Positions 1 through 64,000 of a stretch of 64,000 bases of DNA are shown piece after piece. The position numbers were made by a program, and so were the translations under genes. The DNA is from Anaerolineales bacterium (lineage in GTDB: Bacteria; Chloroflexota; Anaerolineae; Anaerolineales; UBA4823): positions 124,001-188,000 of the forward strand of contig JAFGJM010000036.1 in the NCBI GenBank assembly GCA_016929095.1, given 5' to 3'. The notes beneath the pieces are model-generated. The model worked only from the letters and a program-made list of their open reading frames with translations, searched no databases and was not told the origin of the DNA. Within the stretch, counting starts at the first letter, position 1, and the number at the start of each line of letters is the position of its first letter.

Positions 1-412
1 GTGCATAAAAATCTGTGGTTTTGTATAGTACTTCTGCCCAATTACTGATTACAAAAAAACCATGCGCAAAACCTGGCGGCGCCCAAACTTGCCGTCGGTT
101 TAGTGCAGATAGATGAATACCGACCCATTTGCCAAAAGTTGGTGAACTTTTCCGTATATCAACCACGACATCAAATATCTCACCGACAATGGCTCTTAAA
201 AGTTTTCCCTGTGGATGGCGCAACTGATAATGTAATCCGCGCAGAACGCCCTGACTCGAACCGGAATGGTTGTCTTGGACAAAATGGAAAGGGATACCGG
301 CTTTGGAAAATTGCTGCGCCTGATAAGTTTCCATAAAAAAACCGCGCTCGTCACCAAACACCTTTGGTTCTATGATCATGACCTCTTGCAGTTTTGTGGT
401 AATGAAATTCAT
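1..412 (-). CDS. rfbC: dTDP-4-dehydrorhamnose 3,5-epimerase, partial
   Basis: Epimerase of dTDP-L-rhamnose synthesis, acting in the cytosol. The ATG at 412-410 opens a frame that stays open for 137 codons and runs off the left edge, so the C-terminal part (the family is usually about 180 residues) is missing. Hallmarks visible: GDERGFF at residues 20-26, RGLHYQ at 58-63 with the active-site histidine, DVVVDIRKSSPTFGKW at 81-96 and PPGFAHGF at 112-119. A GGAG ribosome site lies 7 bases before the ATG. It is the last gene of the minus-strand series and is separated from the hydrolase genes by a probable terminator. The other three rhamnose genes are not in this window. Confidence 0.95.
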   Translation of the reverse strand, partial: MNFITTKLQEVMIIEPKVFGDERGFFMETYQAQQFSKAGIPFHFVQDNHSGSSQGVLRGLHYQLRHPQGKLLRAIVGEIFDVVVDIRKSSPTFGKWVGIHLSALNRRQVWAPPGFAHGFFVISNWAEVLYKTTDFYA

Positions 413-549
413 GCTTATCTCCGGTGATTATGCATTCAATTGTAATCTATTCAATGTAAAAAAAAACAGGTGGTATAAATTTTACCGCCCAATGCAAATT
501 TTCTCCCCCTGATACCTGATAGCTACACCCTGATACCTATGATCACACC
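413..549. other. intergenic region before rfbC
   Basis: Holds a hairpin plus T-run that could end the hydrolase operon, a heptamer repeat array next to the stop of the upstream gene, and a weak promoter-like pair (TTGAAT at 449-454 and CATAAT at 427-432, minus strand, 16-base spacer). That pair sits so close to the rfbC ribosome site that the leader would be only a few bases, so it is doubtful. Confidence 0.4.
458..489 (-). terminator. putative intrinsic terminator after the hydrolase pair
   Basis: On the minus strand GGCGGTA and TACCACC (469-489) can pair with one mismatch around a 7-base loop, and two bases later comes a run of nine T (458-466). It lies about 60 bases after the stop of the gene ending at 550. 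Confidence 0.5.
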
Positions 550-550
550 C
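507..550. repeat. degenerate heptamer array
   Basis: Variants of CCTGATA repeat at 7-base spacing (CCTGATA, CCTGATA, GCTACAC, CCTGATA, CCTATGA). The array abuts the TAG stop of the hydrolase gene. Same family as the arrays in many other gaps of this window. Confidence 0.6.
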
Positions 551-2247
551 TAAGGCTGCCACACTATATATATTGGTGCTTGAGCAATGGCAATTTGTGT
601 TCCCAAGGGTTGCGCCTCACCATATACATTATAGATGGCTGCCGGTGTCTCACTAAGTTCAATAGAATGGGTATTCCCATCTTGTGACCATAGGAGCCAG
701 GTGCGCTGCCCAACCCCTTGAAACGCCATGACTTTTACCCCGGAAAAATCAGTAATATACCCGGTAAAAAAGTGATTTTGGAATTGCCGAGAAGCGAATT
801 GGTAAGCAATGTAAGCAGGCACAGGCTGCATCGAGGCATCCAATAAACCGGATGCCCGCCAACCTTTAAGGCTGAACCAGAAATTGGCATCCAAATTTTC
901 CGCCAATGTCGCCGCATACGCTTCTGCCACATAATAAGCCTTTGTTTGAACAAAGGTGTTGTCGGTACATACAGCTTCTTCCCCGGTTTTACCGCAGATG
1001 ACACTCGATTCTGTGTTGAACAGGGATTTATCTTCGACTCCGTATTGAGAAAGAACTCGCCTGATAAAACTGGTTTTCTCCGTCAGAACTGCACCATTTT
1101 TATCCCAACTGCTGTGCCAATTAGGATTGTAGTATTTCCCCAATTCTCCTTGATAATAATCATAAGAATGATAAGAAATACCATCGAAATAATCACCAGC
1201 GCCAGCCGACAATATCCCTTCTAAGAATCGAGAACTGGAACAATCCTTATAATTTCCAGATCCCGCAGGTTCTTCCGGTGGTTGATAAGGATCGCAATCT
1301 AATAATAAGCCCGCGATCAAAACCTGCGCCTGTGGGTCAGCCGCTTTAATGCGAGGATATACCGTTTTTAACATTTTCCCGAAATAATCGCCGCCGTAAT
1401 ACTTTTGATCACCTGTATCTCCCCAACATCCCCAGGCGCTGTCAGCGGCTGCTATACCCAATCCAGCGTCGGCTTCATTCCATATTTGCCAGTATTTAAT
1501 ATTATAAGGAGGTTGCGAATAACGAGCGACCAGGTCAAACAAGAAATTGCCAAATGCATCGAACTTTTCTTTGCGGATTGGCCCACAAGACACACCCGAT
1601 GCTTTTTGCGCCCAAGCAGGTGTGAAATGAATGGTCACAACCGGCATCAATCCTAAATTGGCGGCATACACCCATTCCTGCTCCCTCCCAGCTAGCGCAG
1701 CCCAATTTCGCACGCCCTCATTTGTTTCGACAGCCTGCCATGATACGGCTGCTGATTGCACCCAAAATGTACCTCCCGCGGCGGTTTCCACAATTCCTTC
1801 TGCGGGGGTGAGATAATTTAATTGCATGCCAAAAACAGGATACGTTTTGGCAGCAGATACCTGTTGTGTCGGTTGGATCACAACATTTTCGGGAGGCAGT
1901 GGCTCACTGGTTTGCGTGGGTAAAATGGTATCCGAGGTGGGAGTCTCGGCTGCAGGTGTGGCAAGCGATGTCTCAGCTTGCTCGGGTGTAACCGTCTCTG
2001 AAATGATGGGGTAGGCGTTGATAGTTTCTGTCTGCGCTTGATCGCCGCCAGGGGTTATGACGCTGCTCGCGTCATTTGTTGCCAATGACGAAATCTCGGT
2101 TAAGCTTGCTTCAGGACTCCCTATCTGGCCAGGTGTCGGAGTCTCTGATTGCTTTGCGGGGAAAAGTCCGAAAACCGAACAACCGATGGAGAATAAGATT
2201 ACGAGCATGCCAGGAAAAAACCTGGCATGCGGTTTTATGGAATCCAT
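550..2247 (-). CDS. secreted clan GH-A glycoside hydrolase-like protein
   Basis: Probable exported glycoside hydrolase of the TIM-barrel GH-A clan; the substrate is unknown. A hydrophobic N-terminus ends in FSIGC, a poor lipobox but a possible lipoprotein signal. Residues 30-130 form a Thr/Pro/Ser/Glu-rich linker, and the catalytic domain starts near 135. IWNEAD (acid/base Glu258) and FNTES (nucleophile Glu413) match the two catalytic glutamates of the clan. It overlaps the upstream paralogue by 13 bases, indicating coupled translation. The family (GH39- or GH5-like) cannot be fixed by eye. A secreted hydrolase inside a synthesis locus suggests trimming or turnover of the glycan, which is inference. 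Confidence 0.8.
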   Translation of the reverse strand: MDSIKPHARFFPGMLVILFSIGCSVFGLFPAKQSETPTPGQIGSPEASLTEISSLATNDASSVITPGGDQAQTETINAYPIISETVTPEQAETSLATPAAETPTSDTILPTQTSEPLPPENVVIQPTQQVSAAKTYPVFGMQLNYLTPAEGIVETAAGGTFWVQSAAVSWQAVETNEGVRNWAALAGREQEWVYAANLGLMPVVTIHFTPAWAQKASGVSCGPIRKEKFDAFGNFLFDLVARYSQPPYNIKYWQIWNEADAGLGIAAADSAWGCWGDTGDQKYYGGDYFGKMLKTVYPRIKAADPQAQVLIAGLLLDCDPYQPPEEPAGSGNYKDCSSSRFLEGILSAGAGDYFDGISYHSYDYYQGELGKYYNPNWHSSWDKNGAVLTEKTSFIRRVLSQYGVEDKSLFNTESSVICGKTGEEAVCTDNTFVQTKAYYVAEAYAATLAENLDANFWFSLKGWRASGLLDASMQPVPAYIAYQFASRQFQNHFFTGYITDFSGVKVMAFQGVGQRTWLLWSQDGNTHSIELSETPAAIYNVYGEAQPLGTQIAIAQAPIYIVWQP

Positions 2248-3764
2248 TCGATATATAATGGTTTAATCGTGATGGTTAAAGCGGTAGATACCGGTTGTGG
2301 GTTTCCGAGTGCATCGGTAACAGCAACCAATGTCCCGCTCGAGGTTAAGGTCACGGGGTGATTATTTCCATCCAACGACCATACTACCCAGATTTTCCGG
2401 TTTCGATAGTTGAATTTATAACCCTTTATCCCCGTAGTAGAACTGACATCCGAACCGGTAATTTCACCCAGGCTGCTCGCTCCGGCTAATTTTTGGCATG
2501 CAACACGATATGCAACAAATCCTTCTCGTTCGGTTAAATCAGCATTTAATAATTCAGTATTCTGTTCAGGCCAACCAAGCAAGCTATACCAGAGATTGGC
2601 TTTTAAACCAATATTTATAGCTGCCGCATACGCCTGAGTTATGTAATAAGCCTTGGTGGTTTCAAATGCCGGTGTTGGATTTTCATTATAGGGGGATACA
2701 TTTACTCCAGTACATATCCGACAATTTAAGGCAACTTCTGTGTTCAGCAAGTATTTTCCGGTCACTCCATAATTCGATAACACCGATCTTAAATAATTGG
2801 TCTTTTCAATCAACACCGGCCCGGTGGTATTCCATTGGCTGCTCCAATTGGTGTTGTTTTGATATTTCCCTACGTTATAATCATAGGTCGTCCCCCAGGT
2901 GTAAGAATAATAATCATAAGCATGGAAACTGACACCATCGAAATATGGACCACCATTATTACGGAGAATGCCCTCAAAAAATTTCGTTTCCTTACAAGAA
3001 GTTGATTTATTGGGATCGCAATTCATCAACAACCCACCCACCAACACCTGTACCTTGGGATTGGCGCTTTTAATGGCAGGGTAAACAACCTTCAGCATAT
3101 CCGCATAATAGCCGCCGCCATAATATGAGTCGTTGGTATTGCCCCAACAGCCAAATTGGCTATCATAATTTGTGCCAACCTGGCTGGGTGCTACATCCGG
3201 TTCATTCCAAATTTCCCAATACATCACATTGTAGGGGGCTCCGCTATAGCGTTTTACAACCTGATACATAAAATCAGCAAACTCATCGAAATATTGCGAT
3301 TGCATCGGTCCACAATAATACTTGGAATACAAACGAGCCCAAGAGGGCGTGCTGCGCACATTACCGATGATTTTCAATCCTTCAATGGATGCATATTTCC
3401 ATTGATTGGCTCTTTGGTCTGTTGTTGTCCAATTATAAACGCCACGCGTTCCTTCTACTTCCGACCATAGTACAGGAACACCGCCAACCCAGAATGTATT
3501 GGTTTCTGCAATTTTATTCAAACCACCAGATGCACCTATGTAACTCATTTGCATACCAAGGACATTTTCATTTCTAGGCCAAAACAATGCCGGTAAATAT
3601 GTTACATAATTTGGTTCTTCGATATCATCAGAGGCGGCGGGTATGGATTGGGTGGTAGCCGGTGAAACTTGCATCAATCCCAGTGCGACAACCAAAATTG
3701 CTAAACAAAACACAAAAATAAACCTGTACTTATTCTGTCCCCCGAAGTATGAATTGTATGACAT
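2235..3764 (-). CDS. secreted clan GH-A glycoside hydrolase-like protein (paralogue)
   Basis: Paralogue of the next gene without the long linker. A signal peptide or anchor covers residues 14-35. The barrel begins near residue 68 and carries IWNEPD (Glu188) and LLNTEV (Glu343), the expected acid/base and nucleophile of clan GH-A. Shared blocks include CGPM/CGPI, FGCWGNT/WGCWGDT and FDGVSFHAYDYY/FDGISYHSYDYY, so the two arose by duplication. The ATG at 3764 has an AGGAG ribosome site and a promoter-like sequence upstream. Function as a glycan hydrolase is inferred from catalytic residues; some relatives may be inactive or act on host or matrix glycans. Confidence 0.8.
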   Translation of the reverse strand: MSYNSYFGGQNKYRFIFVFCLAILVVALGLMQVSPATTQSIPAASDDIEEPNYVTYLPALFWPRNENVLGMQMSYIGASGGLNKIAETNTFWVGGVPVLWSEVEGTRGVYNWTTTDQRANQWKYASIEGLKIIGNVRSTPSWARLYSKYYCGPMQSQYFDEFADFMYQVVKRYSGAPYNVMYWEIWNEPDVAPSQVGTNYDSQFGCWGNTNDSYYGGGYYADMLKVVYPAIKSANPKVQVLVGGLLMNCDPNKSTSCKETKFFEGILRNNGGPYFDGVSFHAYDYYSYTWGTTYDYNVGKYQNNTNWSSQWNTTGPVLIEKTNYLRSVLSNYGVTGKYLLNTEVALNCRICTGVNVSPYNENPTPAFETTKAYYITQAYAAAINIGLKANLWYSLLGWPEQNTELLNADLTEREGFVAYRVACQKLAGASSLGEITGSDVSSTTGIKGYKFNYRNRKIWVVWSLDGNNHPVTLTSSGTLVAVTDALGNPQPVSTALTITIKPLYIEWIP

Positions 3765-3828
3765 AACTGCTTTCTCCTAAAGTACTTACTTTTAGTGATA
3801 TTCAATTATATAAAAATATCAATCGATA

Positions 3829-3857
3829 ATTATAGCAAATATGTTATGTGTAATCAC
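3829..3857 (-). promoter_or_regulatory. candidate extended -10 promoter for the hydrolase pair
   Basis: Minus strand TGCTATAAT (3829-3837) is a perfect extended -10 element, with a poor -35 (GTGATT near 3852-3857). It lies 65 bases before the start at 3764 in an AT-rich gap. Confidence 0.4.
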
Positions 3858-5758
3858 AATTCTGCAAAGTAAGTTAACCAAGTAATAACAGAATAAACAT
3901 CCAAAATAATAAATGCGCCCAAGATTATTCCGTTACCCCAATACCCCAACCATTTTACCAGTTTATGCCACCCAAAGCAAAAACACAACATGACAGGAAT
4001 GATCACCGGATACCCATAACGTGCTACGGGAATATACGTTCTGACGTCATATATCCCAAAAAATCCGCGGAGAATCACAATCAGCATGATGATCAAGGTA
4101 GCAATCCCTAACCATGTAAGAGTTACCTTCACCTGAAACGGTGCTCGAATATATCGGGAAGGAGAAAAAATCGTGCATGCCAATAATCCCAATAAGGAGA
4201 TAACGGTCAATATTTGATATCCGATAGGCGAAATACTGATGCGCTCCCAGGCAAATTTCGCCCAAAAAGTCTCAAATAATTTCTTTATTGTGGCGGTATA
4301 TAACCAGCGGCTGGTAGCAACATCGGCTACAGATGCTAATAATTCATTCGGTGAGAGATGTGCCAACCAGGGTATCTTCTGCGTAAGCGCTTCAAACCAG
4401 GGACGGATGTAAAGCCAGGCATTCTCAGCGGAGGAATTTCTCACCGGGTTGACGAACATCCTCTCTCCCCAGGAACCGCGTTTTGCCTGGGCGTTCAAAA
4501 AAACCGGCGTTTCCGAACCAGGCCATTTTCCGGTGACAACCATAATGCCATCGTAGTATATTTTCACCGGCTGGACGCCTTCCTCTAATGCCGGAGCTAT
4601 CAGGCGTACCTCTACCCGGGGGGCGTCGGCGGGTACTTGCACGGTCATCCAATGAAAAATTGGGACAACCGTTAATTGCACAGGTTGGGTCTGCACATTG
4701 TAACCATCGAATATTGCCGGTAATGTTCCCTGCACCGGTTGGTCTGCCCATATCCAGGCGCCCAGGGTTACTTTTTTTCCCCGTAGCGCTTCAGTTGCGG
4801 AAGCGGGTAATAATTGCCTGAACACAGAAGCTTTCACATCTTCCGGGTTGGCTTCGACCATAAAGGCATGCCGCCCCCATGGCGCCTGATCTGTGGATAC
4901 CCGGCTGGTGGCGGACTGAATTGATGCCCGATACCAATATGCCGCGTCCCCCCACGCAAAAATCCCAAATATCGCACCAACCGCTCCAACTATCAGCACA
5001 ATACCTAAGACCAGCGCGCCGCGCGATTTGATCAACGCTAACCACGCTGCCAAAAAAGCCAATGGCAAAGCCACAATCACGGTGTTTTTCGTCAGGCAAC
5101 ATAAAGCAGCGGCTACCAGGAGACCCATTAAACGGCTGATATTCATGCCATATTTTATTAAACGTACGGCTGCCAATATAAAAAATGAAAACATCAGCGT
5201 GGCGCCAACATCGTTATTGACCGAGGTCATCAGATGTACAAAACTGGGCAATAACGCCATACTGGCAGGTGTTAACCAGCGCAGTGCATGCCCCGGTGGG
5301 AAAAATTCACTCGCTACCAGGTATGCGATCAACAACACCAACTCAAACATGAGCAGCGATAGCAAGCGCAGCACATAGAGTTGGGTTTCCACATTCGCAT
5401 TCAAGATCAATCGCAAGGGAATCGCGGCGATAATATGATACAAAGGCAATGCCCCGGTGACATTGGTGCCAATCCAAATTGGCTCATCGGTGGCGTTTAA
5501 ATCCGGCAAGAATCCCAATACGGTATAAAATTTTCGCTCGATCATCGAAGCGGCGATTTCACGCCGTTTTTCCTGATCGTAAGCTGGGTACTCCGGCAAA
5601 GACAGACGCGAGGCAATCAACCAGGCATACTCGAAATGGCTGGGCTCTTCATTATATTGCCAGGGCGGCATGGCGAATACGTAAACCAATCCATGCATCA
5701 ATCCCATCAAAAAAACGCTAAAAATAATGATAATTTCGAGACGATTATTTGATTTCAT
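3854..5758 (-). CDS. DUF2142-like membrane protein with a central beta-sandwich-like region
   Basis: Polytopic membrane protein, probably a GT-C-type glycosyltransferase that uses a lipid-linked sugar donor. An N-terminal transmembrane segment is followed by PPWQYNEEPSHFEY, the acidic first-loop motif seen in DUF2142 proteins. Several helices follow to about residue 270. Residues 285-430 are a soluble, outside-facing stretch with the look of a carbohydrate-binding beta-sandwich (GAWIWADQPVQGT, HWMTVQVPADAP, IYYDGIMVV), then a further membrane part. It sits 2 bases after the next membrane protein, in one transcription unit. Donor and acceptor are unknown. Confidence 0.75.
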   Translation of the reverse strand: MKSNNRLEIIIIFSVFLMGLMHGLVYVFAMPPWQYNEEPSHFEYAWLIASRLSLPEYPAYDQEKRREIAASMIERKFYTVLGFLPDLNATDEPIWIGTNVTGALPLYHIIAAIPLRLILNANVETQLYVLRLLSLLMFELVLLIAYLVASEFFPPGHALRWLTPASMALLPSFVHLMTSVNNDVGATLMFSFFILAAVRLIKYGMNISRLMGLLVAAALCCLTKNTVIVALPLAFLAAWLALIKSRGALVLGIVLIVGAVGAIFGIFAWGDAAYWYRASIQSATSRVSTDQAPWGRHAFMVEANPEDVKASVFRQLLPASATEALRGKKVTLGAWIWADQPVQGTLPAIFDGYNVQTQPVQLTVVPIFHWMTVQVPADAPRVEVRLIAPALEEGVQPVKIYYDGIMVVTGKWPGSETPVFLNAQAKRGSWGERMFVNPVRNSSAENAWLYIRPWFEALTQKIPWLAHLSPNELLASVADVATSRWLYTATIKKLFETFWAKFAWERISISPIGYQILTVISLLGLLACTIFSPSRYIRAPFQVKVTLTWLGIATLIIMLIVILRGFFGIYDVRTYIPVARYGYPVIIPVMLCFCFGWHKLVKWLGYWGNGIILGAFIILDVYSVITWLTYFAEL

Positions 5759-5760
5759 AC

Positions 5761-7011
5761 CTAAGCCGCCGGGTGTTTCCGATTTTTTAAAAAGGGCAAA
5801 AATGTGGATAATCCAAACACGACCCAGATGATGACCAATCCATCGATGGGCGTACGAAAACGCGTTCCAGAAAAATACAGCATCGTGATAAGCGCCTGTA
5901 CGATAAATATCAAAATGAGTAGACTATACTCTCGCCACTTCGCGCCACCGGAAAATAATCCCAGGGCAGCGAAAGGCAACATACCCAGCCAGGTGAGGAT
6001 AAATCCCAATTTCACCAGATCGAACAATTGATAACCGGCTGCCTGTACGCTGCTGCCAATATTTGGCCGGTACAATATGAAATACAGTAATTTGCGTCCG
6101 GCAAGCCTGAAAAATCTATCCGGTTGATCCATAATAAACTGCCAGCCTTGCCGGTAGAAAAAGCGGTCGCGCTCGACCTCCGACATGGTCAAAGTGCTTT
6201 CCACTAAATCCTTATCGAGATTGGTAGGAAAAATATATTCACCATTGGCATTGCTGTTATTACCAATCCAAAAATTGAGTCCGCCATTGGTGGAGGTGGC
6301 CATAAATACACCGTGTGTGATGTAATTGTAATAAATCCAGGGCGATAAAACCACAATGGCTGCCAATCCCATGGCTAAGGATGTTTTGAACCAAAAACCC
6401 CACTTCTTCCAAAGGTATACGAACCACCATAGCGGAATCAAGGGCAAGAGGGATAACCAGGTGGGTCGGGTAAGTGTTGCCAGTGCCAGGCTTGCTCCGC
6501 ATGTAATTGCGCTCAACAACGAATGGTTTTTTACTGCCCTTATCGCCATCCATAAGCCCAGGATAACAAAAAGGGTTTCCAAAGTTGTAGTGCTTATATC
6601 GACCGCATAGCTGATGTATGGTGGGTATACCGCGCCAAAGAACGCAGCCAACAATCCTTGTCTTTGGTTGCCGCCTAAAGTTTTGACCATTCCATATAGA
6701 AATAAAATGATCAGGCAGGCTGCCAGTATTTGAATACTCTGCAATAATATAAGACTGTTTTCCCCCGCCACAATACGGGTAAATGCTAATAATAATGGGT
6801 ATACCGGCGGGATAAATGATGTGGGTAGGGAAGGCGTCAATTGATAAAGACTGAACCTGTATTGCCCATTTTCCACCAGATTATTGGCGATTTCTTCGAA
6901 CTCGATATCCCAGGGAACATGCGATTCACCCACCAAAACCATGGCAACACCGCGTAGACCAATGGCCAGAACCAGGATCAGAATTAACCATAGATAAACC
7001 TTGCGTACCAT
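5761..7011 (-). CDS. GT39/PMT_2-type membrane glycosyltransferase
   Basis: Membrane glycosyltransferase resembling the ArnT/PMT family, which transfers a sugar from a polyprenyl-phosphate donor on the outer face of the membrane. The first loop carries the acidic motif HVPWDIEFEEIANNL near residues 30-45, where the family keeps its catalytic Asp, and IPPVYPLLLA follows. About ten hydrophobic segments are visible. At 416 residues it is near the shorter end for the family. It follows the initiating transferase with no gap, and the next gene starts 2 bases later. Confidence 0.8.
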   Translation of the reverse strand: MVRKVYLWLILILVLAIGLRGVAMVLVGESHVPWDIEFEEIANNLVENGQYRFSLYQLTPSLPTSFIPPVYPLLLAFTRIVAGENSLILLQSIQILAACLIILFLYGMVKTLGGNQRQGLLAAFFGAVYPPYISYAVDISTTTLETLFVILGLWMAIRAVKNHSLLSAITCGASLALATLTRPTWLSLLPLIPLWWFVYLWKKWGFWFKTSLAMGLAAIVVLSPWIYYNYITHGVFMATSTNGGLNFWIGNNSNANGEYIFPTNLDKDLVESTLTMSEVERDRFFYRQGWQFIMDQPDRFFRLAGRKLLYFILYRPNIGSSVQAAGYQLFDLVKLGFILTWLGMLPFAALGLFSGGAKWREYSLLILIFIVQALITMLYFSGTRFRTPIDGLVIIWVVFGLSTFLPFLKNRKHPAA

Positions 7012-7602
7012 TTATATTGCTCCTTTTCCACCCAGGACTGCGCCCGCAGTACGCAGTAGAATTAAAATATCAAGTTTGATGGAAGCGTTTTCCACGTAAT
7101 ATATATCCTCATCGATATGATCGTGCATGGGTTGTTTTCGCCCATTAACCTGCCACCAGCCAGTCAATCCGGGTTTAAATGCAAAACGACGCCTCTGCCA
7201 TTCCTGGTAAGAATTCACAAAATACGGTAATTCCGGTCGAGGCCCTACCAGACTCATATCACCCTTTAATACATTCCAAATTTGCGGGGTTTCATCGATA
7301 CTCCAACGGCGTAAAAACTTTCCGATCCGCGTCACACGTTCGTCCCTTTGATTGGGTTTAAATTTATTTTCAGTTTCGGTAGAAATCATGGTACGAAATT
7401 TATAACAGCGGAATAATTTTTCTTCCTTCCCCACCCGCCATTGCCCAAATATAACCGGTCCAGTTGAATCGAGCTTGACTAAGATCATCACCGGAATGTA
7501 TAGCCATGAAGTGCCTATCAGCCAAACCAATGCTCCCAGGATATCCATCGTACGTTTGATAAAGAGATAAGTTGTATTGCCTGGATTATTTATATCGCCC
7601 AT
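7012..7602 (-). CDS. polyprenyl-phosphate sugar-1-phosphate transferase (PglC-type)
   Basis: Initiating phosphoglycosyltransferase (bacterial sugar transferase family) that attaches the first sugar-1-phosphate to undecaprenyl phosphate at the inner membrane. The start is the ATG at 7602-7600, whose A is the last base of the upstream TAA (TAATG); a longer frame reaching 7824 lies inside the upstream gene and was rejected. The 196 residues include the re-entrant helix ([12 protein letters not shown]), [15 protein letters not shown], the catalytic Asp-Glu pair in [10 protein letters not shown] and LVGPRPELP. The size fits the small monotopic PglC-like class without the extra helices of WcaJ. Confidence 0.93.
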
Positions 7603-8582
7603 TAAGTCACAGACGGATGCATTCTTGGTTTGAAAAAGATTGCTCCCAATATTCCCAAAACAACACCGCACACAAAGGCATAAGACCGCACGACAATAAA
7701 TAATATCGCATAAACTATTAATCGTGGAAATTTCTGCCTGACTCGCAGCATAAATGGAAAGGCGGAAAACAATAATCCAGCCCATAAGGCAATGGCTATC
7801 CATAAACAAATGTGCCAAAACCATGCCGGGATCAACAAAAGCAACGCCATTAACGCAAGCAATATCTGGATCTTCAATAATTGCGGTGTGTACGTATCCT
7901 GGACAGCTTTTCCGGGGTGCAATCGGTATACTATGGTCCTCCAGTAACCCTTTTTTGCTTTCGATAAAAAATAGGCTAACCAGCTATCCGGATGCCGGTG
8001 ATATACGATTGCTTGTCGGTTGAAGAGCAATTTTTTCCCCGCTTTTGCCAGTCGGTAGGATAAATCGACATCCTCATTTTTAATCAACCCTGTGTTGAAT
8101 CCCCCCATTTCCTTAAGCACACCGCTTCGAAATCCAGCGGAATAGGTATCAATGAAATCGATTTGGGGAAATTTTTGCATCAAATCATAACGCTCTTCAA
8201 ATTCACATTGGACTAACTGCGCTACGATTCCTTTCTGCCGGGTTGCATAAGCGCCTTTCACGCCAGCCACTTCAGGATCGGTCAGCGAATTTACCATTTC
8301 ACGTACCCAGTCGGGATGCGCTTCGCAATCGCTATCGGTAAACAAAATCAAATCGCCATTGGCATGGTGAATGCCCGTATTGCGAGCAGATGCCGGTCCT
8401 TGATTCTCTTGATGGATCACGCGCACAGATTTTGCTTCTGCCAGCGCTGCGCTTCGGTCAGTAGAGCCATCATCCACCACGATCACCTCATCAGGAGGGA
8501 GCGATTGTTTTGTCAGCGCGTTCATGCAATCCACGATTGTGTCTTCACCGTTATAAACCGGGACAACCACCGTGATACTCAT
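7602..8582 (-). CDS. GT2 family glycosyltransferase with C-terminal membrane segments
   Basis: Inverting GT-A glycosyltransferase acting at the cytosolic membrane face. SITVVVPVYNGE opens the protein, followed by VDDGSTDRS, QGPASARNTGI and the metal-binding FTDSDCE. The last 100 residues contain two or three hydrophobic segments. The start chosen is the ATG at 8582-8580, forming an ATGA overlap with the upstream stop and preceded by a G-rich ribosome site; a start at 8633 would add 17 unconserved residues. Confidence 0.92.
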   Translation of the reverse strand: MSITVVVPVYNGEDTIVDCMNALTKQSLPPDEVIVVDDGSTDRSAALAEAKSVRVIHQENQGPASARNTGIHHANGDLILFTDSDCEAHPDWVREMVNSLTDPEVAGVKGAYATRQKGIVAQLVQCEFEERYDLMQKFPQIDFIDTYSAGFRSGVLKEMGGFNTGLIKNEDVDLSYRLAKAGKKLLFNRQAIVYHRHPDSWLAYFLSKAKKGYWRTIVYRLHPGKAVQDTYTPQLLKIQILLALMALLLLIPAWFWHICLWIAIALWAGLLFSAFPFMLRVRQKFPRLIVYAILFIVVRSYAFVCGVVLGILGAIFFKPRMHPSVT

Positions 8583-9649
8583 TTGGTATTCCCCCATTCC
8601 AACCGCGAAGCTGCTTGACGGATCGTCCGCCACGCCAGGTTCTCATGCCATAAATAAAATAAGCCTAATATTGCAATGGGTACATAGATCATCAAATGCG
8701 AAACAACCCCCACAGTTAAACTGACGTCCTTGGACACACCAAAAATACCCAACCCGACAATCACAAGATAATGAAAAACACCAATCTTTCCTGGCGAGCT
8801 GGGTATTGCTACCCCTAGCTGCAATACAATGACGATAAATAATGCCACCCAAAATGACAATGCCAGGTTGAAGGCTCGAAATATGAGTAAAAAATTGTAA
8901 GCGCTTAGAAACCAAATAAGCAGTGACCACATTGTCACCGCTACAACTTGCCAGGGCTGCTTTAACAACTGGAGACTGTTCATGCCTTCTTTAGAAATTG
9001 CCAGGATCCTGTCTCGCCAACGGGGCATGACCTTCGCTAAGATGATATTCAACAGCTTCAAGATAGGCTGATTGTAGACCACCAATAACACCACTCCGAT
9101 GAGGGCTCCTACAATGACCACGAAAGTTGAAATCCACGATTCCCAAACCCACTTCGGGATCAACAATTGCGTAAATAGAATGACCAGAGCAAGCGCCAGC
9201 GTTACCAAATCGGCAAGTTTCTCCAGGAAGATAGTGCCCAAAGCAAACGTCTTGCTTTCCCGTTCGGTTTCTCCCAATAAAAAGGCGCGTAATATTTCGC
9301 CCACACGCAAGGGTAAAAATGCATTTGCCCACAGACCAATCATTAAAATGGAAAATGATCGATGCAGCGTTAACTTAAGCCGCGGCGCATAGATCGCTTG
9401 CCAGCGGGCGGCCTTTGCCAGAAGCGTAAGGATGGAGACTAGGATTGCCAACCCGGCAGCAAGGGGGTCTATCGTCTGAATGGCGATCCACACCTGATCG
9501 AAATCTACCCCTCTCACCGCCAGATGGAGAAATACCAAGCTGACAAGAATGGAAACCGCCAACTGCCAGGTAAATCCCCCGGATTTTTTCTCACCGCTTT
9601 GCGGTTCGTTCTCGATATTATTCAAGGCTGACCTGTCCGGATTTCTCAA
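8579..9649 (-). CDS. LPG synthase TM/UPF0104 family membrane protein
   Basis: Polytopic protein of the lysylphosphatidylglycerol-synthase transmembrane family (AglD/MprF flippase-like domain), often next to glycosyltransferases and thought to help lipid-linked substrates cross the membrane. Diagnostic segments: AARWQAIY, FANAFLPLRVGE-like LWANAFLPLRVGEILRA, and FLEKLADLVTL. The start is uncertain: TTG at 9649 gives 356 residues, TTG at 9625 gives 348 and overlaps the upstream TAA. A paralogue lies at 60657-61760. Confidence 0.85.
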   Translation of the reverse strand: MRNPDRSALNNIENEPQSGEKKSGGFTWQLAVSILVSLVFLHLAVRGVDFDQVWIAIQTIDPLAAGLAILVSILTLLAKAARWQAIYAPRLKLTLHRSFSILMIGLWANAFLPLRVGEILRAFLLGETERESKTFALGTIFLEKLADLVTLALALVILFTQLLIPKWVWESWISTFVVIVGALIGVVLLVVYNQPILKLLNIILAKVMPRWRDRILAISKEGMNSLQLLKQPWQVVAVTMWSLLIWFLSAYNFLLIFRAFNLALSFWVALFIVIVLQLGVAIPSSPGKIGVFHYLVIVGLGIFGVSKDVSLTVGVVSHLMIYVPIAILGLFYLWHENLAWRTIRQAASRLEWGNTK

Positions 9650-10379
9650 AGTCCAGGATTTGATAATAACTCAAAGGGCGCATAAAAGACAACCATCTGT
9701 ATATCCACCGATCAACTCTTCTGGAGATTCGATACAATCCTCCCGTTTCTCTCTTGAACAAATATTTAACCGCCATCTGTAAAAATACCATGCGGGCAAA
9801 ATAAATATGATATGCTTCAAACGCTTCCCCCACCTGTGCGATCTCGCCTGGTTGTAAAGGATGTTCCCCCGGGCTGCTGTGCTTTGGTATCCCCCAGCGA
9901 CCCACCAGTGTACTTCTGGCTAGCATCAATATGGGATTGCGAGAAGAATTCTCGTGGAACACGGCATTTCCACCCGGCTCTATCACCCGGCATATCTCCT
10001 TGCCCAACCAGGTATGATCCGTTGCATGATGCAATACCATCGAGCCAAAAACCAGATCGAATGCGCTGTCCGGAAATGGCAGAAAATTCATATCGGCGCA
10101 CAACCCGATCGCTCGATCACTGTTGGCTAATCGATTGGCGCTGAGCACTATATCGGGAGATAAATCGAGATGATACACTCTGGCGCCCAGCCGGCTTAGA
10201 TTAGCCGTCCACACACCGGCGCCACAGCCGATTTCTAAAATATTTTTACCCCGAACCGAATCACCCCCCAATAATTTCAGGATGAGCCGGAATTCCGCCT
10301 CATCAAAATGAATATAAGGCTTTTCCAACAAATTTGGGTCACCCCAAAATTGTTGTTCTTGTGCAATTTTATCCGGCAT
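9618..10379 (-). CDS. class I SAM-dependent methyltransferase
   Basis: Methyltransferase of the Methyltransf_11 type. Motif I is ILEIGCGAGVWT near residues 47-58, followed by HLDLSPD (acidic end of strand 2), LPFPDSAFDLVF and VIEPGG. The C-terminal 80 residues are less conserved and could bind the acceptor. In this locus it probably methylates a sugar hydroxyl or a carrier-linked glycan; substrate not recognisable. It overlaps the flippase-like gene downstream. Confidence 0.85.
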   Translation of the reverse strand: MPDKIAQEQQFWGDPNLLEKPYIHFDEAEFRLILKLLGGDSVRGKNILEIGCGAGVWTANLSRLGARVYHLDLSPDIVLSANRLANSDRAIGLCADMNFLPFPDSAFDLVFGSMVLHHATDHTWLGKEICRVIEPGGNAVFHENSSRNPILMLARSTLVGRWGIPKHSSPGEHPLQPGEIAQVGEAFEAYHIYFARMVFLQMAVKYLFKRETGGLYRISRRVDRWIYRWLSFMRPLSYYQILDFEKSGQVSLE

Positions 10380-10427
10380 ATGCTATCAATCTCTCCGCCA
10401 AAAATCAATTTCACCTTCACAGGGTCA

Positions 10428-11750
10428 CTATGCTGGTTCGTGCATCCAATTCGGCAGGCTGGCGATCAACCCGCATAACATCCAAAAGAGAAGACCGGGT
10501 TTAGCGCCTAAAGCCACCGCGTCATTCATTCCAAATAGCAGGTGGGCGATCAACCCCCCAGCTAAACCCAATACCCAGGGCAGAGCATTTCGGTCAACGC
10601 GTTGCGCCAGCCGGTATGATTTGAATAACTGCCAAAATGCCAAGACATACAACCATATAAAAGCCAATAAACCCGGCACACCTAAATCAAGCGCGGCCTG
10701 TAAGAATTCATTATGTGCATGTCCGATATCGGTATCCGGATTGAATAACATCGGCGGGTGAACAATATAAACCGCCGTTCTGAATGTGTTCATTCCCATA
10801 CCGGTATAAGCAAAATCCTGAATGCATTCATAGGCTCGTGTCCAAATTTCCAGTCTGCCTTCCATGCTGTTCAATGAACTGGCTGAATCTCCCGAAGCAG
10901 AATTGAATAGGTACTCGTTGATTTTATCCAAATCCATTGTGGATAAGATATATCCTGCAATAACCAGGGCTGCAATTCCCAATATCCCGGTTCCGATTTT
11001 CCAACCACGCGGCAAAATTAACCATACCAGGATCCCGATTGCGATAAACAAAGCCAGATACGCCGTGCGTGACAGGGTAAGGATAAAAACCAGAAGAGTG
11101 AATATGGCTGCAAGCGTAACAACAAATAAAGCGCCCATGTGCAAGGTATTGATTTTTTCGTCATCCCTGGATGGGAAAAACACCTTTATGATCAACCCGA
11201 TGGTCACGGTTAACATCAATGGCAGCACCCATAACAATGCTCCGGCGACTTCATTGGGATGGAAGCCCTCTGTGGCACCGGCCAACCCGGTGAGGCGTAC
11301 TGGCAAATTCGACGTAATATTCGTCAGAAAAGCCAGTTTTCCCCCGGTCACCCAACGAGTACCCAGCAGGCTGATCCCGGCAATCCCCAATCCGCATGAT
11401 AACAGCACTGCCAGACAAATCAGCCAATCTCGTTTGGATTTCACCTGGTGGGCAAAAACAAATAATACGGCTATCCCCAGCATTACCCCACACACTTTAC
11501 CCAGGCTGATACTCATATCATACGTTGCCCAGAGGCTGATCAACACCATGAATGCCATCAAGAGCAACGACGGGTTGAGTGGTGTGCGCGGTAACGGTTT
11601 TCCCCTCGCCAGCCACCCGATAAACCAGATAACCGGCAGCGCCAACAAAGCCAGGCTGCGTTTGGGTGAGGGAAACAACAAAAAGGGGGTCGCCAGGATC
11701 AACAAAAGCCAGCTAAAACGATCGATGCGGTTGATGAGAGTTTTCACCAT
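10428..11750 (-). CDS. O-antigen ligase/polymerase-like membrane protein (Wzy_C)
   Basis: Twelve or so hydrophobic segments and a large outside loop that carries GHAHNEFLQAALDLGVPG near residues 340-357, the conserved motif of the Wzy_C/O-antigen ligase family. Such proteins join lipid-linked glycan to an acceptor or polymerise repeat units on the outer face of the membrane. Which of the two applies here cannot be told from the sequence. It lies 15 bases after the next gene upstream. Confidence 0.88.
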   Translation of the reverse strand: MVKTLINRIDRFSWLLLILATPFLLFPSPKRSLALLALPVIWFIGWLARGKPLPRTPLNPSLLLMAFMVLISLWATYDMSISLGKVCGVMLGIAVLFVFAHQVKSKRDWLICLAVLLSCGLGIAGISLLGTRWVTGGKLAFLTNITSNLPVRLTGLAGATEGFHPNEVAGALLWVLPLMLTVTIGLIIKVFFPSRDDEKINTLHMGALFVVTLAAIFTLLVFILTLSRTAYLALFIAIGILVWLILPRGWKIGTGILGIAALVIAGYILSTMDLDKINEYLFNSASGDSASSLNSMEGRLEIWTRAYECIQDFAYTGMGMNTFRTAVYIVHPPMLFNPDTDIGHAHNEFLQAALDLGVPGLLAFIWLYVLAFWQLFKSYRLAQRVDRNALPWVLGLAGGLIAHLLFGMNDAVALGAKPGLLFWMLCGLIASLPNWMHEPA

Positions 11751-11765
11751 AAAATTCCTGTAAGA

Positions 11766-12587
11766 TCAGAGTTTTCCAAATCGCTGGCGAAAGCGCACAC
11801 GCAAGCTTAAAGGCAACCAGCCATATAGCCAGGGGCGGACTTTCGACATGATATAAAGCCATGAGAAATGGCTGCCCCCTTCTCGAAAGTGCACTCGCAG
11901 CATTTCCGGCCAGCAGCGTTCATCTGAGATAGAAGATTTACCGCTTCCATGCAGGCGGAAATCAGCCCACACATGCGGGTGATAAACGATGGGTGTGCAT
12001 TTGGCCAGACGCACCCACAGGTCATAATCCATGGCAAAATAGAAACTGGGGTCGAGCGGTCCCACTTTGCGCCATAATTCGCCTCGAAAAAAGGCGGATT
12101 GCTGCGGAATGTGTACATAACCCCGGCGCAACCTGCGGTAATCGGTTTGAGCTGCCGGAAATTTCCCAATCACATTCCCGGTTCCATCCACCAGGTTGGC
12201 ATCCCCATATACCATTCCAACATGAGGATACGCTTTTAAAAAAGCAACCGCTTCACTCACCGCGTTAGGTTGGTAGCGGTCATCCGAATTGAGCCAGGCA
12301 AGGATATCTCCTCGGGCGCGGGCAAAACCTTTATTAATGGCACCGGTTTGCCCCTGGTCGGGTTCACTCACCCAATCAGTCAGCCGATGGGCGTGTTTTT
12401 GGATGATCTCCAGGCTGCCATCTGTCGACCCTCCATCGATGATGATATATTCCAGATTGGCATAATCTTGTTCGAGAACAGAGCAAATGGCTTCGTCCAG
12501 AAAACCTACCTGATTATATGAAGGCGTCACGATCGAAACCAGCGGCTTATCAGGTAATGCAGATAACTGAAGAAACGTTTGTTTCAT
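11766..12587 (-). CDS. GT2 family glycosyltransferase
   Basis: GT-A glycosyltransferase with VSIVTPSYNQ, IIDGGSTDGS, SEPDQGQTGAINKG and LNSDD (metal-binding DxD-like site), the arrangement of the WcaA-like GT2 group that adds rhamnose, galactose or similar sugars. Close paralogue of the gene at 13507-14505. The start at ATG 12587 makes an ATGA overlap with the sulfotransferase stop; an ATG at 12593 would add two residues. Confidence 0.92.
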   Translation of the reverse strand: MKQTFLQLSALPDKPLVSIVTPSYNQVGFLDEAICSVLEQDYANLEYIIIDGGSTDGSLEIIQKHAHRLTDWVSEPDQGQTGAINKGFARARGDILAWLNSDDRYQPNAVSEAVAFLKAYPHVGMVYGDANLVDGTGNVIGKFPAAQTDYRRLRRGYVHIPQQSAFFRGELWRKVGPLDPSFYFAMDYDLWVRLAKCTPIVYHPHVWADFRLHGSGKSSISDERCWPEMLRVHFREGGSHFSWLYIMSKVRPWLYGWLPLSLRVRFRQRFGKL

Positions 12588-13537
12588 CGCCATTCTGCTT
12601 CGGGGTAAAAGGTTACGACGGCGTCGCCGGTCAATTCTTGAATACGCTGGATCTCATCGGCGGTTAAACGGCGTTTCCAATTTTCCAGATTAGCGCGGCT
12701 GTCCAGACGGACAGCATGCACCCTGGTTTTAGATAATTCCTTGGGATTTTCTGACCCACTGGATTTCTTAATAGCGTCTTCTACCTTCGTACTAAAATGC
12801 AATCCAAGCTTCTCGTACAAACGCTGAAAACCTTCCACCGGCGTCACGGACAAATCCTCATGACGGACGAAGACCACACCTGGGTGTCGACCCTGGCAAT
12901 CGTAAGCTGTTTGATAGATCAGCTTCCAGAGCAAGCTTCCCTGGGCGATGATATCATTGGGTGTCTGTTGCACGGATAAAATTTCCTGACGAAAAGGATT
13001 CAAACAATCTTGCATTAGCAGGGGTTGTTCCAGCAAGTCATAATAGTTGAAATTCCAGCCCAGGCGTTTTAGACTGCTGACGAATGCCAGGGGATGGCGT
13101 ACCGTCACAACCACCTGGCAATTTAATCGCTCAACGAACCAGGGGATAGAGAAAGCCGCAAAGGGATCTTTTAGTAAGGGGCGTTTCTCCAATAACTTTC
13201 CCCAAAAGAAAATATTGCTGTCCCGCAGCATTCGTAAAAAATCATGCCACGATTTCAACGATTGGATTTCTTGCCATAAGTGATACCGATATTGCAATGT
13301 CTCTCGAAAGGCAGGCAGATACCCCGCTTCATTTTCCATGGAGATATATGTGTACCAACCGGAAACGGGCGTGCGCATTACACCGGGGCGGTGCCACAAA
13401 TTCAAGGGCTCGCTGATATATGCCGCCTCTCCGCTGGCGCATAAGATTTTCCCTACCCAGGTAGTGCCTGAGCGGTGCGCGCCGGTAACCAAAATGGGCT
13501 GCGGCTTTATCTCTTTTCCAGACGTATCCCTGACCAA
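12584..13537 (-). CDS. PAPS-dependent sulfotransferase
   Basis: Cytosolic carbohydrate sulfotransferase of the Sulfotransfer superfamily. The 5'-phosphosulfate loop is GAHRSGTTWVGK near residues 19-30 and the 3'-phosphate-binding segment is VVTVRHPLAFVSSLKR near 139-154. The start is a TTG at 13537, because no ATG precedes the conserved loop; it overlaps the upstream GT2 gene by 31 bases. One of five sulfotransferases in the window, all presumably fed by Sat-ApsK at 39050-40822. Confidence 0.9.
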   Translation of the reverse strand: MVRDTSGKEIKPQPILVTGAHRSGTTWVGKILCASGEAAYISEPLNLWHRPGVMRTPVSGWYTYISMENEAGYLPAFRETLQYRYHLWQEIQSLKSWHDFLRMLRDSNIFFWGKLLEKRPLLKDPFAAFSIPWFVERLNCQVVVTVRHPLAFVSSLKRLGWNFNYYDLLEQPLLMQDCLNPFRQEILSVQQTPNDIIAQGSLLWKLIYQTAYDCQGRHPGVVFVRHEDLSVTPVEGFQRLYEKLGLHFSTKVEDAIKKSSGSENPKELSKTRVHAVRLDSRANLENWKRRLTADEIQRIQELTGDAVVTFYPEAEWR

Positions 13538-14505
13538 TACTTCAAATCCCTAAATTCGGATAGATCAAGCTTCCTTTGATAGCGCCTGTACCAACCTGAC
13601 AGGTTTTTTCCACCGAGTAAACAAAGAACGGCATACACGATACGATGCCAATGCTGCAAGGTATACGCCGGATAATGCCTGAAAGCTCTGATGTAAGTTT
13701 TCAAGGCTTGCCAGGCTAACCCGCCATCCAGGGTGTAGCGGGCGCTCAAGCGTGTGGCGCCCCCCATGATTTTACGAGGATGCGATGTCACTATTTCTGA
13801 AAATTCTGGCTGGGTTTGCACCCATTGCATTAAACGCATTGTCTCCTGACTGAACCCGGCTGCCTGGGCAACATTTTTAGCCTCCGCATGCTGTCGGGCA
13901 GCAGCCCAAAGCTTCCCGACATGCCGGATGGGCGCCAAGGATGCCATGCGCAGCCATAAATGATGGTCGAGCATGTAGTGATAACCCGTATCCAGATATC
14001 CCGCTTTATCCAGGACGGTTTTACGCATAAACACCGCTGGCTGGCAGATAATGCGAAAACAGGCTAACTCTGTCAGCCCCCAATTCCCAAATGTGAGGCG
14101 GTTGATCGGTACACCTTGTGCATCGATGGATAAGGCATCGCCATATACCATCCCCAGGTCAGGATCGGATTGTAACACTCGAACGGCCGAAGCAATTGCC
14201 CCGGGAAGATACAGATCATCCGAATTCAACCAGGCAATAAATTCGCCATTGGCAGTTTGAAGACCTTTATTAATGGCCTCTGCCTGCCCTTTATCCGGTT
14301 CACTGACCCACCAGGCTAATTGGTCGGCATAACGCTGGATGATCTCCAGGCTGCCATCCATAGAACCGCCATCCACCACGAGATATTCAAGCTGGAAAGA
14401 GTTATCTTGCTGCGCCAATACCGATTGAATGGCTGCTTCAAGGAATTTCTCCTGGTTATATGATGGGGTAACAATGGATACAAGGGGTTTTTCGGTAACC
14501 ATCAT
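13507..14505 (-). CDS. GT2 family glycosyltransferase
   Basis: GT-A enzyme with VSIVTPSYNQ, VVDGGSMDGS, SEPDKGQAEAINKG and LNSDDLY, closely matching the paralogue at 11766-12587 but with a longer C-terminal region (residues 225-332). Starts with ATGATG in a 4-base overlap with the membrane transferase upstream. The pair flanking a sulfotransferase suggests a sugar is added and then sulfated, which is inference. Confidence 0.92.
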   Translation of the reverse strand: MMVTEKPLVSIVTPSYNQEKFLEAAIQSVLAQQDNSFQLEYLVVDGGSMDGSLEIIQRYADQLAWWVSEPDKGQAEAINKGLQTANGEFIAWLNSDDLYLPGAIASAVRVLQSDPDLGMVYGDALSIDAQGVPINRLTFGNWGLTELACFRIICQPAVFMRKTVLDKAGYLDTGYHYMLDHHLWLRMASLAPIRHVGKLWAAARQHAEAKNVAQAAGFSQETMRLMQWVQTQPEFSEIVTSHPRKIMGGATRLSARYTLDGGLAWQALKTYIRAFRHYPAYTLQHWHRIVYAVLCLLGGKNLSGWYRRYQRKLDLSEFRDLKYWSGIRLEKR

Positions 14506-16046
14506 GGCGTCAGCGGATGTGCCAGGTCGAACAATAAATACCCATCCCCCTCGGCAATCAAGGGGTAGTTATTCGTTAAAGTTTTCTGCAGCGTGGGCTG
14601 GTTTTTCCATTGCCCCATCGCCGTCACCAGGAAATAATCCTTCCCTTCAATTTTATTGCTGAAGCGCGTCGAAAATTCTTTTTCTCTACCGCGTAATTCG
14701 GCTAAATCTTGCTCGCTGCTGGTTTGCCAAAGGTCCACTTTGCGCCACCCGTAATACATCAATCGGTAGCCATAATCCTGTGTCAGGGCGATGATTTTTC
14801 CATCCACGGGCAAAAGCTCTCCGATTCCATGCCAGTATGCCGGTTCTTTGCGATAATCATCCGCTTTTAACGTAGCAATAGCTACCCAGCACGGGAATAT
14901 CATCCCCACCAAAGCAACGCCGGCGAATAATATCTGCCAAAATCGAGATTGTTTTCGCAAGTGTTCACTCAAAACCTGCCCCACGGCAGCCAACGATAAA
15001 GCCAGGATAGGGACCAATTGCAGGTGGTAGTAATTATGGGTATACATTTGATAGGGCAAAGTCAGCCCGTAAATAAAATACCCTACCCACAATCCGCAAA
15101 GCAGGGCTTTGTTGCGCGGCGTAGTGATGATCACCCCGATTAATGCCAAGAGTATCACCGAAAATCCCATCCAGTTTTGCACAAAGCTCAACCAGCGGAC
15201 GTAGAAAGCTGGCTCGATGATCAGGTGCGAAAGCGCTACCGTCCAATTGGCGATGTAATCGGCTGCATTCCCGCTTCCCAATAACAAGTAATATATAAAC
15301 GAAGGAAGCGCCATCAAGATAGCCATCATCCATACCTGGAGACGGCGCAGGCTTTGCCATAATCCAAAGCTAAACACAACCACCACAATGGAAGCTGCAC
15401 CCACGATGTAAACGGCGACTGGCTTAGTAAAAATAGCTATACCACCGGCAATCCCTGTAATTATCGCCCATTTCAATGAATGTGGTTCTCCCCAACGGTA
15501 TAGAGCGTAAGAAAAAATCACCAGCCACATCACCATTCCCGGGTCGGGTTGGAAAGATCGGCTGGCTTGAGCGGCAAACGGCAGGAAAAGGTAATATCCC
15601 AGGGCGATCAAACCTGCAGTTGCGTTGGTCATGCGCCTGCCAAGCAGGAATAAACATACGCCGCCCAGCAACCAGAAAAACGCATTGTAGATACGGGCAA
15701 TCCAAAATTCTTCTTTACCCATCATACGGTAGGTATATGCAACCAGGGTTTCCAATATGGGCGGCTCGTAACGCCCGGTCAAGCCCGCATATGTTGTGGC
15801 TAATTGTCTGTCCTGGGGGTCGGCATTGGGAAGGATATTGAGATAAATACTGCGGGCGATAATGGCGCCCCGCAATTGCCGGGTAGGGTGAAAATCCATC
15901 GGCGGATCGGTCAGGTCATATAAACGGATGCCCAATCCCGCCGACAACATCATGATCACGACGAGCCAGATAAGCCATCCGGATTTAAGTTTTGTTTTTA
16001 TAGTGGGTTTTGATGTATTGTTAGATGAAATCATCGCATCAGACAT
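14502..16046 (-). CDS. GT39/PMT-like membrane glycosyltransferase
   Basis: Membrane protein with about eleven hydrophobic segments. The first outside loop has an acidic DFHPTRQLRGA motif after LYDLTDPPM, and YEPPILETL follows, the layout of the ArnT-like GT-C superfamily. A soluble C-terminal domain of about 110 residues ends the protein. A candidate promoter lies about 100 bases upstream. It is probably an outer-face glycosyltransferase; the sugar is unknown. Confidence 0.78.
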   Translation of the reverse strand: MSDAMISSNNTSKPTIKTKLKSGWLIWLVVIMMLSAGLGIRLYDLTDPPMDFHPTRQLRGAIIARSIYLNILPNADPQDRQLATTYAGLTGRYEPPILETLVAYTYRMMGKEEFWIARIYNAFFWLLGGVCLFLLGRRMTNATAGLIALGYYLFLPFAAQASRSFQPDPGMVMWLVIFSYALYRWGEPHSLKWAIITGIAGGIAIFTKPVAVYIVGAASIVVVVFSFGLWQSLRRLQVWMMAILMALPSFIYYLLLGSGNAADYIANWTVALSHLIIEPAFYVRWLSFVQNWMGFSVILLALIGVIITTPRNKALLCGLWVGYFIYGLTLPYQMYTHNYYHLQLVPILALSLAAVGQVLSEHLRKQSRFWQILFAGVALVGMIFPCWVAIATLKADDYRKEPAYWHGIGELLPVDGKIIALTQDYGYRLMYYGWRKVDLWQTSSEQDLAELRGREKEFSTRFSNKIEGKDYFLVTAMGQWKNQPTLQKTLTNNYPLIAEGDGYLLFDLAHPLTP

Positions 16047-16386
16047 AGATTATTCCAGGCGTAAACAATATCAGGTGATTGGTTTCTTTTTAATTTCTTT
16101 AGATGGGATCGGTGATTCCATCTACAATTTATTTATCTTTCAAAATATAAATCATATTAAGTAGAACACAAACCTATGGTTATTATATGAAAATATTTAC
16201 TGTTTTCCTGTCCCCCTTGATTCCACAAGTCTCCTCCCCCTCATCACATCCTTTACCCCCCTGTCCTTCGAACATCCCCCCATTTTCTGCGAAAATGGGG
16301 GAAAAAAGGGGGGCTGGGGAAGGCAGGTAAGGGCGGGGGGAAAAAGAGGAGTTCCTGTCTTTCTCATAAAAGGTCAAATTATCTTA
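16047..16386. other. 340-bp intergenic region with strand-asymmetric hairpin
   Basis: No gene seen. The left half is AT-rich. From 16204 to 16350 the plus strand is first pyrimidine-rich with C runs and then purine-rich with G runs. At its centre CCCCCATTTTC (16277-16287) and GAAAATGGGGG (16291-16301) form a perfect 11-base stem with a TGC loop. There is no T-run after the stem on the minus strand, so it is not a standard terminator for the gene ending at 16387. Confidence 0.6.
16144..16171 (-). promoter_or_regulatory. candidate sigma-70-type promoter
   Basis: Minus strand TTGTGT (16166-16171) and TATATT (16144-16149) with a 16-base spacer, in the AT-rich part of the gap upstream of the membrane transferase starting at 16046. 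Confidence 0.35.
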
Positions 16387-17883
16387 TTAAGGCTCATAAA
16401 CATATATCTTTGCCATATCGTCGCCTTTCACCAATGTCAACGTCTGTTCGAGACGGTCGATGCGGTTATTGGGCGGGATATGATAGAAGATCACCATGAT
16501 GGCTTTTTGCGTAGAATTCGATTTTATTTGTTGATCTAAAGCCTGCACACTTCCCCCAGTCCTTCTGGTCCAGAAATATAAGGTGGAAGGAGAATTACTA
16601 TAGATCGGCAGCGCTTCGTACTCCGGCAACGACTGGATCACCGCCGAGGTTTGCCAAGTGGATCGCGCCAACCCTATACCCTGCCGGTGAAACTTACCAA
16701 TCATCGGCATGGAAACCAGGGTGAAATAAACGATCAGATACACTATGGCAGTGATTATTAACGGTTGTAAAAGTTTTTTCTTGTTCAACCACAGACTGGG
16801 CAAAAGCGCGCTGCCGGGAATGATCAAAGAGACCAACAAAGGGGAAAACATACGGTCGGTCATACCAATTTGATTGTCAACCAGCATCTTAGAAGCGATG
16901 ACCATAGCTATATAAAAGGGGATATATAATCCATGCAACAGAAAAAGCGGTTTCTGCGTTGTGGCAAATATCTTTATCCTTGAAAACGACTCTCGCGTTC
17001 CAAGAAACAGCGCAATCCCAAACCCGATGAGTAATATCACAAAAAACAGGATTGCCCACCGTTCCCTGCCGTTTACTAAATTTTCGGGAATAAACCAAGT
17101 AAATATCGTGTTACCCAGGGAGTACATATTCTTGGTAGTCAAAGGAACCCATTGAAATTCTCGGTTATTGAGCTGCCCGCTTTGAATATAGTTTTTTAAT
17201 GACCATATCGCCATCGGCAATAACACTATAAATACATACATCCCCCCATTAATCCTTGTTTTACGACGACTGACACCCGATTTCCATGTGATGACAACCA
17301 GCGCCGGCAATAAAAGCGCCAGACCGACATACCGCGTCAGCAATGCCAGGCTGGTAGCCAGGGCAGACATCCAAAACCATTGTCGCCCTGATGTCTCGAT
17401 ATATTCTCCCAACCAATAAAATGCCAGTAAACTCAAAAAAATAAATAAAGGCTCACTCAGCACCCATGCGTGTGCCTCGATCAATACCGCTGATAATGCT
17501 GTGAGTAAGCCTCCCACAAGAGCAAACCCGCTGGAGTGGCTGATCTTAAGAATGCTGATACCGACCAGCCATATATTTGCCGCAAAAAGGACGGCATTCA
17601 ACAACCGGGCAGCGCCCAGGCTGTCCACCCCCGCCAATTCAAACGCTGCCAGCGCCACCGAAAAAAAGGGGGGGTACTGACTCAGGGGAATCGTATTACC
17701 ATTTTCATCCGGGTATCCTAAGTGTTGCCCTGCCGCCAAATTCCTGGCAGAAGCCACATATTGGAATGAATCTGAAATCAAACCCCCGCCCCAAACTGTA
17801 CAATACCACACCAATCCAAAACCCAGCCCGCTGATCAGCGCCAGGAGAATCCAAAATAATAATGGTCTGGAGGTTGATTTCAT
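16387..17883 (-). CDS. GT-C-like membrane glycosyltransferase (paralogue 1)
   Basis: Polytopic protein with an N-terminal helix followed by WYCTVWGGGLISDSFQYVASARNL, where the Asp of the SDSF motif sits where GT-C enzymes keep their catalytic acid. LIEAHAWVLSEPLF is shared almost exactly with the paralogue at 37403-38908. Ten or more hydrophobic segments and a short soluble C-terminal domain. It probably transfers a lipid-linked sugar on the outer face. The gap before its start is filled by the palindromic element at 17894-18025. Confidence 0.72.
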   Translation of the reverse strand: MKSTSRPLLFWILLALISGLGFGLVWYCTVWGGGLISDSFQYVASARNLAAGQHLGYPDENGNTIPLSQYPPFFSVALAAFELAGVDSLGAARLLNAVLFAANIWLVGISILKISHSSGFALVGGLLTALSAVLIEAHAWVLSEPLFIFLSLLAFYWLGEYIETSGRQWFWMSALATSLALLTRYVGLALLLPALVVITWKSGVSRRKTRINGGMYVFIVLLPMAIWSLKNYIQSGQLNNREFQWVPLTTKNMYSLGNTIFTWFIPENLVNGRERWAILFFVILLIGFGIALFLGTRESFSRIKIFATTQKPLFLLHGLYIPFYIAMVIASKMLVDNQIGMTDRMFSPLLVSLIIPGSALLPSLWLNKKKLLQPLIITAIVYLIVYFTLVSMPMIGKFHRQGIGLARSTWQTSAVIQSLPEYEALPIYSNSPSTLYFWTRRTGGSVQALDQQIKSNSTQKAIMVIFYHIPPNNRIDRLEQTLTLVKGDDMAKIYVYEP

Positions 17884-17893
17884 AATTCCTGCT

Positions 17894-18025
17894 GGGATTG
17901 TCTAAAAAGTCAAAAATATCATGTTGCAAGAAGTGTGTTTCACGAAGCGAAGCGAAACATCTAAATTTATAATATAGACACTCTTCGCTTCGCTCAGAGT
18001 GACTGTCGTCTTTTGGGACAGCCCC
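17894..18025. repeat. 132-bp palindromic element, copy A
   Basis: Imperfect terminal inverted repeats: GGGATTGTCTAAAAAG at the left end against GGGGCTGTCCCAAAAG read in from the right end. An inner pair AGCGAAGCGAA / TTCGCTTCGCT makes the element foldable along most of its length, and GTTTC...GAAAC makes a smaller stem. A second copy of the same length lies at 61165-61296. No open frame; looks like a MITE or similar non-autonomous element. Confidence 0.75.
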
Positions 18026-18041
18026 CTGGGAGTGAGGGTCA

Positions 18042-18881
18042 TTAAAACAAACTTTCGTACTCTACCTTGGGAAAAACTTCAAGCTTTCCCCCCACGGTGG
18101 CGTCCAAAACCTGCCTGCCCGCTTTTGAATAGGCTTCGTGCGCCATACGATAACCGCGTTCCGACATCTCCAGGTCGGGCAATTGCCAGCGAAAGCCTTT
18201 GCCAAAATAGTTACCGGAAAAATGATCGGGGTCATCCCCTTTGGAGATAATGGTGGTATTTGGTTTCCCTTGCGTCGTAAAACTATGATCCACACCAATC
18301 AGGATAACGGTCTCGAAACCCATGAAATATGCCAGTTGCAGTGCGACATAAGTGACCGTTGCGCTTTCCCATAACCTGCCGCGGGCATCCACGGCGAATT
18401 TGGGCCCAGTGTAAGTGGTGTGCAGAAATATGGTGTTGTCATTTGGGTAAAGCGCCATGCCTGCTTCATTTTCATGAAAGGCATCACGTGAGCGCCATGA
18501 AAGGAAACAAGGGATCGGCAGGCATAGAATATCTGCCAGACATTGCTCGATTACCAGGCTGTTCACCGATACATAATACGAAGTCGTAAATCCTAATTTG
18601 TTAAAAAGCAGGTAGATACGGTTCATACCAAAGGAATATTCATGGCGTAATTTCGTTAGATCGGTGTGCTTTAGGCTAGGCCCATTGCCTATGATAAAGC
18701 AACGCTGCCTGGCATGGCTATCTTTTAATTCCGCCAGGCGTTTGATCGAGTCTCTCCGCCAGGGGTGAAATGTCGCTTCCGGCCACTGGGTTGCGTGAAT
18801 GACCCCATGGTAAGCGCTACGGGCGACATTCCATACCGGCTCAGGTAAAAAACGCTTGATTTTCTTTCGAGGTGCGTTCAT
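18042..18881 (-). CDS. DUF115/Maf-like protein
   Basis: Resembles the DUF115 (MptE-like) family, which includes Maf proteins that attach nonulosonic acids to flagellin. FIIGNGPSLKHTD near residues 62-74 is the Rossmann-like nucleotide-binding motif, followed by FGMNRIYL, ESATVTYVALQLAYFMGF and ILIGVDHSF. At 279 residues it is a single-domain version without the flanking Maf regions. It starts in an ATGA overlap with the SDR gene, and a CMP-sugar synthetase is in the same block, so transfer or formation of a nonulosonic-acid-like sugar is a fair guess but not shown. Confidence 0.72.
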   Translation of the reverse strand: MNAPRKKIKRFLPEPVWNVARSAYHGVIHATQWPEATFHPWRRDSIKRLAELKDSHARQRCFIIGNGPSLKHTDLTKLRHEYSFGMNRIYLLFNKLGFTTSYYVSVNSLVIEQCLADILCLPIPCFLSWRSRDAFHENEAGMALYPNDNTIFLHTTYTGPKFAVDARGRLWESATVTYVALQLAYFMGFETVILIGVDHSFTTQGKPNTTIISKGDDPDHFSGNYFGKGFRWQLPDLEMSERGYRMAHEAYSKAGRQVLDATVGGKLEVFPKVEYESLF

Positions 18882-19648
18882 TCAGTACTCAAGCGAGCCG
18901 TTGCCCCGCCATCGACGACCAAAGCCTGCCCGGTCATAAACGACGATTGCGCTTCGTCTGCCAGAAAGTAAATGGCATGGGCAATCTCTCCCGGTTTACC
19001 GATGCGCCCATTGACGGTTTTCTTGGCAAGGTTATCCAGCCGTTCCAGGATATCTCCGCCGCTTAAATGTCCGCGGTTCAAGCCGGCGCGCAGCATGGGT
19101 GTATCCACCGCGCCAGGTAAAACGGCGTTCACCCGGATATTATCAGGGGCAAATTCGATCGCCATGGCGCGGGTAAGCGCTAAAATCCCCCCCTTGCTGG
19201 CTGCATAAGCGGCGATATTGGCAGACGTCGCAATCGCATGCACCGATGAGACATTAACGACTGCCCCGCCACCAGCAATTTTAAATAACGGGTGTGCCAG
19301 TTTAACCGCCAAAAATACCGAGCTGAGATTGGACGCCAAAACCATGTTCCATTCATCAAGTGTCGTTTCCAGCATTGGTTTGGCAACTTGTACGGCGGCG
19401 TTATTCACCAGAGCATCCAGACGGTTGGTGAAAGCCCTGGCCTGGGAAAAGATATTCTCGATATTATCCGCCACCGACACATCGGATTGGATGAACAAGC
19501 CATTGGCGGGGAAATCCGCCCCGTATTCGGCGCGGTCTACGCCAATCACGCGCCAGCCCGCCTGGGTAAAAAGCGCTACCGTCGCCCGCCCAATCCCCCC
19601 TACCGCGCCGGTGATGAGCGCGGTCTTTGAGATTGATTTACTGTTCAT
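18878..19648 (-). CDS. SDR family oxidoreductase
   Basis: Classical short-chain dehydrogenase/reductase. TGAVGGIGRA is the NAD(P)-binding glycine motif, NNAA follows the fourth strand, and the catalytic Ser-Tyr-Lys is read as NVSSVHA and YAASKGG. The start chosen is ATG 19648, with GAGGAA at good distance; ATG 19660 is an alternative. It overlaps the PLD nuclease stop by 11 bases. In this setting it may oxidise or reduce a sugar intermediate like PtmA of Campylobacter flagellar glycosylation; substrate unknown. Confidence 0.9.
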   Translation of the reverse strand: MNSKSISKTALITGAVGGIGRATVALFTQAGWRVIGVDRAEYGADFPANGLFIQSDVSVADNIENIFSQARAFTNRLDALVNNAAVQVAKPMLETTLDEWNMVLASNLSSVFLAVKLAHPLFKIAGGGAVVNVSSVHAIATSANIAAYAASKGGILALTRAMAIEFAPDNIRVNAVLPGAVDTPMLRAGLNRGHLSGGDILERLDNLAKKTVNGRIGKPGEIAHAIYFLADEAQSSFMTGQALVVDGGATARLSTE

Positions 19649-20513
19649 GAATTTCCTCATCGCTTTCTCGTTGAATCCATCTCCCTTGACCCAAATGGAT
19701 GATAAATCCTAAGTCGCGCAGCTGTTGTAAAACCTGACGGATTTTCGCCTGTATATGTTTATTCTCAGGATAATATTTTTGAAACTCTTTAACATAACGA
19801 TACATTTCGTCTGTTGTAAATTCGTTTTTGGGTAAGTATTGAAATATTAGTTTTTGCCATCCGGATAGTATTTTTTGTGAAGCAAAAGGTTTTGGTAAAC
19901 TCTTTTCTCTTATACGTAATTCCTGCAATACCTGTTCAATTGGTAAAGATTTTTTTGGTTTTAGATATTGAAGATGCTTTTGCTGCAATTCAAAATATAA
20001 GTTTAAATAATCTTCATTAGGAATAAAACAGGTCGATTTATATTTAACGCGAGAATAAAAATCATAAAATGGTTGGGCTTCTTCACTATGGCTATCGGCG
20101 AAATCTAAAACCACGTTTAATTCCACGTTATCCTGTAATCCCCCACGCGTAATATTCGATGAACCAACAATTGCTCTTAAACGATTTTTATTTCTAAATA
20201 AATATAATTTAGGATGGAAAGTTTCAACATCATCCGAGGGATCACTGTAACAATATAAATGAAATTTTTCAGTATTTTCAGCCTTTTTAAGTAAATTTTT
20301 CAAAGGCATGGCTTCTGTTGTTCGAAAATCTAATCCAACAATGAACTCGACCGAATTTCCGTTATTTATACAATTATTTAAGGATGATTCAATTAATTGC
20401 AAACCCGATTGTTTAAGAAAAGCAACTGCAAACCGTACATCATGAGCGGTTACAAATTCCTCATTGATTATCGTACTCAATTTGTAACGAAAATTATCAA
20501 TTAAAAAAGTCAT
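19638..20513 (-). CDS. PLD-like (HKD) nuclease with C-terminal winged helix
   Basis: Phospholipase-D-fold protein with a single HKD site: His100 and Lys102 in TFHPKLYLF, GSSNITRGG at 117-125 and Glu131 in NVELN. Single-site members such as BfiI work as dimers on DNA. Residues 205-285 look like a helical and winged-helix region (IRQVLQQLRDLGFI, GQGRWIQ) of the kind seen at the end of some restriction enzymes. The DNA is much more AT-rich than its neighbours (18 G/C in the 60 bases from 19921). It is nevertheless locked into the operon, with an ATGA overlap upstream and an 11-base overlap downstream. Defence or DNA-repair role is inference. Confidence 0.78.
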   Translation of the reverse strand: MTFLIDNFRYKLSTIINEEFVTAHDVRFAVAFLKQSGLQLIESSLNNCINNGNSVEFIVGLDFRTTEAMPLKNLLKKAENTEKFHLYCYSDPSDDVETFHPKLYLFRNKNRLRAIVGSSNITRGGLQDNVELNVVLDFADSHSEEAQPFYDFYSRVKYKSTCFIPNEDYLNLYFELQQKHLQYLKPKKSLPIEQVLQELRIREKSLPKPFASQKILSGWQKLIFQYLPKNEFTTDEMYRYVKEFQKYYPENKHIQAKIRQVLQQLRDLGFIIHLGQGRWIQRESDEEIHEQ

Positions 20514-21469
20514 TGATTGTCAAATGTGACTTCAATCCCCAACCCCTCTAATAAATTACGCACCGTATTCCAATGCACGCGCTCCCAGGCAGATGGGCTG
20601 GAATTGGCGTTGTGCGGTGCCAGCATCACATTGTCCATTTTCAACAACGGGCTGTCGAGCGGCAAAGGTTCCTGCTCGTAAACATCCAAAGCTGCTCCGG
20701 CGATTCTCCCTCTTTGCAGCGCGTTGATCAATGCCGGTTCATCCACCACCGGTCCACGGGCGATATTGATCAATATCGCCTCCGGTTTCATCAAGCTGAA
20801 TGTATCATGATTCATTAAATGGTAACTGGAAGGGTTTAGATCGCAATTCAAGCTGACAAAATCAGATTGCTTGAGTAATTCTTCCAACGAGATCATTTGG
20901 ATGCCGTTCTCGATAATGAAATCGGGAGCGATATCGATGATATCATTTCCTAAAAGACGCATGCCAAACCCCCGCGCCCGTCGCAGCACGGCTTTTCCGC
21001 AATTACCAACGCCCACCACACCTAATGTGCACTCACTCAATGAGCGCCCAGGGATTTTTTCCCACACCCCGGCTTTCATGGCGCGGTCCATCCAGGGCTG
21101 GCGGCGGGCAAAAGCCAGTATATAACCCATCACGGTGTCGGCTACCGGCATGGAGAAAGCATTCAGGGTGCGGTAAATCCGGATCCCTAACTCTGCCGCG
21201 ATCTTCTGATCGAACGAATCGATGCCGGTACCCCATTTGGAGATGACCTTCAAGCGAGGCGCACAGGCGCGCAACACCTTTTCGTTATATTGATCGTCGC
21301 CGCATATCGTTCCATCGAATTGTCCGGCGTATTTCAATAGTTGAGATTCATTCAACCGTTCATGCACCTCTGCCGGAACAACGAGATCAATCCCATACCC
21401 TTCCAAAACAGGGCGGAATCGATCAAGGGATGGGATCATATAAGGGGCAGACAAAAGTACAGTTGGCAT
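20510..21469 (-). CDS. D-isomer-specific 2-hydroxyacid dehydrogenase
   Basis: NAD-dependent dehydrogenase of the phosphoglycerate-dehydrogenase superfamily. Motifs: GTGIDSFD, the Rossmann site LGVVGVGNCGKA, NIARGPVVDEPAL with the catalytic Arg, DVYEQEPLP with the Glu, and the His of MLAPHNAN. Length 319 fits a two-domain enzyme without the ACT domain of SerA. In glycan loci such enzymes can oxidise sugar-acid intermediates; here it is next to a CMP-sugar synthetase and an SDR. Confidence 0.9.
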   Translation of the reverse strand: MPTVLLSAPYMIPSLDRFRPVLEGYGIDLVVPAEVHERLNESQLLKYAGQFDGTICGDDQYNEKVLRACAPRLKVISKWGTGIDSFDQKIAAELGIRIYRTLNAFSMPVADTVMGYILAFARRQPWMDRAMKAGVWEKIPGRSLSECTLGVVGVGNCGKAVLRRARGFGMRLLGNDIIDIAPDFIIENGIQMISLEELLKQSDFVSLNCDLNPSSYHLMNHDTFSLMKPEAILINIARGPVVDEPALINALQRGRIAGAALDVYEQEPLPLDSPLLKMDNVMLAPHNANSSPSAWERVHWNTVRNLLEGLGIEVTFDNQ

Positions 21470-21480
21470 AATATTGTTCT

Positions 21481-21555
21481 CGGTTATCAGTTGTCTATTA
21501 TCAGTTAACGGTTTTCAATAATCGACTTCCTACTCTCTACTCTCTATTCTCGATT
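21481..21555. repeat. degenerate heptamer arrays
   Basis: Two short arrays: TTATCAG, TTGTCTA, TTATCAG, TTAACGG at 21484-21511, and CTACTCT, CTACTCT, CTATTCT at 21530-21550. The second covers the stop codon and the last codons of the CMP-sugar synthetase gene. Confidence 0.65.
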
Positions 21556-22228
21556 TTTGTTCTTCGGCTTGCTCTTTGAACAACAACTCAACTATCTTGA
21601 AATCCAACTCATTATCGATATCCCAGGCTTCGGCAGCACCGATATCAAACATCATGGGACGCTCCCCTAAACGGTTTCGCCGTGCCAGCAAATTTTGACG
21701 GGTAAATATATAGATACACGAATTCTCTTCGTACACGGGAGGCAAGTCCTGTGTTTGTAATAAGATGGCTGGGTTATGGTTGATCGCCCTTCCCAGTTGA
21801 TCCCATAACCGCACCTGACGGCGTGTCACACCGAACATGGAATCATAAGCCGGGTAGTTTGCCAGGAAAGTTTGAATGGCTTTGGAGAGAGTCTCTACTC
21901 GCAGAAGCGGATTAGTGCTGTGTGTTTGCAGGTAAAAATCCGCTTCCACCTGAGAGGTGTCATACGCCAGGATTTCATTCATGGGGATGGTATCCGCACG
22001 CAAATGAGAAGGGCGCTCGACAATACGCACCGAAGGGAATTTTTTTCGCAGCCCGTCCATAATCGGTTGGCTATCGGTATCCACCACAATCTCCTGGATT
22101 TCCGGGCATGCCTGCAGGTTGTGCATAATATGATAAAAAAGCGGCTTCCCTGCCAGCAAACGGTAGTTTTTACCCGGTACACGCTGCGAGTGGTGGCGCA
22201 TGGGAACGAGGGCAACGATTTTGGTCAT
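21530..22228 (-). CDS. neuA: acylneuraminate cytidylyltransferase-like protein
   Basis: CMP-sugar synthetase family (CMP-NeuAc, CMP-Leg or CMP-Pse synthetase), activating a nonulosonic or ulosonic acid with CTP. Motifs: LVPMRHHSQRVPGKN (CTP-binding loop, here with His-His before Ser), LAGKPLFYH, VVDTDSQ and a DIDNELDF C-terminal acidic motif. The last eight residues (KSRIESRE) are encoded by a heptamer array and are not family sequence. The ATG at 22228 follows a GGAGG site. A second family member lies at 35780-36529. Confidence 0.88.
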   Translation of the reverse strand: MTKIVALVPMRHHSQRVPGKNYRLLAGKPLFYHIMHNLQACPEIQEIVVDTDSQPIMDGLRKKFPSVRIVERPSHLRADTIPMNEILAYDTSQVEADFYLQTHSTNPLLRVETLSKAIQTFLANYPAYDSMFGVTRRQVRLWDQLGRAINHNPAILLQTQDLPPVYEENSCIYIFTRQNLLARRNRLGERPMMFDIGAAEAWDIDNELDFKIVELLFKEQAEEQKSRIESRE

Positions 22229-22433
22229 TTACACCTCCAGCCTGTTTAATATCTGAAACAACCATTCTTCCATCAATCTGGCATATGATTCAAGACGAAA
22301 GTAAATCGCCAATGCCAGGTTTTCGTTATAGGTATGGGCTTTGTATTGCTCTTGGTTCTTTTTCACCAACAATTTCCTGCATGGTCGTGAGCGCCTTTTA
22401 AGCAATTTCCAAACGTTCTTTCACTCTTTCCAT
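22229..22433 (-). pseudogene. decayed HEPN (HI0074-type) partner of the nucleotidyltransferase
   Basis: The ATG at 22433 begins MERVKERLEIA, then a TAA interrupts; reading on gives KALTTMQEIVGEKEP. The reading frame then changes to QYKAHTYNENLALAIYFRL...YARLMEE and ends at TAA 22229. N-terminal and C-terminal parts both match the HI0074 nucleotidyltransferase-partner family, including the HTYNE motif, but roughly the central half is missing. Its start overlaps the MNT gene by 13 bases, the normal order of the MNT-HEPN pair. Nonsense, frameshift and deletion together make it non-functional. Confidence 0.72.
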
Positions 22434-22747
22434 AATATTCCCTCTTTATACACCCGCTTATTAAATCCCGAATCTGTTCCCGAAAGATCGACCAGATCCA
22501 CCTCATAAAGTGCATTACTCTCTTCAAATTGCTCACGAATTTCACTGAGTAAACTAACCGGTAGTGGTTCAAGAGGTAAAACCGCAATATCAATATCGGA
22601 TATTCTCCCAGCTTTTCCGGTGGCAAATGAACCAAAGAGAAAAATTTTTGCCCTGAAATTCATCAGACCTTTTAGAACTATGTCCTTTACAATTTCCATA
22701 TCTTCAGTCTGAACATCCAACAATTCAATTGATCCTTGCTTTACCAT
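22421..22747 (-). CDS. minimal nucleotidyltransferase (MNT)
   Basis: Small nucleotidyltransferase-fold protein, the antitoxin half of MNT-HEPN toxin-antitoxin pairs, which modifies the HEPN toxin with AMP in studied cases. The GS-x10-DxD signature is complete: GS at 39-40 and Asp51/Asp53 in FLFGSFATGKAGRISDIDIAV; a third acidic residue is likely in YEVDLVDL. ATG 22747 with an AAGGGA site was chosen over a TTG at 22762. The region is AT-rich. Its HEPN partner is broken, so the gene is an orphan in decay or has another role. Confidence 0.82.
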   Translation of the reverse strand: MVKQGSIELLDVQTEDMEIVKDIVLKGLMNFRAKIFLFGSFATGKAGRISDIDIAVLPLEPLPVSLLSEIREQFEESNALYEVDLVDLSGTDSGFNKRVYKEGILWKE

Positions 22748-22763
22748 TTTTCCCTTTGACAAG

Positions 22764-23741
22764 TTATTCTTTCAAACTATGTTTGATTTCTGCCTCATTA
22801 TACTGGATTGGCGCAACCTTTCGTGCGGATCTTTGATCGCCGATATCCACGCCTGCAGGGTAATAAAACGTTTGCCGTAATTTTGCGTTCAAGGGACCGG
22901 ATTGACGATACCCCTGGTAGGTGCCCCAAAACTGCATCCAGCGGAACCAGAAAATGCTGTTAAAGTGAGCACCCAACACTTGCTGCCGCGCTGCATGGTA
23001 CAGATCGCTGGCAATATTACTGCTCACCAGGCGGAGAAAATCCCCTAAATGAAATTGTTCTTGCGGGAAAATCCGTTTGAATGCCATAGCTTCCCGCTTA
23101 TAACGGTTGAAGACTCCCTGCGGCGTTTCGTTATGAACATGGATCACTTCCGCATCTGCCACATATGCCAATGTATTTCCTTGCTCCAACACCCACTTCG
23201 CCCAGGCGATATCCTCCAAGCCGCTCAATGTCTCATCGAAAGTATGTTTTTCCCATAAAGAACGATGGATTGCAGAGTTGGCGTTATTACAGAAAGGCTG
23301 GTCTTGATGCAGATTGGATTGCTCCGGGTACCAATGGGTAAACACCTGTTTCTCGGAAAAATGGCTGGTTTCAGCGCCGCGCTGCTTTCCGTACGCCAGG
23401 CCGTTTTTTTTGTCCTCCAGGGGCGCCAGCAAACGCTCCAGCCAATCCGGATATACCGGATACACATGGGCACTGGCGATAACCACTCGCTCGGCTTGAG
23501 TCTGGGCAATGCCCCGGTTAAGCGACCGTCCAAAGGTGAATTCATCGGGAGAAATGTGCACCACCTGAACCTGATATGCGGCAGCCACATCCAGTGTTCT
23601 ATCGGTTGAGCCTGAATCGACCAGAATTATCTGCACATCCGTAACGGTTTGTTGAGTAATGCCTTCCAGCAAACGCCCCAGGTGTCTTTCCTCATTGTAG
23701 GCGCGGATCACCACAGAACACGATGGACGATTACCAGTCAT
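22764..23741 (-). CDS. GT2 family glycosyltransferase
   Basis: GT-A glycosyltransferase resembling rhamnosyltransferases. CSVVIRAYNEERHLG opens the fold, then VDSGSTDRT, GRSLNRGI, IASAHVYP (where the usual DxD position is SAH, as in several rhamnosyltransferase-like enzymes), and a GLEDIAWAKWV acceptor-side motif with catalytic-base-like Glu-Asp. ATG 23741 was chosen because the fold starts right after it; ATG 23753 is possible. It overlaps the sulfotransferase stop upstream. Confidence 0.88.
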   Translation of the reverse strand: MTGNRPSCSVVIRAYNEERHLGRLLEGITQQTVTDVQIILVDSGSTDRTLDVAAAYQVQVVHISPDEFTFGRSLNRGIAQTQAERVVIASAHVYPVYPDWLERLLAPLEDKKNGLAYGKQRGAETSHFSEKQVFTHWYPEQSNLHQDQPFCNNANSAIHRSLWEKHTFDETLSGLEDIAWAKWVLEQGNTLAYVADAEVIHVHNETPQGVFNRYKREAMAFKRIFPQEQFHLGDFLRLVSSNIASDLYHAARQQVLGAHFNSIFWFRWMQFWGTYQGYRQSGPLNAKLRQTFYYPAGVDIGDQRSARKVAPIQYNEAEIKHSLKE

Positions 23742-24645
23742 TGTCCTTCTCATACCCCAGAGTGATCAGCAAGTCGCCGCTGATATCTTTGAATAACCGT
23801 TTGTGTTCGGGATTGAATTGGCTGCGCCACCCACCTGTTTTTCCGCTGCGGAAAGTCGGTGAGCGTTGAGGGTTGATATTGTTTTCCAAAATTCTGACCG
23901 TTTCTTCCGAATCCACGTTTAAGGGAAAACCCTTTTTCACGGCAAAATCGACCACTTTGCCTAAGACAGATTTGCGATCGGCGACAAAATCTTCAAAATG
24001 CAAAATCATTACATCCGGGCAATCCATCCAACCCAAAAACGGTTCAAAACGCTGACGGATATTGGGAAAATCGAAATCGATCCCCGGTAACCCAAGGATG
24101 CTGATCTTCAAACGTTCATCAAAATCAGGCAAATTATCCAGGTAATAGCGGTGAAGGGCATGGCGCGGCGCTAAATCGGTCACATAATGCACATGCGAGA
24201 TGACAACATCGCGGGGATCTCTTAAAATGAAATACGTGGCAAAACCATCCTGCCTTAAGAATTCCACCACCTCCGGAATGGCGTGGAGATGCCCGTAGGC
24301 AATGTCGCCGGGAAGCAATCGGTGCAAATCCTCCAGAATCTCATGCACCGCACGAGTTCTTCCGCTATCACCCTCATACATAACCACAGCCGGTAAACCG
24401 CTATCAATCGCCGGTCCCAATTGAGTAAAACCTTGTAATGCCTGAGTGAGTAAATGGGTGCCGCTTTTTGGAAATGAATTAGCGAACAGCACCGGCATGC
24501 CCTTTAGATCAAATCGCTTAAACCGGGTTTTCTGCGCGAAACGTCTTATAGTCCGCCGTACCAGACGAGCCTGCAGCTCAAGTGATTTTCGCGCAACCCG
24601 AGGTAAGATGATCAAAGGGCTTTTATTTTGTGCCAGTTTTACCAC
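23731..24645 (-). CDS. PAPS-dependent sulfotransferase (tandem copy 2)
   Basis: Sulfotransfer_1 family. The 5'-phosphosulfate loop is FANSFPKSGTHLLTQAL near residues 54-70, and the 3'-phosphate motif is FILRDPRDVVISHVHY. The C-terminus has FRSGKTGGWRSQF, the PAPS-binding RxGxxGxW-type loop. The final block GDLLITLGYEKDNDW matches GDLLIRMGYEENERW of the upstream copy, so the two are a tandem duplication. Start is a GTG overlapping the upstream stop. Confidence 0.92.
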   Translation of the reverse strand: MVKLAQNKSPLIILPRVARKSLELQARLVRRTIRRFAQKTRFKRFDLKGMPVLFANSFPKSGTHLLTQALQGFTQLGPAIDSGLPAVVMYEGDSGRTRAVHEILEDLHRLLPGDIAYGHLHAIPEVVEFLRQDGFATYFILRDPRDVVISHVHYVTDLAPRHALHRYYLDNLPDFDERLKISILGLPGIDFDFPNIRQRFEPFLGWMDCPDVMILHFEDFVADRKSVLGKVVDFAVKKGFPLNVDSEETVRILENNINPQRSPTFRSGKTGGWRSQFNPEHKRLFKDISGDLLITLGYEKDNDW

Positions 24646-25502
24646 CGTTCATTTTCTTCATAACCCATGCGGATTAACAGGTCGCCCGTCTCATGTTTAA
24701 AGATGCTTTTATTGGCTGGCGTGAAATATTCCTGCCAGTTGCCAGGCTTCCCTTTGCGAAAAGTCCCCGAGCGGCGCGGGGCAATCGCGCTCTTGATACC
24801 CGATATAGCGTGGGCGCGAGGAAGGTCACATTCAAAACCACGCAATTCTAAATAGTCCAACAATCGTCCCAAAGCCTCGTCCCGCTTTAATATCAGGTCT
24901 TCAAAGCGCAAGCATAATACGTTTGGTTGGTTTAACCATTCCAAATATTTCTCATATTTCGCACGTATTCCGGAAAGTTCCGACCCAGGCTCCTCCACAC
25001 CGCAAATGGCGGCGTTGATGCGTTCTTCCATGTCTTGTAATACTTCAGTGTAGTATTTATGCATATTATGCCCGGGATGTAGTTCGGTGGCATAAAACAC
25101 ATGCGAAATGATCATATCCCGCGGGTCTCGATAAACAAATACAGTAGCTCTGCCAGGCGCGGTTAATGCATCGATAAACGGCTGTCTGGCATGGATATAA
25201 CCATAACCGATATCACCCGGTTTCATTTTTTGAATATTGGCTAAAACCTGTTCTTCGGGCAACAGGCTGTTATCTTCACCGCGATTTACGGGAGGCATCC
25301 CCGGATTGATAAACGGCCCAATTTCGGTCAATCCCTGCAATATTTGAATGATCAGGTGCGAACCGGATTTCGGCATGGCGTTGCCCAACACAGCCGGGGT
25401 GCTGTTCAATCGGGAGGCGCCCCAGTGTAATGCCGCCACACTGCGCCTACCCTGGTAACGGATTTGTTTTAGTTGATGTTTGATTTGATGGAGTAAATTC
25501 AT
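24639..25502 (-). CDS. PAPS-dependent sulfotransferase (tandem copy 1)
   Basis: Same family and architecture as its downstream neighbour: NAMPKSGSHLIIQIL as the phosphosulfate loop, VYRDPRDMIISHVFY as the 3'-phosphate site, and FRKGKPGNWQEYF near the C-terminus. Seven bases overlap between the two genes. The acceptors probably differ, since the middle regions diverge. Starts at ATG 25502. Confidence 0.92.
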   Translation of the reverse strand: MNLLHQIKHQLKQIRYQGRRSVAALHWGASRLNSTPAVLGNAMPKSGSHLIIQILQGLTEIGPFINPGMPPVNRGEDNSLLPEEQVLANIQKMKPGDIGYGYIHARQPFIDALTAPGRATVFVYRDPRDMIISHVFYATELHPGHNMHKYYTEVLQDMEERINAAICGVEEPGSELSGIRAKYEKYLEWLNQPNVLCLRFEDLILKRDEALGRLLDYLELRGFECDLPRAHAISGIKSAIAPRRSGTFRKGKPGNWQEYFTPANKSIFKHETGDLLIRMGYEENERW

Positions 25503-25514
25503 ATGTAAAGAAAA

Positions 25515-25547
25515 TTAGTGATCAGTGAGGGGTGAGTGGTGATGGGT
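25515..25547. repeat. degenerate heptamer array
   Basis: TGATCAG, TGAGGGG, TGAGTGG, TGATGGG at 7-base spacing. It covers the last codons and stop of the DUF4910-like gene. Confidence 0.65.
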
Positions 25548-26844
25548 TTCTTTTAGGCGAAGTGGAATGGGGTGTGTGGCTGAACCAGATCAAGCCTTTC
25601 TTTTCAAACAAAGCTACTACTTCCCACACAGCTTGAAAAGGAATATCCAGTTCGCAGGCAATATCAGCCACAGTATGCTCGCCATCGCAGCGTTCCATGA
25701 TTTCGAACAGACGCAAACTGCCTTCGGGATTGGTGCGATAGTCGATCCAGATACCGTATCCTGATAGGAACACCTCACCCTTGAAATTATTGACGACATA
25801 CTGATTGCGTTCCCAGGCCTGGATCAAATCCAGAACTAACCGGCAGGAAGCTTCCAATCTTTCCTGAGATACGATTTCCGGCGTATCCAGGCTGGAGTGA
25901 TATTCCCGGTATGGTATGGGTGGATACGCCATTTTCTCCACGCGTGACAATGAGAGCATCGGCACCCGCACACCCGGTGAATTAAATTGCCGCTCATCGT
26001 TGGGAATGATCTTGCGGTAAGGTCCGGTATACCCCTGACTATCCAATCCACGGAATGCCGAAGCCATACATCGATCCGCCTGACTTTCGGGTTGTAAAGA
26101 ATACTGTAAAGCATGCGCTGAATCGTTGCCTAACATCTCCAGGAATAAGCCGCCTATCATATCCGGAATCAGATGCTCGTTATGGCTTAGATACGCCACC
26201 GAACCGATGGTCTCCGGCAACACCAAAAAGCGGTACGTGTAATACGGTTTCGCCCCAGCTAATAAACGGCGGGCAGCTTCGAGACTAACCACAACGCCGG
26301 TAAGGTCATCATTGACCATGGCTGGGTGGCATAAATGCGCCGCAAGCACAAAGGTTTGTTTGCTTTCCCCGGAAATCACCACTTCACCTACTTTAAGTGT
26401 CCCCGGTTCAAAGATGGTTTTGATAACTACCCGATATTGCTCATCCTGCAAGCTGTCACGCAATATTTGCGAAGCGCATAAACCCCAATCCCGCTCATAA
26501 TATTTAAACACAAAGGGGATAGCTTCGGGTAAACGCGGGTGCACATGGATGTGGCGCAGCAACTCTTCACGGCTGACCACGCCTTCAAAAGGAAGTGAAT
26601 ACGACACCACATGTAAAGGGTGATCAGCGTAATCGATCAGGCGTTTACCATCCAGGGTTTCCAGGTAAGCATCATGGCAGGTCCATTTTTCCGGAATGCG
26701 CCAGGTCCAACATGGCTCACCAGTGGGGTATTCGTGGATGGTCATAGGGACTTCTTGCGCCAGACGCATTAATGCCCGATCGAAACCATCCGAGATAATA
26801 TCCCGTTTGAGAAACCACAATTCATCAATTTGATTTATCATCAT
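25522..26844 (-). CDS. DUF4910/M28-like aminopeptidase-fold protein with C-terminal winged helix
   Basis: Member of the DUF4910 (DUF2172) family, which has a zinc-aminopeptidase-like domain and is often found in polysaccharide loci. Putative metal ligands lie in LAAHLCHPAMVNDDLTG (His170, His173, Asp179/180), VLPETIGS (Glu212 region) and EYHSSLDTPE. Residues 370-420 form a small winged-helix-like domain (HTVADIACELDIPFQAVWEVV). The last seven or so residues are encoded by a heptamer array. A role in deacylating or trimming an amide-linked sugar substituent is possible; the substrate of the family is not established. Confidence 0.8.
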   Translation of the reverse strand: MMINQIDELWFLKRDIISDGFDRALMRLAQEVPMTIHEYPTGEPCWTWRIPEKWTCHDAYLETLDGKRLIDYADHPLHVVSYSLPFEGVVSREELLRHIHVHPRLPEAIPFVFKYYERDWGLCASQILRDSLQDEQYRVVIKTIFEPGTLKVGEVVISGESKQTFVLAAHLCHPAMVNDDLTGVVVSLEAARRLLAGAKPYYTYRFLVLPETIGSVAYLSHNEHLIPDMIGGLFLEMLGNDSAHALQYSLQPESQADRCMASAFRGLDSQGYTGPYRKIIPNDERQFNSPGVRVPMLSLSRVEKMAYPPIPYREYHSSLDTPEIVSQERLEASCRLVLDLIQAWERNQYVVNNFKGEVFLSGYGIWIDYRTNPEGSLRLFEIMERCDGEHTVADIACELDIPFQAVWEVVALFEKKGLIWFSHTPHSTSPKRNPSPLTPH

Positions 26845-28415
26845 GAAAACCTGGATATTTTTCTTATTTTTTCTGACGAACTTACTTTTAAAACGATCTC
26901 TTCGATTCCGATTATGGCAAATATAATGAGGAGCGGCTCAAAAGGCACCCGCATAGCAGGAATAGATGGAAGACCTAAAATTGTATAAAACAAGATGACA
27001 AAATTTATCAAACAAATAAAAGCTAAAGCTTTATTTTTCATATTGAAATTTAATACTAATCCCATAACACCAAATAGTAGCCAAAGCAAAGGGGGCAAGA
27101 AACATTTACTGATCGTATTAAATATGAGTGCCATTATTTCATCGCCATCTCGAGATGGTAGTATGCTTTCAAAAAAAGCTATCCGTGAGTTGAATTTATC
27201 CACCTTTTCTTGTGTAACAGGATCAAGAAATTTTAATTCCACTGAATTTGGATCTGTTTTAAATTTTCCGGTAGGTGAAAAGCTATTCCCATAATAGTAC
27301 GATCTTGGGATAAAATCACCTTCAGTTGGGACTGGTAATCCATTGTGATAAAGAGTTTCCTGTTTAGTATTAATAACTCGTATTGATTGAGATTGGGAGT
27401 AACTTTTAAGCAGTATGCCTGCAAAAGATTTAAAAACACTTAACAAATATTCTTTAGGACATTTATATATCGCCTCTAAACCCACACGTTTTAATATCCG
27501 ATAATCTGAATCCCAACCGTATATCTCATCAGAAAGACCAATAAGGTCTCCAAACATTCTCGAAGTACCTTTACTAAAAAATATTTCTTTAGTGATTCCG
27601 TATGAACGATATGGCTCTTTACTTAATATAAATTTCTCTACATCATTGGTAAGTTGAGCAGATGCTTTTCCATTTTCCGGGTTTACTGTATGAGTAATAA
27701 GAAAAACACGATATAGAGGTATTTGTGCATTATTTGTTCGTGCAATAGTGAAATCGTCATATCGCACAAAATTATATGTACACCACAACAGAACTAATGG
27801 AATTAAAATCCCTAAAAAGGATAATGCATAAATCGATTTTTCTTTAAACGAAGAGTTAAATAAAATATAAGGGGCAACCGCATAAAGTACATACGCAATT
27901 AATGTTGGGCGAGTTAAAATTAAAAGAAAAACCATTGCGCCTAGCCCAATAAATTCCTTCACCCCTGGATTATGAACGATCTTCAAAAAAAATAAACACC
28001 ATAAAATAAATAACAAAGATAATGGCGCTTCGCTGGATATCGTATGGTAGATCGCCCCATATGACGGATAAAAATTTACTATTAAGGCAGAAATGAAAGC
28101 CAATTTAATCGACCACATTTTAGTAATATGGTAAATGCCAATTATTGCCCCGCTATAAAGTAAACCCATAACCAATTCGGTTAACACCACACCACCGAGT
28201 GAAAGAAGCAAACCATAAAGTAAAGGTGCTATAGGTGTCCGCAACAACATCATTATCTTGAATACTGGTTCTTTGGATAAGATATCGAGATAGTATGTAA
28301 TATAATTTCCACCATCCCTACCCAGTGTAAAAGGCCAGGCAATACTTTGCATATAGTATGTTGCTAACGCTACAAAGAACAATATAGGGACTTCAAGTTT
28401 TCTAATTATCTTCAT
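26841..28415 (-). CDS. AT-rich GT-C-like membrane protein
   Basis: Polytopic membrane protein, 524 residues. The first outside loop has FTLGRDGGNYITYYLDIL, an acidic GRD motif where GT-C glycosyltransferases place the catalytic acid; TRPTLIAY follows in a cytosolic loop. An outside domain spans about residues 225-410, then four more hydrophobic segments. The DNA is far more AT-rich than its neighbours (15 G/C in the 60 bases from 27421), suggesting separate acquisition. It is coupled on both sides (ATGA downstream, TGATG upstream). Confidence 0.72.
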   Translation of the reverse strand: MKIIRKLEVPILFFVALATYYMQSIAWPFTLGRDGGNYITYYLDILSKEPVFKIMMLLRTPIAPLLYGLLLSLGGVVLTELVMGLLYSGAIIGIYHITKMWSIKLAFISALIVNFYPSYGAIYHTISSEAPLSLLFILWCLFFLKIVHNPGVKEFIGLGAMVFLLILTRPTLIAYVLYAVAPYILFNSSFKEKSIYALSFLGILIPLVLLWCTYNFVRYDDFTIARTNNAQIPLYRVFLITHTVNPENGKASAQLTNDVEKFILSKEPYRSYGITKEIFFSKGTSRMFGDLIGLSDEIYGWDSDYRILKRVGLEAIYKCPKEYLLSVFKSFAGILLKSYSQSQSIRVINTKQETLYHNGLPVPTEGDFIPRSYYYGNSFSPTGKFKTDPNSVELKFLDPVTQEKVDKFNSRIAFFESILPSRDGDEIMALIFNTISKCFLPPLLWLLFGVMGLVLNFNMKNKALAFICLINFVILFYTILGLPSIPAMRVPFEPLLIIFAIIGIEEIVLKVSSSEKIRKISRFS

Positions 28416-29215
28416 CAGGGATTATTCGGACGGTTGATCACAAGCGACCATGGATCTTTGTATAAAAAATCATCCACAGTCGCAACAAAATCTCGCATCG
28501 AACAAAAAGAAACATATCCGTAATTCAAAGGCAGGGAATGCCATTGTCCCCGCTTTTCCATTACCTCTTTCACCCCATGCAAATCGAGGCGCGGGTCGAT
28601 AGACATATCGCGGACAAACATTCGGTAGGTGCGCAGTTGCCAGCCTTCGGATGTTTTCACCTGCCCGGAAAAATCTTTCCAATAACGATAGGGTACCGCA
28701 GCACGTTGTTCGCTATAGTGCAGAGCCGAAATTGCATTCACATCAGCTCCCAAAAGCAGGATCTTAAATCCCAGTTCTAACATCCGGTCGAATGCCGAAG
28801 TGGGATCGAAAGCTGAGGCGGTATCACGACCGGTGATGTCATCAGCATATTTACCGATTACCGCCAGCGATTGCATCGGATGCGATGTGCGCCGGGCAGC
28901 CGGATGTTGGCGCACCATTTCCGAAAAAACGCCCATCCCTTGTGAAGGCGTACTTTGCGGATCGTAAGGTTCCCCGCGCGCAAATCCGAAATTGAAGGTC
29001 GGTACTGCCAACGTCCCCGAGTTGGGTGACTCTAAACTATCCGTCTTATCAAGATTGATACCCAGGTTTTCACATAAAGCGTTCAAATAGATACTCGCAC
29101 CGCCTTGCGGTTGACCCAGGTATTGAATGGCAGAATGCACCAATACTCCATCCCCACTGCGCACACCCAATTCATCTAAAATATTGATTATCTGATTTAA
29201 TGTAACCGCCTGCAT
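28415..29215 (-). CDS. AAC(3)-family N-acyltransferase
   Basis: Member of the aminoglycoside 3-N-acetyltransferase family, 266 residues. Typical segments: GDGVLVHSAIQYLG, GTLAVPTFNFGF, GVFSEMVRQHPAARRTSHPMQSLAVIG with the conserved RTSHP, and the HYSEQRAAVPYRY region. In surface-glycan loci such enzymes N-acylate amino sugars rather than antibiotics. Directly downstream of a GNAT and the aminoacyl carrier-protein genes, so it could use acetyl-CoA or an acyl carrier; this is inference. Confidence 0.88.
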   Translation of the reverse strand: MQAVTLNQIINILDELGVRSGDGVLVHSAIQYLGQPQGGASIYLNALCENLGINLDKTDSLESPNSGTLAVPTFNFGFARGEPYDPQSTPSQGMGVFSEMVRQHPAARRTSHPMQSLAVIGKYADDITGRDTASAFDPTSAFDRMLELGFKILLLGADVNAISALHYSEQRAAVPYRYWKDFSGQVKTSEGWQLRTYRMFVRDMSIDPRLDLHGVKEVMEKRGQWHSLPLNYGYVSFCSMRDFVATVDDFLYKDPWSLVINRPNNP

Positions 29216-29728
29216 TTATCCGTTCTTTTCATCGATATACTCATCCCACATCAGGCGGGCAACCCGGTATTCGATTTTGAAGCCCATGCGGTCGTACAAT
29301 CTCCAGATGGCATCATTCTCGCGCAACATCTCCACTTCCACCGAGTGAACTTTCTGCTCCCGGAACCAATCGATGGTCAGGCGGGAAAGTTTCTCACCCA
29401 CACCCAGGCAGCGCGCTTCGGGTTCCACCCACATATCGCTGAATTGACCCACCACCACGCTGCCCATATAAGCCGGCACCGGCTTTAACCTGCCAAGCAT
29501 AAACCCGACTACTTTGTGGTCGACTTCTGCTACGATAACCACACTGAAACGTCCCAATGTACGCTTGAATGAATCTAACCAGGCTTCGCCCACATTCTCG
29601 GGGTGCGGCATGCGATAACCCACTTCGTAATAGTACGTATTAAGAAGGGTATACATCTCCACCAGGGCGGAAAAATCGACTGGTGTGGCAAAACGGTAAT
29701 TTACTTGAGGGGTAGTTGCATCATTCAC
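29216..29728 (-). CDS. GNAT family acyltransferase
   Basis: GCN5-related N-acyltransferase, 170 residues. The fold is seen from YRFATPVDFSALVEMY through VVAEVDHKVVGFMLG, then the acyl-CoA/pantetheine-binding segment FSDMWVEPEARCLGVGEKL, where the usual Q/RxxGxG loop reads RCLGVGEKL, and NDAIWRLYDRMGFKIEYRV. It overlaps the aminoacyl-carrier ligase gene by 8 bases, so the likely donor is either acetyl-CoA or the aminoacyl carrier protein. Confidence 0.88.
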   Translation of the reverse strand: MNDATTPQVNYRFATPVDFSALVEMYTLLNTYYYEVGYRMPHPENVGEAWLDSFKRTLGRFSVVIVAEVDHKVVGFMLGRLKPVPAYMGSVVVGQFSDMWVEPEARCLGVGEKLSRLTIDWFREQKVHSVEVEMLRENDAIWRLYDRMGFKIEYRVARLMWDEYIDEKNG

Positions 29729-30911
29729 CGAAATAATCCTTAACAGTCTGCGGCCATTTCTGAATATCTAATCCATATTGCGATAAGAAAGCATATGCCA
29801 TGCGTTCCAACCCAAACGCTGTGCAGCCGGTATGCACCGGGCTGCCATCCGGTAAGGTGATGTTCAAGTGCCGACCAAAGAAATCCTGGTGATAGTTATA
29901 TGAGCCTACCGCCAGGGTACTGTTTTTAAATGGCAGGTTGGCGCGGATTTCATATTTTAGTTGAAAAGCGCTTTGAAAAGCCGCTTGTTTGCGGAATTCG
30001 CCCACAAAGAAGGGGTCATTGGCTGTTTCTACCCGGTATGCCAGACCGATATCTTCAAAGGCTTTCGCCATGTATTTTCGTGAGGCTTCCCGATTTTCCA
30101 ACACAAAGTCTTTCTCGCCAACAAAGATCAATTCCCACATGGTGAAATTCCACAATCTCTCCAGTGAGGTTAAATTAATAGACTCGTATCGAAAGCATGG
30201 TCCAACCGCAGTGGCAATCATTTTCCCCCCCGGCAAAGGTTTATCTGCCAAAGCAAAATACAAGTGGTAACACACCGCTGGCGATAATAAAGCCTGAATT
30301 TTTGCGAACGATTCGGGCAGCTGGTTGAGATCGCCATGTTCGTCACAGCAGGCAGATTGCGCAAAATGATCGATGGCATCCAGGTCTTCCCGTAAATGCG
30401 TGGCAAAGGTCAAAGAATGAGGAAATGCCTTAAAATAATTCACCCGCTCGAGGTATCTGGCTGGAATCAGGACTGGGAAACGATAAGGTTGTGCATCAAA
30501 GGTGGCTGCCAGCGCAATAAAGTTATCTTCAAAAAATTCAACCAGTCGTGTAACCAAAGGTCCCAATGTGAATATCCCATCCGCCTCACAATGCAGTTCA
30601 CCGCGCTGCATTAATTCAGGCATGGGATCATTTGTGTTAAGCGTAGGGGCAGACATATTATCTTCCAACACCTGCACTTTAGGGCGAAATGACCCTTGGG
30701 TCATGGTTGTCACCACGCGCTGAATTTTTTCTTCAACCCTTTGGCGCAATAATTCGTCTACTGGTCGGTTTACTTCAAGAATGATTTTCTGTCCATCTTT
30801 AGAAATTTGCGCTTTGCAGATGACTTCATCCACATACGCTAATTTAGATTGCACTTCGCCGATCAGGTGCTCGGGAATGGGGGGTTGGGAAATTATCTCG
30901 AGTGTATTCAT
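29721..30911 (-). CDS. amino acid:[carrier protein] ligase (class II aaRS-like)
   Basis: Homologue of the catalytic core of class II aminoacyl-tRNA synthetases of the atypical seryl type, which in studied relatives (Bradyrhizobium Bll0957) loads an amino acid on the phosphopantetheine arm of a carrier protein instead of tRNA. Motif 2 is GPCFRYES (240s) and motif 3 is FGLERMAYA (366-374). Likely zinc ligands are Cys214 (SPAVCYH), Glu260 (TMWELIF) and Cys363 (HTGCTAF). There is no tRNA-binding coiled coil; an unassigned domain of about 85 residues precedes the core. ATG 30911 forms an ATGA overlap with the carrier-protein gene. Amino acid specificity (Gly, Ala or other) cannot be told. Confidence 0.85.
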   Translation of the reverse strand: MNTLEIISQPPIPEHLIGEVQSKLAYVDEVICKAQISKDGQKIILEVNRPVDELLRQRVEEKIQRVVTTMTQGSFRPKVQVLEDNMSAPTLNTNDPMPELMQRGELHCEADGIFTLGPLVTRLVEFFEDNFIALAATFDAQPYRFPVLIPARYLERVNYFKAFPHSLTFATHLREDLDAIDHFAQSACCDEHGDLNQLPESFAKIQALLSPAVCYHLYFALADKPLPGGKMIATAVGPCFRYESINLTSLERLWNFTMWELIFVGEKDFVLENREASRKYMAKAFEDIGLAYRVETANDPFFVGEFRKQAAFQSAFQLKYEIRANLPFKNSTLAVGSYNYHQDFFGRHLNITLPDGSPVHTGCTAFGLERMAYAFLSQYGLDIQKWPQTVKDYFGE

Positions 30912-31159
30912 GAGGTTTTCTCTTTCTTCGTCAGGTAATCGCAAATCGCTGGCACACTGACCAGGGCAGTAATGGTCTCGTTATTTATTTCAATGTCAAA
31001 TTTCTGCTCCAGCATCATCATCACTTCCATATGCCCCATCGAATCCCATTGTGGCAGGTCTCCTAATTCCAGTTCGGGGGTGATAGTCTCGATGGGGGTT
31101 TGCAAGGCTTCAGCTAATGTTGCCTGCACTTGTTCAATAAGTGATACATTAATGTTCAT
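30908..31159 (-). CDS. acyl/aminoacyl carrier protein
   Basis: Phosphopantetheine-binding carrier protein, 83 residues. The attachment serine is Ser40 in LPQWDSMGHMEVMMMLEQKFDIEI, the DS(L/M)-type motif of carrier proteins, here DSMGH. Acidic and helical as expected. It is translationally coupled to the aminoacyl ligase, which is the usual pairing for aminoacyl carrier systems rather than for fatty-acid ACP. No phosphopantetheinyl transferase gene is present, so loading must use a host enzyme encoded elsewhere. Confidence 0.92.
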   Translation of the reverse strand: MNINVSLIEQVQATLAEALQTPIETITPELELGDLPQWDSMGHMEVMMMLEQKFDIEINNETITALVSVPAICDYLTKKEKTS

Positions 31160-31179
31160 ACGCTGTCTCCAATGTTAAG

Positions 31180-31236
31180 GTAATAGTGAGAGGTGAGAGG
31201 GGATTCGGTATTACCTGATTACCAGATGCCTAATAA
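31180..31236. repeat. degenerate heptamer array
   Basis: GTAATAG, TGAGAGG, TGAGAGG then TTACCTGA, TTACCAG, ATGCCTA at about 7-base spacing, filling the gap between the carrier-protein start and the methyltransferase stop. Confidence 0.6.
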
Positions 31237-32120
31237 CCTTTCATCCTACACACCCCCACAATCTGATATTGCGGATCCCATTTACCCCAGGGCATGCCGT
31301 TGTCAGCGGAAGTGAAATAAAATTTTGCCAGGTTATCGCGCAGCTCGGCGCAATTCTTTAATTGAAAAAACAATCCATCATACTGGCTATAATTGGAAGG
31401 CGCATCGGGGGAAAGCTGAAAAATTCGCCGTAAGCTGTCTTCCGTATAGTTCCAGCCTTTGGATGGCTCGTGGAACCAATCCTGATCACGCGCTGCACCC
31501 AGGGTTGCCAGCAACTTTCCACCCGGCTTTAGACAACGCAATAACTCGACCACCACCGCTTCCAACGCCTGCGGTTGATTGTGCTCCAGGGCAGAGACCG
31601 CCACAATGGCGTCAATCGAATTGGAAGGAATAGCTTCCAATTCTGCCAGATCGCAATCGTAAACCTGAACCTGCCCCGGTGCTTCAGTAAAGGTGACTGC
31701 GCCTTCCAATTCCCTCCATATGAATTTCAGTTTGCCCGCCAAACTGGGCAAGCGTTTTAAATTATTGAACAATGCCTTTAGTGGACCGTTGAGCGGTTGG
31801 GTTTCATTTTTTGTTTTCACGTGATAGCGTTTTCGAAAACGCAAAGGCATATCGGCGCGGCTGCCGCGATCCACACTGATAATCCGGGCATTATGTTCTG
31901 CCAGGTACCATTGCATGACCCCCAGCCCGGCGCCGGCATCCATAATAGTTACTCCCTCGATTTTTTCTAAATGGCTTATCAGCCAGGTGAGGTCCAATAG
32001 ATAATGCCAGCCAAAATCCAAGCCTAACTTGCGAGCCAGCAGCCGAAGCTCATTCACCAGCGTACGATGATCCTCCAGTAACGAAACAGGGAGTATCTCA
32101 ATGAAATCTTGAGTATTCAT
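31230..32120 (-). CDS. class I SAM-dependent methyltransferase
   Basis: Methyltransferase fold with motif I as VTIMDAGAGLGVMQWYLAEH near residues 57-76, acidic strand-2 end ISVDRGS, then an insertion of about 70 residues before IDAIVAVSALEHN and LLRCLKPGGKLLATLG. 296 residues. ATGA overlap with the capsule-type glycosyltransferase upstream. Likely modifies a sugar or terminates chain growth; substrate unknown. Confidence 0.85.
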   Translation of the reverse strand: MNTQDFIEILPVSLLEDHRTLVNELRLLARKLGLDFGWHYLLDLTWLISHLEKIEGVTIMDAGAGLGVMQWYLAEHNARIISVDRGSRADMPLRFRKRYHVKTKNETQPLNGPLKALFNNLKRLPSLAGKLKFIWRELEGAVTFTEAPGQVQVYDCDLAELEAIPSNSIDAIVAVSALEHNQPQALEAVVVELLRCLKPGGKLLATLGAARDQDWFHEPSKGWNYTEDSLRRIFQLSPDAPSNYSQYDGLFFQLKNCAELRDNLAKFYFTSADNGMPWGKWDPQYQIVGVCRMKGY

Positions 32121-33751
32121 CTAAGTTCTTCCAACATAAAGGGTTTGTTTTCCGTGATTCCTTCAAAAATGGCTTTGATAGCAGGGGCATTTTGCGGTAA
32201 CAATTGCTCCCAGTTAAAATTATTCATACGCACAAACCCAGGTCGCGCCCCGGTTTGTAGAAAAGTTTCAAAGGGTAATGAAATTCGATAAAGCTGATAA
32301 TATAAAAAACGGCGGGCATTGCGTTGAAAATCCGGGGGGATTTCTATGTGATCTTCCACAAGAAAGCGCTTTGCCATTCGATGATATTCATCTTCATTTT
32401 GAGGCAGAAACACGATTGGGTATTGGGTATAGCGGGCCTTTCCGGCGCATAGAACCGCTGCCCCCATTAGCGCCGCTTCCAAACCGATCGAAGAATTATA
32501 GACCATGATAAATTTCGAGCGTTGGATCAACTCATAGGAGCTGATAAATTCCTGCGAATCAATAAAAACCACGTTAGGCAGCTCGTTGATCCGGTTGTTG
32601 AATACCCAATCATGCACACTCTCCCGGCTTTGTTTGGCTGTGCCAGGGCGCATTTCATCCGGGTGAGCGCGGATGATAAACAGGGTTTCCGGGTGCGCTT
32701 TGATGATCTCCTGTACGCCATCCAACCAGGCAAACATATGCTCAAATAGCGTATTGGCATGAACCTGGCTGGTATCATAAATCACATTCGTAAATACCGG
32801 CACAATTTGTTTGAAATTGGCAGCTTTTTGTAAAAATGCTTCATCTAAATCCTTCATCTCTGGCCAAAAACGGATCCCTGCCATGGTGAATTTTCCCTTA
32901 AAGCGTCCTTCCAGATAGCTATCCAGACGAGTTTCCTGATCAGATGTCAACTCAAACGACTCGGGAATATGCACGGGATAGGCGGTGGCTTCTCCATCGG
33001 TGAAGAATGAGGAAAATCGCTGGAAGCCAACTTCATGCGTGATCACGCGGACCCCCCTTTGATTGGCTACCCAACGCGCCATCGCTTCGGGATACATAAT
33101 TCCGTTAAAGATCAAAGCGACAAATGGATGCGTTTCATCGATCAGGCGGTTGAATTCCAGGGCAATGGAAAACGCCGAAAGCATAAATTGGCGGAATAGA
33201 TAACGGGTTGATTCGTCATCCGGTAAAGTATATCGGCGCAGCGTCCATCGCATGGCGGGTAATGCCAGTTTTCCTAAAGGAATAGACCTCATAAAAAATC
33301 CTGCCGGATCGCGGTATTCGAAAGTAGATAATGTTCCAATATCTAAGTCTTTCAAAACCGCTACCAGGTCTGCATCTGCTTTGAACTTAAACCAATAACT
33401 CTTTCCCCCGGCATATAAACGTAGAGACTGAGCAACACACTTTTCACACGGCGGCGGTGTATGGTATTCCTGTCGGTTTACGCCCAGCACGCAGTGACTC
33501 ATCCCCGATTGACAGACAAAATGAACCACCGGAATACCTGCCAGGCGTAATCCCCAAGCGGTTAATAGTGTGAAAGCATTATTTTGACTCAGCCCGGTTA
33601 ACCGGGAGGAGACATTCATCACCAGAAGAGGCTGGCTTTCCGGATTACTGGGCGCATGAACAGCAACCTGGTTCGCAATACGCTGAATGCGTTGGCGGTT
33701 TTGATATTCCAACCAGCCCCTTTGTAAACGGTCCAACAATGAACGTTTCAT
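32117..33751 (-). CDS. capsule-synthesis-type glycosyltransferase-like protein (paralogue 1)
   Basis: Soluble GT-B-like protein, 544 residues, resembling capsule polysaccharide synthesis (KpsC/KpsS-like) transferases. The C-terminal half shows FIIRAHPDEMRPGT (the HPxE-like motif, here HPDE), the serine/threonine-rich turn SSIGLEAALMGAAVLCAGKARY typical of nucleotide-sugar binding in this group, and YNSS. The N-terminal 170 residues include a CEKCVAQSL Cys pair. A paralogue is at 53092-54735. In KpsC/S the donor is CMP-Kdo; a CMP-nonulosonic acid donor would fit this locus. Confidence 0.78.
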   Translation of the reverse strand: MKRSLLDRLQRGWLEYQNRQRIQRIANQVAVHAPSNPESQPLLVMNVSSRLTGLSQNNAFTLLTAWGLRLAGIPVVHFVCQSGMSHCVLGVNRQEYHTPPPCEKCVAQSLRLYAGGKSYWFKFKADADLVAVLKDLDIGTLSTFEYRDPAGFFMRSIPLGKLALPAMRWTLRRYTLPDDESTRYLFRQFMLSAFSIALEFNRLIDETHPFVALIFNGIMYPEAMARWVANQRGVRVITHEVGFQRFSSFFTDGEATAYPVHIPESFELTSDQETRLDSYLEGRFKGKFTMAGIRFWPEMKDLDEAFLQKAANFKQIVPVFTNVIYDTSQVHANTLFEHMFAWLDGVQEIIKAHPETLFIIRAHPDEMRPGTAKQSRESVHDWVFNNRINELPNVVFIDSQEFISSYELIQRSKFIMVYNSSIGLEAALMGAAVLCAGKARYTQYPIVFLPQNEDEYHRMAKRFLVEDHIEIPPDFQRNARRFLYYQLYRISLPFETFLQTGARPGFVRMNNFNWEQLLPQNAPAIKAIFEGITENKPFMLEELR

Positions 33752-35637
33752 TTACCTTCCTGGGCTTTGAAATAGGCATCCGATAAACGCTGGATGGCAA
33801 TCAGGAAACCCTCACCTTTGCGCTGGTGACCGCGCCAGATTTCCGGGATCATTGTGCCATGGTAATCGCCGATGACCTTAAAGAAGTGCACCCAATCAAT
33901 GGTTCCCTCTCCAATTTGTAACCCCTCACCGTCCAAACCGGCAGCATCGGATAAGTGCAGATGACCAATATATGGCAGTATTGCCTGTACCTGGTCGTAG
34001 AAATCGACGTGCGCCCAGTTGCAATACAATTTGGAATGGGATGTATCGAAACACATATTCAAGCCCAACGGCTTGACGAAATCGATGATTTCATAAGTAT
34101 CCATAAACGCATTGGTCAGCCATTGCCCGCCAAAATACCAGGGGTGAGGCGGCAGGTTTTCCAGTAACATCTCCACCCCCTCGTGATCAATTTGCTCGAC
34201 CGAACGATGCAAATTATCGTATAGCATTTTATGGTCTTTAATCGGGTTATCCAGGCTCATGGCGCCGGGATGCACAATAACCTTAGGTTTGCCCACAAAA
34301 TGCGGCGCCATTTCACGCGTTAAATTTATCGCCTTCTGGATCAAAGCCACCGAATCGTTTCTCTGTTCTTCATCACTGGCGCATAGATCCACCAGAGTAC
34401 GATCCCAGAATTCCGGCGCATGAACCACAAGTTGGAAATCGAAATCCGTGCCAGGGTATGGCTCATCCAGATCCTGGTCGGTGCAGTGAAATTCCAGCAA
34501 GTGCGGATTATAGGCTAACAATTCCTCAAAATCACGAAAGCGCACTGTGAAGCCATAATCCATTGGCAGGGTATGCGAGTTATCCAACTCGATTTTGATG
34601 CCCAGATCCTTTTCTAAAAAAGGCTCGTCCTCTTCGATGACACGCTCCGCTGTCCGTCCCAACAGTTTGAGATAGTTTTGAGGTGAGATACCTAACGCAG
34701 GCCCTTTAACGGCGATTTTCTCGGCGGTAATTGTCTCGCCAGGCTGGATCGATTTAGCGGCTACCAGGCTTTTGCCTAATACCTCACGGTTCAAAATTTC
34801 ACCGCGGGAGATAAATTTCTCTTCGCCGGTGCCCAGGGCAGCAGTCACCTGTTCGATATCGCGCACCATCTTCTTGAAACCCTGCGGTTCAAGGCTGGCG
34901 GCGTGATCGGGACCATCCATCGTGCGGTCAAGAGTCAGGTGACGCTCGATGATGCTGGCGCCTAACACAGATGCAACGGTGGAGACGGCAATCCCCCGCT
35001 CGTGTCCCGAATAGCCCACTGGCACGCCGAATTGCCGCAGCCGCTCCATGAAGCGCAAATTGATATCTTCGAAGGCTGCCGGATAGGTGCTGTTGCAGTG
35101 CAGCAAAGCAAATTTCGCGCCGCGTTCTTTAAGAAAGTTCACTGTTATTTCTACTTCTTCCAGGCGAGACATGCCGGTGGAAAGGATGAGCGGCTTGCCT
35201 TTATTTATCAGGTGATCCAAAAGCGGAAGGTTGGTTAAATCGGCGGAAGCCACTTTGTACGCCGGCATGTTCAGAGTTTCCAAAAAGTCGGCTGCCGGAA
35301 TATCAAATGCAGAACAAAGAAACGTGATATTTTTCTTTTCACAATATTCGACAATTTCGTAATAATCCTTCTCGGAAAGCTCGACCTGCTGCAAAATAGG
35401 CAGCATGTAACGCAAGGTTTTCTCTCCGGCGTTGACATTATCCAGGTACTTCTTGGCATAGAGCTTATCCAGGGTACGTTTTTGGAACTTAACCGCATCG
35501 GCGCCGCAATCCACAGCAATATCGATCAATTTCATGGCTAATGCTAAAATACCATTGTGATTGACGCCAATCTCGGCTATGATATATGTTGGGTGTCCAT
35601 CGCCTATCAGGCGATCACCTATTTTTATTATGGGCAT
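33748..35637 (-). CDS. NeuB-type synthase with SAF domain fused to a second TIM barrel
   Basis: Residues 1-265 form an N-acetylneuraminate/legionaminate/pseudaminate synthase barrel (AEIGVNHNG, DAVKFQKR, KVASADLTNLPLL, LSTGMSRLEEV, HCNSTYPA, GYSGHERG, IERHLTLDR, GPDHAASL), condensing phosphoenolpyruvate with a 6-carbon sugar. Residues 285-350 are a SAF domain (SLVAAKSIQPGETI, KGPALGISP, EEDEPF). Residues 365-629 look like a xylose-isomerase/AP-endonuclease-2 barrel (VIVHPGAM, MLLENLPPH, NMCFDTSHS, HLHLSD, EGTIDW, PEIW), i.e. a sugar isomerase or epimerase. The ATG at 35637 has GGAGGA 4-5 bases before it; ATG 35649 is rejected. The fusion may make and then use its own sugar substrate; inference. 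Confidence 0.88.
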   Translation of the reverse strand: MPIIKIGDRLIGDGHPTYIIAEIGVNHNGILALAMKLIDIAVDCGADAVKFQKRTLDKLYAKKYLDNVNAGEKTLRYMLPILQQVELSEKDYYEIVEYCEKKNITFLCSAFDIPAADFLETLNMPAYKVASADLTNLPLLDHLINKGKPLILSTGMSRLEEVEITVNFLKERGAKFALLHCNSTYPAAFEDINLRFMERLRQFGVPVGYSGHERGIAVSTVASVLGASIIERHLTLDRTMDGPDHAASLEPQGFKKMVRDIEQVTAALGTGEEKFISRGEILNREVLGKSLVAAKSIQPGETITAEKIAVKGPALGISPQNYLKLLGRTAERVIEEDEPFLEKDLGIKIELDNSHTLPMDYGFTVRFRDFEELLAYNPHLLEFHCTDQDLDEPYPGTDFDFQLVVHAPEFWDRTLVDLCASDEEQRNDSVALIQKAINLTREMAPHFVGKPKVIVHPGAMSLDNPIKDHKMLYDNLHRSVEQIDHEGVEMLLENLPPHPWYFGGQWLTNAFMDTYEIIDFVKPLGLNMCFDTSHSKLYCNWAHVDFYDQVQAILPYIGHLHLSDAAGLDGEGLQIGEGTIDWVHFFKVIGDYHGTMIPEIWRGHQRKGEGFLIAIQRLSDAYFKAQEGK

Positions 35638-35660
35638 TAAATCCTCCATGGGGGATAAGA

Positions 35661-35785
35661 AGCTGTCGGCTATCAGCCGTCAGCTTTCAGATAATTTGAA
35701 TAGAAAATTGAGAATCGAGAATCGATCACTTGGAACAAATAAACGCGAACAAAGCGCCTGACGCTTAATCACCTGACACTTAAAC
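35661..35785. repeat. three degenerate heptamer arrays
   Basis: 35661-35693: GTCGGCT, ATCAGCC, GTCAGCT, TTCAGAT. 35707-35727: TTGAGAA, TCGAGAA, TCGATCA. 35754-35785: GCCTGAC, GCTTAAT, CACCTGA, CACTTAA. Each has 7-base period; together they fill most of the 142-bp gap upstream of the NeuB fusion. Confidence 0.68.
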
Positions 35786-36529
35786 ACTTTTTATCTCAAA
35801 CCCCAGTTCTTCAAAGGTCAACTCGCCGCTCTCTAATAGTCTTTCAGCACGGCGCCAGTCATCCGGGGAATCAATGTCAATCCAATCACTGGGTGGAATA
35901 ATCAAAGGTAGGATATTATCTCCGGTCATCGAATTTTTATCTAGAATGGTATCCGCCCAGGCAGCATCGACATATCCGGTCTGCCAATAAACCTCCGGCA
36001 GCGCCTGGCGGGGCAGGTTATAGGCTTCTTGAAATGGTGTGTCTATCAAAGGATGCATGAGCCCATCTTCGGTGATGCGCCACATCTTGAAGGGATTTTG
36101 AAAAGGCACACATACGGTTCGCACGGCATCGGCATCCGGGCGTTCGATCAACCGGTATACCGCCTGGTCAATATGATGGACACGGCGGAAAGGTGAAGTG
36201 GGGCGTAGTTGTACTACGATTTCAGGTTTATACCCCTCATTCTCCTCCAACCACTGCAAGGCATGCTGGAAAACCGGTAGGTCGGGCGTCTGATCCTGGG
36301 AGAAATCCGCCGGTCGCAGAAATGGCGTCTCGGCGCCATAACGGCGGGCGATGACGGCAATCTCTTCGTCATCTGTGGAGACAATCACACGCGTGACCGT
36401 CTCGGCTGCCAGGCCGGCTGCGATGCTATAAGCTATCAGCGGATACCCGGCGAAAAGCCGGATATTTTTACGCGGAATGCTTTTCGAACCACCGCGAGCT
36501 GGAACAATGGCTAACGCTTCAGTTACCAT
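35780..36529 (-). CDS. neuA: CMP-nonulosonic acid synthetase (acylneuraminate cytidylyltransferase)
   Basis: Activates a nonulosonic acid with CTP. AIVPARGGSKSIPRKNIRLFAGYPLI is the complete CTP-binding signature of the family, followed by VIVSTDDEEIA, QLRPTSPFR, QTGYVDAAW and a C-terminal IDIDSPDDW metal-binding motif. 249 residues. ATG 36529 overlaps the SDR stop by 7 bases. Gene order SDR - synthetase - NeuB matches the ptmA-ptmB-legI arrangement of legionaminic acid synthesis in Campylobacter, so legionaminic acid or a relative is the best guess for the product. Confidence 0.93.
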   Translation of the reverse strand: MVTEALAIVPARGGSKSIPRKNIRLFAGYPLIAYSIAAGLAAETVTRVIVSTDDEEIAVIARRYGAETPFLRPADFSQDQTPDLPVFQHALQWLEENEGYKPEIVVQLRPTSPFRRVHHIDQAVYRLIERPDADAVRTVCVPFQNPFKMWRITEDGLMHPLIDTPFQEAYNLPRQALPEVYWQTGYVDAAWADTILDKNSMTGDNILPLIIPPSDWIDIDSPDDWRRAERLLESGELTFEELGFEIKSV

Positions 36530-37356
36530 ACCGACCATCCCCCATCGACAATAATATTAGCACCGGTGACGTAAGCTGAGGCATCCGAAGCCAGGAAAAT
36601 CAAAGCGCCGTTCATGTCATCCTTATATGCCATGCGTCCCATCACAGTCTTTGCCGAATAGGCTTTCACAAAAGCCTCATCGTGCCCGTTAAATACCCCT
36701 CCCGGTGATATAGCATTCACGCGGATGTTTTTACCGGCGTAATAAGCTGCCAGGTAGGTTGTTAATCCCAGAATACCGGTTTTGGTGACCGGATAGTAAG
36801 CAGGTTTATATGCCGGTTCCTCGCCTGGCTTTTGATACAGACGCTGATCGGGAGCGGTTATTCCATAGATCGAACTCATATTGATCATCACCCCCCCGCC
36901 CTGCGCAAGCATCACCCGCCCAGCCGCCTGGCAGCACAGGAATGCGCCAGTCAGGTTGACCGAAAGCGCCCGATTCCATAAGTCCAACGGATAATCCTCA
37001 AAAACATTCGTGTGCCCGCCATGCTGGGGATCGAATTTCGGATCCAACGCCGCGCTGTTAACCAGAATATCCAGGCGGTCATAGGCTTTCATTGTAGCTT
37101 CCACCATAGCCGCGACGGATTGCCGATCAGTTACATCTACACGCAGCGAAATAGCGCTACCGCCATGGCGGTTAATATCGTCGGCGACATGTGCTGCTGA
37201 AGCCTCATCCAGATCGGCGATTACAATACGGGCGCAAGCTTCCGCCAGCGTGTGGCAGAATTCTGCACCCAATAAACCCGCCCCGCCGGTCACCACCGCC
37301 ACACGGTCAGTCAAATCGAATAATTGGGGTAATTTGTGTTTGTGAGTATCAGACAT
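36523..37356 (-). CDS. SDR family oxidoreductase (PtmA-like context)
   Basis: Classical SDR of 277 residues. VVTGGAGLLGAEF is the cofactor site, VNSAA follows strand 4, and the catalytic residues appear as NMSSIYG and the Tyr-Lys pair in YYPVTKTGILGL; the C-terminal GANIIVDGG is typical. It is translationally coupled to the CMP-sugar synthetase. In Campylobacter a similar SDR (PtmA) stands next to the CMP-legionaminic acid synthetase; its exact step is not settled. Confidence 0.92.
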   Translation of the reverse strand: MSDTHKHKLPQLFDLTDRVAVVTGGAGLLGAEFCHTLAEACARIVIADLDEASAAHVADDINRHGGSAISLRVDVTDRQSVAAMVEATMKAYDRLDILVNSAALDPKFDPQHGGHTNVFEDYPLDLWNRALSVNLTGAFLCCQAAGRVMLAQGGGVMINMSSIYGITAPDQRLYQKPGEEPAYKPAYYPVTKTGILGLTTYLAAYYAGKNIRVNAISPGGVFNGHDEAFVKAYSAKTVMGRMAYKDDMNGALIFLASDASAYVTGANIIVDGGWSVW

Positions 37357-37402
37357 GATTTTTTCAATATTACCTGATTGACTTATTCCAGATCTCTGTT
37401 CC

Positions 37403-38908
37403 TCATGGAGGATTCAACTTATATATTGTGCCATCCCGATATTGATCGACAACCTCAAATCCCTGGGTAAGATCGGCAAGATTGGTATCGTACAAATCCA
37501 ATGAGACGGCATCAAAAACCACCAAAAGCCCACCTTCGGCAGCTATACGCTGGCGCATCATATCCACATTGGGAATTCCATACGCTGGTAAGCCGGTCCA
37601 CATGGTGATTGCCGCTGGTGAATTGCTAAACAGCAGGGTCTGCGGCGAGACGCGTAACGCTTCCATGGTTGGCGAGGTGTGCATGCTTTTACGGGCAAAT
37701 CCCAAACCGTTCTCATGCAAGCGGGGAACTAAAATCATCGCCCGGTATCCATACATCCCCAATAATATCAAGGCACAAGCCGCCACACCTATACGCACCG
37801 CCTGCCCTCCGCTATTCCATAAATAAAACACGAATTGCAATAATAATACAATCGAAACAGGCAATAGGGGCAATAGGATGCGATTATTGAGCGGTGTGAG
37901 AGGGTCGAAAAAAGCTTTGGATAAAAAAATGATGGGAATATAGCAAAGGAACTGGAATGTCAGAAAAAGATAAATCAAGAAACGAGTATTGGCTTTCGAT
38001 AGAGAAAAGCGTTTTTCATGATGCACACCAGTACGCAGCCATAATAAAATACCGCCGACCAATATCGCAATGATCCAAACGATTTCGTACCCGTTCACCA
38101 GCCTGCCCGGAATGAACCATGCCAGTATGGTGTTGAAGGTGCGCAGCACTTGTTTTAGGGTGATCGAATAAAAAGCGAATTTCCGGTCGGTGATACTGCC
38201 GATAGCGAATACAGTGTAAGCTACCCAGGCAATGACAGGCAGCAGGCTGGTAATCATGAAGGCAAGCAAGTCTTTCCACCGCCGTGATCCGGGAATACTT
38301 CGTGAAACAATCAGGATCAATATTGCTGCAAAAATAAAAGCGATCCCGATGTAGCGCGTCAGGAACGACAACCCTAACAAAACACCGGCGTACATAATCC
38401 ATTTGATTGATGGTTGCTCGAGATATCTTACGACCAAGATTACGCTGCCCAGGTACAGGCATAAGAATAATGGTTCACTCATCGCCCAGGCATGGGCCTC
38501 GATCAACACATCCGAGGTGAAAAATAACAGACTGCCCAATACTGCCAGCCATTGAGAATGCGTGAGGCGCTCGACGAATACGCCGGTTATAAGCAAATTG
38601 ATCCCAAATACCAGCGTATTGACCACCCTGGCGGCGGATTTGGCTTCCAGGCCAAACCAGTCGCCTGCAGCCAGCGTTAATGAAAATAGGGGTGGAAAAT
38701 GCGTTAAAGGGTTAAGTTCTCCATCGCCTCCCAGCCAGCGCAAGCCATTCCCTGATACCAGGTTTTGCGCGGAATTGATATACATGAACGAATCATCCAT
38801 CAATCCGGCGCCCCAACGCGTACAATACCAGATGAGAGCAATACCCAAAATTGCCAGGACGAGCATCGCAGGGTAATACACCCTTTGATAATTTTTTATC
38901 TGATTCAA
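37403..38908 (-). CDS. GT-C-like membrane glycosyltransferase (paralogue 2)
   Basis: Paralogue of the gene at 16387-17883: IWYCTRWGAGLMDDSFMYINSAQNL and LIEAHAWAMSEPLF match WYCTVWGGGLISDSF and LIEAHAWVLSEPLF. The acidic MDDSF motif is the likely catalytic loop. About eleven hydrophobic segments and a short soluble tail. The start is a TTG at 38908, supported by alignment with the paralogue, although no good ribosome site precedes it. Confidence 0.74.
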   Translation of the reverse strand: MNQIKNYQRVYYPAMLVLAILGIALIWYCTRWGAGLMDDSFMYINSAQNLVSGNGLRWLGGDGELNPLTHFPPLFSLTLAAGDWFGLEAKSAARVVNTLVFGINLLITGVFVERLTHSQWLAVLGSLLFFTSDVLIEAHAWAMSEPLFLCLYLGSVILVVRYLEQPSIKWIMYAGVLLGLSFLTRYIGIAFIFAAILILIVSRSIPGSRRWKDLLAFMITSLLPVIAWVAYTVFAIGSITDRKFAFYSITLKQVLRTFNTILAWFIPGRLVNGYEIVWIIAILVGGILLWLRTGVHHEKRFSLSKANTRFLIYLFLTFQFLCYIPIIFLSKAFFDPLTPLNNRILLPLLPVSIVLLLQFVFYLWNSGGQAVRIGVAACALILLGMYGYRAMILVPRLHENGLGFARKSMHTSPTMEALRVSPQTLLFSNSPAAITMWTGLPAYGIPNVDMMRQRIAAEGGLLVVFDAVSLDLYDTNLADLTQGFEVVDQYRDGTIYKLNPP

Positions 38909-38986
38909 TTAAAAGAATAAGGAGAAAAAGGATATGTCAGAAGTACTGAGAAATCATGATGTCGTACCAACACGCTTATACCCCTG

Positions 38987-39020
38987 CCCCTTTCTCTCGT
39001 AAAACGACTGGAGAAAGGGG
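38987..39020. repeat. perfect 10-base stem hairpin after sat-apsK
   Basis: CCCCTTTCTC (38987-38996) and GAGAAAGGGG (39011-39020) pair perfectly, and TCGT/ACGA inside the loop can add a second short stem. It lies 30 bases after the Sat-ApsK stop. No T-run follows on the minus strand, so it may be a transcript-stabilising hairpin or a small repeat rather than a classic terminator. Confidence 0.6.
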
Positions 39021-39049
39021 TTAAGGGTTATGAAAGTCTTTAATGGACT

Positions 39050-40825
<1,776 letters not shown>

Positions 40826-40864
40826 CTACATCTCCTTATCAATAAATTTTATGTTTTTTCATCC

Positions 40865-40992
40865 TACCCATTCTGTTTCTCTTGTATATCCTGTTATTGT
40901 TATAAAAATACAGGATTGGCAGGATTTTCATGATAATTTTTATGTGTTTTTCTTTTTCATCTCATCTATCTTGCCATCTTGGGTATCCTGAT
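40865..40992. repeat. degenerate heptamer arrays upstream of sat-apsK
   Basis: Read on the minus strand: CAGGATA, CCCAAGA, TGGCAAG, ATAGATG, AGATGAA and, nearer the gene, ACAGGAT, ATACAAG, AGAAACA, GAATGGG, TAGGATG. ATCCTGT/ACAGGAT also forms a 7-base inverted repeat. The arrays fill the 176-bp gap; no clear promoter was seen. Confidence 0.55.
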
Positions 40993-40998
40993 AATTCA

Positions 40999-41997
40999 TT
41001 ATTCAACCTCAGGCACTCTTACTAATTTGCCTTCATGCGCCGATTGCAGCGCCGCAAGACATAACTTTAGCGCTTGAACGCCATCTTCCAAAGAACACAC
41101 CGGATTCACTTCATCGCGGGCTATCTTTATAAAATGGCGCATTTCATCCATGAATAACGTATTGCGCTCAAATCCGGCTGGTACAGGGAAATATTGCCAC
41201 TGGTCTCTGGTTGCCTTGTACAGGGCAACGCTTCCATCGGCATTATCCCAACGCAGTACACCCTGGGTGCCGATGATTTCCAGGGTATGCGCCGGCGGTC
41301 GTTGATTATAATCCAAATGCAGGCTGGCTAACAACCCGCTATCGAATTGCAGCCCAATCTCTGCCGTGTCTTCGACATCCAATTCAAGATCACTCAATTT
41401 TCCGGCAAATGCCCAAACCGCTTTAACGTCACCAAATAACCAGCGTAAATAATCCAAAGGATGCGAAAGGGTCAAAATCACACCTCCGCCCATTTCTGAG
41501 CGGGCGCTATAACCCCGACGGTAATCCTCCCAGGGATGCCATCCCGGTAAATATTCCCCCCAATGAGCCCGCGCCGAATAAGGCTTGCCGATAGCACCTT
41601 CATCAAGTAGTTTCTTCATGCGCTGCAAGCCAGGGTGAAAACGGAATTGATATCCCACCAAAATACGGCTTCCGTTTTTTTGGTCGACCCGCTCCAATTC
41701 ATCGACCCGCGCCAGTGTATGAGAAACGGGTTTTTCCAAAAGAATATGGCATCCCGCTAAAGCTGCCGGAATAGCAACCCCCATATGTAACGCTGTAGGA
41801 TTGGAAATGACGACTGCCTGTGGTTGGTAAGCCAGGGCTGCATTCAGTTCGGTCTCGACCGGAAATTCCACCAGTTCATCATCGGGCAAGCGGCTGTGAT
41901 GCGAACGATACAGCACGATATCTGTCTCGCCCAATGCCCGCAAATTCTGCAAGTGGCGCCTGCCAACGGAGCCCAGCCCGGCGATGAGGAATTTCAC
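40999..41997 (-). CDS. Gfo/Idh/MocA family sugar oxidoreductase
   Basis: NAD(P)-dependent oxidoreductase of two domains. The Rossmann motif is LIAGLGSVGRRHLQNL, the EKP motif appears as ILLEKPVSHT near residues 92-101, and GGGVILTLSHPLDYLRWLFG carries the conserved catalytic His region. Such enzymes oxidise or reduce nucleotide or free sugars. It starts with GTG in a GTGA overlap with the sulfotransferase upstream, between that gene and Sat-ApsK. Confidence 0.92.
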   Translation of the reverse strand: MKFLIAGLGSVGRRHLQNLRALGETDIVLYRSHHSRLPDDELVEFPVETELNAALAYQPQAVVISNPTALHMGVAIPAALAGCHILLEKPVSHTLARVDELERVDQKNGSRILVGYQFRFHPGLQRMKKLLDEGAIGKPYSARAHWGEYLPGWHPWEDYRRGYSARSEMGGGVILTLSHPLDYLRWLFGDVKAVWAFAGKLSDLELDVEDTAEIGLQFDSGLLASLHLDYNQRPPAHTLEIIGTQGVLRWDNADGSVALYKATRDQWQYFPVPAGFERNTLFMDEMRHFIKIARDEVNPVCSLEDGVQALKLCLAALQSAHEGKLVRVPEVE

Positions 41998-43034
41998 GCC
42001 TCATACCTCCAGATTCTGAGTGTCTCCCCGGCAATCTCCATAAATACCTTTTTGTCACGTTCGGTAAAGAATTCCTTATATGAGCCGCGTTTCCCCTTTT
42101 GAAGGGGTGATGCGACCTGACTGGCTTTCTGCTGCTGCCATTCAGCGTCGGGATTTTGGCGCGTCTCTGCGTCGACGGCTTTTTTCAACCCCGCGGCATG
42201 AATATCTACGCCTAGAAATTCCCATAAGCGTATCATTTCAGCGAAGGTATCCTCCAGGAGATCTTCATAACGCAGGTGATAATATCGTTCGTCATAGTAT
42301 TGACGCGCCATCTGATCTGTTTCACTCACATTCCGCGCCCATCCTTCAGCCGCCTGGCGAATGGCTTTTTCGGAGAAAACCGAACGCTGCCCGTTGAGAA
42401 ACGGTTGTGGATCGCGGGTGAATTCATCCAAAATCATTTTATCTTCAGCAGAAAGAGATTCAGGATGCTCGATAAAATTTTGAAAGCGGTGCGATAACGC
42501 CGTATCTCTCCCATCACGGATGATATAGATCAAAGAAGCGTCCGGATATACTTTATGGGTCAATCGGACCGATTCGCCATCTAAAAGGCTGTTGGGGCTT
42601 TTATCGCCCACCACACAGCCTGTACCGCCTTTGCCCTCCTGGCGCGCCTCTCTTTCCATGATGAAATCGGCAGCTGCCCGCAATACCACGGGTGATAAGT
42701 CTTTACCGCGGTTCCAACGATTACTGCGTCTGGCAAGCCATTCACCCGTTTCCGGGCTGACAACCAGCGATTCGAGCAATGGCGAGCGGGTGAAGAAATG
42801 TGCCTGGTAATTACAATGCACCTGAGGATGTAACCGAATCAATCGCGCTAACAATGTAGTCCCCGAACGGGCATGCCCATAGATAAAGAATTTATCGAGT
42901 GGGAAGAACCGGCGTGCTTCTTCCACTTCCTCTGGGGTTATGGATGAAATTTCCCTGGGTTGCGTCTGGGGCAACCCCCCAGATAATAATACTTTACAGG
43001 CTAATGATAATCTTCGGGAGAATTTATTTTTCAT
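41994..43034 (-). CDS. sulfotransferase family protein
   Basis: Sulfotransfer_3-like enzyme. The phosphosulfate loop is FFIYGHARSGTTLLARLI near residues 47-64 and the 3'-phosphate motif is LIYIIRDGRDTALSHRF. The C-terminal part has RYEDLLEDTFAEM, typical of the family. 346 residues. Preceded by a 182-bp gap and followed in overlap by the Gfo/Idh gene, so sulfation may be tied to the sugar made by that enzyme. Confidence 0.9.
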   Translation of the reverse strand: MKNKFSRRLSLACKVLLSGGLPQTQPREISSITPEEVEEARRFFPLDKFFIYGHARSGTTLLARLIRLHPQVHCNYQAHFFTRSPLLESLVVSPETGEWLARRSNRWNRGKDLSPVVLRAAADFIMEREARQEGKGGTGCVVGDKSPNSLLDGESVRLTHKVYPDASLIYIIRDGRDTALSHRFQNFIEHPESLSAEDKMILDEFTRDPQPFLNGQRSVFSEKAIRQAAEGWARNVSETDQMARQYYDERYYHLRYEDLLEDTFAEMIRLWEFLGVDIHAAGLKKAVDAETRQNPDAEWQQQKASQVASPLQKGKRGSYKEFFTERDKKVFMEIAGETLRIWRYEA

Positions 43035-43216
43035 GGTTTTAATAATTACCGCTGAGATGCTGAGCTCTCTGAGTTTTGCTATGTTTCTATAGGTGTTTAT
43101 TATTTCTTTCTAATTCGTTACTAAATTTGAATTATTATTGATACGAATTTTGGATTTTGTTAGGAAATAAGGAATTCTTCCTTATTTTTTCTCTGCACGC
43201 TCTGCGGATCAGTAAT
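43035..43216. other. 182-bp intergenic region with a 23-base palindrome
   Basis: AAATAAGGAA (43165-43174) and TTCCTTATTT (43178-43187) form a perfect 10-base stem with a 3-base loop. On the plus strand it is followed by a T-run, on the minus strand only by a short one. Weak heptamer-like words (GCTGAGA, TGCTGAG, CTCTGAG) occur at 43050-43078. No gene seen. Confidence 0.5.
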
Positions 43217-44233
43217 TTATCTTTTACCGGTTTTTCGACTCGTGAATTTCCGGCGGATACGCCAGGTGTAAGCTCGCCACAATGATGCAGGACTATATGC
43301 AGATTGTTTTTCGTATTCCAAAGCTTTCATCTGAGGCGCCGCCATTATCTCGATCACGGCCGCCTCAATGGGGTCAAGTGTCTCCTTCCACCTCCCCAGG
43401 GGTGTGGTGCTGATAGCGCTGAATTGATCGGCAAACATGGAATTGCCTTTCCATGAGGCGCCCGCCCGGGTCGGCTGCGCCAGGGTTGGATTGCTTTCGA
43501 TGTCTAAAAAATCCGTAAGCTGTTTGAGTGTTTCCTGGGTTTTTTGTACAAGATCCTCATAACGGATAAGCCGGCAGCGCTTTTCGCCATAACGAGCCAC
43601 ATTTTGCCAGCAGGCATTCACCGAACGCTTCCAGTTTGTTGTGAAAAATTCTGCGCACCAATCCGGGTGTTTTCGATGATAAGAAGCATGATTATCGCGG
43701 GGATCGCGCACGATATAGATACAACGCGCCTCCGGCCACCAGGTGAATATTTGATCCGCATAATACTCGTTATAGGGGGATTTCTCCACCCAATAGCGCG
43801 CCGATGGCTGCCAGCTTCCAGAAACCTTCCCAAACCCCAGCACTGCTGTGCTGAGAATATCGCCATCATGGCGGCAGCCTGCCCCATCCAGGATATCCAC
43901 CATCGCTTTATTCACCTCATCGAACGGTATCGCTGAATAATCCCGGTCGGGATAGCCTTCCTGGTTGGCGGGTTGGTTCTCCCGCTCCCAGGTGAAGATG
44001 TGGGTGAGGGTCTTTTCTGCCAAATTCAGTTTTGCTGGGAAATCCAGACCTGCGGATTGGGGCAGAAAACGGCGAAAAAAAACTGTTTCTTCGGGGTAAA
44101 CCACTAACTGGGGATGTGAATCCAATAAGGCTCGTAACAGACTGGTGCCCGACTTAGGATGCCCCCCCAGAAAAACCGGGCGATCGCATAATATTTTATA
44201 TTGCGCCAATTCAACTTCGTTCATCAAAACCAT
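43217..44233 (-). CDS. sulfotransferase family protein
   Basis: Sulfotransfer_1/3-type enzyme, 338 residues. VFLGGHPKSGTSLLRALLDSH near residues 20-40 is the phosphosulfate loop and CIYIVRDPRDNHASYHR is the 3'-phosphate site; IRYEDLVQ follows. It is more similar in loop sequence to the tandem pair (PKSGT) than to the two enzymes with RSGTT. It is flanked by gaps on both sides and may be transcribed separately. Confidence 0.92.
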   Translation of the reverse strand: MVLMNEVELAQYKILCDRPVFLGGHPKSGTSLLRALLDSHPQLVVYPEETVFFRRFLPQSAGLDFPAKLNLAEKTLTHIFTWERENQPANQEGYPDRDYSAIPFDEVNKAMVDILDGAGCRHDGDILSTAVLGFGKVSGSWQPSARYWVEKSPYNEYYADQIFTWWPEARCIYIVRDPRDNHASYHRKHPDWCAEFFTTNWKRSVNACWQNVARYGEKRCRLIRYEDLVQKTQETLKQLTDFLDIESNPTLAQPTRAGASWKGNSMFADQFSAISTTPLGRWKETLDPIEAAVIEIMAAPQMKALEYEKQSAYSPASLWRAYTWRIRRKFTSRKTGKR

Positions 44234-44261
44234 TATTGAATTATCTTTAAATAAACAGGAT

Positions 44262-44292
44262 TTAGAAGATAAACAGGATAATATATGTTTTT
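44262..44292. repeat. short heptamer-like repeat (AACAGGA words)
   Basis: AACAGGATTTAGAAG and ATAAACAGGATAAT lie 16 bases apart in the 182-bp gap (44234-44415). The rest of that gap is AT-rich, with no gene and no convincing promoter. Confidence 0.4.
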
Positions 44293-44415
44293 TGATTGTA
44301 ATTTCAAGTGATCACTTTCGCACTGATTGCAAAACACTTTATCGATAATTTGGATTACGAATAAATATATTCACCGCCCTCGTCAAATCCCATTCATCCT
44401 GAAACTTCTTCTCGT

Positions 44416-45408
44416 CTAAATATGGTGCAAAATATTGAACAACCGGTCATAGAGGGCTTTGATTATCCGCCGCATACCGGGGATGGCTAGAAGCCAATGA
44501 CGCTGTTTGCGCGCCGATCCATGGAAGCTTGTGGCAGCGGTTAAGTCCATAGCTTTTACCTCATTCACCAATTCTTCACTGATGGTGTTGCCGATGTGGC
44601 GGGTGACGCGCTGCACCGTGGAAAGCCTTAAATAACCCAAATTATCTACCGCTTCATCCAGCTCCACCATGTGCCCCATCAACTTGCCGGACCAATTGTT
44701 GGGTAACGCCTCGACAATCACATCCTTGGGGGCGACAAACTGAAAGTGGTTTGCGCCGGCGATGGCTTCCAGGTCATCAATTTTTACTACAGTATCCAAC
44801 TCGTTTTTAGTTGATTCGAGGTGCTGCCCGGGATCGCGTCCGGTGCTCACTGCCCAATCCCACTCCCAATCATCCGGAATTCGCCTCTCGCTAACAACTG
44901 TCAAACCGTGTGTGCCTTCGTTCCGAAAACGATCCAGGGTTTGCATGGCATGTTTGGAGGCATTCCGCACCGGTACGCCGCTCACCATGCCCACCTGAGG
45001 AAATTTCTCCAAAATGTCCAAATGTGCTTCTAACCAACCTGGGTAGAACAGGATGTCGTCATCGCTATATGCCGCCAGTTCTCCCGGTATGGCATTGAAT
45101 ATTACTTTTAAAGCGCCAATCTTGCCGATATTTTTTGCGGACAACAATAAATATTGGATATCTCCATTGTGCTGTAATTGATTTAAATAATCCACCACTT
45201 GCGGGCAACTGCCATTATCAAAGATAAAAAGATCATAAGGCAGCGAGGTATTTCGATGCAGGCTGGCAAGCGAGAGTTTCAAAACTTCAAAACGATCACG
45301 GAAGTATCCTTCCAGGTGAGGAATATAGGTCAGCATAACCACCGTAACCCGCACCGGACGGTATTCGGAATATTTGCCGCGGGCGGGGTTAACGCCGAGC
45401 CGCGCCAT
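44416..45408 (-). CDS. GT2-like glycosyltransferase
   Basis: GT-A fold protein, 330 residues: VTVVMLTYIPH, FDNGSCPQVV, SAKNIGKIGALKVIF and a metal-binding-type AAYSDDDILFYPGWLE near residues 116-131. The C-terminal half is unusual, with an acidic DDLEAIAGANHFQF stretch. It starts at ATG 45408 with an AAGGG site and overlaps the next gene by 20 bases. Confidence 0.85.
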   Translation of the reverse strand: MARLGVNPARGKYSEYRPVRVTVVMLTYIPHLEGYFRDRFEVLKLSLASLHRNTSLPYDLFIFDNGSCPQVVDYLNQLQHNGDIQYLLLSAKNIGKIGALKVIFNAIPGELAAYSDDDILFYPGWLEAHLDILEKFPQVGMVSGVPVRNASKHAMQTLDRFRNEGTHGLTVVSERRIPDDWEWDWAVSTGRDPGQHLESTKNELDTVVKIDDLEAIAGANHFQFVAPKDVIVEALPNNWSGKLMGHMVELDEAVDNLGYLRLSTVQRVTRHIGNTISEELVNEVKAMDLTAATSFHGSARKQRHWLLAIPGMRRIIKALYDRLFNILHHI

Positions 45409-46306
45409 GACCCTTATCCATCCTGCGGCGAAACCGCCGAAAACGCCGCGCTAATGCCCACCAAAAACCCTGTCGCTCCCCGGTTTTTGGGGTAAACCAA
45501 TTCTCTGCTCGTCGCAAGATGCGCAGAAGACTCGGGCGCGGGCGGCGTAATTCCCCATCGATCAATTGCCAGTCGCTATCCAATACGGTATACATGGTAT
45601 GACTGCCGCCTGCCAATGCCATATTGCGTTGTGATTCTTCCAGATTGAAATGCGGCTGTCCGCCGGGTAAATGACTGTAACCATGTTCTTGATGAATGAC
45701 CATCAAAGAAGGCGTGGCGTCGACCACCCGCCAACCCTGATGGCGGGCATGGTAGATCATCCAATTATCCCAGCCGGCGCGCCCGATGGCAAATTCGGGT
45801 ATCTCCTGAAAAATATGGCGGGGAAATATGAAGTAATCGCTGCCCGCCGGACGGTGCTGCCGCCCATTGAGTTTGACCTCTTCTCGCAACTGCTTTTCCC
45901 AGCCTGGAAAGAAATCCAATAATGTGTTTACCTGTAGATCCCAGCGCTGCCCGATGATCAGAAAATCTTTCGCCTGCTCAACCACCCTTTTTGCCGTATC
46001 CACAAAATCGGAGAAAATCAACATATCTGTATTGATATATGCCATTAACGGACTGTTTGTCGATTGGCGGGTTACATTAAAAATCGAGTTGACCAGGGGT
46101 GTACCCTCTTCGTTGCGGGCTACATTTGTTAGCTGCTTTAAACCAAACTCTTTCGCAACTTCTGCCATGCCGGGCTCATCGCCAACCAGGATAATTTCAG
46201 TTCCCTCGCCAAGACGCATCCATGAAGATAAGGCATTGCGTTGGATTATGCTTATGTGTGGATCGGAAAATGGTTTGGGTGCGGTAAAGAGTGTCAGATA
46301 AGTCAT
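45389..46306 (-). CDS. GT-A-like glycosyltransferase of unassigned family
   Basis: Probable glycosyltransferase: MTYLTLFTAPKPF start, EIILVGDEPG, MAYINTDMLIFSDF where NTD takes the place of the DxD site, PAGSDYFIFPRHIF and GWDNWMIYHARHQGW, an acceptor-site motif seen in several GT-A enzymes. The C-terminal end is strongly basic (RRFRRFRRRMDKGHG). ATG 46306 was chosen; a TTG at 46324 next to GGGAGG is the alternative. Confidence 0.72.
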   Translation of the reverse strand: MTYLTLFTAPKPFSDPHISIIQRNALSSWMRLGEGTEIILVGDEPGMAEVAKEFGLKQLTNVARNEEGTPLVNSIFNVTRQSTNSPLMAYINTDMLIFSDFVDTAKRVVEQAKDFLIIGQRWDLQVNTLLDFFPGWEKQLREEVKLNGRQHRPAGSDYFIFPRHIFQEIPEFAIGRAGWDNWMIYHARHQGWRVVDATPSLMVIHQEHGYSHLPGGQPHFNLEESQRNMALAGGSHTMYTVLDSDWQLIDGELRRPRPSLLRILRRAENWFTPKTGERQGFWWALARRFRRFRRRMDKGHGAARR

Positions 46307-46358
46307 AATAAATATGTGCTTCAACCTCCCGCAGGTTTGAAACCCGGGGGAGGTTATT

Positions 46359-47201
46359 TTATTGACGCGAATCTATCTCGCGTAAATTCTTGTGGTGCAC
46401 CTGGGCATTGATTTCTGCTAATTGCGGCTCTTTTTCGAACAATGCCAGCACATCCTCCCAGGAAAAATCATCACGATTATCAAAGCGTTGATATATTTCT
46501 CTCACCAATGCCAGGTCTTCAGCGGTGTCCACTGTCCAGCGGTGAGTACCGTAATCCGGCGTATGATCTAAAACAAATATATTGAACTGCCCCGGCGTCT
46601 CATAAAAGAACGGCATCACATGCTCACGTTGATGAGGTTGATTGGCTTCTTTCCAGGCGCGCTCCAATCCTGCATAGCTGCACACTTCCACATCCAATCC
46701 AATCGGATAAGTACGTTTCCAGGGCGGCGGTAAGCGGTTTGCCGCGAAATCATATGCATTATCAAGCTGAAAATATCCTTGGGGGATTTCCTCACCTTCG
46801 GGGATCGCTTTTTGCCCGAAGAAGGCGAGTACCGTATCATCGATAACCTGTGGGTCGATCAACGGGCAATCGGCAGTCAGACGGACGATTACCTCACCGC
46901 CATAAGCCCTGGCTGCCCGGTAAACACGGTCCAGCACGTCGAACTGGCTGCCGCGGAAACTGGGGTATTTGTGAGAGATACAATAGTCGGCTAAAATATC
47001 GTCCTGATAATCACGCGTGATAGCCACTACCACCTGGTCCACCAGCTTCGATTGAGATGCCCGTTCTACCACACGGGTCAGCATGGGTTTTCCTCCAATA
47101 TCCAGCAGCACTTTGCCCGGCAATCGCGAGGATGCTAAACGAGCCTGGATAATCGCAAGAATTTTAGGTTTTTCAGGAAAGTTTTTTGGGGGATTCGTCA
47201 T
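46359..47201 (-). CDS. SpsF-like cytidylyltransferase family protein
   Basis: Cytidylyltransferase-fold protein like SpsF of the Bacillus spore-coat polysaccharide operon. AIIQARLASSRLPGKVLLDIGGKPML is the nucleotide-binding signature, VAITRDYQDD and VRLTADCPLIDPQVID follow, and HRWTVDTAEDLALV is the C-terminal acidic motif. SpsF-like proteins usually sit next to an SpsE (NeuB-like) gene, as here (48907-49974). Presumed to activate the corresponding sugar acid. Confidence 0.9.
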   Translation of the reverse strand: MTNPPKNFPEKPKILAIIQARLASSRLPGKVLLDIGGKPMLTRVVERASQSKLVDQVVVAITRDYQDDILADYCISHKYPSFRGSQFDVLDRVYRAARAYGGEVIVRLTADCPLIDPQVIDDTVLAFFGQKAIPEGEEIPQGYFQLDNAYDFAANRLPPPWKRTYPIGLDVEVCSYAGLERAWKEANQPHQREHVMPFFYETPGQFNIFVLDHTPDYGTHRWTVDTAEDLALVREIYQRFDNRDDFSWEDVLALFEKEPQLAEINAQVHHKNLREIDSRQ

Positions 47202-48325
47202 TGGATTACCTGCCTGTGTTCAAGTTTTTTATCGGCATATTGAAAAGCCAATTTATAGACATTAAATAATTGATGGAAATTCTTATTCCAATCGGCGCGT
47301 TGTTCGGCTAAAAGTCGGGTGGCGTAACTTATTTCTTTGAACTGTTGTCGATTTTCAACAGCATTAATGATAACTTGCCCCATCGCGCGTGCATTCCCAT
47401 CCGGGAAAAGCCAACCATGCACGCCCGGTGTTACCCATTCCCGATTGCCGGGGATATCCGACACAATGACCGGGCACCCGCTTGCCAATGCTTCCAGCAA
47501 TGAAATAGATGTGCCATCGCTGTGAGAGGCGCATGCATATATATCCGCATGAAGGTAATATGACGGTAAGTCCGCCTGCCCAATCTGCCCGGGAAATGAC
47601 ACCCGTTCTAGCATGCCAGCCTCCCGGAAGATTTCCATCAATTGGTTTTTCATCGAGCCATTTCCAAGCATGACCAATTGCAAGGAAGCCTGTTGGCGAG
47701 CGGCAAACACGAAGGCTTGCGCCAGAATATCCACACCATAAATCGGTTCCCAACTGCGCGTGGAAAGCATGGTGATAGTCTCACGATCGTATCTCTTACC
47801 GCCAGGCGAAAATTGATCCAAATCGACGCCCCACGGAAATGTGACAATCCGTTCATCCGCCATACCATAGGCAATGGCTTTTTTGCGGATCGTATTGCAA
47901 TCACCCAACATGGCTGCACTATGACGAAAAACATAGCGCGTCGCCCAACGCCAAATTGCATTACGTTCGGCATCGATAAGCAAATCATATCCCCAGGACA
48001 TACTGATCAGAGGTTGGTAGCCGGTCAGTGCCGCTAATAACGCGGCTGTTTGTATTGGTCCCGCCTGCACTAAATCCGGCTTTACCTCAGCCAATACCCG
48101 TTTTAAATCAACCAATAAGCGGGGAAAATCAAGCCAGCTAAAAGGGCGTTTTCCTCCCGCCCAATCAACCTGCTTCACGCCTTCCGGCAATACTCTTTCG
48201 TCCAATGCATATGGATGTTTCTCCAGGCACAAATAATAAACCTGATAATCCGCACTCACCAAAGCGGTCAAAAAACGATGGTCGTGGACGGTGTATGAAC
48301 GGGAAAAATATAAAATTCTTTTCAA
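47198..48325 (-). CDS. GT4 family glycosyltransferase
   Basis: Retaining GT-B glycosyltransferase. ILYFSRSYTVHDHRFLTAL opens the N-terminal domain; the C-terminal Glyco_transf_4-type domain has LSTRSWEPIYGVDIL, VMLGNGSMK, VSFPGQIGQADLPSYY and the donor-binding GTSISLLEALASGCPVIVSD with the E-x7-E region. The start is a TTG at 48325, required because the conserved N-terminus begins there; heptamer repeats lie directly upstream and no ribosome site is visible. Confidence 0.92.
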   Translation of the reverse strand: MKRILYFSRSYTVHDHRFLTALVSADYQVYYLCLEKHPYALDERVLPEGVKQVDWAGGKRPFSWLDFPRLLVDLKRVLAEVKPDLVQAGPIQTAALLAALTGYQPLISMSWGYDLLIDAERNAIWRWATRYVFRHSAAMLGDCNTIRKKAIAYGMADERIVTFPWGVDLDQFSPGGKRYDRETITMLSTRSWEPIYGVDILAQAFVFAARQQASLQLVMLGNGSMKNQLMEIFREAGMLERVSFPGQIGQADLPSYYLHADIYACASHSDGTSISLLEALASGCPVIVSDIPGNREWVTPGVHGWLFPDGNARAMGQVIINAVENRQQFKEISYATRLLAEQRADWNKNFHQLFNVYKLAFQYADKKLEHRQVIQ

Positions 48326-48384
48326 GTGTTAAAGTGTCAAGTAATTACGTGTCAAGTGTTTATGTAATTGCATGTTAAATGTGA
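48323..48384. repeat. degenerate heptamer array
   Basis: AGTGTTA, AGTGTCA, AGTAATTA, CGTGTCA, AGTGTTT, ATGTAAT at 7-8 base spacing. It abuts the TTG start of the GT4 gene and fills the gap to the four-helix protein gene. Confidence 0.65.
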
Positions 48385-48394
48385 TTGTATGGGG

Positions 48395-48781
48395 TTAGGA
48401 CAATTTATTCGCAGAAATTTGACGATTTAGTGAATGTTTTAGAGCGCCAACAAGCGCTTTGGTTTTTTGAGCTTGTACATAATGAGTTTGTAATTGATTG
48501 TTAGTTATATACCCAATGTCAAGGGCTGAATATAATAAAGATTGCACTTCAACTATGGAACGGCGTGCAATTCCCAAAAAACGGGAAAATTCTTTTTTCG
48601 ATTCGCAATCAAATCCTTCAGCAATATTTGTCATTACTGAAACAGAAGCCCTCTGTATCTGATCTTTAAACCCAAAATCCCTGGAGAGCTCACCTTCTCT
48701 CGTCAATATATACAATTGCTTAACCAAAATTCGTGCTTCCTGCCAGGCTTGAATATCCTCAAAACGTTTAATTAATGCCAT
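48395..48781 (-). CDS. four-helix bundle protein (S23/TIGR02436 family)
   Basis: Small helical protein of the family first seen in 23S rRNA intervening sequences. FEDIQAWQEARILVKQLYILT, FGFKDQIQRASVSVMTNIAEGF and SLLYSALDIGYIT are the family's conserved blocks. 128 residues, with ATG 48781 behind an AAAGGA site (a GTG at 48802 is rejected). The region is AT-rich (17 G/C in the 60 bases from 48481) and flanked on both sides by heptamer arrays. There is no rRNA gene here. Function in glycan loci is unknown. Confidence 0.88.
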   Translation of the reverse strand: MALIKRFEDIQAWQEARILVKQLYILTREGELSRDFGFKDQIQRASVSVMTNIAEGFDCESKKEFSRFLGIARRSIVEVQSLLYSALDIGYITNNQLQTHYVQAQKTKALVGALKHSLNRQISANKLS

Positions 48782-48859
48782 CAGGTTTATCCTTTCCCAC
48801 ACTTAAACCACTATCGTGCATTTATATCTCATGATACTCACGGAGCAATCCACATAGCG

Positions 48860-48914
48860 CTTAGTAACTTGATCACCTGACACTTATACACCTGATACAT
48901 AAACATTTATTCAC
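48860..48914. repeat. degenerate heptamer array
   Basis: CACCTGA, CACTTAT, ACACCTG, ATACATA, AACATTT at 7-base spacing, reaching into the stop region of the NeuB gene at 48907. Confidence 0.62.
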
Positions 48915-49974
48915 AAATTTCCCCCCATCTTAATTCTTTCCCTGCAGAAATATTATTGAGTGCCTTTTTCCCAATTACATGTTCGATCTCATAGGGCATG
49001 ATGGCGCCGGGGGTGGCTGGACGCAATACATCGATCATCTCTCGGTTGAAAACATCTCCTGCGTGGATATCCCGTGCAGCGCGCAGACATCGCCGCTGCA
49101 CGACCACCGTATCCAATTCGTTTCCGGTGACAACCTTATCTGCCGAACCCAGCGCCCGCTCCAACTCACACGTGCGGTCGATCATCTCCCGCCAGGTTTC
49201 AGGCGTCATGGAAAAGGGGTGATCGGGACCAACCCGGGTGTTATCATCCGTAAAATGCTTCTCGATAACCCTCGCCCCAAGTGTTACCGCTCCCAGGATC
49301 GTAGCATGGTGAGGTGTATGATCAGATAATCCTAAGATGACCTGCGGGAACATGACCCGGTATGTATCCAACACCCGCAGGTGGATATGGTTGAAATTTT
49401 CCAGGCTGGCGGTGTAATTGGTGTTGCATTGCATTAATATCAGTTGAGGATTGATTTTTAAAATGATATGAACCGCTCGCTGCACATCACCAATATCCGA
49501 AGCGCCGGTCGCCAGGATTACCGGCTTGCCTTTGCGAGCCATGCGCTCCAGGGCTTCCAGCCAGGTGATATCGCCGGAACCGATCTTATAGGCTGGCACG
49601 TACGGATCAAGCATATCAATGGCGTCGAAATCGTAAGGGGACGAGAAATAATCGATACCGACCTTGTCGCATTCTTCTTTCAATATCGGCGTCCACTCGA
49701 AGGGAATTGAGGCATCTTTATACACTTCAAAAACCGATTTCTTCCATGTGGATTGATGAGAAAGCTGCCCGTCCATATTCTTAAACCCATAATCCGAGAC
49801 AATCTGGGGAGCACGGAAATTCTGGAATTTAGCGGCGTCGGCTCCGGCTTCCTTCGCCATACGGATGAGCATTTTAGCCCGCTGTAAATCGCCATCGTGG
49901 TTGGCTGAAATATCGGCAATGAAATACGTGGGATAATTCTCTCCAATGAGGTGGTTGCCAATCTGGATTTCCAT
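48907..49974 (-). CDS. neuB: N-acetylneuraminate synthase family protein (NeuB/SpsE-like)
   Basis: PEP-dependent nonulosonic acid synthase, 355 residues. TIM-barrel motifs: FIADISANHDGD, DAAKFQNFRAP, YKIGSGDITWLEAL, LATGASDIGDV, MQCNTNYTA, GLSDHTPHH, IEKHFTDD and GPDHPFSM. The C-terminal SAF domain spans about 285-355 (CLRAARDIHAGDVF, RPATPGAIMP). It has AD rather than AE at the start of the barrel (FIADISANHDGD), as in PseI-type enzymes. ATG 49974 has a GGAGG site. Confidence 0.93.
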   Translation of the reverse strand: MEIQIGNHLIGENYPTYFIADISANHDGDLQRAKMLIRMAKEAGADAAKFQNFRAPQIVSDYGFKNMDGQLSHQSTWKKSVFEVYKDASIPFEWTPILKEECDKVGIDYFSSPYDFDAIDMLDPYVPAYKIGSGDITWLEALERMARKGKPVILATGASDIGDVQRAVHIILKINPQLILMQCNTNYTASLENFNHIHLRVLDTYRVMFPQVILGLSDHTPHHATILGAVTLGARVIEKHFTDDNTRVGPDHPFSMTPETWREMIDRTCELERALGSADKVVTGNELDTVVVQRRCLRAARDIHAGDVFNREMIDVLRPATPGAIMPYEIEHVIGKKALNNISAGKELRWGEICE

Positions 49975-49987
49975 ATTGCCTCCAAAA

Positions 49988-50190
49988 ATTAGGTAATCAG
50001 GTAATGGGTAATTTGGGATTAGGATTTGCGGCGATAAAATATCAGGTGCGTACGTGTCAAGTATTTAAGTGCCAGGTGTTTAGGTATCAAGTAATTTCAG
50101 AAGATAGAATTCCCTAATTGCCTGACACATTATTGCCCAATTACCTGATACCTTATTACCTGATACCTACTCACTATTCACCCCTCACCA
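49988..50190. repeat. long heptamer array with two opposed halves
   Basis: Almost the whole 199-bp gap is made of heptamer-type words. 49988-50098 reads TAGGTAA, TCAGGTAA, TGGGTAA ... AGTGCCAGGTG, TTTAGGTA, TCAAGTA; 50112-50190 reads the complementary way, TGCCTGA, CACATTAT, TTACCTG, ATACCTT, ATTACCTG, ATACCT, ACTCACT, ATTCACC. The halves could fold on each other. The right end covers the stop of the RmlD-like gene. Confidence 0.7.
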
Positions 50191-51094
50191 ATCCCTTTAG
50201 GTATTGTGGATAACCTTCCCGATACAATTCATAAAAACGCTCAATACCGTCTGTAACAGTGGGTAGAGAAGCGCTAAGGGCTTTGGTAAGCTTATCAGTG
50301 CACAACGTTAAATTGGGTGAACGGGCAGCTTTCAACCCGGCGTCATTGACGCTGCATGGCGATATCAAAGTTTCATCTAACTCAAAACGCTTTGCCAACG
50401 CGACGCCGAATTCATATTTGCTGATGGGTACCCGACTCACCACGTGGTACAGCCCACTTAATCCCTTCTCCAACATATCCGTAAAAATACTCGCTAAATG
50501 ATTCGCTAACAACGGGCAAACAAATACATCGGTGAAGCCTTTCATTGGGTTACTCGCCTTTAAGTTGTTGAAGAAAAACTCTGCCAGGCTGCGTTTACCG
50601 GTAAGACTCCAGCCGAAAAGATTGACGCGGGTGATAATCGCTTCAGAATTGGTTTCCATTATAAGGCGTTCTGCTTCCAGCTTGGTACGGGCATACACAC
50701 TCAAAGGGTTTGGCGTATCTTCTTCATAATAATCGCCGTGAACGCCATCGAATACAGCATCAGTTGAAATATGCACCAGGCGCGCTCCGCCCCTGGCGAC
50801 ATGGCTGGCCAGTTTGCAGGGTAATTCGGTATTCAGTTGGGATGCCAGCTTTGGGTCAGCTTCGCAGGCATCCAGGTCTGCCAGTGCGGCGCAATGGATC
50901 ACCCAATCAGGCTGGGCACACTCCAAAACAGATTCCACTGAGCCAGGCGCCAGTAAATCGGTCTGAATTACTTTGAACCGGTTGGTTTGCAGAGCATGGC
51001 GGTTGGTCACACCAAACACGGTGTGACGCCCTGCCAGTTCCAATGCCAGGTTCAGACCCAGCAGACCGCTGGCGCCGGTGATGAGAATACGCAT
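50174..51094 (-). CDS. RmlD-like NAD(P)-dependent sugar reductase
   Basis: Extended SDR of the dTDP-4-dehydrorhamnose reductase/RmlD-substrate-binding type, 306 residues. MRILITGASGLLGLNLA is the cofactor motif, HCAALADLDACE follows strand 4, and the catalytic YxxxK is YARTKLEAE. With the PseB-like dehydratase directly upstream it may reduce a 4-keto-6-deoxy intermediate, as WbjC/CapF does in UDP-L-FucNAc synthesis. Strict RmlD in the rhamnose pathway is less likely because rfbC lies 50 kb away. The final VRGE residues come from a heptamer array. Confidence 0.85.
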   Translation of the reverse strand: MRILITGASGLLGLNLALELAGRHTVFGVTNRHALQTNRFKVIQTDLLAPGSVESVLECAQPDWVIHCAALADLDACEADPKLASQLNTELPCKLASHVARGGARLVHISTDAVFDGVHGDYYEEDTPNPLSVYARTKLEAERLIMETNSEAIITRVNLFGWSLTGKRSLAEFFFNNLKASNPMKGFTDVFVCPLLANHLASIFTDMLEKGLSGLYHVVSRVPISKYEFGVALAKRFELDETLISPCSVNDAGLKAARSPNLTLCTDKLTKALSASLPTVTDGIERFYELYREGYPQYLKGLVRGE

Positions 51095-51136
51095 GGATAT
51101 CCTTATGCAAAAACATCATACGATCCATATGTGCAG

Positions 51137-52141
51137 TTACGAAAAATCTTGCTGCGTCATGTTATCGAACGGCGCTACAATAGCGTGAATTTGATCCAGA
51201 GTTAACCATTCGTCATTGGTATCGCTGGCGTATCGAAAACCTTCCGGTAACGCCTTCCCCTGATTCTCCCATTCACGCCCAAACCACAAAGCCGCCGTAG
51301 GTTGCACTACGTACATATTTTCCAGTTCAATTGTCGAGCGGGCTTCATCTTCGTGAATGAGCATTTCGTGTAATTTCTCACCCGGGCGGATGCCGATGAT
51401 ATCCAATTCCGCATCGGGTGCAATTGCTCTGGCCAGGTCGACGATATGCATGCTGGGTGTTTTAGGCACAAACACCTCTCCGCCATGCATTTGATCGATG
51501 CAGTGAATAACAAAGCGCACCCCTTCTTCCAGGCTGATCCAAAAACGGGTCATGCGCTCATCGGTGATGGTCAATCGCCCGCTTTGGCGCTGCTTGATGA
51601 ACATGGGCACCACGCTTCCCCGGCTGCCAACCACGTTGCCATAGCGTACACAGCTAAAACGGGTAGTCGTTCCTGCAGCGTATGCGTTGCTTTGAACGAG
51701 TAATTTTTCCGCCGCCAGTTTGGTAGCGCCGTACAGATTGACCGGATTTACGGCTTTATCCGTGCTTAGAGCCAGTACCTTCTTTACGCCCGAATCGATA
51801 GCCGCTTCGATGACATTGCTGCTGCCCAGGATATTGGTTTTGATGGCTTCCATCGGGTTGTACTCGCACGCCGGCACTTGTTTAAGCGCCGCAGCATGCA
51901 CCACGATATCGACGCCATGCATCGCCCGGCGTAAACGCAACTGGTCGCGTATGTCGCCGATGAAATAGCGCAGATTAGGCTGGTCAAATCCACTCATGCG
52001 CATTTCGTGCTGTTTAAGTTCGTCCCGGCTAAAAATGATCAATTTGGCAGGGTGATATTCGTCCAGAATGATCTGTACGAATTTCTTGCCAAAAGACCCG
52101 GTTCCGCCAGTGATCAGTACAACCTGCTTAGTCCAATCCAT
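51137..52141 (-). CDS. pseB: UDP-N-acetylglucosamine 4,6-dehydratase (PseB/CapE-like)
   Basis: Inverting dehydratase of the PseB/FlaA1/WbjB type, making UDP-2-acetamido-2,6-dideoxy-L-arabino-4-hexulose. LITGGTGSFGKKFV is the cofactor site, FIGDIRDQLRL, HAAALKQVPACEYNP and TDKAVNPVNLYGATK carry the family signature; the usual catalytic Tyr-Lys is YGATKLAAEK. 334 residues. The gene order suggests feeding either a nonulosonic acid route or an aminodeoxyhexose route. Confidence 0.93.
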   Translation of the reverse strand: MDWTKQVVLITGGTGSFGKKFVQIILDEYHPAKLIIFSRDELKQHEMRMSGFDQPNLRYFIGDIRDQLRLRRAMHGVDIVVHAAALKQVPACEYNPMEAIKTNILGSSNVIEAAIDSGVKKVLALSTDKAVNPVNLYGATKLAAEKLLVQSNAYAAGTTTRFSCVRYGNVVGSRGSVVPMFIKQRQSGRLTITDERMTRFWISLEEGVRFVIHCIDQMHGGEVFVPKTPSMHIVDLARAIAPDAELDIIGIRPGEKLHEMLIHEDEARSTIELENMYVVQPTAALWFGREWENQGKALPEGFRYASDTNDEWLTLDQIHAIVAPFDNMTQQDFS

Positions 52142-52164
52142 CGATTACTCCAAAATGATTTAAT

Positions 52165-53037
52165 TTACGGCTTATCCATCACAACTAACGGATACTGCCC
52201 ATTTTCGCCAAAGAAACGCGGGAAACATTCTTCCAGCCAATATAACAAACGTAACCACAAAATCCCGCCCAGCCAGGGATGCACCAACGCTCTAAGAAAG
52301 CGCACACTCACGCTGCGCCAAACCAGGACGATAATTGGTAATTGGGCAGCCACGGTATTTTTCATCCAGGCTACACCCAACTTACGGGTAAAAGTACCCT
52401 TGGGTTGATCACCGGATTTAGGCTTTTTTATATAATCACCCTTAACCTCATCCAAATTGACTTTCTCATATCTACGGGTAAACAGCCATTGCAAGCGGTG
52501 GCTGATGCGGATGAATGGATTAACCCAGCGCATCAAACGACTGGAAGGCCAGCCATTTACTACCACGCCTTTACACCCCGGCGCCAGGCTGCGATATAAC
52601 TCCTGATAAGCCGGTAGATGTTCATCTTCCGGAATATGGTGGATGGTATGTAATGAAACAAACCCATCGAAACAATCCGATTTAAAGGGCAAATGGGCAA
52701 TATCACCCACCACGAACAAACCATGCTTTTGAATTCGTTTGCGGGCTTCCGCCAAGGCGACCGCCGAAATATCCAGGCATACTCTGTGTTCGTATCCGCG
52801 TGAATATTCCAGATATTCCGGGTATTGGATAGGACCTGACCCGGCATCCAATAAAAAGCGCCCATTTGGCTTCAAATGACGCATGACGCGCATATGGCAG
52901 CGGTGGATGTATTCCCGCGATACCGGGCGCAGGTCTTCGTAATGCGCGTTCTGATACACCCCCTCGCTGACTTCCTGCCAGCCAATTTGATCATAGAATT
53001 CTCGTACCTGTTGTTTTATCTGTGTTTCAACGACCAT
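52165..53037 (-). CDS. class I SAM-dependent methyltransferase
   Basis: Methyltransferase with motif I as FLLDAGSGPIQYPEYL near residues 60-75, CLDISAVALAEARKR, VVGDIAHLPFKSDCFDGFVS and SLAPGCKGVVV. A C-terminal region with aromatic and hydrophobic stretches (residues 190-280) could associate with the membrane. Sits between PseB-like dehydratase and a capsule-type transferase. Confidence 0.86.
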   Translation of the reverse strand: MVVETQIKQQVREFYDQIGWQEVSEGVYQNAHYEDLRPVSREYIHRCHMRVMRHLKPNGRFLLDAGSGPIQYPEYLEYSRGYEHRVCLDISAVALAEARKRIQKHGLFVVGDIAHLPFKSDCFDGFVSLHTIHHIPEDEHLPAYQELYRSLAPGCKGVVVNGWPSSRLMRWVNPFIRISHRLQWLFTRRYEKVNLDEVKGDYIKKPKSGDQPKGTFTRKLGVAWMKNTVAAQLPIIVLVWRSVSVRFLRALVHPWLGGILWLRLLYWLEECFPRFFGENGQYPLVVMDKP

Positions 53038-53091
53038 ACTAATCTTTTTCTATATTCCTGCTTTCCTGCATTCCTTATAATTATTTATAAA

Positions 53092-54735
53092 TTATTCAAA
53101 TATCCTCGGTTCGCCAACCAGATAACGGAATGCTTCGCCGTATTGTGCCTGTCCTTCATCGGAGAGCACATATTTTATGGGTAAATCATCCAATTCATCC
53201 CAAAAATAAAGCAAATGCCAGGGAAATGCACAGGGATATTCGAAGAAAAAGCGATACGCGTAATTCCAGGCTTGCTGCACTTGTTCCTTTGTCAACCTGC
53301 CTATAGTGTCTAGTGTAAGCAATTTCTCGATCTGTTCATAAAAATCATCCCAGGATACCGGATCAAAGGTAAAGCCCTTGCCCCGGTAATGCGTTTGCCC
53401 GCTGACGATAACCGGCACACCACTCATCGCCATTTCCATACCGGTCGTTGTGGTATAAACCAGACCCAGGCTGGCAATTTCGACCAGGTCATAGGTATTG
53501 ATCGGGTCATCGGCAGCGACTAAATGAATATTTTCTGGCAGCTCCGGTAAAACCTGCGATACCACATCGCTTACCGAAGGTCCTTTAGTGTAACGCTCGC
53601 CCGGGTGAATGCGTACGACTAATTGGACTTTATTTAAACCGGCAAAAAACCGCAGGGTTTGCTGCAACCAATCTGTCATGCTCTGGCTGAAAACCTGCCT
53701 CCCCAGGGTCAGGCTGTCGCCAATCACATTAGCTGCCAATAATACCACAGGGCGGTCATCCAACCCTAATTGCTGGCGTACCTGCCCGCCTCCCTGGCTG
53801 GGAAGCCCTTGCCAGCGGCGGGAGAAATTTTCCCATAACCCGGCCTGCTGGCGGGAAGCAAACAAATCGCGCACCTTGCCTAATTGGTCATCACTTAATG
53901 CTATAGTTTTGCGACTCTGCCATAAATCATCGGTTTCCTGGCGCATCACCTCACGATTTTGCGCCAGCCAGATACGCTGCCGCTGTTCGCCAAATTCGTA
54001 GGTGGTGATCGGGATATCCAGAAAACGGGCTACTTGAAATACCGCCCCGTTTTCCAATATACTTCCATTTGGGGTTAAAACAACATCCACAGGGTTGGAT
54101 TTCAACCCATAAAACATGGCTTGTGCTGCCTGCATATTACGTTCAATGCGCATTCTATATAACAAACCAGCTGCTGAACTCTCATCATCGAGGTCGAATT
54201 CTTCGATTTGCAGAGTATATTGCACATCCCGCAAGGCTACCTGGTGAATATTCTTCGCCAGTTCATCGGGAAGAAGATTACCTTTTGTGTGGTTTGACCG
54301 TATATTTTTTATATCCAGCACAGGAACTACTCTAACCAGGGGGGCAGCCTTTTCTAATACATGCCGTGCATACAGGTTCTGGCGTCGAACATCGAAATTG
54401 GTCATGGGTTTGCGATAATTGGCATAAGGCAAGAATGCCAGGCTGACCTCATGCCCCAGGCCTGCTAACGCGGTGCTCAAGAGTGCACCATGCTCGATCC
54501 AGTAACGCAACGTTAAAAACAACAACAAACGCTTCTTGGGAGTGGCGGAGGCAAGATGCTTTTGCCGGGCTTCACCAGCCTGAGTGAGCCATTGCGGAAG
54601 CGCATTTTCGACCTTGCTCAGCGAAAAACTCTTGCTGAGCGGCTTCCCGGGCTGGCGTAATTGCCAATACAGCTCCGCCATCCATGGCAGCCCGCCCAAA
54701 ACTTGCTTCACTTGCTTTTTACTCACCATGCTCAC
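53092..54735 (-). CDS. capsule-synthesis-type glycosyltransferase-like protein (paralogue 2)
   Basis: Relative of the protein at 32117-33751: both have a divergent N-terminal half and a C-terminal GT-B-like part, here VVRIHPGERYTKGPSV (HPGE motif), TTTGMEMAMSGVPVIVSGQTHYRG. An extended N-terminal region contains a Phe-rich LLLFLTLRYWIEHGALLSTAL segment. GTG 54735 forms a GTGA overlap with the ABC ATPase stop and has a GGAG site; ATG 54729 is an alternative. Being coupled to the exporter genes, it may act on the chain end just before export. Confidence 0.78.
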   Translation of the reverse strand: MSMVSKKQVKQVLGGLPWMAELYWQLRQPGKPLSKSFSLSKVENALPQWLTQAGEARQKHLASATPKKRLLLFLTLRYWIEHGALLSTALAGLGHEVSLAFLPYANYRKPMTNFDVRRQNLYARHVLEKAAPLVRVVPVLDIKNIRSNHTKGNLLPDELAKNIHQVALRDVQYTLQIEEFDLDDESSAAGLLYRMRIERNMQAAQAMFYGLKSNPVDVVLTPNGSILENGAVFQVARFLDIPITTYEFGEQRQRIWLAQNREVMRQETDDLWQSRKTIALSDDQLGKVRDLFASRQQAGLWENFSRRWQGLPSQGGGQVRQQLGLDDRPVVLLAANVIGDSLTLGRQVFSQSMTDWLQQTLRFFAGLNKVQLVVRIHPGERYTKGPSVSDVVSQVLPELPENIHLVAADDPINTYDLVEIASLGLVYTTTTGMEMAMSGVPVIVSGQTHYRGKGFTFDPVSWDDFYEQIEKLLTLDTIGRLTKEQVQQAWNYAYRFFFEYPCAFPWHLLYFWDELDDLPIKYVLSDEGQAQYGEAFRYLVGEPRIFE

Positions 54736-56006
54736 GCTTCAAGCTCCTGAATAGCCCACGAAAGACGCGGCCGCATAAGACCCAATCGCGTCTCCAGCCA
54801 TTGCATCCCAGGTGCCCCGGTGACATCCACGGCAAATGCCAGGGCATGCTCATCCTGGAAAAACCGGCGCACGCGAAACACACTGGCATTGACGCCCAAT
54901 ATATAGCGACCTTCATTTAAAAAATCCTCCGGTATTTTGCAGACGCTTATATAACGCCCGGCACACCGCGCCCCATACTGCTCATATTGGGTCTGGTCGT
55001 CTGTGTCAAAAGAAGTGAAAATATGGTCGCCATGGGTGTTTAGTAAGTAGATACCCACCCTCAAATCGTTGACCGGGCTATCTAATTGATATTCAAACGC
55101 GATGGATGTTGGTTCGGTGGATCGTACCGTATCCACCACCTTGCCCTGCGGGTTGCACACGCGCAAAGCGATAGGATGAAAAGGCGCCGAATTTGCAGGA
55201 ATTTCGTCTGGCTGCCAGGTGCGCTCACCCGTTTGGGCAAACCCCGAAGACAGGTAATAATCCACAGCCTGAGCGGAAGGCGCCCGCAAAACCATTTTCC
55301 CTTTTTCTAATATGATGGTCTCGTTAGTTAATCGTTGTATCGCCGACATATTATGAGAGACGAACAACACGGTGCGCCCCTCTTGAGCTACATCACTCAT
55401 CTTCCCCAGGCATTTGCGCTGGAACTCTGCATCACCCACAGCCAGTACTTCATCCACAACCAGAATTTCCGGCTCCATATGCGCTGCCACGGCAAACGCT
55501 AACCGCAGGTACATGCCGCTGGAATAACGCTTCACGGGTGTATCGATAAATTTTTCCACACCCGAGAAATCCACGATCTCATCGAATTTCTTCTCGATCT
55601 CCTCACGTTTCATACCCAGAATAGCGCCATTCAGAAAAATGTTTTCCCGGCCGGTCAATTCGGGGTGAAACCCGGTGCCGACCTCCAGTAATGAACCCAC
55701 CCGTCCGTGAATTTCGGCATATCCTTCCGAGGGCTCTGTAACCCGAGAAAGGATTTTCAGTAAGGTGCTTTTCCCGGCGCCATTGCGCCCGATCACCCCT
55801 AATACTTCTCCCTGTTTTACATCAAACGAAATATCTCTCAAAGCCCAGATGGTTTCCACAGTGGAGGTATACCCGTGGCGTATCATGCGCACCGGCCATT
55901 TCACCGCCTCCACCAGGGTATCACGCAGTGTGGGGTAACTATCCACCTGTGTTCCGATACGATATTCTTTGCCTAAATTTTCAACGCGTATAGCAAGATC
56001 CGTCAT
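54732..56006 (-). CDS. wzt: ABC transporter ATP-binding protein, Wzt/TagH-like
   Basis: Cytosolic ATPase of a polysaccharide exporter. Walker A GRNGAGKST (73-81), signature YSSGMYLRLAF (161-171), Walker B ILVVDEVL (181-188) and the H-loop SHNM near 217. Beyond residue 250 an extra beta-rich Wzt_C-like domain of about 150 residues is present; in O-antigen exporters that domain recognises the modified end of the glycan (methyl, phosphate or other cap). Hence a terminal modification, for example methylation by one of the three methyltransferases, may control export. Confidence 0.95.
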   Translation of the reverse strand: MTDLAIRVENLGKEYRIGTQVDSYPTLRDTLVEAVKWPVRMIRHGYTSTVETIWALRDISFDVKQGEVLGVIGRNGAGKSTLLKILSRVTEPSEGYAEIHGRVGSLLEVGTGFHPELTGRENIFLNGAILGMKREEIEKKFDEIVDFSGVEKFIDTPVKRYSSGMYLRLAFAVAAHMEPEILVVDEVLAVGDAEFQRKCLGKMSDVAQEGRTVLFVSHNMSAIQRLTNETIILEKGKMVLRAPSAQAVDYYLSSGFAQTGERTWQPDEIPANSAPFHPIALRVCNPQGKVVDTVRSTEPTSIAFEYQLDSPVNDLRVGIYLLNTHGDHIFTSFDTDDQTQYEQYGARCAGRYISVCKIPEDFLNEGRYILGVNASVFRVRRFFQDEHALAFAVDVTGAPGMQWLETRLGLMRPRLSWAIQELEA

Positions 56007-56010
56007 AATT

Positions 56011-56075
56011 CGCCTGATTCCCGATTACCTGATACCTTTTCACTATTCTCCATTCACCATTCACTTTCTATCAGA
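56011..56075. repeat. degenerate heptamer array
   Basis: GCCTGAT, TCCCGAT, TACCTGA, TACCTTT then CACTATT, CTCCATT, CACCATT, CACTTTC at 7-base spacing, filling the gap between the permease stop and the ATPase start. Confidence 0.68.
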
Positions 56076-56922
56076 TCATATCCGCAAAGGTGCGCTCCAT
56101 ACGGCGAAAATAAAGCGCTCCGGTGACCAATAAGGTCAAAGAAATCAACGCCGAAATTCCCAGAACACTCCATTGCAGGGTTTGGGTGCCCAATAATGCC
56201 CAGCGAAAGCCTTCTACCACACCCACCATCGGATTAAGCGCATAAAGCATTTGCCAGCGGGCGGGAACTTCTTTTGCCGCATAAGCCACCGGCGTAACCA
56301 ACAACCAGATTTGGGTCAAAAACGGCAAAATATAATTGACATCCCGGTAAAGCACATTAAGCGCCGAAAGCCACAAACCAAAGCCTAATGCAGTAACAAT
56401 AGCCAATAATAAGAATAGAGGCAGCGTCCACACGGCAACGGTTGGTACAACCCTGTAATACACCATCATCAGGAGCAATATCACAAATTGGATCAAGAAA
56501 TCCACCACGCCCCCCAGCACTGAAGATAGCGGAATGATGAGGCGGGGGAAATAGATTTTTGTGATCATGCTGCGATTGGACAACATCGAGCGTCCGGCAT
56601 CTGTCAACGCTTTGCTGAACAATCCCCAGGGTAACAGGGCGGTAAAAGTGAAGATAGGCCTGGGAATATCACCGGTGGACATTTTCGCCAGATTACCGAA
56701 GATAACCGTAAGTACTAACATATTAAGCAGTGGCTGTAAGATCGCCCAGGCAGCGCCCAGCACAGTCTGCTTATAACGCACCTTGATATCCCGCCAGGTG
56801 AGGAAATAGATCAACTCCCGAAATGTCCATAAATCTTTTAAATTCAATGCTGCCCATCCCTTTGATGGACGCAGCACAACAATCTCTTTCGGTGAACGAG
56901 TGGTAATTGCTGTTTCTGTCAT
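56071..56922 (-). CDS. wzm: ABC-2 type polysaccharide export permease, Wzm/TagG-like
   Basis: Inner-membrane permease with six hydrophobic segments. FRELIYFLTWRDIKVRYKQTVLGAAWAILQPL is the characteristic N-terminal amphipathic and first-helix region of the family, and FLTQIWLLVTPVAY, ALNPMVGVVEGFRWALLG complete the signature. ATG 56922, 4 bases after the fcl stop, was chosen; an upstream start at 56961 would overlap fcl for no conserved gain. Exports the glycan with Wzt. Confidence 0.95.
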   Translation of the reverse strand: MTETAITTRSPKEIVVLRPSKGWAALNLKDLWTFRELIYFLTWRDIKVRYKQTVLGAAWAILQPLLNMLVLTVIFGNLAKMSTGDIPRPIFTFTALLPWGLFSKALTDAGRSMLSNRSMITKIYFPRLIIPLSSVLGGVVDFLIQFVILLLMMVYYRVVPTVAVWTLPLFLLLAIVTALGFGLWLSALNVLYRDVNYILPFLTQIWLLVTPVAYAAKEVPARWQMLYALNPMVGVVEGFRWALLGTQTLQWSVLGISALISLTLLVTGALYFRRMERTFADMI

Positions 56923-56926
56923 AGGT

Positions 56927-57886
56927 TCATGATTTCTTTTGGCTTTGCCGGTACCAGGCAATCGTGCGCCTTAATCCTTCCTCGAAGGGCATTTTGGCTT
57001 CAAAGCCGAAGTATTCCTTTGCCCGGCTTACATTCAAGGCGCGGCGTGGTTGCCCGTTGGGTTTGCTGGTATCCCAAACCAGCCTGCCATTATACCCGGT
57101 AAGACGGGCAATCATCTCTGCCAGATCTTTAATGCTGATTTCCATGCCCGAGCCCAGGTTGAAAGGTTCGCGCCCGTTATAGTGTTCGGTTGCCATTATT
57201 ATGCCTTCTGCGGCATCCTCAACGTATAAAAATTCCCGGGTGGGAGAACCATCGCCCCACAGCACCACTTGCTCTTCGCCGCGTTCCTGGGCATCCACAC
57301 ATTTCCGGATCATAGCGGGAATGACGTGAGAGGTCTCCAAATTGAAATTATCTCGGGGACCGTATAAATTCACCGGCAGCATATAGATCGCATTGAAACC
57401 GTATTGATCGCGGTAAGCTTGCGCCTGTACCAACAACATCTTTTTTGCCAGGCCATAGGGAGCATTGGTTTCCTCAGGATATCCATCCCATAGATTCTCT
57501 TCCCGGAAAGGCAAAGGGGTGAATTTGGGATATGCGCAAATAGTGCCGATGGCGACAAATTTCTCCAGGCCGCGTTTCCAGGCTTCATGCATTAATTGGA
57601 CGCCCATCATCAGGTTGATATAGAAGAAATCCGCCGGGCGGGCTCGGTTAGCGCCAATACCACCTGCCAGCGCAGCCAGATGGATCACGATATCCGGCTG
57701 GGCGGTATCGTACATACGTTGGATATCTTCCGGCTTTACCAAATCGTATTCCTCGATCATGGGGACATAGATATGTTCAGCGCCACGCTGGCGTAATTTC
57801 TCGGTGACGAACGAACCCAGGAAACCCGCCCCTCCGGTAACACACACGCGACGGTCTTTCCAGAAATCAGACACAGAATTGGTCAT
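56927..57886 (-). CDS. fcl: GDP-L-fucose synthase-like NAD(P)-dependent epimerase
   Basis: Extended SDR that converts GDP-4-keto-6-deoxy-mannose to GDP-L-fucose in its family. [14 protein letters not shown] is the cofactor site; [27 protein letters not shown] and IGTICAYPK (catalytic Ser/Thr-Ile-Cys region), YGLAKKML (YxxxK) and [13 protein letters not shown] follow the Fcl/WcaG pattern closely. ATG 57886 with GAGGAG 6 bases before it was chosen. Gmd, which makes its substrate, is encoded at 62758-63726. Confidence 0.93.
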
Positions 57887-58060
57887 GGGCATCTCCTCTT
57901 TTAGCATTCAGGCAATAAGGTAATCCAACTTCAGATACAAGGCACCAAAAATCGAACATAATATCAAACATTTGTCGTCAATATAATTCATTGAAATATG
58001 ATCAACTTCCAAACTCACGCGCTTCAGGTGAATAAGGGGAAAACGTGCGTGAGATTTTCT
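57887..58060. other. 174-bp intergenic region upstream of fcl-wzm-wzt
   Basis: AT-rich. CTCACGCGC (58014-58022) and GTGCGTGAG (58045-58053) form an imperfect stem with a 22-base loop after the regulator stop, a weak terminator candidate. At 57985-57997 AATTCA is followed by TTGAAAT, a degraded match to half of the operator seen at 58551 and 63749. No convincing -35/-10 pair was found. A short, weak heptamer-like stretch lies at 57905-57940, overlapping the fcl start region. Confidence 0.45.
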
Positions 58061-58537
58061 TCATTGCTTTTCCGGCTGATGTAAACGTACTTTTACACCG
58101 GATACCTCTAATATTGGCACATTACCGTCATTTACAAGGGTAATATTTTGTTCCAGGCAGGTTAAACGGCAAATATCGGCAATGTCACCTTCACCTTCCA
58201 GGCGCACCTGGCTATACTCGGCTTTACTCACCTCTGCCAGCAATTCAAGCACATGCAGCCGTGTGCGGCGATATAAACGCATGGATTGGTCGATATAATT
58301 TATGGTCAGGCGGGCACGAAAGGCAATGCCTTCCGGCGTAATGATATAGCGCAATTTCCGTCTCTGGGCGCGTTTTACTTTGACATATCCCTTGGCAACA
58401 AAACGTTTGATATGCCAGTTCACTGTGCCCACTGCCACGCCTAATTGCGCCGCCAGTGAGGCTTGCGAAACATCTGGATCGCTTTCGATGCTCTCCAGTA
58501 ATGTTAATTCGCGGACAGGATCAGGTTGAATATCCAT
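58061..58537 (-). CDS. winged-helix transcriptional regulator (MarR/HTH_24-like)
   Basis: Small DNA-binding protein, 158 residues. The helix-turn-helix is LTLLESIESDPDVSQASLAAQLGVAVGTVNWHIKRFVAKGYVKV-like over residues 12-55 (recognition helix VGTVNWHIKRF), followed by a wing with basic KRAQRRKLRYIITPEG. Related regulators are known near exopolysaccharide genes. A C-terminal domain of about 60 residues may sense a ligand. ATG 58537 was chosen (TTG 58543 rejected). A strong promoter overlapped by a palindrome stands just upstream, and the same pair precedes gmd, so it probably regulates itself and the locus. Confidence 0.85.
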   Translation of the reverse strand: MDIQPDPVRELTLLESIESDPDVSQASLAAQLGVAVGTVNWHIKRFVAKGYVKVKRAQRRKLRYIITPEGIAFRARLTINYIDQSMRLYRRTRLHVLELLAEVSKAEYSQVRLEGEGDIADICRLTCLEQNITLVNDGNVPILEVSGVKVRLHQPEKQ

Positions 58538-58550
58538 AAACAATTCCTAA

Positions 58551-58567
58551 AATTCAGTTACTGAATT
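58551..58567. promoter_or_regulatory. palindromic operator candidate upstream of the regulator
   Basis: AATTCAGT-T-ACTGAATT, a perfect 8+1+8 palindrome, written as AATTCA-N5-TGAATT. It overlaps the -10 element of the regulator promoter. The same AATTCA-N5-TGAATT pattern lies at 63749-63765 over the gmd promoter. Confidence 0.68.
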
Positions 58568-58592
58568 ATAACGCCAGATCAAATTCGGTCAA
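58565..58592 (-). promoter_or_regulatory. sigma-70-type promoter of the regulator gene
   Basis: Minus strand TTGACC (58587-58592), 16-base spacer, TATAAT (58565-58570); the ATG follows about 28 bases later. The spacer begins GAAT, as in the gmd promoter. Confidence 0.72.
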
Positions 58593-58612
58593 GGGTGGGA
58601 TTCAATAAACGA

Positions 58613-60649
58613 TCACTCACATTTCTTATTGATTTTTGTTTGAGGGATCAGTAATTGCACTTTTAACTCTTTAACAGTTTTGATCGCCGTATAATAACAA
58701 CGTAGATTTTTTCCAACGTAATTAACCCAGGCGTTATTTTCTTCGCCAAAGCGCTCGGCTTCTCCTTTCACCGGGAGATATAACGGCTCACTGATGATCA
58801 TGTGATAGCGTTGGTGTTTTAAATCTTGATGAAATTGCTCAAGATATTCCGGATTTCCGGCCATTGCCATCTCCATTAAAAATACCCGTTCATACTCCGG
58901 AACAAGCTTTACGCCCTGTACTTCGCCAAAGATCAATAATTGGCGCTCCCCGATGAATAACACGTCACCCTCCGCCCCGGCTTTCTCAATCAAGCGACGG
59001 ATTTTTGACAGGTCCGTATCGAGAACTTCCTGGTCCGGATAGGTCAATGCACCGCCGGAAAAAATGGTAAATAAAACCGGCGCTAAAATTGCATAAGACA
59101 GCAGTATTCCGTGTAAGTTTATATTGAGACGTTTCACCTCAAGTGGATGAAGAGACCCATCACTTTCAGACGGCGGTGTATCGAATGTTAATTTATCAAA
59201 ATAGATCAAACCGCAAATGACCAAAAGCACAGTCAGAAAAGCATCCATGTTGTGTAAATTGCTGCCACCGCCGATTTTAACACTCACCACCAAACCCCCG
59301 GCAAATAAGACGAACAATATGGCGGCTAATCCAACCAACCGGATAATATGCACCCGATGCCAATGCCTCCATAGCCGCATACAAGCCAACAAAATCAACG
59401 GCAATGAAACAAAAACCGCTGCACCCAGGATGCCCAATGGATAGGTCGAATTGGGAAATAATCGATACCACAGCAAATTAGATGAAAAACTGGAAGTAAA
59501 CTGCCCCACCGGATTACCCGAAATCCGGATATATACAACCTGGGAAACTGCGGCAATGACGAAGCCTCCAACGGTCGACAAAGCAGGGAGTAACAGATAA
59601 CGCCATAAAGATTTCCCCTGCCGGTTTACTTCGAGGAAATACAAGGCGGAAGCTAACAACCCCGGCACGGGATACCAGTTCACCCGGCTGATTCCCGCCC
59701 ATATCGAAGCAAAAACCAACGCCAGATATGAAATGATGAGACTACGACGATCATGTCGAGTTGGGAAAAAGCAGGCGATGATCAGAATCGCCGGTACCTG
59801 CAGGTGATAATATACCGGGCCGATCAGAACGAATAAAAAGCTCCACACGACTACTGTAAGACGTAAAAACCCATCCCGGATATCCAACCGGCGGGTAAAC
59901 ACCGTAGCAAAGCCCAAGCTGATAAAAATCCACAACACCACCTGCCATAAGCGGTGTAACCAAAGCGGGGAATGAGGAATAATAAACGGAATGGATTGCA
60001 AAAGATAACGCGTGGGATGCAAAATGGTTAGCGGGAGCGCCTCTCCATATATTTTTTTAGCAAAAAACAAGGAGGCGTAATAATAACGGCTGGCTTCCGA
60101 CCAACTCAGAGTTAGCGGATATGTAGAAACATCAGGGATATATGCCGCTAATCTAAAGCCAAAGGCTGTGAAAACAGCCGCGCCGCCTAACAACACGATC
60201 CACCGTTGACGAATGCCTGCCGATTTCAATAAACCACTTCCCAAACACGTTAACAGCCAAAAGGACAACAGCCGGGATGCTTTATCTTTATAGATCAATC
60301 CCGAAGGGCTCATTAATAAATATGAAACGCCAGCTACCATCAGCACAAAAACCAGGATATTGACGCGCTTAAATTGGCGCAGCCAGGTTTCCCCCCTATC
60401 GAAATATTCAAATACCAGCCCCTGCCAGCGTGAGAATGAAACGCCGAGGGTAAATATTGAAAAAAAGCAGACGCCTATCCCAAAAACAAACTTTACCAGA
60501 AGCCGCCGGGATAAGAAAAGAATCCCCGCCTGGTATGCCGGAATTGCAAAACTATATACCCACCAGGCAAAAAGAAAAGCGGTAATCCCGCATACCACAC
60601 GCAAGGCGTTCACACGCCAATGATCCTTAATTTCGCCAGTATTTTGCAT
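58613..60649 (-). CDS. large polytopic membrane protein, GT-C-like
   Basis: 678 residues with about twelve hydrophobic segments to residue 535 and a soluble C-terminal domain (540-678) containing GDVLFIGERQLLIF and IISEPLYLP. No glycosyltransferase motif can be fixed with certainty; the SWSEASRYYYASLFFAKKIYG loop near residue 180 could hold a catalytic acid. The C-terminal domain resembles those of membrane glycosyltransferases, which read a carrier-linked glycan. It lies 7 bases after the flippase-like gene, in the gmd transcription unit. Confidence 0.65.
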   Translation of the reverse strand: MQNTGEIKDHWRVNALRVVCGITAFLFAWWVYSFAIPAYQAGILFLSRRLLVKFVFGIGVCFFSIFTLGVSFSRWQGLVFEYFDRGETWLRQFKRVNILVFVLMVAGVSYLLMSPSGLIYKDKASRLLSFWLLTCLGSGLLKSAGIRQRWIVLLGGAAVFTAFGFRLAAYIPDVSTYPLTLSWSEASRYYYASLFFAKKIYGEALPLTILHPTRYLLQSIPFIIPHSPLWLHRLWQVVLWIFISLGFATVFTRRLDIRDGFLRLTVVVWSFLFVLIGPVYYHLQVPAILIIACFFPTRHDRRSLIISYLALVFASIWAGISRVNWYPVPGLLASALYFLEVNRQGKSLWRYLLLPALSTVGGFVIAAVSQVVYIRISGNPVGQFTSSFSSNLLWYRLFPNSTYPLGILGAAVFVSLPLILLACMRLWRHWHRVHIIRLVGLAAILFVLFAGGLVVSVKIGGGSNLHNMDAFLTVLLVICGLIYFDKLTFDTPPSESDGSLHPLEVKRLNINLHGILLSYAILAPVLFTIFSGGALTYPDQEVLDTDLSKIRRLIEKAGAEGDVLFIGERQLLIFGEVQGVKLVPEYERVFLMEMAMAGNPEYLEQFHQDLKHQRYHMIISEPLYLPVKGEAERFGEENNAWVNYVGKNLRCYYTAIKTVKELKVQLLIPQTKINKKCE

Positions 60650-60656
60650 ATCGGTA

Positions 60657-61760
60657 TCAATCCGGGGTGATAACCGGTAGATCTTCGCTGGGTGTTTGCG
60701 TCTGTTTGGCGCGGGCTTCTAAAATACCAGGCACAAAAAATGCGCCTGGCAAGCTGGCGAACATCACCAGGGTGCGGAGCAATAAAGCAATCGTCAGGCT
60801 GCTTTGGTAAGAGATGCCCCCCAGGTTTGAATAGATAAATGCCATCGAGACTTCTTGCAGACCATAACCATTGATCGAAATGGGGATTTGCGTGATAAAG
60901 TAAACAAAACTCCACAACCCGGCGACATGCCAAAAGGTGATCGTCTCACCCATGCCATGCAATAACAGGGTAATGGTTCCGAAATGACACAACATATGTA
61001 CCCAGGTGCAAATGAAGGCGTAGATCAATCCTTTTGGATGATTTACCCACCTGGAAAAAGCGGTTACAACCTGTTTGATAAACCGGCGTCCTTTCTCCCA
61101 TAATGTTTGCATCCATTGATTTCGAGAGAATAGCGACAGGCTAAGCACGATTGGGATATCTTGTGAGTTTGTCCAAAAAGTTGATTTGTTCTTGTCGCAC
61201 GAAGTATGTTTCACAAGCGAAGCGAAACATCTCACGCGAGAGATAAAAAGACCCTTCGCTTCATTCAGGTTGTCAGGCTTCTTTGGGGGCAATCCCATGG
61301 TTAGCCCGGAAGCCAGGTGGGATAAACCAAAAGGTAAAGCCGTCACCATCCCTGCCATCCCTATCAGGCGGTCGACAATCAAAGAGGCTGTACCGATGGA
61401 GACATCATATTTGAGTTGAATGGCGCCCGCCAAACGCACCACATCCCCGCCAATTGTAGTAGGCAAAAAGTTGGAGGCAAATAACCCGCTAAACGTCAAT
61501 CGCGCGCTATCCTGGAAGGAAATATCCAGTCCTGCCGATTTTAGCAAAACATGCCATCTGCCGGTAACAGCCAGGCGTGAAATAAAAATCAGCCCGATTG
61601 CCAACAAAAAGCGGTTAAAGGGGATCAAGCGGATGGCATCGACGATTTCATTCCACCCCTGCTGGCTGAGCAATACCACCAATAAAGCCAGGGTTAAGAG
61701 GGTTCCCCCAAGTCGCAGCCACAATCCCTTATTTTGCCTGTTCATCAGGCTGTTTCTCAT
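60657..61760 (-). CDS. LPG synthase TM/UPF0104 membrane protein interrupted in frame by a repeat element
   Basis: Same family as 8579-9649 (ISRLAVTGRWHVLL, FSGLFASNFLPTTIGGDVVRL, SLIVDRLIGMAGM, and ISINGYGLQEVSMAFIY). Between SGLTM and QDIPI lie 44 residues (GLPPKKPDNLNEAKG ... STFWTNS) that are hydrophilic, contain three Cys and do not belong to the family; they are the translation of the palindromic element at 61165-61296. Without them the protein would be 323 residues, the normal size. The frame stays open, so the protein may still fold with an extra loop. ATG 61760 has an AAGGTG site. Confidence 0.85.
   Translation of the reverse strand: MRNSLMNRQNKGLWLRLGGTLLTLALLVVLLSQQGWNEIVDAIRLIPFNRFLLAIGLIFISRLAVTGRWHVLLKSAGLDISFQDSARLTFSGLFASNFLPTTIGGDVVRLAGAIQLKYDVSIGTASLIVDRLIGMAGMVTALPFGLSHLASGLTMGLPPKKPDNLNEAKGLFISRVRCFASLVKHTSCDKNKSTFWTNSQDIPIVLSLSLFSRNQWMQTLWEKGRRFIKQVVTAFSRWVNHPKGLIYAFICTWVHMLCHFGTITLLLHGMGETITFWHVAGLWSFVYFITQIPISINGYGLQEVSMAFIYSNLGGISYQSSLTIALLLRTLVMFASLPGAFFVPGILEARAKQTQTPSEDLPVITPD
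61165..61296. repeat. 132-bp palindromic element, copy B, inside a gene
   Basis: Same length as copy A (17894-18025) and alignable from end to end with small gaps. The core AAGCGAAGCGAAACATCT is identical in both, and ATGTTTC...GAAACAT makes an internal stem. Its length is 44 codons exactly, so the host gene keeps its frame. Confidence 0.78.
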
Positions 61761-62706
61761 TGATCACCTTACGGATATTGTAGATGGGTTTCCGCTGCGA
61801 TTCGTGATAAGTGCGGATGAGCATTTCTGCCAATAAGCCCATTAGAATCGATTGAACACCCAGTATCATCAACATGGTCGTTAATTGCAATAGCGGCGAA
61901 CGAATCAGGTGTTCGTCATATAAAATTCGGCGGACGATTAAAGCAATCAGAGTAATGACGCTTATTGCCATTAACCCTAATCCGGCGCCGCCAAACAGAT
62001 AAATGGGTTTATTAGCATAACTCATCAAGAATTTAACAGTAAAAAGATCCAACACCACTTTGAGTGTGCGCCCAAGCCCATATTTGGCTTTGCCATATTT
62101 TCGGGCATGATGGTGCACAGGGACTTCCACGATTTTGGCGCCAACACTGGATGCAAAAGCAGGAATAAAGCGATGCATTTCACCATAAAGATGAAACCCA
62201 GCCAGCACCTCTTTGCGATATGCTTTTAAGGTGCAACCATAATCGTGCAAGTGAACACCGGTGACGATGGAAATCAACCCGTTGGCAATCCGTGAAGGAA
62301 GCGTACGGGTGATAAAAGTATCCTGCCGGTTAACGCGCCAACCGCTGACCACATCATAGCCTTGATTGATCTTTTCCATCATCATGGGGATATCAGCAGG
62401 ATCGTTCTGCAGATCAGCGTCCAGTAAAACGATCACATCTCCCTGAGAATGATCGATCCCCGCCACAATGGCTGCTGTTTGACCGAAATTGCGGCGAAAT
62501 GAAACCACGCGAATGTGCGCCGGATCGTTGGCTGCCAACTTTTCCAACACCGGTAAGCTGTTATCTGCACTGCCATCATCGATGTATACCACTTCCCAGG
62601 GGATATTTAACTCACTCAAAGCGCTATTAATGGCTTCGTGTAAAAAGCCAAGGCTTTCTTCTTCGTTGTAAACAGGAACTACGATTGAAAGGCTATATGA
62701 TTCCAC
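61729..62706 (-). CDS. GT2 polyprenyl-phosphate glycosyltransferase (GtrB/DPM1-like)
   Basis: Makes a polyprenyl-phosphate-linked sugar on the inner membrane face. SIVVPVYNEEESLG, IDDGSADNS, FRRNFGQTAAIVAGIDHSQGDVIVLLDADLQNDPADIP carry the donor and metal sites (DADLQND), and KYGKAKYG precedes two transmembrane segments (about residues 225-305), as in GtrB and ArnC. It would supply the lipid-linked donor for the GT-C and PMT-like proteins of this locus. Confidence 0.94.
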   Translation of the reverse strand: MESYSLSIVVPVYNEEESLGFLHEAINSALSELNIPWEVVYIDDGSADNSLPVLEKLAANDPAHIRVVSFRRNFGQTAAIVAGIDHSQGDVIVLLDADLQNDPADIPMMMEKINQGYDVVSGWRVNRQDTFITRTLPSRIANGLISIVTGVHLHDYGCTLKAYRKEVLAGFHLYGEMHRFIPAFASSVGAKIVEVPVHHHARKYGKAKYGLGRTLKVVLDLFTVKFLMSYANKPIYLFGGAGLGLMAISVITLIALIVRRILYDEHLIRSPLLQLTTMLMILGVQSILMGLLAEMLIRTYHESQRKPIYNIRKVINEKQPDEQAK

Positions 62707-62757
62707 AGAAAGACTCCGACAACTGCGTGCAGAAAATCGCTTTACAAACCGGCATGA

Positions 62758-63744
<987 letters not shown>

Positions 63745-63769
63745 TTATAATTCAATGGCTGAATTATAA
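63745..63769. promoter_or_regulatory. palindromic operator candidate upstream of gmd
   Basis: TTATAATTCA-ATGGC-TGAATTATAA, a perfect 10+5+10 palindrome, overlapping the -10 element of the gmd promoter. Its core AATTCA-N5-TGAATT is the same as at 58551-58567. Confidence 0.72.
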
Positions 63770-63790
63770 CCCGGGAGACGATTCGGTCAA
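63763..63790 (-). promoter_or_regulatory. sigma-70-type promoter of gmd
   Basis: Minus strand TTGACC (63785-63790), 16-base spacer, TATAAT (63763-63768). The spacer starts GAAT and its last base is T, as in the regulator promoter at 58565-58592. Confidence 0.72.
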
Positions 63791-63827
63791 GAGGCAAATT
63801 AATCGCTCTTGTGCTAAAATGATAGGC

Positions 63828-64000
63828 ATGTTACGGCGTATCTTTTGGGTGCTGGTTCTTTATTTGCTCTTTACGATTTCCGTAAATGCCCAAAATGCTG
63901 TCAATGCAACACTTTATCCACCTGAAACCGACGCTTTTCCCACAATTGGCGCTTATCTGGATGTGCATGATGCCCAGGGGGAGTTTATTCATAATATTCA
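63828..64000 (+). CDS. exported protein, N-terminal part only
   Basis: The only plus-strand gene. ATG 63828 opens a frame that runs off the right edge after 57 codons. A signal peptide is clear (basic MLRR, hydrophobic FWVLVLYLLFTI, likely cleavage after VNA). The mature start ATLYPPETDAFPTIGAYLDVHDAQGEFI resembles the N-terminal beta-domain that precedes VWA domains in some exported bacterial proteins, but this is a weak resemblance. It diverges from gmd. TAAAAT at 63815-63820 is a possible -10, with no ribosome site of note. Confidence 0.75.
   Translation, partial: MLRRIFWVLVLYLLFTISVNAQNAVNATLYPPETDAFPTIGAYLDVHDAQGEFIHNI

Follow-up and report, generated by a model that had tools for sequence, protein, structure and literature searches.

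The question raised by this locus is where an amino acid goes once it has been activated and loaded onto a small carrier protein within a glycan operon. For the amino acid:[carrier protein] ligases derived from seryl-tRNA synthetase (SerRS), structures have been solved and the chemistry is known; no acceptor is established, and no acceptor experiment was found in the literature searched. Aminoacylation of surface sugars by this ligase family was predicted in 2010 by Iyer et al. and remained a note in proof (PMC2922099), so that the original prediction for the DNA studied here, which spoke of a new use of this chemistry, was too strong. The idea of aminoacylated surface sugars is not new; what is new is a cassette that relies on AAC(3) and lies in a defined glycan locus. 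The window, that is, the whole stretch of 64,000 nucleotides that was analysed, belongs to contig C51 of a Chloroflexota bacterium (Anaerolineales) and contains the following genes of interest, listed in the direction of their transcription:

35780-36538, minus strand: CMP-nonulosonate cytidylyltransferase, PseF-like (PF02348; TIGR03584 at 164.6 bits vs a cut-off of 205.7)
33748-35649, minus strand: NeuB-family nonulosonic acid synthase fused to a TIM-barrel isomerase-like domain (PF03102, E 5.7e-86; PF08666; PF01261)
32117-33751, minus strand: capsule-type glycosyltransferase, upstream flank (PF05159)
31230-32120, minus strand: methyltransferase, upstream flank, part of the glycan locus backbone (PF08241)
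30908-31159, minus strand: carrier protein, 83 aa, with Ser40 as the phosphopantetheine site (PF00550, E 2.6e-7)
29721-30911, minus strand: class II (SerRS-like) amino acid:[carrier protein] ligase of the N-extended subfamily, 396 aa from ATG (Bll0957, E 7.7e-39)
29216-29728, minus strand: GNAT N-acyltransferase, 170 aa, optional member of the cassette (PF00583, E 9.6e-13)
28415-29215, minus strand: AAC(3)-fold N-acyltransferase, 266 aa, proposed aminoacyl transferase (PF02522, E 2.4e-34)
26841-28415, minus strand: PMT_2-type membrane glycosyltransferase, between AAC(3) and DUF4910 (PF13231)
25522-26844, minus strand: DUF4910/M28-like protein of zinc-peptidase fold, 440 aa, member of the cassette (PF16254, E 1.2e-64; PDB 3k9t, E 1.7e-60)
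24639-25502, minus strand: sulfotransferase, downstream flank (PF00685, E 5.4e-10)

As predicted, the carrier, ligase, GNAT and AAC(3) genes stand back to back at 28415-31159, with overlaps of 1-8 bases or none. The carrier and ligase genes share a 4-base ATGA overlap (an alternative TTG start of the ligase at 30944 would add 11 aa), the ligase and GNAT genes overlap by 8 bases, and the AAC(3) gene abuts the GNAT gene and shares 1 base with the gene that follows. All four genes of the predicted module were confirmed, but the unit extends further, to DUF4910, and its GNAT is inconstant. The PMT_2-type glycosyltransferase that separates AAC(3) from DUF4910 in the window is not constant in other loci, in most of which DUF4910 closely follows AAC(3).

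That the second gene of the predicted module encodes an amino acid:carrier-protein ligase is supported by its sequence, fold, zinc site and gene pairing, in agreement with this part of the original prediction. The best PDB sequence match is Bll0957, to which the Cys214/Glu260/Cys363 triad, FRYE and GLER all align, and C214/E260/C363, R241/E243 and R370 are kept in 41/41 aligned copies. The protein thus has, by alignment and fold match, a class II core with the motif 2 and motif 3 arginines, together with an invariant Cys-Glu-Cys zinc site; its AF2 model (pLDDT 84.9) matches 4h2s/3mf1, a glycine:carrier-protein ligase, and 2cj9. Core, zinc site, motifs 2 and 3 and an adjacent carrier are common to this protein and the amino acid:[carrier protein] ligases (Bll0957, Bll6282, Atu2573; PDB 3mey, 4h2s), from which it differs by about 90 extra N-terminal residues, an outline shared with methanogen-type SerRS. 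It also differs in its partners, AAC(3), GNAT and DUF4910, whereas ligases of the usual type, as in Azospirillum, are accompanied by acyl-CoA dehydrogenase, DUF1839 and a GH2 glycosidase. Only three models gave a match, with NF005479 in first place, and this model is hit by each of the 18 members scanned, the window ligase scoring 168.8 bits, under the curated cut-off of 357; in the tree, the N-extended ligases form a single starred clade separate from the Bll0957 type. Judged by its sequence, the ligase is a divergent subfamily of the amino acid:[carrier protein] ligases rather than the NF005479 equivalog. Its amino acid specificity is not readable from the alignment, and no relative was found in the viral contigs searched. 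The carrier has the predicted Ser40 in the motif WDSMGHM, with D39-S40 present in 39/39 aligned copies, and a carrier gene lies beside the ligase in 38/39 loci with room upstream, the sole gap (L039) being a stretch of N.

The ligase is encoded in 46 of 301 Anaerolineales genomes. The matching AAC(3) clade was detected in 44 of the 301, all within those 46 and with 0/255 among the others (hypergeometric p 6.6e-51 over genomes and 1.9e-22 over genera, statistics that ignore phylogeny). DUF4910 belongs to the cassette as well: its close clade is present in 43/46 ligase genomes vs 2/255 others. Gene order is conserved in about 40 other genomes. Since this order is kept and the catalytic residues show no variation among 39 carriers, 41 ligases and 38 AAC(3) proteins, the arrangement is not due to chance. 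The genes therefore travel together in the same glycan locus of related genomes, as the original prediction had expected, and the cassette ACP-ligase-(GNAT)-AAC(3)-DUF4910 is an accessory unit set into a conserved nonulosonic-acid/sulfate glycan locus. It is gained or lost as a unit within this otherwise fixed locus. In five ligase-negative loci (L137, L138, L141, L142 and L144) the flanking glycan genes close up; the methyltransferase also adjoins the gap in L137, L142 and L144, and in L137 and L144 the sulfotransferase directly follows the upstream flank. Mirror-tree comparison gave a distance correlation of 0.54 between ligase and AAC(3), vs 0.65 and 0.62 with the backbone glycosyltransferase; this does not separate the cassette from backbone genes, so co-evolution adds no support.

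The locus that receives the cassette encodes both a NeuB synthase (PF03102) and a CMP transferase (PF02348), and its proteins do not reach the NCBIfam cut-offs for named nonulosonic sugars. The capsule-type glycosyltransferase has matches in 236 of the 301 genomes, nearly all with one copy. No sugar aminotransferase is present in the locus, the only strong DegT match lying on another contig of the genome. In some loci NeuB lacks the TIM barrel, and the CMP transferase there is fused to a HAD phosphatase.

The AAC(3)-fold protein has the Antibiotic_NAT fold with catalytic His and Glu, H112, H166 and E169 being kept in 38/38 aligned copies. Its AF2 model (pLDDT 95.6) matches AAC(3) structures at a TM of about 0.8 and also matches the structure of FrbF, with the catalytic His retained. 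Fold and catalytic His/Glu positions are thus those of the AAC(3) aminoglycoside acetyltransferases and FrbF (Antibiotic_NAT, PF02522), but identity to the PDB AAC(3) matches is only about 17-25% (by structure), and the window protein is tied to a ligase and a carrier. The C-terminal part has diverged, since NCBIfam AAC(3) models cover only about residues 5-191, at 100.8 bits vs a curated score of 270. The GNAT mostly retains the R-x-x-G-x-G CoA loop.

Either of these two acyltransferases had been put forward as the transferase. The neighbourhood survey favours AAC(3), which is never missing (36/36) and is for this reason the likelier candidate, over GNAT, which is found in 34/39 loci and is absent from five that fall in two places of the ligase tree; DUF4910 is present in 31/32. 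The converse assignment, in which GNAT transfers the amino acid and the AAC(3) enzyme uses a CoA donor to acetylate or acylate the sugar, would fit the position of GNAT directly after the ligase, overlapping it, in most loci, the transfer of amino acids by GNAT-fold enzymes elsewhere (MprF/VlmA, Fem; PMC2922099) and the crystallisation of PDB AAC(3)-fold enzymes with CoA or acetyl-CoA. We nevertheless consider it unlikely: in the five GNAT-less loci AAC(3) is the only soluble acyltransferase of the unit, and no genome among the 301 has the AAC(3) clade but lacks the ligase.

Taken as a whole, the cassette probably serves to attach an amino acid to a surface glycan. A more specific reading, to which we assign a probability of roughly 0.4, makes the AAC(3)-fold enzymes of the clade aminoacyl-[carrier protein]:amino-sugar transferases acting on nonulosonic acid or a related surface sugar. 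A phosphopantetheinyl transferase, two of which (AcpS-type) are encoded in the genome, would arm the carrier at Ser40. The ligase, as its family strongly suggests, would adenylate a small amino acid with the alpha-amine held on zinc and load it as a thioester onto the carrier, from which the AAC(3)-fold enzyme may shift the aminoacyl group to the amine of a cytoplasmic sugar precursor, most likely a nonulosonic acid or another amino sugar from the locus. For the optional GNAT, with its CoA loop, the probable task is acetylation of the free amine thus introduced or of another position; DUF4910, from its zinc-hydrolase fold, might trim or deprotect the acyl or aminoacyl group, and the flanking glycosyltransferases would build the finished sugar into a sulfated surface polymer. 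A legionaminic acid that bears an alanyl group, Leg5Ac7AcAla, is known in Vibrio (PMC7371886). Transfer from a carrier to the amine of an amino sugar also has a likeness in butirosin biosynthesis, where BtrH, a known carrier-to-aminoglycoside acyltransferase, takes the amino acid bound to the BtrI carrier; BtrH has a papain-like fold (PMC10318531), and ligase and pathway differ. Three findings count against the proposed function: the locus lacks a sugar aminotransferase, the AAC(3)-fold enzymes with listed structures either depend on CoA or bear the name of acetyltransferases, and the ligase scores below the NCBIfam cut-off of the characterised family. If the cassette acts as proposed, some Anaerolineales have surface polymers decorated with amino acids, and part of the AAC(3) family works in biosynthesis and not in antibiotic resistance; if AAC(3) is the transferase, SerRS-like ligases would gain a proven acceptor, and the aminoglycoside-acetyltransferase fold a carrier-protein-dependent role other than resistance. 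With the ligase tied all-or-none to one soluble acyltransferase in one defined glycan locus, the question of the acceptor is reduced to a brief biochemical test.

In teichoic acid D-alanylation by DltABCD, DltA belongs to the ANL family and DltB is an MBOAT. AMP activation, a small carrier and, as proposed here, a cell-envelope glycan acceptor are common to that system and the cassette, but the ligase of the cassette is SerRS-like and its AAC(3)-fold enzyme soluble; an MBOAT transferase as in Dlt-type systems is absent from the window operon. A Dlt-like export, in which an MBOAT passes the carrier-bound amino acid outside to be esterified to a polymer, has its precedent in DltA/DltC/DltB/DltD (PMC12930378) and is suggested by two alphaproteobacterial loci, on which the MBOAT association rests: Sphingopyxis (L060), with the order ligase-ACP-GNAT-MBOAT, and a Rhodospirillaceae MAG (L048), with ACP-ALGX/SGNH-MBOAT-ligase. 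Among 289 genomes sampled from the class of Sphingopyxis, the only close member of the ligase family was that of Sphingopyxis itself. The window's genome does encode one MBOAT, but on contig C15, outside the glycan locus, and none was recognised in the Anaerolineales loci examined, where the soluble AAC(3) takes its place, which makes this route quite improbable for the window.

There is similarly little likelihood that the product of the module is a small peptide or another metabolite and that the glycan genes are mere neighbours. Non-ribosomal peptide synthesis was first proposed by Mocibob et al. (as quoted in PMC2922099), and a distant N-extended ligase in Streptomyces lies among ketosynthase, condensation and AMP-binding genes. 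However, the cassette occupies the same place in a single glycan locus in about 40 genomes, no gene for condensation, a thioesterase or peptide export was recognised in that locus, and the whole cassette can be absent while the glycan flanks are intact.

Finally, it is highly improbable that the ligase is a truncated SerRS paralogue acting on tRNA: methanogen-type SerRS models match most of its length and 2cj9 is the top fold match of its model, but all SerRS scores are far below the cut-off (141.8 bits vs 611), the N-terminal part is short, at about 90 residues, and wherever contig and assembly allow, the ligase gene has a carrier gene as its partner. The ligase was accordingly rejected as a SerRS paralogue; the genome has a complete SerRS, scoring 510 bits, on contig C4.

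The four genes at the centre of the block lie on the minus strand in the 5'->3' order carrier, ligase, GNAT, AAC(3)-type protein, at the place assigned to them in the original prediction; overlaps are 4 bases (carrier/ligase), 8 (ligase/GNAT), 0 (GNAT/AAC(3)) and 1 (AAC(3)/next gene).

31159-30908, minus, carrier (Pfam PP-binding)
30911-29721, minus, ligase (Pfam tRNA-synt_2b)
29728-29216, minus, GNAT (Pfam Acetyltransf_1)
29215-28415, minus, AAC(3)-type protein (Pfam Antibiotic_NAT)

The conserved block is best interpreted as a cassette that decorates a surface glycan with aminoacyl groups, with a probability of roughly 0.6 for the full mechanism. By sequence, the ligase's closest PDB entry is Bll0957, a carrier-protein ligase (E 7.7e-39), with which the predicted zinc triad (Cys214, Glu260, Cys363) and the FRYE and GLER motifs indeed align. 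Three NCBIfam models match it, all below cut-off; the one for amino acid--[acyl-carrier-protein] ligase ranks first (168.8 bits), followed by methanogen-type SerRS (141.8 bits), and 18 of 18 subfamily members scanned match exactly this set. About 90 additional N-terminal residues relative to Bll0957 are common to the whole subfamily. The AlphaFold2 model (pLDDT 84.9) matches methanogen-type SerRS 2cj9 and also 4h2s, the complex of glycine:carrier-protein ligase with its carrier; a proper SerRS is encoded elsewhere in the genome. In the maximum-likelihood tree, the Anaerolineales ligases form a single clade (support 99/83) whose sister is a proteobacterial clade (99/89), both distant from the Bll0957 type, with the deeper branching order unsure because of long branches.

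A genome scan for ligase relatives yielded 53 loci, 42 of them in Chloroflexota. Gene order is strongly kept among related loci, with single members absent from some: oxidoreductase, ATP sulfurylase/APS kinase, SDR, CMP transferase, NeuB, capsule glycosyltransferase, methyltransferase, then ACP, ligase, (GNAT), AAC(3), DUF4910, and finally sulfotransferases, glycosyltransferase, second cytidylyltransferase and 2-hydroxyacid dehydrogenase. Counting only loci that extend far enough to judge, 36/36 have AAC(3), 31/32 DUF4910, 38/39 ACP (the sole exception being an assembly gap) and 34/39 GNAT. Loci lacking GNAT fall at two places in the ligase tree (L012/L015/L020 and L027; L018, likewise GNAT-less, was omitted from it), which makes repeated loss of GNAT probable.

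The genes travel together. The ligase was found in 46 of 301 genomes of the order, a slight undercount (locus L136, scored negative, holds part of a ligase where its contig ends), and the AAC(3) clade (matches to the window protein at E <= 1e-40) in 44, all within those 46; the remaining two are fragmented assemblies. For this co-occurrence the hypergeometric probability is 6.6e-51 when genomes are counted and 1.9e-22 when genera are, with shared descent uncorrected in both. Close-type DUF4910 (over about 60% identity) occurs in 43 of these 46 genomes as well as in two incomplete ligase-negative ones; since remoter DUF4910 proteins are frequent where the ligase is absent, the family in general is not cassette-specific. 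The capsule glycosyltransferase is found in 236/301 genomes, nearly always in single copy, and the host locus is therefore far more widespread than the cassette. In ligase-negative locus L137 the flanks are joined as capsule glycosyltransferase, methyltransferase, sulfotransferase, glycosyltransferase; in L141 the two glycosyltransferases are directly joined, and L138, L142 and L144 are closed up in much the same way. The backbone pathway does not require the cassette, consistent with a decoration module.

Catalytic residues are kept throughout: carrier Ser40 in 39/39 copies, the ligase zinc ligands and motif 2 and 3 residues in 41/41, and AAC(3) His112, His166 and Glu169 in 38/38. At the level of sequence, the parts of the cassette, their residues, linkage and all-or-none presence are established. 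The AAC(3) model (pLDDT 95.6) has a TM of about 0.8 to AAC(3) structures, and the positions mutated in a relative according to PDB titles (H29A, H168A) correspond by alignment offset to His27 and His166. NCBIfam AAC(3) models span residues 5-191 only, scoring far below cut-off; by these comparisons the core is as in known AAC(3) and the C-terminal part is different.

The ligase very probably loads an amino acid onto the carrier, and we infer that AAC(3) would move it to a sugar amine. It is favoured over GNAT as the transferase, being the member that is always there and is never seen in the absence of the ligase. GNAT, with its CoA loop kept (R-C-L-G-V-G in the window), may acetylate the product; in Vibrio vulnificus, a legionaminic acid with an alanyl group is known (Leg5Ac7AcAla; PMC7371886). 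DUF4910, which matches the putative peptidase 3k9t and keeps the motifs HP..ND, PET and YH..D, could tentatively be a deacylase or trimming hydrolase. The locus has no sugar aminotransferase, the lone strong DegT protein of the genome lying on contig C21.

The general idea, that ligases of this family serve to aminoacylate a surface sugar, is not new, as Iyer et al. (2010, PMC2922099) predicted it. New, as far as the literature consulted shows, are the AAC(3)-based transferase, unlike that of the earlier proposal, the DUF4910 partner, the defined nonulosonate/sulfate glycan locus as setting, and statistics supporting the cassette as one unit.

Outside Chloroflexota, the same N-extended ligase type accompanies a carrier and MBOAT in two alphaproteobacteria (one also with an AlgX-like SGNH protein), an arrangement resembling DltABCD, and a remote one lies within a natural-product-like cluster of Streptomyces. 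The usual Bll0957 type lies among different genes (in Azospirillum: carrier, acyl-CoA dehydrogenase, ligase, DUF1839, GH2). Given such varied partners, the pair is evidently, from gene neighbourhoods, reused with different transferases. In Magnetococcales, a convergent protein of ~370 aa adjoins the pair (L051 11434-12558, L055 7219-8334); the L051 protein, the one tested, matched no Pfam family.

The locus glycan is probably sulfated, judging from its gene content:

39050-40822, ATP sulfurylase/APS kinase
23731-25502, two sulfotransferases (Pfam-supported)
41994-44233, additional sulfotransferase-like ORFs (judged by eye)

Polymers of granular sludge are reported to contain nonulosonic acids and to be sulfated (PMC10483923), so that looking for the product is feasible.

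Positions 48907-49974 and 51137-52141 encode a second NeuB-type synthase and a PseB that scores 498 bits, above its cut-off, with no PseC-type aminotransferase near them. The NeuB-family synthase at 33748-35649 carries a TIM-barrel isomerase-like domain fused to its C-terminus; other Anaerolineales lack this barrel and have instead a fusion of the CMP transferase with a HAD phosphatase, giving the impression that one fusion stands in for the other. In one Anaerolineales MAG, a radical SAM/SPASM protein (L015 5882-6949) separates CMP transferase and NeuB within this same locus. An MNT-like nucleotidyltransferase (PF18765; 22421-22762) has the look of an inserted gene of toxin-antitoxin type: the two glycan genes on either side of it are direct neighbours in other genomes. 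Also within the glycan locus, 19638-20513 encodes a protein that combines a PLD domain with a DpnI_C winged helix and weakly resembles the NgoFVII endonuclease.

Follow-up and report, generated by a model that had tools for sequence, protein, structure and literature searches.

The window, a 64,000-nucleotide stretch of one contig from the draft genome of an Anaerolineales bacterium, contains two elements of exactly 132 bp, one between genes (17894-18025) and one within a gene for a membrane protein (61165-61296). Two copies of equal length at these positions had been reported in the initial annotation of the sequence, and both are confirmed here. The copies share an exact AAGCGAAGCGAAACATCT core, at 17945 and 61215; 0.04 such matches are expected in shuffled sequences even when three mismatches are allowed. 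The features discussed below are as follows.

61165..61296, + strand: copy of the MITE-like palindromic element, subtype 1; matches the family over its full length and lies in phase in the host gene, which is antisense to the element's + orientation
61165..61180, + strand: left terminal inverted repeat, GAGTTTGTCCAAAAAG (family form GGGGYTGTCCNAAAAG), from the family alignment
61281..61296, - strand: right terminal inverted repeat, GGGATTGCCCCCAAAG on the - strand (family form GGGGYTGTCCCAAAAG), from the family alignment
61250..61276, + strand: inner hairpin of the in-gene copy, a degraded form of the cross-phylum unit (GACCCTTCGCTTCATTCAGGTTGTCAG), aligned to consensus positions 86-112
60657..61760, - strand: host gene for an LPG_synthase_TM (flippase-like) membrane protein of 367 aa (PF03706, E=4e-33), with the insert at codons 155-199
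17894..18025, + strand: second copy, of subtype 2, in an intergenic position; the neighboring genes, both on the - strand, start near 17883 and end at 18042, respectively
17980..18004, + strand: inner hairpin of the intergenic copy, ACTCTTCGCTTCGCTCAGAGTGACT, whose last base departs from the cross-phylum pattern

The host gene, which is single-copy, is open through all 367 codons with the element inside. The element occupies gene nucleotides 465 to 596 and adds 44 codons' worth of sequence (GLPPKKPDNLNEAKGLFISRVRCFASLVKHTSCDKNKSTFWTNS). The earlier description of the added segment as hydrophilic and Cys-containing holds, with a mean Kyte-Doolittle value of -0.63 for the insert, versus +0.57 for the remaining protein, and two cysteines. 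The host gene is flanked on one side by a gene for a family 2 glycosyltransferase and on the other by a gene for a 678-aa protein that has no Pfam match and looks multi-membrane; the neighborhood (window positions 58613 to 62706) is an apparent cell-envelope glycosylation cluster. Rfam covariance models gave no match up to an E value of 1 for positions 61100 to 61360, the region of the in-gene copy, which is less well preserved than the copy at 17894. The copy at 17894 lies upstream of a minus-strand gene (an open frame of about 500 codons) whose apparent start codon is about 10 bases from the end of the element (17881 to 17894), close enough that the element may shape the 5' leader of that gene.

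The genome to which the window belongs is an 87% complete draft of 3.9 Mb in 61 contigs. Two similarity searches of this genome each returned at least 40 scored candidates, and copy numbers derived from them are lower bounds. After a profile search and removal of duplicates, 47 distinct copies were aligned in one orientation, and a search with the end pattern added at least 3 decayed copies, giving a family of about 50 copies in the draft genome. An absence of further copies had been named in advance as grounds for rejecting a mobile element; instead, there are dozens. Six contigs (C19, C21, C30, C40, C52, and C53) start or stop within the core of the element; the repeat thus seems to have broken the assembly, and the true copy number may be higher. 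Full-length relatives of the element are also present in a genome of the same genus (G001).

Aligned copies have inverted repeats GGGGYTGTCCNAAAAG at their ends, which enclose a double hairpin, and they are uniform in length: 29 of the 40 copies with both ends measure 131 to 133 bp (133 bp in 13, 132 bp in 10, and 131 bp in 6). Two subtypes are distinguished by their left arms (TCAATTTTGTCATG versus TCAAAAATGTCATG) and also by their loops. The consensus of subtype 1 is 133 bp long, folds strongly (z = -6.7), and has one stop-free frame per strand through all 44 codons. The initial annotation noted that 132 bp is exactly 44 codons; this is correct for the two window copies, but given the 133-bp consensus, the family has no fixed length divisible by three, and 132 bp applies to these copies. 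Consistent with its length, the in-gene copy carries a one-base deletion that changes CACGAAGC to CACAAGC, and a full-length 133-bp copy without a target duplication would shift the frame. Among the 47 copies, only that at 61165 spans a convincing gene; in G001, no such case was found among 30 loci. A candidate for a second gene-borne copy (L053) had seemed to have an open frame, but the element there precedes the start of the gene, which is SDR-like. We did not find this element family described in the literature; the event in the host gene adds a further example to a phenomenon that is already known.

We asked whether the insert has a counterpart in related proteins, since the same 44 residues in orthologues would have pointed to a true protein domain. 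None of the seven aligned orthologues, one from G001 and six from the same family and order, has these residues, and the loop in which the insert lies varies in length among them. The G001 orthologue is 79% and 73% identical to the host protein on the two sides of the insert and differs in its loop by a further 6 residues, and it is too distant for the empty site to be reconstructed. In the N-terminal flank, dN is about 0.16 to 0.18 and dS is 0.85 to 1.6 (dN/dS of about 0.1 to 0.2), and dS is saturated in the C-terminal flank. The in-gene copy is about 84% identical to its subtype consensus, a divergence of about 15%. With neutral change of 15.5%, the probability of finding no stop codon in the flanks is about 0.006, provided that the divergence of the insert accumulated at this site. 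The gene has therefore most likely been under selection since the insertion. Since it is intact despite the divergence of the insert, the cell probably makes and tolerates the extended protein. We infer neutral tolerance of the insert, not a new function.

These observations bear on three other accounts of the locus. If the 44 residues were a real domain of the flippase-like family, with only a secondary resemblance to a repeat, an open frame through the insert would be expected; however, this account is already contradicted by the orthologues without the insert, and the inserted DNA can be aligned over its whole length with about 50 other copies that are nearly all intergenic, such that we regard it as barely credible. 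It is also improbable, though less extremely so, that the host gene is a decaying pseudogene left open by luck. The divergence of the insert would fit such decay, but both flanks are in an intact frame with a conserved family match, and neither the low dN/dS of the N-terminal flank nor the small probability of a stop-free sequence is what neutral decay predicts. Finally, several contigs stop within the repeat core, indicating that the assembler had trouble with this element family, and the repeat could have been joined into the gene artificially. Such an artifact is very unlikely, as both halves of the gene match orthologues in order and the in-gene copy shares no more than 81% identity with any full-length stretch of another copy, making it hard to confuse with them during assembly.

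Inverted ends and a nested palindrome were both part of the original description of the element. The ends are indeed of the GGGGYTGTCCNAAAAG type, but in the in-gene copy little is left of the palindromic folding that characterizes the family (z = +0.4 and -0.9), and its fold is weaker than those of intergenic copies of similar divergence. We considered selection against an mRNA hairpin as a cause and rejected it: drift simulations produced folds this weak on both strands in 4 to 7% of cases, and the weak fold is thus not significant.

As in MITEs, which measure 70 to 300 bp, copies of this family are short, non-autonomous, dispersed in large numbers at uniform length, and bounded by terminal inverted repeats. 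Adjacent direct repeats of 1 to 10 bp were no more frequent beside family copies than in permuted flanks. Given this lack of a detectable target-site duplication, we call the element MITE-like and not a confirmed MITE. Flanks of the copies are instead inverted-complementary (P = 0.0005 over 30 bp and about 0.001 for adjacent sequence), meaning that copies tend to sit centrally in larger palindromes, many of them C-rich/G-rich hairpins. The C-rich/G-rich palindromes flanking six copies (L002, L003, L005, L006, L010, and L024) resemble a second repeat family used as a target.

Two transposase families, PF13751 and Y1, were searched for as possible mobilizers. PF13751, which we take to be the mark of the IS1182 family, was found neither in the 87% complete genome of the window nor in G001. 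A genome of the same family (G002), however, holds an insertion sequence (IS) with a 541-aa transposase and ends GGGGCTGTCCAAAAAG and CTTTCTAGACAGCCCC, which depart from the degenerate end pattern of the element by 0 and 1 mismatches. This IS1182-type IS is present in many copies, mostly at contig ends, and its right end carries an additional small hairpin, GGGGCTGTCTAGAAAGGACAGCTAGACAGCCCC (L379, L381, L383, and L384-L391). The proposed search for a parent IS thus yielded an IS with fitting ends in a same-family genome; in the genome of the window, the additional end matches examined proved to be either MITE copies in decay or isolated matches next to ordinary genes. A RAYT (Y1 transposase) was also rejected as the mobilizer, with no adjoining hairpin at any of 20 Y1-type loci in 13 genomes of the order, two of these loci being in the genome of the window. 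The initial reading of the element as a MITE is supported by its inverted ends, uniform length, and dispersed copies and by the matching ends of an IS in the same family; it falls short of proof because neither a transposase of this type in the draft genome itself nor a target duplication was found.

The most surprising result concerns the inner part of the element, a short hairpin with compensatory arm changes that is common to very distant phyla. Consensus positions 86 to 112 were matched, without the ends of the element, in many genomes of the order, and the corresponding pattern, AYYCTTCGCTTCGCTCAGRRTGACA, was found in at least 119 stretches of the genome collection, for which at least 14 phyla are named; isolates and one complete genome are among the sources. 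Of 400 genomes sampled from the phylum of the window, 53 contain the inner hairpin, and the reversed control pattern was found in no listed genome. The arms have two variable positions, and these agree in 133 of 134 occurrences, versus 61 expected if they were independent. An inverted partner lies within 120 bp upstream of 61 of 121 cores, versus 1.2 in shuffles, and the sequences outside such pairs are themselves inverted repeats (P = 0.0003) that differ between taxa. Inverted pairs in other phyla (L145-L263) range from tens of bases to about 145 bp, and the window element has the same layout. A motif, AAAAAGT, initially appeared to be shared beside the hairpins of other phyla, but with 51 pairs it was present on just 6 sides (about 0.7 expected), too few to support a strong claim. 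Text searches by sequence and by typical peptide returned no published description of the hairpin; they covered few subscription journals, and it may be described elsewhere. We tentatively suggest that the double hairpin, TGTCA-YYCTGAG..CGAAGRR-TCT ... AGA-YYCTTCG..CTCAGRR-TGACA, could well be an undescribed mobile hairpin of at least 14 phyla that resides within elements of differing outer ends. If so, the window element would be one host's version of a pan-bacterial mobile palindrome that occasionally turns into protein sequence, and the carrier enzyme and the route between phyla would become concrete questions.

Alternatively, the true mobile unit might be the inner double hairpin (TGTCA...TGACA) alone, a REPIN-like unit moved by an unknown enzyme, with the GGGGYTGTCC repeats serving as a host-specific shell or as a palindromic target. 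The occurrence of the hairpin without the element's ends, its frequent inverted pairing, and the taxon-specific yet inverted outer flanks all favor this possibility. Against it, copies in the genome of the window share the complete 131 to 133 bp including the ends, which implies that the whole unit multiplied there, and the Y1-transposase loci examined have no hairpin beside them. We therefore consider it doubtful, though the most serious of the alternatives.

We are fairly confident that the feature at 61165 is an old copy of a non-autonomous, MITE-like element that was probably moved in trans and now lies in phase within a gene that apparently stayed functional. The family has spread to about 50 sites in the genome, mainly between genes, and also occurs in another species of the genus. 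A transposase recognizing GGGGYTGTCC-type ends, most likely of the IS1182 type, probably mobilized it in trans and would now be absent or encoded in an unassembled part of the genome. One copy entered the LPG_synthase_TM gene, at a loop that lies between membrane segments and varies in length. Stop-free frames run along the whole element and the net gain in length is divisible by three, which would have allowed the protein to gain 44 residues and keep its function.

Several known systems resemble parts of this picture. REP and REPIN sequences (GTAG- and CGTC-tagged) are inverted, mostly intergenic hairpins of several phyla (PMC3733652). Hairpins of the window type are likewise inverted, mostly intergenic, and spread over several phyla, but they have TGTCA/TCT boundaries in place of GTAG or CGTC tags, and none adjoins a Y1 gene at the 20 loci. 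The likeness of the IS1182-type IS of G002 to the element is one of ends, and such a transposase was found in neither the genome of the window nor G001. In Coxiella QMITEs, ERIC, and Anabaena elements, MITEs with inverted ends are mostly intergenic and occasionally insert in frame or extend a protein (PMC5896051, PMC10969869); the window family differs from QMITEs and other MITE fusions in its host and ends and in showing no adjacent target duplication. The Rickettsia RPE, the one precedent offered by the initial annotation, is a palindromic element of about 100 to 150 bp that lies in frame in functional genes and adds an extra peptide (PMC10969869, PMC3733652). That precedent is apt for in-frame insertion but too narrow, given Coxiella and others (PMC10969869, PMC5896051). 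Like an RPE as described in the literature, the copy at 61165 is absent from the aligned orthologues, keeps the frame, and leaves its host gene intact. Nearly half of RPEs are in genes, versus 1 of 47 copies here, and the hosts are unrelated. The window thus provides a case beyond the usual Rickettsia and Coxiella examples, in which a mobile palindrome has become part of a membrane protein whose function was apparently kept.
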